A stretch of DNA of 41,615 nucleotides. Origin: Burkholderiales bacterium (GTDB lineage: Bacteria > Pseudomonadota > Gammaproteobacteria > Burkholderiales > Burkholderiaceae_C). The notes beneath the pieces are model-generated. The model saw only the letters and a list, made by a program, of their open reading frames with translations. It was not told the DNA's origin and searched no databases. Of this stretch, positions 1-41,615 are shown piece after piece. The stretch lies in the NCBI GenBank assembly GCA_003152055.1, contig PLZH01000123.1, positions 1 to 41,615 of the forward strand. The letters run 5' to 3'. Positions within the stretch are counted from its first letter, which is position 1. Every line of letters begins with the position of its first letter. Position numbers and translations under genes: made by a program.

Positions 1-491
1 CGGCCACCCCTATTGCGACAGAACCCACACGCACGAGGTTGTTGTTGGCGTCGAAGCTGGGGGCCGCCACGAGCTCGTGCGCCTGCGCCGCCTGCACCAG
101 GTTCTCGGCCGCGCAGCCCAGGGTCACGAATAGGTGGTGATCGTCGGGGTCCACCGCGGGGCAGCGCCGTGCCGGGTCAGGCCGGATCGTGATGGCCTTG
201 TCTTCGACCGCGAACTTCCAGCACTGCGTGTTGTGGCTCGACGGTGCAAGAGTCGCACAGTGCACCAGTTCCCGCGTGAGCGCCGCGCCCGCGATCCGGT
301 CAATCGAGTCGACGGAAGGCGACGCGATGCCACGCTCGATCCGCGAGAACATCGAGCTTGACAAGCCGGCCTTCTGAGCTACGGCGCTCGCGGTCAACCC
401 TGCCGCCAGACGAAGCGACTCGATCTGCCGCTCCAGCAACTGGCTGAGCGTCGGTGGCGACGGCTTGTGGAGGCGCGACTCCTCCTTGACC
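1..491 (-). CDS. Partial ORF running off the window edge: XRE-type HTH fused in frame to a nitroreductase-like domain
   Basis: Own reverse-strand translation from ATG at 491: MVKEESRLHKPSPPTLSQLLERQIESLRLAAGLTASAVAQKAGLSSSMFSRIERGIASPSVDSIDRI then AGAALTRELVHCATLAPSSHNTQCWKFAVEDKAITIRPDPARRCPAVDPDDHHLFVTLGCAAENLVQAAQ... HTH and nitroreductase-like (LAPSSHNTQCWKF) motifs. Absent from the ORF track because it has no stop in the window. Confidence 0.6.
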
Positions 492-823
492 ATCTCCGGG
501 TCGAGCGAAGACGTCGGCTCGTCGCGAGCGCATTCAGCGCGGACAGTCCGATGAAGTGATGAATCACGCGGTTGGAGTACGGCCTTCAGTGCACTGAGCG
601 CTTTCGCTCGACAGATTGCACGAGTATTGCCAGTCGCGACCGACAGATCTTGGCCCGTGGCCGTCGATCTTCATCACCTGGCGCAGCTCTCCAACTATCG
701 GCGATGTTGCGCTTCTACTTGGCATGGGCAGCTGATCGTCAGTGCCAGCCAGCAATGGACTTCAAACTGCCTTCGCCGTTCAGGTACGACTAGGGGGAGA
801 AGAAATTCACGATCGGCAGTCAG

Positions 824-2272
824 TCACTGGGTTGCGGTCAGGCGAACGTTATCGAAAAAGACCTGGAAGTCGCCAACTGGCGTTACGTCAAACAAGATCT
901 TCAGGTTCATACCAAGGCTCGCATCCGATGCGTTGGCAGTGTAAGAAAGAGTCGATGTCTGAAAGCTTCCCAGTCCGGGGGAAAGTGCTGACTCTGTCGC
1001 TAGAACGATGTCGTCCATACCGGGCCGTACGACCCTCAGTTGTACTGAATAACCTGGAAAGACCGGGTTATCCAGACGGTGTCCGATGTCAACTTTTAGG
1101 ATGTATGTAGTGTTCGCGCTCAATGTCGTCGATAACACTTGGGAAATAGTTCCGTCTTTGCTATAGGCGATGTTTTGCCCTTCAGGAACGATGCCTCCCG
1201 GAAACTGCGCCGCCGTGGGATTGAACGTTCCGACTGGTGGATTGAACCCAACGCCAGCGCCAATAGTCCAGCCGGGAATGTTGCCAACGAATGCACCGTC
1301 GGCAAGAGCAACAGCTTCGAAACCTGAATTCACAATTGGAATGACGGTCCCACATAGGGTCTGGTCTTGCCCGAGCAGGCCACAAATGGCGCCCTTCCGG
1401 TCTCCGAGATCAGCGACGACTGCCTTGACGTACTCGACGCTTGCCTGAACCGCAAGGCTATAGGCGGTTGGAAAGTTCGCGCGAAGCACCGTGTCCTTGT
1501 TTAGTCCGAATCCTTCGCTGTCGTTCGATTGCAGGAACGGACTTCCGTGAACGCACTTGTTGTGTGGCCAGCTGCTCGGCTCAAATAGGCCGTAGTCTGC
1601 GGGGTCGGTCGACCAGCCGCTCACCCCGCTAGCGTCGATGGCTTGGAACCATCCGCTCGTTAGAGGCGCAAAGGGTGCTGCAGGGACGAGTCCGAAGTGC
1701 GTGCAAGTCGTCTGGTTTCCGATGATATTACTGAACTCGGGCGGGTCGGTCAGCTGCGTCAGCGGCGCAAGGCCTGTGTGGCCACCTTCGATCCAGGACG
1801 TGTGCGCGTAGAAGTCCTGGATCGTGTGCAGCGCAGACCCAAGATCCTCTTGCGCCTCCGTAAAGTCTCCGGATCTTGCCGCGCGTGCGATCCGTGCGCG
1901 CTGGCCGAGGACATAGCGGAAGCTTCCCAGCAGGCGCTCCTCGTCGGCGTGGAGTTCGGGAATGTTGTTAGCGGCCAAGTCGTTATCAACGTTGCCCGAG
2001 GTGATAACGGAAAGAGCCTCAGCCGAGAAGGTCGCGTCGCTGCCATTTGAAAGCTTGAAGGGCGTATAGCCGGTCAATGCCTGAGCGGTGATGTTCTCGT
2101 GATTTGGGTCGCTTACCTGACGAACGATGAAGCCCGGAATCCAAACGGAGCGCGAAATCGAAAAGGCCTCGACCGATGTCGACAGCATTGCGTTTCCCAG
2201 CCCGCAGAATGCGATAGCGCCGATCCAGAGTCTGCCGCCTTGCTTGAAGTGTGTTTTCATGGCGGCCTTCAC
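824..2272 (-). CDS. Secreted protein with HET-C/zinc-dependent phospholipase C-like N-terminal region and a DUF642-like C-terminal beta domain
   Basis: 482 aa ORF; signal peptide; 'DPNHENITAQAL' and 'LGSALHTIQDFYAHTSWIEGGH' motifs; C-terminal 'PGWTIGAG...ISQVLSTTLSANTTYILKVDIG...VFFDNVRL'. Confidence 0.65.
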   Translation of the reverse strand: MKAAMKTHFKQGGRLWIGAIAFCGLGNAMLSTSVEAFSISRSVWIPGFIVRQVSDPNHENITAQALTGYTPFKLSNGSDATFSAEALSVITSGNVDNDLAANNIPELHADEERLLGSFRYVLGQRARIARAARSGDFTEAQEDLGSALHTIQDFYAHTSWIEGGHTGLAPLTQLTDPPEFSNIIGNQTTCTHFGLVPAAPFAPLTSGWFQAIDASGVSGWSTDPADYGLFEPSSWPHNKCVHGSPFLQSNDSEGFGLNKDTVLRANFPTAYSLAVQASVEYVKAVVADLGDRKGAICGLLGQDQTLCGTVIPIVNSGFEAVALADGAFVGNIPGWTIGAGVGFNPPVGTFNPTAAQFPGGIVPEGQNIAYSKDGTISQVLSTTLSANTTYILKVDIGHRLDNPVFPGYSVQLRVVRPGMDDIVLATESALSPGLGSFQTSTLSYTANASDASLGMNLKILFDVTPVGDFQVFFDNVRLTATQ

Positions 2273-3348
2273 TCGATCAACACGCGAACATTGGTTAACT
2301 GCGCGTCGCTCGGGCTGCCGCTCGGTGCAGCACGGACGCCGATCGTATAGCGGCGAAAGGGCTCGCCGCTGATCGGCGCTGTGATCGTGGTGCTGAGGTC
2401 AACACGAGCGCCGGGCGCGAGGGCGATCGTCCAGGGGCCGGCCGAACTTGCGAAGCCGGCAGGCAGGATCAGAGCGATAACATAGAAGCCGCTCGCTGTT
2501 GTGGACGTCAAGACTATGTCGGTCGCAACGCTCTCTCCTTGCGCTAGAACGCCCTTGGCGGGCGCGATCGCCATCGAATACGCTGGTGGCACGAAGAGCT
2601 TCGCCGAGGTCCAAGAGACGGTGTGGCCGTTGCTTGCGATGGCGACGACCCGAATCCGAAACGGCTGTGCTGGCACAGTCACGCCGGCAACGTAGCGCGG
2701 CGACGCCAGTTCAGCAGGATTGGGGGCGGCGAGGGCACCTTGCCAGAGCGTCTGGCCTGAAGCGCCGATTAGGGCAAACGATGCGTTAGCGACGCTACCG
2801 AACAGGTTGGCGCGAAGAATCAGGTTCGCTCCGGCTGTCGGATTTTCCGAGGCAATCGGAAATGATCCTTCATGCAAGGGGCGCCCGCCGCTTTCCAGAA
2901 AGGCGACTTGGCCGATGCGAACCGCCGCAGGGTCTGAAGCGCTGGGGTCGACTCCCGTCGGACTTCCCGAGAAGGCAAATTTCAAGGCCGTTGTATCAAG
3001 GGGCACTGTGCGGTCCTGACGCACCGTAAAGACATCATTGGTGCGAACGAAGCTCCCTGCGTCGACGCCTCCAACGGCGACGCCCCCCTTCATGATCTGG
3101 CTTGTCGCCGCAGTGCTCGTCACTGTGAACGTGCCGGTCGCATAGGAACGGGCATCCCCGCGGACCCGCAACGTGTAGCTGTAGTCGAAGTGGGTGCGAT
3201 CGACGCGAACGCTGTCGACGAGGTCGAACCCCTCCACTTCGGGCGCTGCTGTCGCGGCCCCGAGGACCGAGGCAAGGCCGAGACCGACACCGGCGGCCCG
3301 TAGACGGCGGGCACGCCCTCTACTCTGATGATGAGGAGACGTTCGCAT
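2269..3348 (-). CDS. Secreted protein of unknown function
   Basis: 359 aa ORF with signal peptide; overlaps the next gene by 4 bp (ATGA), so likely translationally coupled. Confidence 0.6.
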   Translation of the reverse strand: MRTSPHHQSRGRARRLRAAGVGLGLASVLGAATAAPEVEGFDLVDSVRVDRTHFDYSYTLRVRGDARSYATGTFTVTSTAATSQIMKGGVAVGGVDAGSFVRTNDVFTVRQDRTVPLDTTALKFAFSGSPTGVDPSASDPAAVRIGQVAFLESGGRPLHEGSFPIASENPTAGANLILRANLFGSVANASFALIGASGQTLWQGALAAPNPAELASPRYVAGVTVPAQPFRIRVVAIASNGHTVSWTSAKLFVPPAYSMAIAPAKGVLAQGESVATDIVLTSTTASGFYVIALILPAGFASSAGPWTIALAPGARVDLSTTITAPISGEPFRRYTIGVRAAPSGSPSDAQLTNVRVLIE

Positions 3349-3405
3349 CTTTGCTCCTTTTCGTCGATCCTGCGCGGCAGGTCCTGTGATGAAGCGCTGG
3401 GGCGT

Positions 3406-3966
3406 TCACGCCTCTGCCGTGCACGCGATGCGCGAGGCGCGTCGTTTCACCGTCTTCGCACCGGCCGCGAGTCCGACTAGGAGCAGTGCCAAGGTCGGCG
3501 CCTCCGGAACTGGCGAAATGTCCTGCAGCGTTGTTTCTCCGACGTAGCGCAACGAAAAGTCCGACGAGTCGTAAAGCTCGAAGCGTTGCGCGCCAGGAGT
3601 GCCAGTTCCGAGGTAGGCAAAGTCAATCGAGAAGCCAGAGAACGAGGCTCCCATTGCGAACGGGCCGCCCGGATGGATCACGTCAAGGAAACCGTCGGCC
3701 GGGATCGCGCTGTCAGGCTGGATGACGAGCGGATCCCATGCGGCCGGTGTCGCCGCGAGCGAGAGAGACTGGAAGCTGCCGACATCGAAATAGATCGTGA
3801 CCTCGTCGAATTGCAAGGTCGGGCTCGAGTTAACGATGACGTAGCTGTAGCGCCAGGCATTGGCGCCAAGGGACGACACGTCGTACTGAACGCTCTGCGC
3901 GCGTGCAGGAGTGGCGAAGGCCAAAGCCGTCGCGGCGAGACAGGGGAAAAGCAAACCGTACTTCAT
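3406..3966 (-). CDS. PEP-CTERM sorting-domain-like secreted protein
   Basis: 186 aa; signal peptide MKYGLLFPCLAATALAFATPARAQ; C-terminus 'PVPEAPTLALLLVGLAAGAKTVKRR' matches the PEP-CTERM layout (PEP, hydrophobic helix, basic tail). Confidence 0.7.
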   Translation of the reverse strand: MKYGLLFPCLAATALAFATPARAQSVQYDVSSLGANAWRYSYVIVNSSPTLQFDEVTIYFDVGSFQSLSLAATPAAWDPLVIQPDSAIPADGFLDVIHPGGPFAMGASFSGFSIDFAYLGTGTPGAQRFELYDSSDFSLRYVGETTLQDISPVPEAPTLALLLVGLAAGAKTVKRRASRIACTAEA

Positions 3967-4018
3967 GGTGCTCCCGGTTCTACGCTTCGTGGCTCCGCGA
4001 GCTCACAATTGAAGAGAT

Positions 4019-4033
4019 TACCCGATTCGGGTA
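4019..4033. promoter_or_regulatory. Perfect inverted repeat TACCCGA-t-TCGGGTA upstream of the PEP-CTERM operon
   Basis: tacccgattcgggta, 7-bp arms with 1-nt spacer, about 50 bp upstream of the start at 3966. Confidence 0.5.
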
Positions 4034-4096
4034 GGTCGCCGCTCCTTTATTTGACTGATGCGCGCGCTGACACCGACGAACGACATCGTGATGCGC

Positions 4097-4250
4097 GGGG
4101 TCATCGTATCTTTCGACCAAATTGACACGGTCGGGACAGGGCACGCGCCGCTGCACGCCGGTTGGGTCGTCGTCCGACAAGGCTCGGGTTGTCTCGGTTG
4201 ACCTTTATGAGGGCAACCGTGTCAATCTGCTGAAAAAATACGATTACCCC
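4097..4250. repeat. Pair of about 35-bp imperfect inverted repeats (miniature or relic transposable element)
   Basis: Left ggggtcatcgtatctttcgaccaaattgacacggt (4097-4131); reverse complement of 4216-4250 is ggggtaatcgtattttttcagcagattgacacggt; innermost 11 bp identical. Confidence 0.55.
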
Positions 4251-4404
4251 AAGACCTGCCGGACGGCGACGGACCGATGGGAACCTGGGCTCGGTTCATC
4301 AGGGCGACCTGGCAGTGACAGCTTCCGTCCGCCGCGACTGGTCACTGCCGACCCTTCTCTGACATCCACTCGCCAAGACTCAACGGCTGAAAGCTGACAC
4401 TCGC

Positions 4405-5448
4405 TCAGAATGCTGAGAGGTCCGCTTCACCAATGACCGTTCGGAAACTTAGGTCTCTGTCTTTCACGAACTCCAAGAACCCCGCGGCCAGGTCGTCGCT
4501 GTCGGTTGTAATGTGCAGTCCGATCTCAGGCGGACCCGATTCGTATGGATCTTCGCCATCAATTCTCACAAATTCCTCGTGTTCAAGGATGTCAAACTCC
4601 CCTTCAAGGTCGCCACCTTGGTACTCACGTTTCACCTTGCTGTAGAGGACATGCGCCCATTGGGCATCGGTGAACCTACGCGATCGCGCGGAGTCTCGTC
4701 GCTCGTAGAGCATTACCAAGAACTCACGAGTGATTCGAGGAAGTCGAGACAGGCGCCTACCGAGCCTGCGAAGCGCCTTCTTGACATCTTCAACCTCTCT
4801 GTCATTGAGTTCAACGTCGTGTTCGTTTTGCCAGTAGGTAATGAACGCTTGGCCGTCGCCTACCTTGGGCTTGACTCGAATTTCCCACTTGTCATATCCC
4901 GACGTCGGATACTTCCCCTCCTCGTTGGGAACTTCCAGTTCGACTTTAAGCCTGGCAACCTCAGAGCGAACTAGGTGGTGCAACTTCTGCAGGGGCTCTA
5001 TTTGCAAGCTCACGGTCATGCGCGCCAGATTGTCGAGGTCCCAAATCTTGCTTGAGTCGAAGTTGCATTTCGCGCAAAGATCGGGGTCCAAGGTGTAAGA
5101 GCCCTGCTTTTTGCCAACGACGAGTACGACCACGTCGGTGAACTTTGCAGCTTGATCAGCGGTGATCTTTTGGAGCGTTGAATTCACCTTTGCCGAGTCG
5201 GCTCTAGACGTCACTTGTACGCCGAGGTTTGCGGCCTCATCGCCCAGGTCGAGGCCAGGTTCGTTGGATCGATCTTTGTTCAGGTTCTGAAGGTTGCAGC
5301 TCGAGAGGATATTGAGAACGTCCCTAAAGACGTTCTCTGCATACACCGTAAGATCGGTGAGACCCAACCTATTGCGCATGGCCACTTGCTGCCCGATTGC
5401 GGCTAACTCGTCGATCACTTCGCCGATGTAGTGGCCGCGTGTAATCAT
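4405..5448 (-). CDS. SMEK-domain-containing protein
   Basis: 347 aa; N-terminus 'MITRGHYIGEVIDELAAIGQQVAMRNRLGLTDLTVYAENVFRDVLNILSSCNLQNLNKDRSNEPGLDLGDEAANLGVQVTSRADSAKVNSTLQKI' is SMEK-like. Confidence 0.75.
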   Translation of the reverse strand: MITRGHYIGEVIDELAAIGQQVAMRNRLGLTDLTVYAENVFRDVLNILSSCNLQNLNKDRSNEPGLDLGDEAANLGVQVTSRADSAKVNSTLQKITADQAAKFTDVVVLVVGKKQGSYTLDPDLCAKCNFDSSKIWDLDNLARMTVSLQIEPLQKLHHLVRSEVARLKVELEVPNEEGKYPTSGYDKWEIRVKPKVGDGQAFITYWQNEHDVELNDREVEDVKKALRRLGRRLSRLPRITREFLVMLYERRDSARSRRFTDAQWAHVLYSKVKREYQGGDLEGEFDILEHEEFVRIDGEDPYESGPPEIGLHITTDSDDLAAGFLEFVKDRDLSFRTVIGEADLSAF

Positions 5449-5505
5449 GATGGGTTCCTCCTTCTTTTCAGGCCCGCTCGGACATTGGCTGTCGTTTGGG
5501 GACGT

Positions 5506-6780
5506 TTAGCGAAAAGGCGACTTCAAGGTGCTGCCCGTACCTTGGACTACGACGACGCACCAGTGCTTCGCGCGCGTGATGGCGTTATACAGAAGCCTCC
5601 GCTTTCCTTCGTCGTCCTGCGCGACGGTATAGGGCCAGATCACGATCACGCCATCGAACTCTCGGTTCTTAGCTTGATGGACGGTAAGCGCTCGCCGCCC
5701 GTTCTCGGGTCGGTAGGTGCGGGCTCGTTGGGTTGCGAGGATCCTGCGCGTCTGGGACAGTAGATGCTCGTGGTCAAACCATCCGCGCCCAGCCATGTCC
5801 CGCTGCCGGATCACCCAGCGGATCAGCGACTCTTGCGCATTGCACTCCTCCATCTCGCGCAGAAGCGCGAGCACCTCAGACGGTGGCTTGGAGTTGCCAT
5901 ATTCCAGTGACTTGACGGCGTCAAGGAAGGGCGACTCGCCGGACTCCCAGTGGATGCGAAATGGACCTAGCCTCTTGGTGCCACACGCCGTGGTCGACAC
6001 CCTCTCAACCAACCCGGCCGCGTAACCCTGCGATCGCGACGGGGTAATCACCGCGAGGCTGTTGGGGCCTGGTGCCAGGTTCGCGAAATGCAACTTACTG
6101 GCGATCAGTGCAGCCGCCTGATTGGCGCCGGCACACTCGGCGATCTTGAAGCCCGTGCCCTGTCTCGGGGCCATACCGCAACGCAGCGCAGCCGCGGCAT
6201 CCAACAGCGCACTCACCTTAGTTCGCTGCGGCTTGTGTAGTACCTCCGGCTCGCACACCGATGGCAACCATCCAGAAACCGGGCTGGGTCGCAACTCTTG
6301 CCTAAGGCACTGGAAATCGTCAAATGCGATCAACAGACGAACACAGCTAGCGAGTGCCTTTATGAGTCGAAGGCGATGCGGATCGAGGTCCTGAGCCTCA
6401 TCAAGGACGACGAGGGGATATCCGATCCGCAGCCATTCGCCGACAGTCGGACGCTCGACTAGGTCTGCGGATAGCGAGCACTGCGCATCGAAGTCCACCT
6501 CATCCGTTGGCGGTTGACCGATCGCGCTCGCCATCGACTGCCAACGCGAACGTATGGAACGCGCGAAGCCGTCGACTGTCATGCACTCGTATTTGCCGCG
6601 GAGGCCCGGTACGGTCCGAAGCTTCTGCTCCAAACGTTGGCGAGCGCCATGCATGAAAGTTAGACTCAGGATGGACTGGCCTGAGGCAAGCGGCTGCGCC
6701 TGCAATTCCTCTGCCATGCGCTGCAGGAGGCGGTAGGTCTTCCCGTATCCGGCTGCACCGCTCACCGCCCAAACCGTCAT
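5506..6780 (-). CDS. UvrD/Rep-like superfamily 1 helicase (GajB-like)
   Basis: 424 aa; Walker A 'SGAAGYGKTYRL', Walker B 'LVVLDEAQDLDPHRL', 'LLIAFDDFQCLRQ', C-terminal 'LTVHQAKNREFDGVIV...LLYNAITRAKHW'. Confidence 0.8.
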   Translation of the reverse strand: MTVWAVSGAAGYGKTYRLLQRMAEELQAQPLASGQSILSLTFMHGARQRLEQKLRTVPGLRGKYECMTVDGFARSIRSRWQSMASAIGQPPTDEVDFDAQCSLSADLVERPTVGEWLRIGYPLVVLDEAQDLDPHRLRLIKALASCVRLLIAFDDFQCLRQELRPSPVSGWLPSVCEPEVLHKPQRTKVSALLDAAAALRCGMAPRQGTGFKIAECAGANQAAALIASKLHFANLAPGPNSLAVITPSRSQGYAAGLVERVSTTACGTKRLGPFRIHWESGESPFLDAVKSLEYGNSKPPSEVLALLREMEECNAQESLIRWVIRQRDMAGRGWFDHEHLLSQTRRILATQRARTYRPENGRRALTVHQAKNREFDGVIVIWPYTVAQDDEGKRRLLYNAITRAKHWCVVVVQGTGSTLKSPFR

Positions 6781-8591
6781 GGATTGAAGACGCGAATGCG
6801 CAGTGTCTCAAGTTCGTCGTTGTCCGAGAACAAGCTCGTGTCCACTCCCAAGCATTCGGAGGCCATGGCGTTCAACAGTGCCAGAGCTCGCCCGCGTGCG
6901 ATCGTTGAGCCGGCTATCGCCTGCCCGATGGCCTCATATGCCACCCGGTCTTGCTTTAGCCCACCCGCCGCTCTATCCGTCGACTTCAACCGCGCGACGA
7001 GGTCGGCAGTCTTGACTGGCACTCGCAGGATGCCATCGATGGTTTCGAGGACAGCCGGTTCAGCGTCGAGTACCCATCCGAATACGTCTTCGATCGTCCA
7101 CCCGTCCGGCCAGCGCAGAGCACGAGTGGGCGGTGCATGCTTGCCGGCCAGACTCGCAAGGTAAGAGTCGCCAGCGGGATCGCCATCTAGCAAACAGACA
7201 ATCCGAGGATGAAGATCTCTCAAACGTTCATAAGTCGCCACCACTTGGCCGTCCGTGGTGCGAATGACACCAACGTGGGCAAGAAAGTGCGAATCGAAGC
7301 CGGGCTCCCACCGCTGGTGAGCATCGACCGCCATCGCCAAGATGTGAAGCAACTCGACGTCCAATAGCCCTTCAGGAATCAGCAAGCAGTCATGCATCAG
7401 CGCCGTTATGGTGTCGAGCCGATGCAGTTCGAACAGCTTGCGTACCGGGTTAGGGTCGCTAGCCTGTGCCATCGCTGAACTCAACGGGGTCGATATCAAC
7501 TTACCCCCTTGATTGCGTAGGACATGAAGAGCCTTTGGATCGGACATGCCGGCCACGGTGGGCGAGTGTGACGTGATAAACGTCTGCGCCGACAGCGACT
7601 GGAGCCGCTGTACGACTCGGCGCTGAAGTGGCGGAGGGATGTGCAGTTCCGGCTCTTCCAGCGCCATCCAGAAACCCTGGCCGGCGGCGGTTCGTCGGCG
7701 GCCAAACTGGAACAGCAACAGGAGGCTTTGCAGCGAGACTAATCCGGTCCCGTGACGCCTCGCAGGGATCGCTAGATCCGCATCAGCAAACGAAAAGTGA
7801 GGAACCAGCGACTCCATCACGCCGTCGCTGTCAGTCGAGGTCAGCCGCAGCTTGAGTTTCGGCGCCGTCGGAAAAAACCCCTTGAGCTCATCGTTCAGTT
7901 CCTGAACGATCGGCGCCAGTTTCGCATCGGCCTCGACCGGCTGGTCAGGTGCACGTAGCCGATCCCGTTCGCTGAGCACCGCTTGCGACGGCAGCCCGTC
8001 GCCGCTGGTAAGCACACGCCGAAAGAGCTCGCTGCTGAAAGATATGACCCTGTCCCAAGTGCGACTAGCGGGCACAAGAAAGAAACCGATCTCCTTGAGC
8101 AGTCGCGCGGGGATTGTTTGGTATGAATCTTCCGCGAAAACATCGATGGAGTCCTCATCGACAAAGTAGCGCGCTGTCTCTACTTCCAGGCTGGCGCGAT
8201 CGAATCTACCGGCAAAGCCAATTTGGCAGGCAAGTATCGACTTTGTGTTGATAGGCTCGGCTAGCAATGCACCGGTCTCCGGATGGATCCACTTCGGTAC
8301 CGCTCGGTCAGGCCCAAACCAGTCCGGGTGACGTGACGCATCATTGCCTCTGAATCCCACCACTGTGGCCGTGAGCCTGATCCTGTCCACAGGCCCAGGA
8401 TTGCCACCAAAGAAGTCGTGCTCCGTCAGCGCTCGGACCATGCGGTCGCGGCCAAACAGTAGTGCCAGCGCTTCGATGATGGTCGTCTTGCCGCAATTGT
8501 TGGCGCCGATGAACACGTTGTGCTGGTTCAGCGCCAAGTCTCCTTCCCGGACGCCTCTGAAGTTCCGGATGCTCAGTGTCGCCAGTTGCAT
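6777..8591 (-). CDS. OLD-family ATP-dependent endonuclease (AAA ATPase + TOPRIM; GajA-like)
   Basis: 604 aa; Walker A 'GANNCGKTTIIEAL', 'WMALEEPELHIPPPLQRRVV', 'ITSHSPTVAG', TOPRIM 'LLIPEGLLDVELL' and 'IVCLLDGDPAGDSY'. Overlaps the helicase gene by 4 bp. Confidence 0.85.
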   Translation of the reverse strand: MQLATLSIRNFRGVREGDLALNQHNVFIGANNCGKTTIIEALALLFGRDRMVRALTEHDFFGGNPGPVDRIRLTATVVGFRGNDASRHPDWFGPDRAVPKWIHPETGALLAEPINTKSILACQIGFAGRFDRASLEVETARYFVDEDSIDVFAEDSYQTIPARLLKEIGFFLVPASRTWDRVISFSSELFRRVLTSGDGLPSQAVLSERDRLRAPDQPVEADAKLAPIVQELNDELKGFFPTAPKLKLRLTSTDSDGVMESLVPHFSFADADLAIPARRHGTGLVSLQSLLLLFQFGRRRTAAGQGFWMALEEPELHIPPPLQRRVVQRLQSLSAQTFITSHSPTVAGMSDPKALHVLRNQGGKLISTPLSSAMAQASDPNPVRKLFELHRLDTITALMHDCLLIPEGLLDVELLHILAMAVDAHQRWEPGFDSHFLAHVGVIRTTDGQVVATYERLRDLHPRIVCLLDGDPAGDSYLASLAGKHAPPTRALRWPDGWTIEDVFGWVLDAEPAVLETIDGILRVPVKTADLVARLKSTDRAAGGLKQDRVAYEAIGQAIAGSTIARGRALALLNAMASECLGVDTSLFSDNDELETLRIRVFNP

Positions 8592-8751
8592 CGCACTCCC
8601 CCTCTCTGGAGTTCTGCAACCGTAGTGTCGTGCATAGCAGCCGCTTCAAAACCAGGGTGGTGTTAGCGCTACGAGCTGCTTGACCACCACGACTCGTGGG
8701 TCCGCGTGTCAACGCCGGTCCGAAGAAGAGGAACGACGACAATCTGCCACC

Positions 8752-9453
8752 ATGGCTCGCCCCCGTCGCATAGGTCGATGCGTTCACTGCCTTTTGGACG
8801 GGCAAGAACTCACCGACGATCACATCTTTCCCGTGTCCTGGTACCCGGAGAACGCTCCGCCTGACCTCGAACGGTGGAAGGCCCCTTCCTGTCGGCCGTG
8901 CAACGCCGCCCTTGGCAAGATGGAGGCGGATTTTCTAATGCGGCTTGCCCTGTGCGTTAATCCGCAGGCCGCGACAACCGCGGGGATTGTGCAGCGGGCT
9001 CTTCGCGCAATGGATCCGGAAGCCGGTAGAAACTTGTCCGACCAACAAGCTAGGGCGGCGCTGCGTCGAAAGATCGATCGAGAAGTGCAGCTCGTACCCT
9101 CGGAGGCGCGCGTCTTGAAGCCTTTTAGCGAGAAATGGGGGCGACCGCCTGAGGAGCAGTTCGGCATCCACGTCCCCGGGGACTACCTACGGCGACTGGG
9201 CGAGAAGATGGCCCGCGGAATTCACTTCATGGACGGCGGCCAATTCATCGAGCTGCCTCTGCGAATCCGAGTAGGCACAGACATCGATGGCGCGCCGCCG
9301 GACACGTTGCGAATGGTCCGGGAACAGGGAAGGGTCTACGCCATCGAGCCGGGCATCGTCGTTCGACGTCTCGTGCCGCCTGAAGCGCCTGCAGTGTCGC
9401 TTCTGGAGATCCAGGTATGGGGGCTCTGGTCGCTCTGGGTCACGGTTTCGTAG
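8752..9453 (+). CDS. HNH endonuclease-like zinc-finger protein
   Basis: 'RCVHCLLDGQELTDDHIFPVSW...SCRPCNAALGKMEADF': CxxC, DDHIFP, CxxCN arrangement; start taken at MARPRRIGRC. Confidence 0.65.
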   Translation: MARPRRIGRCVHCLLDGQELTDDHIFPVSWYPENAPPDLERWKAPSCRPCNAALGKMEADFLMRLALCVNPQAATTAGIVQRALRAMDPEAGRNLSDQQARAALRRKIDREVQLVPSEARVLKPFSEKWGRPPEEQFGIHVPGDYLRRLGEKMARGIHFMDGGQFIELPLRIRVGTDIDGAPPDTLRMVREQGRVYAIEPGIVVRRLVPPEAPAVSLLEIQVWGLWSLWVTVS

Positions 9454-9833
9454 CAATGACGCCGGACGTGCACCCAACCGGTTCGAGGCTCATGCGCGCC
9501 GCCGAGCTACTTGAGCAGGCGCCCGGAGAGGTGGCTGCGTGGCTGCGATGGAAATGCGTGGACTATCACCTCTGCCGATTCAAACGCCCCGCAGCGCTGG
9601 CGGACAGGGCGTCCGCCACGACGAGGTGTCCGCCAAGAGCAGCCGTTCGCGGCATTCCGCTTTTGGCCGGGACGTCGAGTTCGAGGCGAAGCCCGGCAGC
9701 GGTCCTTCTGTGTGATCGCGAGACTTCCCAACGTCAGCTGTCGGCCAGCGTCGCGAACGGGTGGTCCGAGCCAGGAAGGGAGGTCGCCAACGACCGCTTC
9801 GCGGAAGCGGCGTTGACGTGATCAGGATGCGCG

Positions 9834-11084
9834 CTACTTCGAGAACCAACCGGAGATGTGCTGGCGCATGCGCAGGAAGAATCCCGCGCGCTCCACGCCA
9901 GCAAGCGCCACGACCGGCGCCTCCCCGAGTTGCTTGCCGTTGGCCGTGACGACGACCTTGCCGATCACGGCACCCTTGGAGACCGGCGCTTCCAGGCCCG
10001 GGGTCAGCAAGACCGAGGTCTTGACCGCGGCGCCTTGTCCCTTCGGTATCACCAGCGTCCACGACTGTGCAACGCCCGCCGCGACATCGGGCGCCACGCC
10101 GTACAGCACCTTGGCGGTCGCCAGTGTCGCGCCTGCCTGGACAGGGGTCGCCTCCTCGAAGTTGCTGTAGCCCCAGTTGAACAGCACCCGGGTCTGGTCA
10201 GCTCGAGCTTGCGCGCTGTTCGCGTTCATGATGACCGAAATCAGGCGCATCCCGTTTCGCTTGGCCGAAGCGGTTAAGCAATACCCAGCTTCCTCCGTGT
10301 GCCCCGTCTTGAGTCCGTCGACGGTCGGATCGGTGTACAGCAACGCATTGCGATTGCCCTGCTTGATGCCGTTGTAGGTGAACTCGTGCTCCGCGTAGAT
10401 CGGGTAGTACTCGGCGCTATTGCGGATGATCGCCTGCGAGAGCACGGCGAGGTCGCGTGCCGAGGCTTTGTGGCTGGGGCTGGGCAGCCCGTCCGAATTT
10501 TCGAAGTGCGTATGCGTCATTCCCAGCTTCGCCGCTTCCGCATTCATCATGGCGACGAACCCGGATTGCGAGCCGCCGATATGCTCGGCCAACGCCTTGG
10601 AGGCGTCGTTCCCGCTGTCGATGACGACACCGCGCAGCATGTCGATCAAGGGCACCTGCGCGTTGAGCGGCACGAACATGCAACTGTCGCCATCCTTGCC
10701 GCCGCGGCACCAGGCGCTCAGGCTCATGGTGACCGGTTCGGTAGGCTTCAGCTTGCCGCTCTTCAGCCCCTGTTCCACCAGGTAGCTGGTCATCATTTTG
10801 GTCAGGGACGCGGGCGGAAGCGGTTCGTCCGGATTGGAGGAGGCGAAGATCTGCCCCGTGTTGAAGTCCATCAGGACCCATGCCCTGTTGGCGAGCACCG
10901 GCACCGAGAGTCCATTCGCGTCGGTGGTCGTCGCGGGCTCGGTGGATGCGGCCGGCTTGGGCTTGTGAGCTGCTGCGTGGGCCTTGGGATGCGGCGCGCC
11001 AGAAGCAGTCCCAGCCAAGCCGACCAGGATCAAGGTTGCAAGGATGGAAGGGAGTAGAGGGGAAGTGCGAAGACTGAGGGTCAT
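9834..11084 (-). CDS. dacC: D-alanyl-D-alanine carboxypeptidase (PBP5/6 family)
   Basis: 416 aa from MTLSLRTSPLLP; signal peptide; SLTK ('PPASLTKMMTSYL'), 'SGNDASKALAEHIGG', 'DGLKTGHTEEAGYCL' (KTG box). Confidence 0.9.
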   Translation of the reverse strand: MTLSLRTSPLLPSILATLILVGLAGTASGAPHPKAHAAAHKPKPAASTEPATTTDANGLSVPVLANRAWVLMDFNTGQIFASSNPDEPLPPASLTKMMTSYLVEQGLKSGKLKPTEPVTMSLSAWCRGGKDGDSCMFVPLNAQVPLIDMLRGVVIDSGNDASKALAEHIGGSQSGFVAMMNAEAAKLGMTHTHFENSDGLPSPSHKASARDLAVLSQAIIRNSAEYYPIYAEHEFTYNGIKQGNRNALLYTDPTVDGLKTGHTEEAGYCLTASAKRNGMRLISVIMNANSAQARADQTRVLFNWGYSNFEEATPVQAGATLATAKVLYGVAPDVAAGVAQSWTLVIPKGQGAAVKTSVLLTPGLEAPVSKGAVIGKVVVTANGKQLGEAPVVALAGVERAGFFLRMRQHISGWFSK

Positions 11085-12013
11085 TGAGAGATGCTTCCTG
11101 AAGAAGCCAGTATGTAGCTCGCGACCAGGCCAGGGACGGCGAAATCTGGTTTGGCGTACCTGGGTGACTCGACACGGGGTCGCGCGTGGATCATGGCCAA
11201 TTGTGGCGGCTCTGCATGCCCCACTGACTCGGCTGGCGACTGCGATCCGGCGGCATGACTCCGATGTCGTCTCGAAGGATGAGCAACAGGTCAGGAAGCG
11301 CAGATGGCCCACCCCAGGCGTCTTGCGACGCGACGGACCTGGCAGGAGGCTCAGCTCTGACAAACCAGGGTGTCCTCGCAGAAGCGTTCCACAACACGAG
11401 TGGCGGAAGATGCCAGGAGGGCGAGTCGAGATGACTGACCTGCATGTCCGCTTCGCGGCGTTGCGGTGCAACCTTGCAAAGTCCGCAAGGGTCGGCAGCT
11501 TCAGTTCGGCTATTCGAACTGCGCTGACGTACCTCCTGCATCGGATGTCGGTCAGGGCCGCGAGAGCGTGAGCGACTGGATTGGAGAACGAGCGAGTTCG
11601 AGCGGCCGTCGCCCCATGGCGGCTGTCCTTTGAAACCAGTCATTGGCAATGGCGGTTTCCCGATCGATCGTATTACTGCAACTGGCCGAGAGCGTGCGGC
11701 CGGCGGCTTCGGGGAGCTGACGCTCGTCGCACAGCGGCGTTCTTCGGCTTCAGACTATCTGCTGCCGTTCGAGCTCGGCGGACGAATGTCGGCAGTCGCC
11801 GGGACCGGCCAGTCATGTTGCTAAAGAGGCGGACCGGTCTACGTCGGAGCTTGACCTCACCTCAGCGCACCGCTCGCCGCTTCAACTCGGCCCGAAGCGG
11901 TTGATTTTCTGCGGCCCACGCAAGCAGGGCTAGCGGCTTTCGATGGGGCTCGGGCCTTGTGAAATGCGTCACGCCGAAAGCAACCTCGCGCGGGTGCGCA
12001 TGGGTCTACGCTG

Positions 12014-12316
12014 TTGGGCGTCGAAACCGCCGAGAGCAGATCCTTGGTCAATAGAAAGCAGAACGGTCTCGAGGCCTTCGTCGACCTCATCGCACTGGCA
12101 CCATGGTGGGCCGGGGTGAGCTTGGCTGTCGTGAGCTACTTCGTCTTGGGCTCGTTCGCTCATGTAGCGCCGGCGGCGGTCAAGAGCATGGACGAAATGC
12201 CTACGCTTATGGCGATCAGCTACCTCAAAGGTCTCGCTCACCTGGGGCAATTTCTCGTACCCGTTCTCTGTCTCATTGCCGCCATCTTGTCTGCGATCGC
12301 ACGAAAGAGCCGCTAG
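12014..12316 (+). CDS. Small 2TM protein resembling the N-terminal membrane anchor of Mrr-type restriction endonucleases
   Basis: 100 aa 'LEAFVDLIALAPWWAGVSLAVVSYFVLGSFAHVAPAA...LGQFLVPVLCLIAAILSAIARKSR'; no nuclease domain follows in frame; start uncertain. Confidence 0.4.
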   Translation: MGVETAESRSLVNRKQNGLEAFVDLIALAPWWAGVSLAVVSYFVLGSFAHVAPAAVKSMDEMPTLMAISYLKGLAHLGQFLVPVLCLIAAILSAIARKSR

Positions 12317-12357
12317 CTCGCCCGCTTGTCGGAGATCGGCTTTCGGGGGACACGGGC

Positions 12358-12756
12358 ATGACCGACGACGACACGATCGCCCGTTTCGCCAAGGAGCACA
12401 ACTGGCACCCCGATTTCCTGGCGCTTCTAGTGGAATCGAACTGGTGCTGCGTCTACTGCGGGCGGAGCTTCATGGCCGACCATCACTTGTACTTCGCGTT
12501 TACCCATGACCATCTCGTGCCCTCCTCGAAGGACGGCAGCAAGGACGGACAGCACAACCTCGTGGCGGCCTGCGACTCCTGCAACAAGCTCAAGGGTAAG
12601 TGGAATCCTCTCGAGGCGAACCCTGGTCTGACGACCAAAGCGGAACTGCTCAAGGTCTGCCGGGAGTACGTCTCCGCGAGGTTGCTGGACCGCGAGGCGC
12701 GGGTTGGGAAGGCGCGCGCAGCGGCGGAGGCGCTGGGCTTGTGGCTCGCGCCATGA
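12358..12756 (+). CDS. HNH endonuclease
   Basis: 'CCVYCGRSFMADHHLYFAFTHDHLVPSSKDGSKDGQHNLVAACDSCNKLKGKWNP': CxxC, HDHLVP, N, CxxCN/K. Confidence 0.85.
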   Translation: MTDDDTIARFAKEHNWHPDFLALLVESNWCCVYCGRSFMADHHLYFAFTHDHLVPSSKDGSKDGQHNLVAACDSCNKLKGKWNPLEANPGLTTKAELLKVCREYVSARLLDREARVGKARAAAEALGLWLAP

Positions 12757-13091
12757 CGGCACTGCCCGGTCCAACGGGGCCGCGCACGCCCGAACGTCTG
12801 AGTTTGCCGTAGGCCGGTCGAAACTATCTGCCGTCACTCCGACTCCACGTTTGAATGACCGCCGTCGGCAAAAGGAGTCGTTCGTCAGCGTCCGCTTCCA
12901 GGGAGTGCCGAATCGGACGTTTCCCGCGTACCTTCTACTGGGTCAGAGGAAGGGACTAGTCGACACGACAATCGTGAATGCTCCTCGCTTTGAGTTCTAC
13001 GTCGTCCGCTCGAAGGTCGCGCAGGTATTCGTGCGCAGGCTAGCGATGCTCGCAGTCGCTGTGCTGCCCCGATTCCACGGACAATCTGCCG

Positions 13092-13820
13092 ATGACCCGC
13101 GACGACAAGGTGACGGCAGCGTGCGTGATCGCCGTGATCGTCTTCACCATGGCGGCTCTGGCGTGGCCGCTTTATCCCTTTCCATCCTTGCCCGCCGGCA
13201 AGAACTGGCTAGACGGCATGCAGGCGATCGCAGAGACCGTCAGCGCGTTTTCGACCACCGCTGCCATCATCGTTGGCGCCGTCGTGGTCTATTGGCAGGT
13301 CGGTCGCCAGCACGCGAAGGATGCGGAGAGGGCGCTCGCGGAGGAAGTGCGCCGTCTGAAGATCATGGCAAGTGGCGTCTTCCACTGCCGCGCACTGTGC
13401 CAGCAGATGCTCGATCAAAACAATATCGGCGGGCCAATTTGGGAGCAGCACGGCGCGCTGGAAAGGCAGTCGGAGCTCTTGTCAAAGATCCCCTTGCTCG
13501 ACTTTCCCGACTGGGATGCCGCCTATGCCGTGTCGGATGTGGCTTTGATTACCTCGAAGCTAGGTGAACAAATCGCCGAACGCCCGGGACTCGATATACC
13601 CGCCAACACTCAAAGACGCCGCGAAGAGCATCTGAACGTCGCCGAGAACAATTTCCGCGCAGCCGAAACCATCTTGCGCTACCTGTTGAATGCGCGCGGC
13701 ACGGATGTGCCCCCGGAGCGAGTGAGCCACAACGGCATTGCGTACTGCTCGGCGCCGCTTGAAGACCGGCAGCGCGAAGCAGACACAGCGGTACTGCTCA
13801 CGCAGCTGAAGGCGATATGA
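13092..13820 (+). CDS. 2TM membrane protein with cytoplasmic helical domain, unknown function
   Basis: 242 aa; two hydrophobic segments (AACVIAVIVFTMAALAWPLY; FSTTAAIIVGAVVVYWQV) then charged helical region; overlaps tcmP by 4 bp (ATGA). Confidence 0.65.
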   Translation: MTRDDKVTAACVIAVIVFTMAALAWPLYPFPSLPAGKNWLDGMQAIAETVSAFSTTAAIIVGAVVVYWQVGRQHAKDAERALAEEVRRLKIMASGVFHCRALCQQMLDQNNIGGPIWEQHGALERQSELLSKIPLLDFPDWDAAYAVSDVALITSKLGEQIAERPGLDIPANTQRRREEHLNVAENNFRAAETILRYLLNARGTDVPPERVSHNGIAYCSAPLEDRQREADTAVLLTQLKAI

Positions 13821-14671
13821 GACATCAATTCGTGCTCGCCGATCGCGAGGATCCGCACCCCGATCTGCTGATCGAGAAGGGTCGGCAAGGGAATGGCGTC
13901 GGCGACTGGGTGCCGGCGATGAAGCACATGTACCTCGCCAAGTGGATTGAGGGCACGCGCGAGATGCGCAAGCGGTTTCCCGACCGCGTGCTCGTCGATC
14001 TGTTCTGTGGACCTGGCCGGATTCAAGTCGAAGGCGAAACCCGCACACGGTTGGGCGGCGCGCAGATCGCCTGGCTGCACTCGCAGCTGGACGACACGGC
14101 GCCGTTCACGAAGTGCGTCACGTCAGACATCGATCAAGCTCGCTCGGATGCTTGCGCGCAGCGCCTGCGTGCCTTAGGCGCTCCCGTCGAGCCCCTATGC
14201 GGCGCGGCCGCAGATGTGGTCGACCGCGCGGCACTGCTCGTACCGCCGACCGCGCTGTGCCTGGCTTACCTCGATCCGTACAGCCTCGAATTTCTCTCGT
14301 GGGATGTGATCACGAGGCTCGCGCAGCTGAAGCACGTCGACTTCGCCGTGCACTTCAGCACCTCCGATCTGCGCCGCAACGTGAAGATGGACTTCGAGCG
14401 CGAGGGCAAACGCTTCGACAAGGTCGCGCCCGGCTGGCGCAAAGAGATCGACGTGCAGTCGTTCTTTCGCGGCGACGCGGACGACGAGTTCTTCGACTAC
14501 TGGTGCCGGCAGATCGAATCGCTCGGCTTCACCATCAGCCAACGCTTTCCGCTGATCCGCACGAAGAAGAACGCACCGCTCTATCACCTCGTGTTTTTCA
14601 GCCGTCACGCATCGCCCGTGAGAGTCTGGGGCGACGTGGCTCAGGGCGTGAATCGTGAACTTCCGTTCTAG
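13817..14671 (+). CDS. tcmP: Three-Cys-motif partner protein TcmP
   Basis: 'YLAKWIEGT..', 'VLVDLFCGPGRIQVEGETRTRLGGAQIA', 'ALCLAYLDPYSLEFLSWDVITRLAQLKHVDFAVHFSTSDLRRN'; adjacent to the Gp37/Gp68-type three-Cys protein. Confidence 0.85.
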   Translation: MRHQFVLADREDPHPDLLIEKGRQGNGVGDWVPAMKHMYLAKWIEGTREMRKRFPDRVLVDLFCGPGRIQVEGETRTRLGGAQIAWLHSQLDDTAPFTKCVTSDIDQARSDACAQRLRALGAPVEPLCGAAADVVDRAALLVPPTALCLAYLDPYSLEFLSWDVITRLAQLKHVDFAVHFSTSDLRRNVKMDFEREGKRFDKVAPGWRKEIDVQSFFRGDADDEFFDYWCRQIESLGFTISQRFPLIRTKKNAPLYHLVFFSRHASPVRVWGDVAQGVNRELPF

Positions 14672-15414
14672 GCGACGGCTAGCTCGATCACCGGATACTC
14701 ATTCCACTGCCGACCAGCCAGCTGCCGACCGTTCGCTTTCTTGTTGCGCCGGATGCCGTCGGCACCCCAGGCACCCCATTGCTTGAAGAAGAACGCGACG
14801 CCTTGCCGCTCGGCCTGCACGCGCACGTTCTCAGCCCACTCGGCGGCCATCGGTCGCGCCTTGTGGCCGCTCTCGCCGCCGACGATGACCCAGTGAATGC
14901 CGGCCAGGTCGAGCACGCCCACGTCGCGCAGCAGCGGCTCGACGGATAGAAAGCGCACCGCGGCGTCGATCGAGCGGAGATGTTCGATGCGAGGCACGCC
15001 GTAGCGCTGATCTTCGACCGACACGCCGAGCCAGACGTTTGGCGGGCTCTCGCGATGCGCGAAGAACCGAGCCATGCGCTGCGCTCGCTTCGTCAGGATC
15101 TGGTAGGTGTGCTGCGGCGTGCTCGCGCACACGTCGATCACCTGCTCGACGAAGGCATCCGGCACTCCGACTTGGAAGAGATCAGACATCGAATTGACGA
15201 AGTACGTCGTCGGTGCCCGGCGACGCAGCGGCTGCTCCAGACGCTCCGGGTGAAGCGTCAGCTCGAAGCCGTTTTCATAGCCTGCCGCGCCCATCGCCTT
15301 GAGGCGTCGCGACATCGTCTCTGCATAGCAGTGCTTGCAGCCCGGCGAGATCTTCGTGCAACCGGTGACGGGGTTCCACGTGTGCTCTGTCCACTCGATC
15401 GACGATTCGGCCAT
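14668..15414 (-). CDS. Phage Gp37/Gp68-family (DUF5131) three-Cys-motif protein
   Basis: 248 aa; 'SSIEWTEHTWNPVTGCTKISPGCKHCYAETMSRRL' (CX6CX2C), 'YFVNSMSDLFQ', 'VWLGVSVEDQRYG', 'IHWVIVGGESGHKARP'. Confidence 0.9.
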   Translation of the reverse strand: MAESSIEWTEHTWNPVTGCTKISPGCKHCYAETMSRRLKAMGAAGYENGFELTLHPERLEQPLRRRAPTTYFVNSMSDLFQVGVPDAFVEQVIDVCASTPQHTYQILTKRAQRMARFFAHRESPPNVWLGVSVEDQRYGVPRIEHLRSIDAAVRFLSVEPLLRDVGVLDLAGIHWVIVGGESGHKARPMAAEWAENVRVQAERQGVAFFFKQWGAWGADGIRRNKKANGRQLAGRQWNEYPVIELAVA

Positions 15415-15455
15415 GCGTCACCTCGCGGCGCATTGTGCCGGACGTGTGAGGGCGA

Positions 15456-15683
15456 TCACGACGGCTCGCCGCCCCCTGTCCGGTCGACACGCGGAATGCC
15501 GCGACGCAGCCACGTGATTGCCGCATCAGCTGGCGCGAGCGTGCGCAGCGACTCGTCGTGCCAGAGCTCGGCGGCCGCCTCCTCCAGGCTCGTCGGATCG
15601 GCGTGCGGCCAGTGCTCGCGCAGGCGCCACGCGCATCGTGCGAGCCATTGCACGTCGGCCAAGTTGCCCGCGTATCGGCTCAT
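15456..15683 (-). CDS. Small protein of unknown function, first gene of the putative LexA-controlled unit
   Basis: 75 aa from MSRYAGNLADVQWLARCAWRLREHWPHADP...; start codon 5 bp from the SOS box. Confidence 0.5.
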   Translation of the reverse strand: MSRYAGNLADVQWLARCAWRLREHWPHADPTSLEEAAAELWHDESLRTLAPADAAITWLRRGIPRVDRTGGGEPS

Positions 15684-15688
15684 GGCGA

Positions 15689-15708
15689 TACTGTATATCC
15701 ATACAGTA
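15689..15708. promoter_or_regulatory. Near-consensus LexA (SOS) box
   Basis: TACTGTATATCCATACAGTA: perfect 8-bp arms; contains CTGT-N8-ACAG; two differences from TACTGTATATATATACAGTA. Confidence 0.85.
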
Positions 15709-15721
15709 TTCAGCGCAAGCG

Positions 15722-15922
15722 ATGCCGAGCCCGTCAAATTGCCTCTGTGGATCCGACGAGTTCACCCGCGTGACGGTTCGCCAGAAGAGCGGCGAGCTCT
15801 ACACGACCGAGTTCGTCAGCTGCCGGGCCTGCGGGGTCATGTATCACCGGCCGGACCTGGCCAAGCCGATCGAAGCGATGACGCCCAGCGCCGCGACTAC
15901 CTGCGCCGGATCGGCTGGCTGA
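15722..15922 (+). CDS. Small CxC/CxxC-containing protein, divergent from the SOS box
   Basis: 66 aa 'MPSPSNCLCGSDEFTRVTVRQKSGELYTTEFVSCRACGVMYHRPD', zinc-ribbon-like. Confidence 0.4.
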   Translation: MPSPSNCLCGSDEFTRVTVRQKSGELYTTEFVSCRACGVMYHRPDLAKPIEAMTPSAATTCAGSAG

Positions 15923-16184
15923 CCGGTTCGACAGAGTCGATATGGCTCGTCCAGCGTCATCGCTCAAGCCATGGGGGTCGCACGCCGATACTGCCGCATG
16001 CGCAAGCCGCAGCCGAAGCCTGCCGTCGCCGTCGTTGATGCCCGCGAGACCGTGCTAGACGCCGCCAAGCGCGTCGGCGAGGGCAGCGTGACGCCTGAGA
16101 TCGAAACGCTTCGCTTGCGGCTGGAGAAAGCCACCGGCGTGCCGCTGGCGGAGCTCGCGAGCACGCGCAGACGTGGCCAGCTTC

Positions 16185-16502
16185 CTAGGCGTCGACCGCC
16201 CGGGCTAGCGTGAATATCCGTTCGGCGATGCGGCGGCCGGTCGCGTTTCGCATCTGGTCAAGCGTATTGACGAGCGCGGACCTATACGGCGTGCCGTCCG
16301 GGTCTCGGACTGGCCCTCGCCGGGTAAGTGCATCAAGCACCGACTCAAACTCGTCCCTGAGCTCCGCGGGCACCTGGCCAGGTTCCAGCTGGCGAAGATA
16401 AAAGTACGCACCTCGTAGTCGTTCGCGCACGTCGCCCTCACGGACTGCGAGCGCGTGCAAGGCACCGAGGAACTTCTCGCGACACCTACGTGTGGCAGGC
16501 AT
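16185..16502 (-). CDS. Hypothetical protein
   Basis: 105 aa from MPATRRCREKFLGALHALAV; adjacent to the 16511-17062 gene on the same strand. Confidence 0.4.
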   Translation of the reverse strand: MPATRRCREKFLGALHALAVREGDVRERLRGAYFYLRQLEPGQVPAELRDEFESVLDALTRRGPVRDPDGTPYRSALVNTLDQMRNATGRRIAERIFTLARAVDA

Positions 16503-16510
16503 CGCGCGAT

Positions 16511-17062
16511 TTAGGCGCTTGCCAGGGGGAACACGCGCCACGCTTCGGTGACGGCGGCATTGCCCGTATATGTGCCCGAACGAACGGGCTCGACGAAACG
16601 ATAAATCCGTTGAAGAGTACGCTCGTTCTCGGCGTCGGGCCGGACCCCAACGGATAGGCCGTTGCAGCAGCGGACCATGTCTGCCCAAGTCGTCGGGCTC
16701 GACTTGAAGTCAGGCATCGCCCAGTGATGCAGCTGCTTGAAGAACGGATCGATCTCGCCGTCAGCCTCCAGCGCCTTAAGTTCACTGATCGACCTCGTGC
16801 GCGGATGGCCAGGCGGGAATAGCTCGACGGACAGCGCGTTCGCTGCGCCGATAGCCTCGTGTGCTGTCGAGTAGCCCCCTTTCGTGTGATGAGACTCGCT
16901 CGGATCGCCCGGGTGCGAAGCGATGAAGGTCACTAGCCCGAACCATGGCCCATCGCCTTCCTGCCACGCGCTAGCCATCAACCGGCCGTCAATGCAGTTG
17001 GAGGTGTCGAGATACTTTTTGATCGTCGGGGGCTTCATGCGCGCGATCATCGTCGTTGTCAC
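16511..17062 (-). CDS. Hypothetical protein
   Basis: Up to 183 aa, likely start MKPPTIKKYLDTSNCIDGRLMASAWQ; ordinary protein-like composition. Confidence 0.5.
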   Translation of the reverse strand: MTTTMIARMKPPTIKKYLDTSNCIDGRLMASAWQEGDGPWFGLVTFIASHPGDPSESHHTKGGYSTAHEAIGAANALSVELFPPGHPRTRSISELKALEADGEIDPFFKQLHHWAMPDFKSSPTTWADMVRCCNGLSVGVRPDAENERTLQRIYRFVEPVRSGTYTGNAAVTEAWRVFPLASA

Positions 17063-17308
17063 GGGCTGCGACTACCGGGCCTCTTTCGGACGCCGGTTCG
17101 GTTCCCGAGCGGTCACTCGAATATCGCATTGTGACTTGCTGGGGGGCTAGGGCACTGGCACCGCGGAGAGCGAGCATCGGCGCGGCCTTGCAGCCCCCAG
17201 CTCATTCGAGTTCTCGGTCCGCTTTGAGGCGTATCTATTCGGTCATGAGTGACCGGTTTGGGTGCCAGCGGCCATCAAGCCGACCAAGATGAACTTCTGC
17301 TATCGCTG

Positions 17309-17448
17309 GAGGCCGTGTGAAAACGCGGCGCCGCATCTCTTCGGAATAACAACGAGCCTCTAGATCGGGCTAGGATCGAATTTTGCGACCTCGCCATGGG
17401 TCAAAGGACCCCGGAAATCCTCTTCCCGGGGAGTTTTCACACGGCCTC
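17309..17448. mobile_element. 140-bp MITE-like element with 16-bp perfect terminal inverted repeats and a 4-bp flanking direct repeat
   Basis: GAGGCCGTGTGAAAAC (17309-17324) / GTTTTCACACGGCCTC (17433-17448); gctg on both flanks (17305-17308, 17449-17452). Confidence 0.75.
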
Positions 17449-17509
17449 GCTGCCAAGCAGTCGCAACACTTGAGCCGTCACCGACAGCTGTGGGGTCGTT
17501 GGCTGGCGC

Positions 17510-18526
17510 TCATCGGAGTGGCGACCCGACTCGAAGCACGTGATCGAAGGTATAGACGTGCTCTCTGCCCGATCGTCGGCACCGCCCAACCAATCGCCCC
17601 GAAAGGTCGTTCCCACCCGCGAAGATCGCGACTGACCCGTCGCACTTCGCGCAAAGCGCGGAATATCGAACGAACGCCAACTCGCCGACGTCATCTTCGG
17701 GCGACCGCTTGCGCACCTCAAGCGTCACGTTGGTCTGTGCGAGCGGTGTTAAGACGTCCGGCGCCATGACGATGCGAAGGTCGAACAGATCATCGAAGAA
17801 ACGATGGATCGGGATCAGGATCGCCACGAAACTCGCCAAGGCTAACAGTGACACCAAGTCGCCAAACGCCAGCGGTCGGGTGATCCGCAATCCAAGTGTG
17901 AATGTCGCCGCCACACCAACGATCGCCAACAAGGTCAGCGCGATGATGCCGGCCGCGACCGTCCGCCTGAGCCCGAGAGTCCAGCGGACCACGCCGGACT
18001 TCATCGTCGAGATCAGCCAGGCAGCTGGAGCAGCGACAGCCTCGGGCGTGTAGCGGATGCCGCCCGAAGGCAGGGGCACCGAGTCATCCGGCGAGGTGCG
18101 CTCAAGCAACGGCATCGGCTCGAGACGGTAGTGCGCCGGATTTCCCTGATCCTTGATCAAGCGCGGCAGGTAGGCGAGCCCGTGTCGTCGCGCGACCGCC
18201 TCCAGCCCCTCCTGCCACTGGGATTCGAGCTCAGCTAGCCCCCGCCACAACGGGCTCAGCCAGCCGCTCGGCTCCTTTGAGGTCTCCGGAGCCACTTCGG
18301 CCTTGAGGTTCGACGCGGTGAACGCCGTGCTCAACCCCTTGCACGCCCGATCGCGAGTCCAGCGCGCGAGCACGCCCAGGACCTCGAACGAGTGGTTCTT
18401 GTGCTCCTGGCGGGTTTCGACCAAGAAAGTCCACAGCACCTCCGCAGCCTGGGCCAACGGGGGACTGCTGAGGCCGTCCACGGAGGGTCCGAGGACGGTT
18501 TGGGACTGCACGAGACGGTCGTTCAT
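17510..18526 (-). CDS. Membrane protein of unknown function
   Basis: 338 aa from MNDRLVQSQTVLG; two central TM segments (VAAGIIALTLLAIVGVAATFTLG; LVSLLALASFVAILIPI); C-terminal CxxC 'LCAKCDGSVAIF'. Confidence 0.6.
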   Translation of the reverse strand: MNDRLVQSQTVLGPSVDGLSSPPLAQAAEVLWTFLVETRQEHKNHSFEVLGVLARWTRDRACKGLSTAFTASNLKAEVAPETSKEPSGWLSPLWRGLAELESQWQEGLEAVARRHGLAYLPRLIKDQGNPAHYRLEPMPLLERTSPDDSVPLPSGGIRYTPEAVAAPAAWLISTMKSGVVRWTLGLRRTVAAGIIALTLLAIVGVAATFTLGLRITRPLAFGDLVSLLALASFVAILIPIHRFFDDLFDLRIVMAPDVLTPLAQTNVTLEVRKRSPEDDVGELAFVRYSALCAKCDGSVAIFAGGNDLSGRLVGRCRRSGREHVYTFDHVLRVGSPLR

Positions 18527-18561
18527 ATCTACGGTGCGCCCTCGATCACGAGAGGCACCCC

Positions 18562-19068
18562 ATGCTAAACCTGCCACCCGACACTCGATCCTGCCAACTC
18601 TTCGACGCGAAGCCCGATTCCTGGACGTCCTCCACATTTCCTAGCCTTCGGCGCCCGCTGCATAGGTGGGGAATCGATCGCCTGGCCCTGGAACTGAGGG
18701 CGAACGAGGGGTTGGCGGCTCGCTTCCACGCCGGCGTGGCGTGGCGCTCAGAGGCACGGCTGCTGCCGAAGGGCGTACCGGTGGCAGTTGCCGTCGAGCA
18801 AAGACTTCGGGCAGGTTGGAATCGCTATGTGCCGGACCTCACGATTTGGTGCCCACGCACCCAGAGGATCCTGCTGCTCATCGAAGTCTGGGACTTCCAC
18901 CCAGTCAGCCGATGGAAAGCGCAAGCGTATGGCGCAGCCGGCCTGCCGTGGATCGAGGTAAGAGCTTCACACGTGCTGGCTCGGCACCGAAAAAGCCCTC
19001 TTCCTGTTCTGGACTGGGGTGGTCCCGGACTCCCAGAGTCTCCCCATCAGGCGCGCGTCGTGAACTAG
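18562..19068 (+). CDS. CoiA-like / PD-(D/E)xK nuclease-like protein
   Basis: 168 aa; 'YVPDLTIWCPRTQRILLLIEVWDFHPVSRWKAQAYGAAGLPWIEV' resembles the PD-...-IEV core of CoiA-like nucleases. Confidence 0.45.
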   Translation: MLNLPPDTRSCQLFDAKPDSWTSSTFPSLRRPLHRWGIDRLALELRANEGLAARFHAGVAWRSEARLLPKGVPVAVAVEQRLRAGWNRYVPDLTIWCPRTQRILLLIEVWDFHPVSRWKAQAYGAAGLPWIEVRASHVLARHRKSPLPVLDWGGPGLPESPHQARVVN

Positions 19069-19108
19069 TCCGTCAGTCCCTGGGGCTCCGCGCGCGGCCG
19101 ATCCCGGA

Positions 19109-21007
19109 TCAAGACCGCTTGTCGCCGAACCCTCGCATGGCTGCCAACCTTGCATCACGTTCCGTGGTCAGATATCCCGACGTCGTTCCGATCGACACGT
19201 GACCCAGGTTGTTCTGCACTACCTGAATTGGCACGCCCTTGCCCCCTGGCCGGCCGTTGAGCGCGTGCGAGCCGTGGGTGTGTCGGAACCAGTGCGTGCT
19301 GGCCTTCCTCAGCAGCTTGGCGTCGTCGACGTCCATCGTCGCGGCGCAGCGCTCCAGAACTTCCTTGATCCCCTTGGCCAGTCCCGACGCTGACCATGGC
19401 GTGGCCACGCGGCCTTCGAACCGGGTCAGGATTGCGACATCGCGGTTCGATTCGTGGCGCACGTTCGCGTCCAGCCCGTTGCGCTCGAGCTCGTCTTGCA
19501 GCTCCTCTACCAATCTGGTCGGCACCGGCACCTGACGCAGCTTGTCACCCTTGCCGACGACACTCAGCATCCATCCCGTTTCCTCGGCTCCATTGGGCAG
19601 CCGATAGTCGACCTGCTGCAAGTCGCCGCAGTACGCGCCGGCCATCTCTGCCAGGCGAAGGCCCGTGGCGTAGAGCCAGCGAATCGCTCGCACACGCCGC
19701 CTTCCGAGCGGTTCGTCCGAGAACTCGTCGAGCCGCTCCTGCAGCGCATCCCACTGCCCGAAGGTCAGCGTCCTCTTCGAGCCGAGCGGCCTGGCCTGCT
19801 CGCGCGGCAGCGCCACCCCCGCAAAGGCATTTCCAATCAGGTAGTTCTGGCTGACCAGAAACGCAAAGAGGCTTCGGAGGATCACGATGGACTGCCGCAG
19901 CGCCGAGGAGCTGAGCGGCCCTTCGAGCGGCCGCCAGAGCGGTGACCAGCGCTGGTGGTGGCGCGGTCCGCACCAACGCGCTGGCGGCGCAGCGAGGAAC
20001 CACTTGAAGGCGTTCACGTCCTCGACGGTGAGCGACGACAGCGGCTTGCCGTGCTCAACGATCGCCCAGAGCAGCAGCCGCTCGGCCTCCTTCCGATATG
20101 CGCGATGCGTGGCGGTCCTTCCGGTGCCGTTCGGATCATGCTTCGTCGCGAGCCAGGCTGCGATCGCCTCGTAGTCGTTCTTCGCTTCGAGCAGGCACTG
20201 GTGCAGCGGCGCCCGGAAGCGTCCGTCGCTGCCGTCGAGCTCGGCCGGAAGCAGGAACTTCTCGAAGGGAACGATGGCGGTCGCTCGGGCAACCACCTCG
20301 TCGAGCTGCTTCGGCTGGAGTTCGGTGCGCCTGAGGGCGACGTGGCTGCCGATCCGAATGCCGATCGAGGGCTCATAGAGTCGCAGCCAGTCGAGGATGC
20401 GCGATGCCTTCAGCTCGCCGACCCCGGAGACCGCCGTCCACCAGCGCGCGCCGACGCCGTTGATGCGGGCGACCAGGTCGGCGAGGGTGCGCAGCTTCGC
20501 CTTTTCGAGCCGGAGGGCGATCGACGGCGCGAACCAGGCCGCCACGCCGTCGTCCGGGCCTGGATCCTGGGCGACCAGCTGCTCGAGCCACTGCAGCGCT
20601 TCGAGCTGGCGGCGGATCAGCCGTGCGCGCCGGGACCTGCGCTCGGCGTCGGTCCCCGGACCGTAGGCCTCAAGAAACGCTGCCTGCTGCTCCCGCTCCG
20701 AAAAGTCCTCCAGCCCGCGTTCCTCTGCAAACGCCGCCAGGCTCGGCAGCCCCGGCGTCTCCTGGACCTCGCCCGCATCGATCAGGACCAGCCGAGCCGT
20801 GCCGGGTCGGGCGTTGCGTCGCGCCGCCGCAGCGAACTCGGTACGCATCCGCGCGATCGTCGATCGGACCTTTCGCAGATCCTCGTGCTCGCCTTCGATC
20901 CTCAGGTACCGGTCCCAGCTGGCGCGCAGATCGATGCCCTGGACGACCGCGCGCATGAACGCGAAGTGGCCCGAGGTGAACTTGCGAGGAGTGGTTGCTA
21001 CAGCCAT
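19109..21007 (-). CDS. Tyrosine recombinase (phage-integrase family) with DUF3701-like HhH N-terminal region
   Basis: 'FAPSIALRLEKAKLRTLADLVARINGVGARWWTAVSGVGELKASRILDWL' then catalytic region 'LYATGLRLAEMAGA', 'STHWFRHTHGSHAL', 'VQNNLGHVSIGTTSGYL'. Start at MAVATTPRKF. Confidence 0.9.
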   Translation of the reverse strand: MAVATTPRKFTSGHFAFMRAVVQGIDLRASWDRYLRIEGEHEDLRKVRSTIARMRTEFAAAARRNARPGTARLVLIDAGEVQETPGLPSLAAFAEERGLEDFSEREQQAAFLEAYGPGTDAERRSRRARLIRRQLEALQWLEQLVAQDPGPDDGVAAWFAPSIALRLEKAKLRTLADLVARINGVGARWWTAVSGVGELKASRILDWLRLYEPSIGIRIGSHVALRRTELQPKQLDEVVARATAIVPFEKFLLPAELDGSDGRFRAPLHQCLLEAKNDYEAIAAWLATKHDPNGTGRTATHRAYRKEAERLLLWAIVEHGKPLSSLTVEDVNAFKWFLAAPPARWCGPRHHQRWSPLWRPLEGPLSSSALRQSIVILRSLFAFLVSQNYLIGNAFAGVALPREQARPLGSKRTLTFGQWDALQERLDEFSDEPLGRRRVRAIRWLYATGLRLAEMAGAYCGDLQQVDYRLPNGAEETGWMLSVVGKGDKLRQVPVPTRLVEELQDELERNGLDANVRHESNRDVAILTRFEGRVATPWSASGLAKGIKEVLERCAATMDVDDAKLLRKASTHWFRHTHGSHALNGRPGGKGVPIQVVQNNLGHVSIGTTSGYLTTERDARLAAMRGFGDKRS

Positions 21008-21105
21008 GCGAGGGCGCTTCAGAGTCCTTCGACTGCCGGTGAAACGCGACTGCGGTGCAGGGTCCCGACACGTTTCCGACACGTCGCCGGCGCAAGATTC
21101 GACGC

Positions 21106-21324
21106 ATGGAAAGTCCCACGCTCGCCCGGCAGTCGGTCAGCGCCGACGTCTCCGAGTTCGCCCGCGCCGAGCTCGAGGCCTTCGTCGCGACGATCAAGCG
21201 GCAGCGTCCTTCTGCCTGGTCGCGGGTCGAGCAGCTGCAGCAAGCCTGCAGACGTGAGTCGCCGGCGACAGCGGATGGCCTGAGCCGCTCGGAGCGGGTT
21301 CTGGCGGAGCAGAGCGAGGCGTGA
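21106..21324 (+). CDS. Small hypothetical protein
   Basis: 72 aa, MESPTLARQSVSADVSEFARAELEAFVATIKRQ...; divergent from the integrase. Confidence 0.4.
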   Translation: MESPTLARQSVSADVSEFARAELEAFVATIKRQRPSAWSRVEQLQQACRRESPATADGLSRSERVLAEQSEA

Positions 21325-21326
21325 GC

Positions 21327-21767
21327 TCATCCGGCCGCCACGCCGGCCGAACGCAGACTCGTCAGAAACTTCTCGATCAACGCCTGGTGCAGCGGCGCCA
21401 GCGGGCGCGCGAGCAGCGCTTCGATCGCCGCCACGAGGCGGCTCGTCTGTACCGGGTTGAGCAGTCCCGGGTCGAACTCGCTGAGGGATTCGAGCGCAGC
21501 CAGGGCGACGTCCTGCGGTGCCCGGTCGACCAGCTCCGTCAGGATCTCGATCGCCTCGCCGCGTCTCGCGAAGCCCAGGACTTGGGCGCAGTGCTTTTGC
21601 CAGAGGAGCGGCCGATCGGGCCAGATCACGCGCAGGAGCGCCAGCTCCTCGTCGCTCAGCTTAGCGGCGAACTCCCCGGCGACGACCACGCCGTCATCGG
21701 ACCACGCGTCGCGATCAGCCGCGGCAGAGGCCGACAACGCCTGGTCGAAGTCCTGAAGCGTGGCCAT
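21327..21767 (-). CDS. Hypothetical helical-repeat-like protein
   Basis: 146 aa; alpha-helical composition with several LxxLxxx repeats. Confidence 0.5.
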   Translation of the reverse strand: MATLQDFDQALSASAAADRDAWSDDGVVVAGEFAAKLSDEELALLRVIWPDRPLLWQKHCAQVLGFARRGEAIEILTELVDRAPQDVALAALESLSEFDPGLLNPVQTSRLVAAIEALLARPLAPLHQALIEKFLTSLRSAGVAAG

Positions 21768-21782
21768 TTCTGAGAACTTCGT

Positions 21783-21806
21783 GGATGATAATGTTTATTA
21801 TCATCC
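21783..21806. repeat. Perfect 10-bp inverted repeat with 4-nt loop (candidate operator)
   Basis: GGATGATAAT-gttt-ATTATCATCC, 16 bp upstream of the start at 21767. Confidence 0.7.
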
Positions 21807-22605
21807 AGATGATATCGGTTTAACTCCAGCCATTTGCCGCCATCCTTCAACATCATCGGATTAACGTTGCATGCCCGGTTGGCGATCCTGGCTCAGAGGT
21901 CTCGACCGGCGGCTCCTCGCCGCATATGTCCTCCACGGCTCTCGCGAGAGTATCCAGGAACGCGTGCCATTCCCGTTCTCTGGGATCGTGCGCGTTTCTC
22001 AAAATCGCTGCACCACGGAACGCGCCGGCGAGATCGTTTAAGGGATCACAACGGCGTGTACGTCAGTGAGATCGGGTCCCGCTCGTGACGCATCATCCGG
22101 TCGCGTACGCGGCAGGAAGTGTCTGTCACGTCGACTGCTGTCTCAAGTCGCACGCGCGCCAGCCGAAACAGCCCGATGGTCAGCGCGGTCAGCTCAAGGT
22201 CCACGGTTGCGGCGGCACCCGGCGCGTCCTCACCGGAGACACGCACGCCCAGCCTCGACGCGGAGCTCAGCACCGTGCGGGCTCAGCTCGAGGACTGGGT
22301 GACCTGCCCATCGGCCAAGACTCCCGAGGGCAAGGCCAAGATCAAGGAAGTCACCGCGAAGTTCGACGCCATCAAGGCACAGATCGCGAAGAATGCGAAG
22401 GCGGCAGACGCGCTCGCCGTCGTCGCGGTCGTTCCGCCCCGGCCAGCCAGCCAGCCAAACCCCGCTATTGGAAGCAATATCGACGTCTACGCCTGATTGA
22501 GTTCTCGGGTCAGGCCGGCAACGCCGGCGCGACCGGCTCCCAGGCGGACTGATAGTGCTCGACTCGGAGCCTCCCGCCAGTCGCCGCTTTGCGCCACCGT
22601 GCAAC

Positions 22606-22878
22606 TCACCGCGACGGCGCGACCGGGGCCGGTGCAGGCGCAGTTGCTCGCGGCGTTTGCGCTTGCTGCGCGGCCGCGGCCTTGCGATCCTTCACTGCAT
22701 CTCGGTGACGGTTGATGGCGCAACCAGCAGCTGCGCCGAGAATCGCATGGTGACCGGCCACATGTCCCACTGCGCCGCCCGCAGCGGCGCCCGCAAGACA
22801 ACCACGTGCTTCCGCCTCGCTCGAAAGCAGCAAGGCGCTCCCAGCGATCAAGATGGAAACGATCGAAGTTGATTTCAT
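22606..22878 (-). CDS. Small secreted glycine-zipper-like protein
   Basis: 90 aa; signal peptide MKSTSIVSILIAGSALLLSSEAEA; 'GAAAGGAVGHVAGHHAILGAAAG'. Confidence 0.55.
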   Translation of the reverse strand: MKSTSIVSILIAGSALLLSSEAEARGCLAGAAAGGAVGHVAGHHAILGAAAGCAINRHRDAVKDRKAAAAQQAQTPRATAPAPAPVAPSR

Positions 22879-22937
22879 TGGAAGCCTCCGCGTTGTTTGA
22901 CGAAAGAAGGGGCAGCCGGACGGCCGCCCCTTCACCA

Positions 22938-23444
22938 TCAGTCTGAAACCCGATCCCAGGCGGCGCGAGTCGCCGACTTGGCGTGGTCCCAGCTCATGCG
23001 GGATGAGCCCTTGGCTTGATTCCAGTCGCTCGCGAGACTGCTCTCAGCGTCGCTGAACGACCGGCCTTTGTACTTGCCCCGAGCTTCACCGCCGAGCCGA
23101 TAGGCCGGGGCGTAGTCGTCGTAGGTGTAGTCCTTGCTGTAGTACGGTTGCTTGGCGTAGTTGTCGCGCCAGTAGCGGTCTTCGACCGTCGGGTCGTAGT
23201 GCTCGGCCACCGCCTTGCCCGCCAAGCCGCCGACTACAGCTCCGACCGCTGCACCGACTATTGTCCCGACGGGGCCGGCTGCCGTGCCGACGGCTGCGCC
23301 AGTCGCTGCGGCCGTAGCCGCGCCCGCGGCCACGCCGCCGACCGCTGCTCCAACACCAACGCCAACCGGATGCGCACCCGGCGTCTTGGTGATCGGATCT
23401 CTATTCGCGGGATTGGAAGGATTGGGTGTCTTCAGCTCGTTCAT
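22938..23444 (-). CDS. Glycine-zipper protein of unknown function
   Basis: 168 aa; 'VGAAVGGVAAGAATAAATGAAVGTAAGPVGTIVGAAVGAVVGGLAGKAVAE' then 'EDRYWRDNYAKQPYY'. Confidence 0.65.
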   Translation of the reverse strand: MNELKTPNPSNPANRDPITKTPGAHPVGVGVGAAVGGVAAGAATAAATGAAVGTAAGPVGTIVGAAVGAVVGGLAGKAVAEHYDPTVEDRYWRDNYAKQPYYSKDYTYDDYAPAYRLGGEARGKYKGRSFSDAESSLASDWNQAKGSSRMSWDHAKSATRAAWDRVSD

Positions 23445-23658
23445 TCGATGTCTCCGAGTTCGCTCGTCGCACGAGCAGGAGTCGAAACCTTAGAGGTCGA
23501 CCGGACCGCGCGCAGCCGTCTGGGGCGCCGAGCTCCGGTAGGAAGCATCCGACCTGGCTGTTTGTGGGCATTTAATGCCCAGCGTTGAACCGCCCGCCGA
23601 GCGTCGCCTAGCTGCAGGCGGCGTCCCGGGCGCCGTCCTGAACTCGTCGATGTGAACC

Positions 23659-24744
23659 CTACCGTCCCCGGTCCTTCTCCGGGGGAAGTGCACCCCTGGG
23701 GGTCGAGCCGCCATTGCGCTCTTTCGCCCATGACGCAATCTCTCCTGCACTGCGCCCTTCAGAGATTCGTCGCGCCACGCCGATGGCGAGCTTTCGATCG
23801 TTGATGTCTTCCGATTGGCTCAACACGTTGCAGAGCTGGCGATAAGCATTGATCGTTTGGTTTTCCTTCGCCCTGGCCATCTGCACCGCCTCGCCCTCGA
23901 CGCGCGACTTCCCTATCTGCTCGGGTCGGCGACCCCGCTCCTTCATCTGGCGCGTGGACTGCTTTTCTCCTCGCTCGCGCTTTAGGCGTTGCAGCCGCTT
24001 GGTCGCGGTGGCCTCGATGCCGTTGGCGTTGAGCGCCTCCGCAAAGCCTTCCCGCCAGCGAACCAAGACCTCTTTTCGCGGATTGAGCCTGCGGCCGTTC
24101 TCGTCGTTTCGAGCTTTGACCGCCAGGTGAACGTGCGGATGCCTCGAAGGTTCTGGATCTGGATCGGTGTCGAAGGTGTGCATGGCCATGACGTATTGAT
24201 GACCCCCGAACTCCTTCGCCGCAAAGTCGCGTACCGCCCGCTTGACGGCCAGCTCGTCGGTTCCTTCGGGCATGGAAAAGACAACGTGAAAAGCCTCCCT
24301 GAGCTTTCCCTCCTCGTCGCCGATGAAAGCACCCCCGTACTGCCAGTCGTCTCTGAGTGACTGCAGCGCCTCTTTGCCCAGAAGGACGTTGCCCTCCTGG
24401 TCCTCGAGCGGGATCTCGCCCTTTCTCGAGATGTAGTCGAGGTGCCGCTTGATCTGCCGCATACCCCGCGGCGCGCCGGGCGTGATCTTGACCATGACCT
24501 CGGGGGTGCGCTTGGCGATCGCCCCGAGCTTGCTGCGGATCCGCGCCGCGGAGGCGGCGATTTCGCCCGGGCCGCCGCGCTTGAGCACACCACCTTCGGC
24601 CTTCCCCGTCGTCTGGCCGAGACCTGCGACCGAAGCCCGGCTCTTGCCTGCCGCGATGGTGCTGACTGATCCTTGGTTGAAGAGCGCTGCGCCCCAGTCG
24701 ACGAGCATGCCGTCGACGTACTCCTTGCCGCCGTTGCCGCTCAT
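23659..24744 (-). CDS. MOBP/VirD2-like relaxase
   Basis: 'VMVKITPGAPRGMRQIKRHLDYISRKG', 'REAFHVVFSMPEGTD', 'RHPHVHLAVKARNDENGRRLNP' (HxHxH-like metal motif). Start MSGNGGKEYVDG overlaps the MobC-like stop by 4 bp. Confidence 0.8.
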   Translation of the reverse strand: MSGNGGKEYVDGMLVDWGAALFNQGSVSTIAAGKSRASVAGLGQTTGKAEGGVLKRGGPGEIAASAARIRSKLGAIAKRTPEVMVKITPGAPRGMRQIKRHLDYISRKGEIPLEDQEGNVLLGKEALQSLRDDWQYGGAFIGDEEGKLREAFHVVFSMPEGTDELAVKRAVRDFAAKEFGGHQYVMAMHTFDTDPDPEPSRHPHVHLAVKARNDENGRRLNPRKEVLVRWREGFAEALNANGIEATATKRLQRLKRERGEKQSTRQMKERGRRPEQIGKSRVEGEAVQMARAKENQTINAYRQLCNVLSQSEDINDRKLAIGVARRISEGRSAGEIASWAKERNGGSTPRGALPPEKDRGR

Positions 24745-25319
24745 TCGATCCTCCAGCGTTCGATGTTGGCAGCAAGGACTCTGGAGACGGCTGCGGTCTG
24801 GTCCTTGATGGCCGCGTCGATCGACTCGAACAGGTCGACTCTGAAGCGTTGGCGCTCGTGAGGCGCGATGTTCAGCGCCTTGGTGACCTGGTTCAGATTT
24901 CGACCGATGGCGCGCAGGGCCGTGGTCGCCTGCAGGAGAGCCTCGAGCTCGGACTGACCGATTTGCGGCTCTTGCGTGAGGTGGCCGCGGACTAGCGCGA
25001 CAACCCATCGGCTCGGCGTCATGGAGGCCGAGCCGGCTCTTTGCATAACTGCGCGGAGTTCCGACGCGGTGAGCCTCACGGTGATGCGCCGAGCGCCCGG
25101 CTCGCCGGGGGCGATTGATTGAAGGGGGGCGCTGAAAGCAGCGCCGGGAACCGCGGCAGCGGTGGCGTCGCCACTCGTCGTTAGCCGTTGAACGATGGCC
25201 CGGAAGGCAGCGCCTTGAGTGACTGCGTTTCGTCGGCACCAGTCGAGCCACACCTCTTTGAGACCAAGGAGGTCGATGGAGATGGTCGACGGCCGCTTCT
25301 GCATCAGCTTTTCAGTCAT
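24741..25319 (-). CDS. MobC-like relaxosome accessory protein
   Basis: 192 aa; 'RRITVRLTASELRAVMQRAGSASMTPSRWVVALVRGHL', 'ATTALRAIGRNLNQVTKALN'. Confidence 0.7.
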   Translation of the reverse strand: MTEKLMQKRPSTISIDLLGLKEVWLDWCRRNAVTQGAAFRAIVQRLTTSGDATAAAVPGAAFSAPLQSIAPGEPGARRITVRLTASELRAVMQRAGSASMTPSRWVVALVRGHLTQEPQIGQSELEALLQATTALRAIGRNLNQVTKALNIAPHERQRFRVDLFESIDAAIKDQTAAVSRVLAANIERWRIE

Positions 25320-25377
25320 TCAGAGAGCCCCCAACAGAAGCGCGGAGCAGCGGCAGTAATACACGCGCCGCCGCGCG

Positions 25378-25388
25378 CCTATCCTGCC
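25378..25388 (+). other. oriT: Candidate oriT nick region (RP4/IncP-like)
   Basis: cctATCCTGcc directly upstream of mobC/relaxase; RP4 nic is CCTATCCTG^CC. Confidence 0.5.
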
Positions 25389-25409
25389 TTCTCTTCAAAC
25401 GCTCGGGCG

Positions 25410-25428
25410 GTCTTCATACTATGAAGAC
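25410..25428. repeat. Perfect inverted repeat GTCTTCAT-act-ATGAAGAC in the mob/parB intergenic region
   Basis: 8-bp arms with 3-nt spacer, between the putative nick site and the parB 3' end. Confidence 0.6.
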
Positions 25429-25479
25429 TCTCGGGCATTGCGTGCGCTGCCTTCTTCTCCAAAGTTGGCCTCGGATTAA

Positions 25480-26436
25480 CTACGCGGTCGACTCGGTTAG
25501 CTGTGACATGGTCACTGCGATGCATGGCACTTCGGCTTGTGCGCCGTCGTCTTCGTAACGCACATGGACCAGGCCAGAGTTCGTCGGACGAAGAGTCAAG
25601 ACCACGATGACGTCGCGTCCACGATGCTTGCCAAGAAGGCGTGGCTTCCTGATGCGCATTGGATCTTCAGTCGCGAGGGGCGTTTTCTCCGAAGATGGCG
25701 GGTGAACTCCTTTGCGCCTGGTCTCAACCGGAGCTCCCTCCTCGACGACGCGCTCTGAGCGGGAATCTGCACCCTGATTCTTTGGTTCAGCTGACGTCGT
25801 CTGGATCTGGGCTGTCAGTGTGTCGAGAAAGCTGGCAGTCAGCTCGCTGCCGGCAACACGTTCTTCGACGACGCCCGGTGCCTGGGAGTGAAGCAAGCTC
25901 AAGCGGTAAAGGTATTGAGGGCTGCGACTTCTGCCGCAGCGATATAGATCCTTGATGAAAGGCTGGCCTTCTACAAGGACAAGCAGCGTGGTGATCGTGC
26001 TGGCCGTCAGGCCCAGCCTCCTCGCAATTTCCGCCTTTGAATCCCCCGCCTGCATTCGCTTGGCGATGAAATTCGCCAGCTCGAGAGGCTCCAGGCTCTT
26101 GCGTCTTTCGTTCTCGCTGACCTGCGCGTATTCATCCCATTGCCGCGCATCGGTCGACAGCACGTACGGGACAGAGCCGAGATCCAATTTCTTCGCTGCC
26201 CGATAGCGCCTGGCACCGAACCGGATGCGAAGCATGCCGGTCTTCGTTTTCACGACAACGATGGGCTGCAGGATTCCTCGCTCTCGAATGTCTTCGACGA
26301 GCTCCTCGAAGCCGGAGCCTTCGATTTCCGTGCGAGGCTGCTCCGGGTCTTCCTCAAAGGAGGAAAGCGGCGCCCTGGCCGGCTCGCCAGGAAGCAACGC
26401 CGGCCCTTCGAGCCCTGAAAGATCAAGCCTGGCCAT
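25480..26436 (-). CDS. ParB/KorB-like partition protein
   Basis: 318 aa; 'FEELVEDIRERGILQPIVV...IRFGARRYRAAKKL', HTH 'SKAEIARRLGLTASTITTLLVL', KorB-like C-terminal 'RDVIVVLTLRPTNSGLVHVRYEDDGAQAEV'. Confidence 0.85.
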   Translation of the reverse strand: MARLDLSGLEGPALLPGEPARAPLSSFEEDPEQPRTEIEGSGFEELVEDIRERGILQPIVVVKTKTGMLRIRFGARRYRAAKKLDLGSVPYVLSTDARQWDEYAQVSENERRKSLEPLELANFIAKRMQAGDSKAEIARRLGLTASTITTLLVLVEGQPFIKDLYRCGRSRSPQYLYRLSLLHSQAPGVVEERVAGSELTASFLDTLTAQIQTTSAEPKNQGADSRSERVVEEGAPVETRRKGVHPPSSEKTPLATEDPMRIRKPRLLGKHRGRDVIVVLTLRPTNSGLVHVRYEDDGAQAEVPCIAVTMSQLTESTA

Positions 26437-26438
26437 CC

Positions 26439-27239
26439 TCAGATCTCCATCGCCATCTGGCGCTCAACGGCCTCAAAACTCAACCTGACTTCGCGCAGCG
26501 CCTCGCGCGCCGAGGTCTTCTTCATGTCTCCAAGGTAGGCGCCCTCGGCCTGCGCTTCGGCAATCGCCGTCCGCGTGGGGATGCTGGCAAAGTCGTGCGC
26601 AGCAGGACCGGTGCTGATGAGCAGCTTTGCGTGCTCCTGGATCAACGCAATGAAGTTCTTCTTCTGGAACGGCGTCGGCTCGACCATGTTGGGCAACAAG
26701 CCGATCAGCCTGAGCTTGGGGTTGAAGCGGCGCTGGATGTTGTAGAGGCCGTACCTGGCATGGCCTAGCAGCGCCCGGATGCCCTCGATCGCTTCCTGAT
26801 TGAGCTCGATCGGCGAGAGCACGTACTGACTCAAGACAAGCGCCATCGCATATCGGATGTCGGGATTCGGGTTGGTATCGATCAGGCAGTAATCGAACGC
26901 GTCGGCCGCGTTCTCGAGGAAGTCCTGAAGGTTGTTGGTGAAGCCGTTGTGCAGCTCGACTCGACGCTCGAGGCCGCTGAGGGTCTCGTCGCCAGGCACA
27001 AGCACAAAGGAAGACTCGGGAGCGAGTGGCAGCTCGGTGGCTTCGAGGAGCTCAGTGGTGGTGAACGGCGCCACCGTGACCTTTGAATTCAGCGAAAGTG
27101 CGCGCGAAGAGTTCCGCTGGTGATCCAGGTCGATGAAGAGGACCCGCTTGGCCTTGCAGACCAGGTAGTGGGCGAGCTGGCAAGCCAGCGCGCTTTTCCC
27201 CACGCCGCCCTTCTGGTTGGCAAGGACGAGGGTTTTCAT
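26439..27239 (-). CDS. ParA/IncC-like partition ATPase
   Basis: 266 aa; 'MKTLVLANQKGGVGKSALACQLAHYL', 'RVLFIDLDHQRNSSRAL', 'FDYCLIDTNPNPD'. Confidence 0.9.
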   Translation of the reverse strand: MKTLVLANQKGGVGKSALACQLAHYLVCKAKRVLFIDLDHQRNSSRALSLNSKVTVAPFTTTELLEATELPLAPESSFVLVPGDETLSGLERRVELHNGFTNNLQDFLENAADAFDYCLIDTNPNPDIRYAMALVLSQYVLSPIELNQEAIEGIRALLGHARYGLYNIQRRFNPKLRLIGLLPNMVEPTPFQKKNFIALIQEHAKLLISTGPAAHDFASIPTRTAIAEAQAEGAYLGDMKKTSAREALREVRLSFEAVERQMAMEI

Positions 27240-27637
27240 CTGCGCCCCTTCAAGAAGTCGACCAGCTCGCGAACGCTCACGTCGACGTCGTTGATGCGCA
27301 GGAACTCGAACACCTGCGGCGTCGAGTAGCCGTTGCGGATGAGCTTCATGATCTCCGGGCGCAACGGCGCCAGCGGCGACTGCCCGCTCGGCGACACCGA
27401 GCTCATGAAGATCCGGGCCGGAACTTTGAGGCGCAGCTTGTTGTGGTGCATCACGAAGCGCTTGCGCAGCTCGTAGACGTGGAACACCGAGCGCCCGAAT
27501 TCGAGGGCGACCTCAGCCACCGGCCGGCGATCGACCACCACTGCCCTCACCGCGGCGATCGAATGCTCTTCCCAGCGCCCGCAGCTCGCCCGAACGACCT
27601 CGTCGAACACCTCGGGAGAAAAGGACGCACTCCACAC
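27236..27637 (-). CDS. KorA/TrfB-like regulator
   Basis: 'FDEVVRASCGRWEEHSIAAVRAVVVDRRPVAEVALEFGRSVFHVYELRKRF' resembles the TrfB/KorA HTH; first gene of korA-incC-korB order; GTG start. Confidence 0.55.
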   Translation of the reverse strand: MWSASFSPEVFDEVVRASCGRWEEHSIAAVRAVVVDRRPVAEVALEFGRSVFHVYELRKRFVMHHNKLRLKVPARIFMSSVSPSGQSPLAPLRPEIMKLIRNGYSTPQVFEFLRINDVDVSVRELVDFLKGRR

Positions 27638-27664
27638 ATAGCAACATTAAACGATTACTTGTGC

Positions 27665-27688
27665 ACTCGGGTTGGTACTTACCCGGGT
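27665..27688. promoter_or_regulatory. Imperfect 24-bp palindrome centred on GTAC, candidate operator of the partition operon
   Basis: actcgggttGGTACttacccgggt: 18/24 positions symmetric; about 28-51 bp upstream of the start at 27637. Confidence 0.4.
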
Positions 27689-27813
27689 GATCGCGATCGA
27701 CGCCGTCCGGCGCCCAATCCAGCAATCCAGTGCACGCACCCCGCCGTCGCGCTGCTTCAGCGTCCCGTGCGACCGGCGCCAGACTGACACGTAACGAAGG
27801 GAGCAAGCTGCGT

Positions 27814-29190
27814 TTAGCGTGCCCAGAGCCGCGCCGTGCTCGCCGCAGCCGCCAGCGTGGCCGTACCCGCACCGAGCCACAGCGCCCAGACCGCGCCCTG
27901 CATGCCGGCCAGGCCGAAGCACAGGGCCACCAGCGCCGCGCCCGTGGCCTGGCCCAGCAGCCGCGCCATCGCGATCACGCCGCTGGCACCGCCGGCGCGC
28001 TCGGGCGGCGCGCTGGCCATCAGGGCCCGCAGGTTGGGCGATTGGAAGAAGCCGAAGCCGATGCCGCAAAGCACCATGCGCGCTACGATGTCCGGCACGC
28101 CGGGCTGCGCCGGCAGCAGCGCCAGGGAAGCCATGCCCAGCGCCAGCGTGCTGAGACCGATGCCGCCCAGCAGCCCGGGCGCGTGGCGGTCGGACAGTCT
28201 CCCGGCGAGAGGGGCAATGGCCGCCACCACTGCGGCCCAGGGCGTCATTAGGAAGCCGGTCTCTATGGGGTCACGGTGCAGCACTTGCTCGAAGTAAAAG
28301 GGCAGCGACACCAGCGCGAGGCCCTGCGTGGCGAAGGCGCACATCGAGGTCGCGGCCGACAGAGCGAACAGCGGCCTCTTCAGCAGGTCGACGGGCAGCA
28401 TGGGCGCCGGGTGGCCGACCTGCCGGCGCAGCAGCAGCGCGCACGCGGCCGCCGCTGTCAGCAGCGCCAGGCCAAGCCAACGTGCGTCGTCGCGCTGCGT
28501 GGCCAGGCCCAGGGCCAGGACCAGCGCCGAGAAGCTGAGGCCCGTGAGCAGGGCGGTGGCCGGGTCGAAGCGGTGCGAGCGCGGCTCGCTGCGCGGCAGC
28601 GTCGGAACGCCGAAGCCAAAGCACAGCACGCCCAGCGGCACGTTGATCGCGAACAGCCACGGCCAGCTGGCCACGCTCAGCACCAGCGAGGCCACGCTGG
28701 GGCCGCAGGCGAAGCCCACGCCCACCACGAGTGCGTTCAACCCGACGCCGCGGCCCAACCGGTGCGCCGGGTAGATGAGCCGGATCAGCGCGATGTTGAC
28801 GCTCATGATTGCGCTCGCACCCACGCCCTGCAGGACGCGGGCGAGCGTCAGGGTCACCAAGCTGTCAGCCAGCGCGCAGCCCAGCGACGAGGCCGTAAAG
28901 AAGGCCAGGCCGCAGAGAAACACCTTGCGAGGCCCCCATAGATCGCCCAGCGCGGCAAAGGGCAGCAGCGTGGCCACGATGGCCATTTGATAGGCATTGA
29001 TGATCCAAATCGAGGCGGCGGGCGTGGCCTGCAGGTCGGCCGCGATGGCCGGCAGCGCGGTGTTTGCAATGGCCGTGTCCAGCGAGCCCAGAGCGACCGC
29101 CAGCAGGATGGCCAGAAGAGCGCGGCGGTCGCCGGCGCTCAGTGTGCTGCCGGCTTGGGGGTGCTCGTCCGGTGGTGTCACCGAGCGCAC
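27814..29190 (-). CDS. MFS multidrug transporter, DHA2-like
   Basis: 458 aa; 'LGSLDTAIANTALPAIAADL', 'WIINAYQMAIVATLLPFAALGDLWGPRKVFL', multiple TM helices. Confidence 0.9.
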   Translation of the reverse strand: MRSVTPPDEHPQAGSTLSAGDRRALLAILLAVALGSLDTAIANTALPAIAADLQATPAASIWIINAYQMAIVATLLPFAALGDLWGPRKVFLCGLAFFTASSLGCALADSLVTLTLARVLQGVGASAIMSVNIALIRLIYPAHRLGRGVGLNALVVGVGFACGPSVASLVLSVASWPWLFAINVPLGVLCFGFGVPTLPRSEPRSHRFDPATALLTGLSFSALVLALGLATQRDDARWLGLALLTAAAACALLLRRQVGHPAPMLPVDLLKRPLFALSAATSMCAFATQGLALVSLPFYFEQVLHRDPIETGFLMTPWAAVVAAIAPLAGRLSDRHAPGLLGGIGLSTLALGMASLALLPAQPGVPDIVARMVLCGIGFGFFQSPNLRALMASAPPERAGGASGVIAMARLLGQATGAALVALCFGLAGMQGAVWALWLGAGTATLAAAASTARLWAR

Positions 29191-29381
29191 GATAACCGCG
29201 CAAGACGCGCGCGGCGTCCCGGGCCGACAGCGGCCTGCGCCAGAGCCACGACTGCGACGCGCCCTGCGTGAGCGGCTGCTTCACTCCGGGCAATTTGGGC
29301 GAGTGAATGTCGCTGGAGGGTCGACAGCGTCAGCTCGCAGCACGGCCCGTGAGCTGTTCCTTCGCGGCAAGAGTTCTTCGA

Positions 29382-29836
29382 TCAGCGCTCCGCATCCCGA
29401 TCTTGGGTCCGGCCGGGCACTTCCGCCTTCTCGGCCTGCACCGTCTCTTGAATGCGCCCCGTAGGAATCTCACCGCCGGCAATTCGCGCTGCGATTTTTT
29501 GCAGGATGCGTCGAGCCACGACTTCTCGCTGCTCCGCGGTCAGCCCGCTCGACTCTGCGCGCTTGTCGATGGCCGCAGCCGCCGCGTACGCAGCCGCGAG
29601 CTCGGGGTAACGCTGGACCGCCTCTTCAGGCGCCAGGTTCAAGAAAGCTTGCGCGCGATCTCTTGCCTGTAGCTCTCGTCGCTCGCGGTCCGCTTCATGT
29701 TGCCCAGCACCTTCTTGGTCCACTGCGCGTGCGAGCGGGGGCTTGCCGAGGGCTTGTCGCTCGAACGCCGGGTCTGCGGCTGCGCTGCGGACGAGCCGCT
29801 CGAGCTCGGCTCTAAGACGATGGGCGATTTGCTCAT
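29382..29836 (-). pseudogene. Frameshifted plasmid-type protein downstream of umuC
   Basis: Frame A MSKSPIVLEPSSS...WTKKVLGNMKRTASDESYRQEIARKLS* ends near 29639; coherent coding continues in another frame as AFLNLAPEEAVQRYPELAAAYAAAAAIDKRAESSGLTAEQREVVARRILQKIAARIAGGEIPTGRIQE. Confidence 0.5.
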
Positions 29837-29926
29837 GGTGGCCTTCGGATCGAAGAACCCGCAACTTATCCCACCCTGCCTGCGCGCGAGGATCCCGCCT
29901 GCCCTGCCCTCGCTGAGGCCGCGTCT

Positions 29927-31258
29927 TCAGGCCCGCACCCGGGGCATCTCGTCCCAGCGCGTCGTGTACCGCGGGGACCGCCGCTCCTGCCTGGTCGACC
30001 AGCTGCGCACCTCGTTCGAGTTGCTCACCTGCAAGGCGCTGCCGATCCGCACCGAGTCCCGGCCGAAACGTCGGTTCAAGCTGTCCATCGCCTGCATGAG
30101 CGCCGCGCGATCGCGCGGCCGGGCCTTGACCCCCTCTTCGGCGTCGGCAAACAGGTCGAGTTCGCCCTGGTGCTGCCCGGCGGGCTGAAGATCCACCAGC
30201 ATGACGCCGGCCTTGGCGTAGTTGAAGCCGGTGCGGTAAGCCCCCGTCGCCGCTTGCACGGCGGCGCCGACCAGGAGTCGGGAGTCGGCCGTCGGCCGGA
30301 TCAGGGGCACCGTCACACTCGCACTGTGTTGCTGATCGTTCTGCCGGAACGCACTCGTCGTGAAGAAGACGTTCACGGCGCCGGCGGCGCCGTCCTGCTG
30401 GCGCAACCGCTCCGCCGCCCGGGCGGCGAACTCGCTGACCGCTTCCACAATACCCGACAGTTCGGTAACCGCCTTGCCGAAGGAGCGCGAGACCAGGATC
30501 TGATGCCTGGCCGCCGGCGCGTCGTCGAGGTCCATGCACGAAGTGCCGCGCAGTTCGAGCACGGTCTTCTCCAGGACGACGCTGAACTGTTTGCGCAGCG
30601 TCGCAGTGTCGCAGCGCACGAGGTCGAGCACGGTGCGCACGCCGGCGTCGCCGAGTCGGGCGCCGATGCGCTGTCCGACGCCCCAGATGTCGCCTACCTC
30701 GGTGGCAGCAAAGATCTGCTCAAGCTCGTTATTGCTCAGGGTGCCGAAGTTGCAGACTTGCGCCAGGTCCGCGGGGTAGGTGCCCGGCTTGCGGTCGGCG
30801 GTCTTCGCGACGTGGTTGGCGAGCTTGGCCAGGGTCTTGGTGAGGCCGAAGCCCACGCTCGTGGGCAGTCCGGTCTCGCGCAGGACGTCGGCGCGCATGG
30901 CCCGGCCAATCGCCACGAGGTCGCCGCGCACGCCGGCGAAGTCCAGGAACGACTCGTCGATCGAATAGATCTCCTGTCGCGGCGCGAAGCGCGCCTCGAT
31001 GGCCATCATTCGGCTGGACATGTCGCCGTAGAGCTCGAAGTTGGCCGAAACCGCGATCAGGCCGGCCGAACGCTCGAGGTGGCGCACCTGGAACCAGGGC
31101 TGCGCCATTTTTACGCCAAGGTCCTTGGCCTCGTTGCTGCGCGCGATGCAGGCGCCATCGTTCGACGACAGCACGACGACCGGCCGGCCGGCCAGTCGCG
31201 GCGCGAAGACGCGCTCACAGCTGACGTACATGTTGTTGGCGTCGACGAGCGCAAACAC
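29927..31258 (-). CDS. umuC: Translesion DNA polymerase V subunit UmuC
   Basis: 443 aa from GTG (VFALVDANNMYVSCERVF); 'YSIDESFLDFAG', 'GLPTSVGFGLTKTLAKLAN', 'WGVGQRIGARL'. Directly follows umuD. Confidence 0.9.
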   Translation of the reverse strand: MFALVDANNMYVSCERVFAPRLAGRPVVVLSSNDGACIARSNEAKDLGVKMAQPWFQVRHLERSAGLIAVSANFELYGDMSSRMMAIEARFAPRQEIYSIDESFLDFAGVRGDLVAIGRAMRADVLRETGLPTSVGFGLTKTLAKLANHVAKTADRKPGTYPADLAQVCNFGTLSNNELEQIFAATEVGDIWGVGQRIGARLGDAGVRTVLDLVRCDTATLRKQFSVVLEKTVLELRGTSCMDLDDAPAARHQILVSRSFGKAVTELSGIVEAVSEFAARAAERLRQQDGAAGAVNVFFTTSAFRQNDQQHSASVTVPLIRPTADSRLLVGAAVQAATGAYRTGFNYAKAGVMLVDLQPAGQHQGELDLFADAEEGVKARPRDRAALMQAMDSLNRRFGRDSVRIGSALQVSNSNEVRSWSTRQERRSPRYTTRWDEMPRVRA

Positions 31259-31262
31259 GACT

Positions 31263-31706
31263 TCAGCCCAAGAGCGACTTGATGACGGTCGTGACGACGC
31301 CCCAGATCTCAAGCGGCTCGCCGCCGCCAACGGCGATCTCGGCGTGATCAGGATTCGCCGCCTGCAGCCTGACCGCCTGGCCGTGCTTCCAAAGGCGCCG
31401 GCAGACGAGTTCACCATCGACCAGCGCCACGACGACGTTGCCGTGAGCTGGCGTCAGGGCACGGTCGACAAGGAGCACGTCGCCATCGTCGATGCCGGCT
31501 TCGCGCATCGCCGACCCGGCGGTGCGCATCACGAAGGTGGCCTGCGCGTGCCGGATCAGCGCGTCGTTGAGGTCGATGCGCTTGACCGTTGCGTCCATTC
31601 CCGGCGAGCCGAAGCCCGCGGACGCGGTGGGGCCGCTGGGCGGGGTCGCAACGGCGCTGCCCGGGCCAACGGGCGCGCCGTCAGGCAGGTTGGCGAAGCT
31701 GGACAT
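31263..31706 (-). CDS. umuD: UmuD-like protein with substituted catalytic dyad
   Basis: 147 aa; 'RIDLNDALIRHAQATFVMRTAGSAMREAGIDDGDVLLVDRALTPAHGNVVVALVDGELVCRRL' aligns without gaps to E. coli UmuD from R37 to L99; Ser60 is Ala and Lys97 is Arg. Confidence 0.85.
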   Translation of the reverse strand: MSSFANLPDGAPVGPGSAVATPPSGPTASAGFGSPGMDATVKRIDLNDALIRHAQATFVMRTAGSAMREAGIDDGDVLLVDRALTPAHGNVVVALVDGELVCRRLWKHGQAVRLQAANPDHAEIAVGGGEPLEIWGVVTTVIKSLLG

Positions 31707-31714
31707 CCATCCAG
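31699..31714. promoter_or_regulatory. Degenerate LexA-box-like site overlapping the umuD start
   Basis: CTGGACATCCATCCAG = CTG-N10-CAG; minus strand reads TATACTGGATGGATGTCCAG. Confidence 0.5.
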
Positions 31715-32234
31715 TATAGGTTTGGGCATCTCGTGCAGCGAGCATGGGCAGCGAGCGGCAAGCTTCGACCCGAAGGAGCCGGCGGCGCCTTTCTGGGTGA
31801 ACGACCGGTCCACCTTAGAACTTGACCTTCGCCGAAGCAGTCGAGCAAGTCAGAGACGGTGACAGCGGTCATTCGCCGGTGCCGACCGACGACCGCGACA
31901 AGATCGCGGCTGAACGGCTGCGTTGGAAAGTCGCGAACTCACGCATCCGACCCGTAGCGGACGATCGCCTGATCGAACTGAGCGCCCAGAACCGGACACG
32001 GACGTCGGATGCGGTGTTGAGTTCCACCTTTGGCCGCACTCCCCGAGCGTCCGGCAGCGCACAGACGAGCCATTCAGCTGGGTGTAGCGTACGGGGCTCG
32101 GCAGATTTTGTTCCTTCTTTTTCGAGAGGATCATCTGCTGGCCCCAAGCCCGAATCCTCCGGCGGCCTTCAATGCCGGAAGGGCTCCGATAAGCGGCTTC
32201 TCCAATCTCTACGTAAGCGGACCAAGGAAACACG

Positions 32235-32648
32235 ATGGCGAAGAAAACCTACCAGGGCTCGTGTCACTGCGGCGCGGTCGCCTTCGAGGCCAAGATTGAC
32301 TTCGATAAAGGAACGACGCGCTGCAATTGCTCGATTTGCACCAAGGCGCGCTTCTGGTTCGCGATCATTCAGGATGAAGATTTCAAAGTCGAAAAAGGCG
32401 AAGACCAGCTGTCGAATTACTCGTGGATTCCACCCGGAAAAACAGAGTCACACCTTCGCTATCGCTTCTGCAAGACCTGTGGTATTCGCACCTTCGCAGA
32501 GGGAAACCGGGGTGAGTTCTACGCTGTGGCTATCGCCGCGCTGGACGGTATCGAGCAAGATGCCGACCAACTCGTCAGGTCGTTGAAATTCAACGACGGC
32601 CGTCACGACGACCTAAAGCACGCGCCGGCCGATACGCGCCTATTGTGA
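32235..32648 (+). CDS. GFA-family (glutathione-dependent formaldehyde-activating-like) protein
   Basis: 137 aa; 'GSCHCGAVAFEAKI', 'TRCNCSICTKARFW', 'YRFCKTCGIRTF'. Confidence 0.9.
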   Translation: MAKKTYQGSCHCGAVAFEAKIDFDKGTTRCNCSICTKARFWFAIIQDEDFKVEKGEDQLSNYSWIPPGKTESHLRYRFCKTCGIRTFAEGNRGEFYAVAIAALDGIEQDADQLVRSLKFNDGRHDDLKHAPADTRLL

Positions 32649-33154
32649 ACTTCGTTAACGCGTACGTGCGAAGCGCGGATCGAACAGGTCTGCCGTCGAT
32701 TGCTCGCTGCTGCATGGACAGTGCGCGATTGCAGACCAAGGTAGCTTGCTCATAAGCTGACGGTCGTGGCCGTCTGGTTATGGCCGCTAGCGTGCAGCCC
32801 GCTCGAGCCTCTCAAAAGGGTTGCCCGATAATCGATGTCCATACACCCTCTTCCCGCAAATGACCGAAACCGAGCAGCAAGCCGTTCCCCATGGGTTTAC
32901 GCAGATCACAGAAGGTCGCATCCGGACTACAGACATCATCTGCGGCGAGTCTGGCGGGTGGGCCATCCCTCATGTCTTCCTTGTGGGTGGCGACATTGCC
33001 GATGACGGTCGTTCCATTGCTCGACCGCACGTCAAGAAGCCGGGCGGCCGTAGCTGAGCTGGTCTGGCCGCTTCAATGCGGAGCGGGAGGCCGGAGGTTC
33101 GTTCAGTAGGTGCTCACGAGCAAGCACCAGTGAGCGGAACTTGAGAGGACAGCG

Positions 33155-33547
33155 GTGAACCTGAAAGTACCAATCGAGATACTGGACGAGCTAGCGGAGA
33201 CCGTGATCCGCTCGACCGGTTCCCTTGACTTGGCGAGCGGCGAGATCTTCGACGTCCGCTATGAGGTTGATCGGCCTGGATTGATGGGCATGCCGGCGGT
33301 CGACGAGCAATACGAATTCACCAGCGGCGTACTGTCCAACGATGGCAAGGAGGTTGAATTCCGCATAGACGTTGACGTGATGCGTGGACAGTACTTCGTC
33401 AACCCGACCGAGTTACTAGAACTCAAAGTCCGAGCCGCCAAGCTCTTCGCCGGCATCGAAGGCAAGACGCTGCTCGCCGCTTCGGAGCGCGCCGCGGCGG
33501 CATCGTCCGACATCCACATCGGCGACGCGGACCGGCGCCTTCATTGA
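33155..33547 (+). CDS. Hypothetical protein
   Basis: 130 aa with GTG start MNLKVPIEILDELAETVIRSTGSLDLASGEIFDVRYE; protein-like composition. Confidence 0.5.
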   Translation: MNLKVPIEILDELAETVIRSTGSLDLASGEIFDVRYEVDRPGLMGMPAVDEQYEFTSGVLSNDGKEVEFRIDVDVMRGQYFVNPTELLELKVRAAKLFAGIEGKTLLAASERAAAASSDIHIGDADRRLH

Positions 33548-33891
33548 GCCAACAATTGCATCCGTGGAGGTAGGGTTGACCTCGCCTTGCGGTGAGAGAG
33601 AATGCGCCGCGCGTCGTTCGCAACGCCCCCGAGGAACGGAGCGTCCCAAAGCAGCTGGTCGTGGCCGTCCGCTCGTGGCAGGGCACTGCCTGTCGCGACC
33701 GGCAGGTATCGGGGGGCGCTCAACTTGGAGGTCAGCTTTCCGGCGGTGGGTTCTAGGGCGTGGCCGTCTCAGGTCGACCCGTTCCAGTCGCTCGCGCTCA
33801 GCGAAAGCAGACCTTCGTCGAATGGATCTTGACACGGTCGCGTAGACGGGGCGTCGTTCATCTGACGAAATGACCGCGACTCATTACGCGA

Positions 33892-34677
33892 TCACTGGTT
33901 GATCACCAGTTCGGCCTTGGCTGGCTGCAGGACCGGCAGGTCAGCCAGTTTGGCACCGCTGCTCATCAGTCCCTCCGCCGTGACCAATTCGCGGAATCAA
34001 TAGATCGACGGTACACCGTGGCACGCCGTCAGCTTGACGATTGCTCCGGCCGCAGGCGGAAAAGTGGATCTGGTGAATTGACGAGCGCACCGGCCCGTGT
34101 CTGGATGGACAATGGTCGCAAAGGCTGCGTCAATGTCCTGGTCAGTGCGGGTTTGCAAGACTGCAGTTGCTGCCCGAACGGGAGCCACCTCCCGCGCCTA
34201 CCTCGCCCAGGAATTGGAAGCCAGCCTGTCGGGATCGACGAGCATGGCGATCACAGCCGCTTTGAGCGCCAATTCGTGAAGCAGCTCCATTCGCTTTGCA
34301 ATCAGCTCGCTGACGAAGATAGAAGCGCCGGTGCCGTTCCCGCCCGGTCGACCAAGGCTGGCGACGAGGCCGCTTTCAACCACAGCACACCCGGCGATGA
34401 ACACGATTGGAATCGTTGAGGTCGCTGCCTTGGCCGTTATCACCGTACGCGTGCCACCTGCCGTGACCAGGACGGCGACGTGACGGCCGACCAGGTCCGC
34501 CGCCAGCGCGGGAAGTCGATCGTAGTGGCCCACCGCCCAGCGATATGCGATCGCCACGTTAAGCGTTGGCGGAACGCGGCGATAACCTGGGTCCACTGCG
34601 CGAGCGACGTGGTGGGAGGACAGAAGCCCGATCGCCGGGACTGGTTTCTGCGCGCGAGCAGCGAGTGGCGTAACCAA
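33892..34677 (-). pseudogene. Decayed ABC transporter substrate-binding protein
   Basis: Pieces in different frames: 'LAARAQKPVPAIGLLSS...VAIAYRWAVGHYDRLPALAADLVGRHVAVLVTAGGT...AKAATSTIPIVFIAG...VASLGRPGGNGTG...ELIAKRMELLHELALKAAVIAMLVDP' (34198-34677), 'DIDAAFATIV...LTACHGVPSIY' (33997-34188), 'GAKLADLPVLQPAKAELVINQ*' (ends 33892). Confidence 0.75.
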
Positions 34678-34747
34678 GACTCAAGAACGTTCAAAGATCA
34701 GCGATTCCCTAAAGCGGCTGCCCTCACCAGCCAGGTGGCATCCAACG

Positions 34748-35569
34748 TCAATGCACTTCCTTCTCGGAGTCTTCGAAATATCTGGCGGGGGTGGTTCCGA
34801 GTGAATGCCGGAACATGGCTATGAAGGCACTCGTGCTTTCGTAGCCAAGGTTGAAGGCAATATCGCCGACGCTCTGTCCTGTGCCGAGGAGTTCAAGGGC
34901 GCGCAATAAGCGCGCCTGCCTTTGCCAATTACCGAAGGTGAATCCGGTCTCGAGCAAGAAATGGCGAGCAAAGGAGCGCGGACTCATAGCGGCGCCGCGC
35001 GCCGCTGCGACAAGCGACCGTTGAGGATATTCGGCAACTTCGGTCGCAATCGTGCGCAACTTGGAGCACGTTGGCATCGGCAGGTGCAGCGGTTCGTGCG
35101 GGAGGGCCGCTATTCGATCAAGCAGCACGCGGACAAGCCGGCCATCGGCGCCGTCCTCGTCATAGTGAACCGGTAGCCGAACAACGGCCAATATTAATTC
35201 ACGCAGCAACGGGTTAATTTGAACAACTGCGCAGTGTCTAGGCAACTGCGCGAGCGCGTCCCTTCGGATATAGATCGAGCGAATTTCAGTATTAACCGTG
35301 CAACGAGTGACATGAGACTCGCCGGCAGGAATCCAAATCGCCCGACTTGGCGGAGCTACCCAGTTTCCTTCTGCGGCAGTGGTCGTGAGAGTCCCGGATT
35401 CAGCATAGATTAATTGAGCGCGCGGGTGAGAATGTGGCGGGGTTTCAATCGCAGCGTCAAACGTCCCCACACTCGCGATAATTACCTCAGGGCAATTGTA
35501 ATCCAATGCCGGCGGCAGCGATGAATCAACGCGCGGCCGGCTGCTGATGGTTTGGCCGTTTCTCGACAT
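34748..35569 (-). CDS. AraC-family transcriptional regulator
   Basis: 273 aa from MSRNGQTISS; cupin-like 'TPPHSHPRAQLIYAESGTLTTTAAEGNWVAPPSRAIWIPAGESH'; HTH 'MSPRSFARHFLLETGFTFGNWQRQARLLRALELLGTGQSVGDIAFNLGYESTSAFIAMFRHSLGTTPARYF'. Confidence 0.9.
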   Translation of the reverse strand: MSRNGQTISSRPRVDSSLPPALDYNCPEVIIASVGTFDAAIETPPHSHPRAQLIYAESGTLTTTAAEGNWVAPPSRAIWIPAGESHVTRCTVNTEIRSIYIRRDALAQLPRHCAVVQINPLLRELILAVVRLPVHYDEDGADGRLVRVLLDRIAALPHEPLHLPMPTCSKLRTIATEVAEYPQRSLVAAARGAAMSPRSFARHFLLETGFTFGNWQRQARLLRALELLGTGQSVGDIAFNLGYESTSAFIAMFRHSLGTTPARYFEDSEKEVH

Positions 35570-35646
35570 TTGTTGGCAGCTTGGGGCTAATGCGAGCGTG
35601 CGGGGATAGCTGATGATTGGGCCAGCTTGCGTCAGAGGAGGGCTCA

Positions 35647-36657
35647 ATGAATTCGAACTGTGGACAGCTCACGCGCAACGCGTGCCTATTTTCTCGCCGC
35701 AAAGTTCTTCGTCTCGCTGCTGCGGCCATACCGTCTACTGCATCATGGTTGGCGCGAGCAGATTCGTATCCGTCGCGACCGGTGCGCATCATAGTTGGTT
35801 ATGCTGCAGGCGGCGCGCCCGACATCGTGGCGCGCCTCATCGGGCAATGGCTGTCCGACCGGCTCGACCAGCCATTCGTCATCGAAAACAGGCCGGGCGC
35901 CAGCGGACGGATCGCCATCGAGACTGTGATCAAGGCGCCCGCGGACGGCCATACCCTGCTAATGGTGGCGTTGCCGGATGCCGTCAACGCAACGCTCTTC
36001 CAAAACCCGAACTACAGTTTCGTCCGCGACATTGCGCCGGTCGCCGCGATCTGCCGCGATCCCGATGTGATGCTTGTGAACACAAGGTTTCCGGTCAAAT
36101 CGGTCCCGGAGTTCATTGCCTACGCCAAAGCAAATCCCGGCAAGATCAACATGGCGTCTCCTGGCGTCGGCTCATCGCCACACATGGCCGGTGAACTGTT
36201 CAAGTTCATGACCGGGATCGACATGACGCACGTGGCCTACCGCGGTACAGCACCGGCACTAACCGACCTGCTCGGCGGACACGTGCAGGTCTTCTTCGCT
36301 CCTATCTTAGCGTCACTTCCATACATCAGGGCCGGCGAGCTACGGGCCTTGGCTGTGACCACGGCGGCGCGCGCGGACGCGCTGCCGGATATTGCGGCCT
36401 TGGCCGACTTTGTGCCGGGCTTTGAGGTGAGCGGGTGGTTCGGCATCGGCGCGTCGAAAGATGTACCCACCGCAGTCATCAATCGGCTTAACACGGAGGT
36501 CAATGCGGGCCTCAACGACCCCGCGATGAAGGCGCGACTTGCCGACCTCGGCTCCTCGGCCTTTGCTGGTTCGCCTTCCACCTTCGGCAAGTTTATTGCC
36601 GATGAAATCAAGAAATGGGCGGACGTCATTAAATTTGCAAACATTAAACCAGACTGA
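35647..36657 (+). CDS. Tripartite tricarboxylate transporter (Bug/TctC) substrate-binding protein
   Basis: 'YPSRPVRIIVGYAAGGAPDIVARLIGQWLSDRLDQPFVIENRPGASGRIAIETV'; divergent from araC. Confidence 0.9.
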   Translation: MNSNCGQLTRNACLFSRRKVLRLAAAAIPSTASWLARADSYPSRPVRIIVGYAAGGAPDIVARLIGQWLSDRLDQPFVIENRPGASGRIAIETVIKAPADGHTLLMVALPDAVNATLFQNPNYSFVRDIAPVAAICRDPDVMLVNTRFPVKSVPEFIAYAKANPGKINMASPGVGSSPHMAGELFKFMTGIDMTHVAYRGTAPALTDLLGGHVQVFFAPILASLPYIRAGELRALAVTTAARADALPDIAALADFVPGFEVSGWFGIGASKDVPTAVINRLNTEVNAGLNDPAMKARLADLGSSAFAGSPSTFGKFIADEIKKWADVIKFANIKPD

Positions 36658-36720
36658 CGAAAAGAAGCGATTCGTAGCCTGTGGCGAGCGCCCAGCTGCG
36701 CAGCGGAGAGGAACAACGCT

Positions 36721-37410
36721 ATGGGCAAAGTACTCTGTGACCAACGTGCCGAAACTGTGCTGGCGCGACTAAGAGAGCATGCATCCCGGCAATCCCAGGA
36801 AATGCAACGGTACTACGATGCAAAACGTCGGACCGGTGCGGGGCCTACTGATCCGAGGTCAGCCAGCGACATGAATTTTGTGCGCGACAAGTTTGTCGCA
36901 CTGGATCCGGAGAAATGCGAGCTGTGCTATCTGCTTTGCCGTGCGCTCCGCGCAAGACGCGTGGTTGAATTTGGCACGTCGTTCGGAGTTTCCACGATTT
37001 ATCTCGCGGCTGCCGTCCGCGACACTTTGCGCGATTTCGGAGGCCAGGGAACGGTTATCGGCACAGAGATCGAGCCTACCAAGGCCACGGCAGCCCGTGA
37101 AAATATTTCGGAAGCCGGGCTAGCTGACTTCGTCGAGATACGCATCGGCGACGCAACCGAGACTCTGCAGGACGTCGGTGGCGCGGTGGACTTTTTGCTA
37201 CTCGATAGTTGGATCCCACTCATCCGGCCTGTTATTGCTGTGATGACGCCGCAGCTCCGGGCCGGCTCGATGATCCTTTGTGACAATGTCGAGCTGTTCG
37301 AGGCCGAGTATGTCGAGTACACCTCCTTCATTCGAGACCCTAATAACGGCTTTCGTTCTGTGCTCCTTTCACATCAAGGTGGCCTTGAGCTTTCTGTAAA
37401 GTTGGGCTGA
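36721..37410 (+). CDS. SAM-dependent O-methyltransferase
   Basis: 229 aa; 'ARRVVEFGTSFGVSTIYLAAAV', 'GTVIGTEIEPTKATAARENI', 'VDFLLLDSWIPL'. Confidence 0.85.
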   Translation: MGKVLCDQRAETVLARLREHASRQSQEMQRYYDAKRRTGAGPTDPRSASDMNFVRDKFVALDPEKCELCYLLCRALRARRVVEFGTSFGVSTIYLAAAVRDTLRDFGGQGTVIGTEIEPTKATAARENISEAGLADFVEIRIGDATETLQDVGGAVDFLLLDSWIPLIRPVIAVMTPQLRAGSMILCDNVELFEAEYVEYTSFIRDPNNGFRSVLLSHQGGLELSVKLG

Positions 37411-37833
37411 GCCAGTACAAGAGTGGAAAGTCAACCTTGTGAGAAGGCCCATCGTCACCGAAGGTCGTCACGATCGGGCGTCTCGAGCGCGACGCCGGCC
37501 CGGCGTCAGGGATCGGTCTGTTCGTCAGGGAGTCCACCAGCTGCTTCGGCGGCTGCAAGCGTTCGTCCTGGGCATTAAGCGGAAGAGTTCGTGCGCGTCT
37601 GCTGCAGGTCTGGTGCGCTGTTCTCAACGGCCAAGACGATTCGCAATTTCAAACGTCGGTACCCGAAGCGGTGTTCAGATCGGCGAATTTTGCGTTGGCG
37701 GCGTTGCAGATGCTTGAGCGTCCGGGGACTTTACGCCTTCCGACCGGGCGTTCACTCTTCCCGTGAACCGGCCGTTTCTGGCAAACAATCGATCTATGAC
37801 TGCTATACGGCGCGACGTGCTACCGACCGCTGC

Positions 37834-37943
37834 TGGCCGGCAGTGTGAGTTCCCGGGCTTCGCTGACAGCTGACCTTGGCTGGCCAGGCCCGCGCATCGA
37901 AAGTCAGCTTCCTGGCGCGGCCCCGTACTCACACTGCCGGCCA
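37834..37943. repeat. 17-bp perfect inverted repeats bounding 110 bp (candidate miniature element)
   Basis: TGGCCGGCAGTGTGAGT (37834-37850) / ACTCACACTGCCGGCCA (37927-37943) in a noncoding interval. Confidence 0.6.
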
Positions 37944-38033
37944 TAACCTGCCGGTCGCGAATGACCGCTTTCTGATAGCGGAGCAGTCAGCAGCTGCGGT
38001 TCGACTGCGAGTCAGCCTTGCAGCGTCGTAGGC

Positions 38034-39014
38034 CTAGTCGGCAGTGATTTTCGCCTTACGAATCAGCACCGCGTAGGACGAGACATCCTTCTTCATGGTC
38101 TCCGAAAAGGCCGAGGCCGAATCACCGATAGGCACGACACCCTGAGCTGCGATGCGCTTGGCCACTTCCGGCTCCTTGAGGATGGCGGTGATCTCCTTGT
38201 TGAGCTTGGTCACGATGGCATCGGGAGTGGGGCCAGGAGCGACGAGGCCGTACCAGATACTCGATTCGAATCCTGGATAGCCCGCCTCCGCCACCGTCGG
38301 CACGTTGGGAAAAAGAGGCAATCGCTGAGGGCTGGCGACAGCCAGAAGCCTGAGCTTGCCGGAGTTCACATGCGGCAACGTAGCTGGAATCACGGTGAAC
38401 ATCATGGACAGCTGGCCGCCGAGGAGATCGACGACGGCGGGAGCTGCGCCTTTGTAGGGAATGCCGTCGATCGACAGCCCTGCCGCAAGCTTGAACTTCT
38501 CGGCACCTAACTGCGCCGCACTGCCGTTGCCCGAGGACCCGTAGGTCAAGCGGCCGGGTTCGGACTTCGCAAGCGCAACCAGCTCCTGAACGCTTTTCGC
38601 GGCCACCGCGGGATTGACGACCAAGACGTTGGGAGCCAGGCCCACATTCGTGATCGGCTTGAAGTCGCGCAGGAAGTCCACTTTGGCAGGCGGTAACAAG
38701 GTGGCGTTGACGCAGTTGGCCGAGCTGGCCATGAGCAAGGTGTAGCCGTCCGGGTTTGCTGACGCGACGGCCATCGTGCCGATGTTGGTGCCCGCGCCCG
38801 GCTTGTTATCGATGATCACGGTTTGCGAAAGACGCTCGCTGAGCCGCTGGCCGATTGTTCTTGCGAGGAAGTCGGCGGCTCCGCCGGGTGGCCACGGAAC
38901 GACGATCGTGATCGGCTTCGAAGGGTACGGCGCCTCCTGTCCGGCAACGGGCTCGCCGGCAAGGGCAATGAGGCAGGCGATCGCCGAGGCTGCCCAGGTT
39001 CGCAAAGCAATCAT
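38034..39014 (-). CDS. Tripartite tricarboxylate transporter (Bug) substrate-binding protein
   Basis: 326 aa from MIALRTWAASAIACLIALAGEPVAGQ; 'YPSKPITIVVPWPPGGAADFLARTIGQRLSERLSQTVIIDNKPGAGTNIGTMAVA'. Confidence 0.9.
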   Translation of the reverse strand: MIALRTWAASAIACLIALAGEPVAGQEAPYPSKPITIVVPWPPGGAADFLARTIGQRLSERLSQTVIIDNKPGAGTNIGTMAVASANPDGYTLLMASSANCVNATLLPPAKVDFLRDFKPITNVGLAPNVLVVNPAVAAKSVQELVALAKSEPGRLTYGSSGNGSAAQLGAEKFKLAAGLSIDGIPYKGAAPAVVDLLGGQLSMMFTVIPATLPHVNSGKLRLLAVASPQRLPLFPNVPTVAEAGYPGFESSIWYGLVAPGPTPDAIVTKLNKEITAILKEPEVAKRIAAQGVVPIGDSASAFSETMKKDVSSYAVLIRKAKITAD

Positions 39015-39063
39015 GAGGTCTCCAAGGTGAAGAGGAGCTGACGCCAGAGCGCCATGTGCCGAC

Positions 39064-40911
39064 TCAGGGCCTGCCAGTGACCGAGGAGGCGCGAGCCTCG
39101 GCGCCGGCCGTACGCAGCAGCGCGCCGGCGGGTCGCAGGTTGTAGGCCCGGTCGAGCAGGCCATTGCGGCGGAAATAGCCGCGATCGACGTCCATGAAGG
39201 TATCCAGCACGCATCGCACATCAGGGAACTCAAGCGCCGTGGTCACCACGTCGCCGACGCGTGCGGCGTTGGCCTCATCGTCGAGCTCTTCGCCCGCCGG
39301 GTCGTCCCCGGCCAGGCGCACGCACAGGGAGAGCTTCAGGCCAAGCCCTTTCAATCGCGGAACAACCTTCGCCGCGAGCTCACTGGGGCTGATGCGGCGC
39401 CCGACCCGAAAGACGAGTCCGTCGACCGCCTGCGCAGCGATCGCGTCCCGGGCCATTTTCTCGATCTCTGACCATTCCTCGGTCACCCAGCCGAAGAACA
39501 GCAGGTGGCCGTAGCGCAAACCATCGACCTCGGCGTCTTCGTGGCGCCGAAGCTTGGCAAGGAATATCGGCCTTTCAATCCGGGCCCGTAGCTCCGCTAG
39601 TTGCGCGAAGGCTTGCGCCATTTCGCTGACCTGCAACGTGACTTCCAGGGAGTCGAGAAGGTCGGCGTGTTCGATGATCAGCTTGGCAGCCTTCGCGTCG
39701 GGTACGCCCAGCACCGAGACGATGAACCTGTTGCCGACCGAGTAGGCGATACGCATGCGGCGGCGCACGTCGGTATCGAGCAGATCCTGCAGAGGTACCC
39801 GAAGCAGGCGTAGTCCCATGTCCCATACCGCGCAGAGGGGATAGTCGTTGCGCGCACGCTTTCGCTCGAACTCCTCCAAGGCGCCGCTGGGAGGTAACTC
39901 GACCACTTCGGCCCACGGATGGCGCAGGTCAACGCCGAGGTTGCCGATCGCGGCAGTCTTTGTGTGAATCTCGAAAGGGGCGAGCGAGACCGGCGCGTTC
40001 GCAGCGGGAGCCCGTTGCTCGCCCTGGGAGCGCAGCCACATCGCGACGTGGCCTTCTTCGTGAACGTCGACAACGAAGAAACCCAGCTTGTCGACGTCGG
40101 CTCGTCCGCCCTCGGCCCCGGGCGGGCAAACTCGCATGAACTCGCTGTAATCCTGACGGACGAACGCCGTGGACGGTGCGATGTAGATCTCGGAGCCGCC
40201 GTGCTGGTCGTACCAGAAGTTGTGGACGTGGCCGCAGAAGACAGCCTCGATGCGATAGCGCCTCAGCAAATCAAGCAGCCAGCTCCGGCCGGGCTCGTCG
40301 ATGTTGTCGTAGTTGGCAGGCTCATCTGGTCGCCACACGTAAGGCGGGTAGTGGATGGCCACGAACGTCCGCTGTCCGGCATGCGACGCCAGATCGGCCT
40401 CGAGCCATCGCCGATGGTCTTCCTCTTCCGCAAGGCCCGAGTTGATGAGGGGCGCGTTGACGATGACGAAATGAAATCGCGCGTGGTCGAAGGAAAGCCA
40501 TGGTTCGCCGAACGTCTTTCTATAGATGTCGATGAACTCGTTCGTGATGCTGGCCACGGGCGCCGATTTGGCCGCCTTGTCGCCGATGTCGTGGTTTCCG
40601 GGAGTCAGGTAGATGGGCACAGGTACGCGTGCATAGAGCTCCCGAAAGCACTGCGCCGCTGTGGCATAGCCAGCCTTGCCTGGTACGGGGTGCACGATGT
40701 CGCCAAGATGGAGCACGAACTCGGCTCCGACCTGCTCGAGCATCGCTGCGACTTGTCGAGAGCGGGCGTTGGCGAGCCGATTCAACGGAAAGAAGGACGA
40801 CGCCTCGTCTTCGGATTGATTGACATGCGTATCGGCAATGACGGCGAAGCGAATCAGCCTGCGCCCCGTGGGGCGCTTGTCACGCCATTGCTCGGGAATA
40901 CCGGATCGCAT
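39064..40911 (-). CDS. Metallophosphoesterase (calcineurin-like)
   Basis: 615 aa; 'RFAVIADTHVNQSE', 'VLHLGDIVHP', 'LTPGNHDIGD', 'FVAIHYPPYVW', 'VFCGHVHNFWYD'. Confidence 0.9.
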   Translation of the reverse strand: MRSGIPEQWRDKRPTGRRLIRFAVIADTHVNQSEDEASSFFPLNRLANARSRQVAAMLEQVGAEFVLHLGDIVHPVPGKAGYATAAQCFRELYARVPVPIYLTPGNHDIGDKAAKSAPVASITNEFIDIYRKTFGEPWLSFDHARFHFVIVNAPLINSGLAEEEDHRRWLEADLASHAGQRTFVAIHYPPYVWRPDEPANYDNIDEPGRSWLLDLLRRYRIEAVFCGHVHNFWYDQHGGSEIYIAPSTAFVRQDYSEFMRVCPPGAEGGRADVDKLGFFVVDVHEEGHVAMWLRSQGEQRAPAANAPVSLAPFEIHTKTAAIGNLGVDLRHPWAEVVELPPSGALEEFERKRARNDYPLCAVWDMGLRLLRVPLQDLLDTDVRRRMRIAYSVGNRFIVSVLGVPDAKAAKLIIEHADLLDSLEVTLQVSEMAQAFAQLAELRARIERPIFLAKLRRHEDAEVDGLRYGHLLFFGWVTEEWSEIEKMARDAIAAQAVDGLVFRVGRRISPSELAAKVVPRLKGLGLKLSLCVRLAGDDPAGEELDDEANAARVGDVVTTALEFPDVRCVLDTFMDVDRGYFRRNGLLDRAYNLRPAGALLRTAGAEARASSVTGRP

Positions 40912-40920
40912 TCGGATTCC

Positions 40921-41598
40921 TTACCAAAGCGCGACTGAAGAACGCGTCGGGCTGATCGCCTCGCGAAAGCTCGCGTGGCCCTGTTCGATGTGTGAGCGCA
41001 TCAGCGCGCCCGCATCGGCGGACTTGCCGGCACAGATCGCCTTGGCGATGCCTTCGTTCTCGGCATAGATCTCGGCGGCGCGGGCGGGGTTGGCTCGCAG
41101 CAGGGAAATGCCGAACAGGACGACGAGATCGCTGATCTGATTGAACATCCGCATCAGCTGCAGGTTGTGCGTGGTCTTCGAGATGTACTCGTGGACCGCT
41201 CGCGATCGCCGTTGAAATTCGGTCAGGCGGGCGGCCTTGAGCGGAGCGCGACAAGCCTTCAGCACGGCGAGCAGCTCGGTGCCTTCCGCGGCCGACGCAC
41301 GCTCTGCCGCGAGCCGAGCGTTGGCAATTTCGATGACCAGCCTCGATTCGAAGATGTCTTCCGCATCGCGTAGCGACACCGACCGCACGCTGTAGCCCCA
41401 ATTGCCGGCGCGAACGACCAGGCCCTCGGCATCGAGGCGGGCCAGCGCTTCCTTGACGGGGGTGCGACTGACGCCCAGTTCCGTGGCGATGCCCTGCGCC
41501 GCAATCCGCTCGCCGCTCGGTCGCTCGCCGGACAGGATCGACTCGCGAATGCGGTCGTACGGGCGGCCCACCAAGGAAAGCGAGGTAATTGGATCCAA
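40921..41598 (-). CDS. GntR-family (FCD/FadR-type) transcriptional regulator
   Basis: 225 aa; 'VGRPYDRIRESILSGERPSGERIAAQGIATELGVSRTPVKEALARLDAEGLVVRAGNWGYSV'; TTG start. Confidence 0.9.
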   Translation of the reverse strand: MDPITSLSLVGRPYDRIRESILSGERPSGERIAAQGIATELGVSRTPVKEALARLDAEGLVVRAGNWGYSVRSVSLRDAEDIFESRLVIEIANARLAAERASAAEGTELLAVLKACRAPLKAARLTEFQRRSRAVHEYISKTTHNLQLMRMFNQISDLVVLFGISLLRANPARAAEIYAENEGIAKAICAGKSADAGALMRSHIEQGHASFREAISPTRSSVALW

Positions 41599-41610
41599 GA
41601 TGGATCCAAT
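41588..41610. promoter_or_regulatory. Perfect 10-bp inverted repeat overlapping the gntR start (candidate autoregulatory operator)
   Basis: ATTGGATCCA-aga-TGGATCCAAT. Confidence 0.6.
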
Positions 41611-41615
41611 ATAGG

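Follow-up and report, generated by a model that had tools for sequence, protein, structure and literature searches.

A DUF5131/TcmP gene pair beside a probable LexA operator in a Burkholderiales genome: a candidate SOS-inducible module for nucleic-acid repair or modification

The three-Cys proteins of the DUF5131 family (PF07505) and the TcmP proteins (TIGR04474) are a known pair. No description of LexA control of this pair was found in the open-access literature searched. The nearest solved fold to DUF5131 is that of the spore photoproduct lyase (SPL), to which SplB is related (PF20903, TIGR03886). SOS regulation of SplB has been described for alpha- and beta-Proteobacteria (PMC3323433) and for Bacteroidetes (PMC8565304), and SplB has been linked to SOS operons (PMC3765255). 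A noncanonical betaproteobacterial LexA motif has also been published (Sanchez-Alberola 2015, as cited in PMC8565304). Another relative is the radical SAM mobile pair protein A (TIGR04471), a mobile-element-associated family that is homologous to DUF5131 (2.5e-24). Further, two phage-defence candidates of PADLOC, PDC-M30 and PDC-M41, have the same two-gene composition as the pair described here.

The DNA analysed in this work, referred to as the window, is a stretch of 41,615 nucleotides from a Burkholderiales bacterium (contig PLZH01000123.1). In it, a DUF5131 (Gp37/Gp68) protein of 248 residues is encoded on the minus strand at 14668-15414, and TcmP, a class I methyltransferase-like protein, on the plus strand at 13817-14671. 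Both proteins match their families, and their adjacency is conserved in most loci. The two genes are convergent and meet at their stops, as the sequence-only reading of this DNA had noted; the overlap is 4 bp, on the palindrome CTAG (14668-14671). A tail-to-tail arrangement of the pair was also seen at four other loci (L108, L110, L111 and L112), in three of which the stops overlap. The arrangement is thus conserved across Proteobacteria, Actinobacteria and a Gordonia phage. The gene of a 75-aa ORF (15456-15683, minus strand) precedes that of DUF5131 and belongs to a small Burkholderiales family; in L031 (60% over 47 aa) and in L028, a homologue of it stands between the LexA box and the DUF5131 gene. 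The start of tcmP is overlapped by 4 bp by the end of a 242-aa ORF directly before it (13092-13820, plus strand), which has a predicted hydrophobic N-terminus. This ORF has no family match and no homologue in the fetched relatives, and it is probably not a part of the system.

At 4405-8591, on the minus strand, a SMEK-domain protein, a UvrD-like helicase and an OLD/GajA-like ATPase follow in a row as a Gabija-like defence cluster, and at 12307-12756 (plus strand) lies a gene for an HNH endonuclease similar to PtuB of Septu, with no obvious PtuA adjoining it. On the other side, 19109-27239 of the minus strand encodes a tyrosine recombinase with DUF3701, a MobA-type relaxase, a KorB-like ParB and ParA. 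With these genes, the window includes part of a plasmid or an integrative element.

The sequence TACTGTATATCCATACAGTA at 15689-15708 is an exceptional LexA box. It has no mismatch to the LexA pattern, and when the window was shuffled by dinucleotide, none of the 100 shuffles matched that pattern at three or fewer mismatches. With a matrix built from E. coli LexA sites only, it scores 26.4, against 14-21 for the host lexA, recA, imuA and umuD sites. The first gene under the box is the 75-aa ORF, whose start (15683) is 5 bp away, and the box sits between this ORF and a divergent 66-aa Zn-ribbon-like ORF (15722-15922, plus strand; weak TFIIS Zn-ribbon match, 0.022), for which no homologue was found among plasmids. 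Thus, the earlier claim of a near-consensus box, 5 bp upstream of a 75-aa ORF and followed on the same strand by DUF5131, was borne out by the shuffles as well as by the ORF coordinates. The loose form CTGT-N8-ACAG, with one mismatch allowed, occurs 12 times in the window against 10.9 expected, which is the level of chance, and across the host genome it gave fewer matches than its reversed-pattern control. Loose scanning was therefore dropped, and only scored 20-mers were used. The distinctive feature at 15689-15708 is the full 20-mer and not the loose pattern. As TcmP sits outside the unit controlled by the box, direct induction at this locus would reach the DUF5131 arm only.

The host is equipped with LexA (225 bits) and RecA. 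The lexA promoter carries GACTGGATGAAAATACAGGG and GGCTGGATAAATATTCAGCG, the recA promoter carries TACTGTACAAACATCCAGCT, and imuA (NF033429, above cut-off) carries TACTGTATAAACGTACAGTC. A pattern that fits the host SOS operators, CTGKATNNNNRTMCAG, was matched at seven places in the 5.36-Mb genome: lexA, recA, imuA, the umuD gene of the window, the DUF5131 site and two further sites, both GC-rich and apparently chance matches. Its reversed control had no match in the same genome. One motif is common to the host operators, and the DUF5131 site is its best match. The starts of imuA and of the 75-aa ORF, read by eye, have a common layout, TTGCGnnGAATACTGTAT-N4-nTACAGT-N6-ATG. The operator at the DUF5131 locus agrees with those of host lexA, recA, imuA and umuD, and the SOS control proposed by the sequence-only reading is strongly supported at the level of sequence; regulation by LexA is very probable here. 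The window has a second SOS site, TACTGGATGGATGTCCAGCT at 31697-31716 (minus strand), found as a match to the host pattern at the start of umuD (31266-31706, minus strand; S24 peptidase and Pol V subunit; NF007621, 130 bits against a cut-off of 110). The gene of the Y-family polymerase umuC (PF00817 1.5e-32, DUF4113 1.5e-20) lies at 29927-31324 on the same strand. Together with its own box, umuDC forms a second SOS unit (29927-31716, minus strand), some 15 kb away from the box of DUF5131.

Recurrence of the box was examined at 80 homologous DUF5131 loci from other genomes, which amount to 800 kb; a local profile served to find TcmP, and all 66 aligned members match TIGR04474. Upstream sites (-1300 to +10) scoring at least 15 were found in 22 of the 80 loci, where the remaining sequence of these loci would lead one to expect 0.9 and shuffled sequence 0.4. 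In 18 loci, a host-type LexA box lies no more than 350 bp upstream of the leading gene, be it DUF5131 or tcmP. Put differently, 18 of the 28 LexA-like sites in the 800 kb fall in the 3.5% of sequence that is so placed (binomial 5e-20, a value that ignores relatedness), and 12 of the 18 are within 60 bp. L085 and L096 are near-copies of each other. The box tracks the leading gene: it stands before tcmP if tcmP leads and before DUF5131 if DUF5131 leads. A quick DUF5131 tree requires 11 changes to account for the host-type boxes, which are spread over several separate lineages. An E. coli-type operator was present in the lexA region of 16 of the 17 hosts tested (15 score above 16 and one is weak, at 12.4), the exception being L052 with a score of 7.4. 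Control loci of AAA_15 had a LexA-type site in 0 of 30 cases.

In a class-wide sample, DUF5131 was found in 31 of 369 genomes, and about three of some 25 other usable loci had an operator: a well-placed host-type box in L178 and L186, and the second operator type, described below, in L189 (reverse-strand positions were derived manually). No such operator was present in the copies examined from pCAR1-type plasmids. The 'site-specific integrase' genes upstream in these plasmids were considered as TcmP and rejected; they are genuine tyrosine-recombinase relatives. Motifs of Bacteroidota (CTAA-N5-TTAG and others), Verrucomicrobia and Geobacter showed no enrichment near the pair, and Actinobacterial DUF5131 copies had no perfect CGAAC-N4-GTTCG box upstream. 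The Alphaproteobacterial direct repeat GAAC-N7-GAAC was also rejected, as its matches at +18 to +27 fall within the conserved first part of the DUF5131 coding sequence. By these operators, LexA-type control appears to be recurrent but not universal, a minority trait that is enriched among near relatives of the DUF5131 of the window.

A different operator, the exact palindrome CGAAC-N4-GTTCG, occurs upstream of the pair in eight loci (L059, L060, L062, L065, L068, L071, L079 and L082), mostly as TACCGAACGATCGTTCGGTA. A divergent S24/LexA-like gene is present beside the operator in all eight and at no other genome locus. The eight linked repressors retain the AG cleavage site together with the Lys and the GDSM Ser, and they match Peptidase_S24, with LexA just below the cut-off. 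Across the eight genomes, the AT-centred operator, CGAACG(A/T)(A/T)CGTTCG, is essentially confined to the repressor loci; one further AT-centred site was found in G026. In G021, a second repressor copy adjoins what looks like a toxin-antitoxin pair. The repressor-type loci belong to one DUF5131 clade, in which they account for eight of the 11 members, and on a Comamonas plasmid an S24 repressor gene directly precedes DUF5131. These loci would represent a second, independent mode of control by a dedicated and, as predicted, self-cleaving LexA-like repressor. A search for LexA boxes upstream of homologues, which had been suggested as a check, came out in favour at 18 of 80 loci with the host-type box and eight more with a dedicated repressor; an absence of the box from homologous loci, which was to count against the idea, does not hold for many of them.

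The DUF5131 protein matches PF07505 with 362.9 bits against a cut-off of 28.9 (E 1e-108) and has GCTKISPGCKHCYAE. The family is strongly conserved, with a mean column identity of 68% across phyla, and the cysteines C19, C26 and C29 (CX6CX2C) are invariant in 78 sequences. In a Foldseek search of the PDB with its AlphaFold2 model (pLDDT 90), spore photoproduct lyase took all of the top six places (E 2e-4 to 8e-4), with a TM score of 0.51-0.57 and an rmsd of 5 at TM 0.57. The model has the SPL-like partial TIM-barrel of radical-SAM enzymes. The radical-SAM-like nature ascribed to the protein by the sequence-only reading thus stands at the level of the predicted fold, where the lyase is the best PDB match. 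At the level of sequence, the profile-profile comparison with SPL relatives was not significant (probability 0.3%), though the alignment was collinear; DUF5131 did not match the SPL family PF20903, and a sequence search of the PDB with the DUF5131 and TcmP profiles gave nothing significant.

TcmP, which adjoins the three-Cys protein, matches TIGR04474 with 136 bits against a cut-off of 53 (2.2e-39). Its AlphaFold2 model (pLDDT 90) has 188 PDB matches at E<=0.001, those listed being mostly methyltransferases such as CmoA, RlmJ and Trm1. With its DxFxGxG-like and LDPY motifs, the protein is predicted to have the Rossmann fold of class I SAM methyltransferases, including a SAM motif and motif IV. 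Its sequence varies much more than that of DUF5131 (20% against 68% mean column identity), a combination of conserved catalyst and variable partner that would be in keeping with TcmP setting the target specificity. L085 and L096 each have another TcmP-family gene behind the first; the one in L085 (L085:5435-6544) ends in a GMT-like wHTH domain (PF22560).

From the operators, it appears that the DUF5131/TcmP pair is probably turned on by DNA damage. SOS control alone does not prove repair. The best reading, to which we give about an even chance, is that of a mobile or accessory SOS-inducible module for the repair or modification of nucleic acid. In undamaged cells, LexA would block the promoter. 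Upon DNA damage, active RecA would bring about the self-cleavage of LexA, and the 75-aa ORF and DUF5131 would be expressed. DUF5131 may then act as an SPL-like radical-SAM enzyme, with a putative [4Fe-4S] cluster on C19, C26 and C29 that cleaves SAM, and direct its radical chemistry at a base in DNA (or RNA). TcmP, from the convergent unit, may select or methylate the same target, a division of labour that we infer. A more specific form of this reading, which we put forward tentatively and consider rather unlikely as a whole, is an unrecognised class of SOS-inducible, mobile systems for DNA-lesion reversal (or base editing). Such a system would consist of an SPL-fold radical-SAM enzyme with a different Cys motif and a methyltransferase partner, acting on a lesion or modified base that is not handled by SplB or photolyase, and would have acquired LexA control repeatedly, through the host LexA or a dedicated linked LexA-like repressor.

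The same promoter could also serve defence. Phage attack that damages DNA or stalls replication would raise the SOS response and let DUF5131 accumulate; together with TcmP, it would then modify or inactivate phage or host nucleic acid. Searched against PADLOC-DB, DUF5131 hits PDC-M30B/M41B at about 1e-109 and most TcmP proteins hit PDC-M30A/M41A, but the TcmP of the window matches PADLOC models weakly (1.4e-6 at best). Of 100 P. aeruginosa strains, 32 were predicted to carry PDC-M30, and 68.8% of these carriers were resistant to phage (PMC10855318); however, the PDC systems are candidates from genomic embedding and are untried experimentally (PMC10855318). Nothing was found on SOS control of PDC-M30 or PDC-M41. 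The pair lies between the integrase and the immunity repressor in Gordonia phage Fairfaxidum, whereas in phages such as TChen, DUF5131 is located among genes of the replication region. The Gabija-like and SMEK genes of the window are 6-10 kb away, yet the neighbours of the boxed loci are heterogeneous, with type I specificity subunits as the commonest defence match (3 of 138 proteins). We consider an anti-phage module raised by DNA damage rather unlikely.

Still less probable is that a plasmid or ICE uses the host SOS response to time nucleic-acid modification at transfer or excision, with no role in repair or defence. The recombinase, relaxase, ParA and KorB-like ParB of the window, and the DUF5131 relatives on plasmids, beside integrases or in temperate phages, would suit such timing, but many boxed loci are among ordinary chromosomal genes, and the conserved partner is TcmP rather than transfer genes. 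Lastly, the box might control only the 75-aa ORF, the divergent 66-aa ORF or both, leaving DUF5131 unrelated to it. A homologue of the 75-aa ORF on a Variovorax plasmid (L144:3947-4192) does have a LexA box directly upstream with DUF5131 not listed nearby, and the 75-aa family is itself a candidate for an unannotated small SOS protein. At the window locus, however, the gap from the 75-aa ORF to DUF5131 is only 41 bp (15415-15455), with no terminator found in it, and in many other loci the box directly precedes DUF5131 or tcmP, by 33-54 bp. We regard a box without a bearing on DUF5131 as very improbable.

Returning to the module for repair or modification, LexA control by two types of operator, taken with the SPL-like fold, would narrow the role of DUF5131/TcmP to the DNA-damage response. 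The pair is widespread, and its recurrent LexA control, predicted as it is from operators, makes it directly testable. If true, a second radical-SAM family would be added to SOS repair, or else a candidate defence system would be shown to be switched on by DNA damage. Of the described systems, PDC-M30 and PDC-M41 differ in being no more than candidates and in the divergence of the window TcmP from their models. The DUF5131 protein of the window scores 86 bits where TIGR04471 requires 355, and so falls outside that family. Nor is it an SPL, because the hydrogen donor of SPL, Cys140 (AACTSD), corresponds to the invariant Ser75 (VNSMSD) when the two are aligned by motif and not by superposition; the Cys spacing of SPL and a family-level sequence match are also absent. 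The cluster motif is CX6CX2C in DUF5131 and CX3CX2C in SPL, and DUF5131 has a partner in TcmP, which SPL does not. What DUF5131 shares with SPL is a Cys-rich start, an 'SD' after the next core strand and a later 'TK', all in collinear order, and, as its operators suggest, the LexA control that is also seen for SplB.
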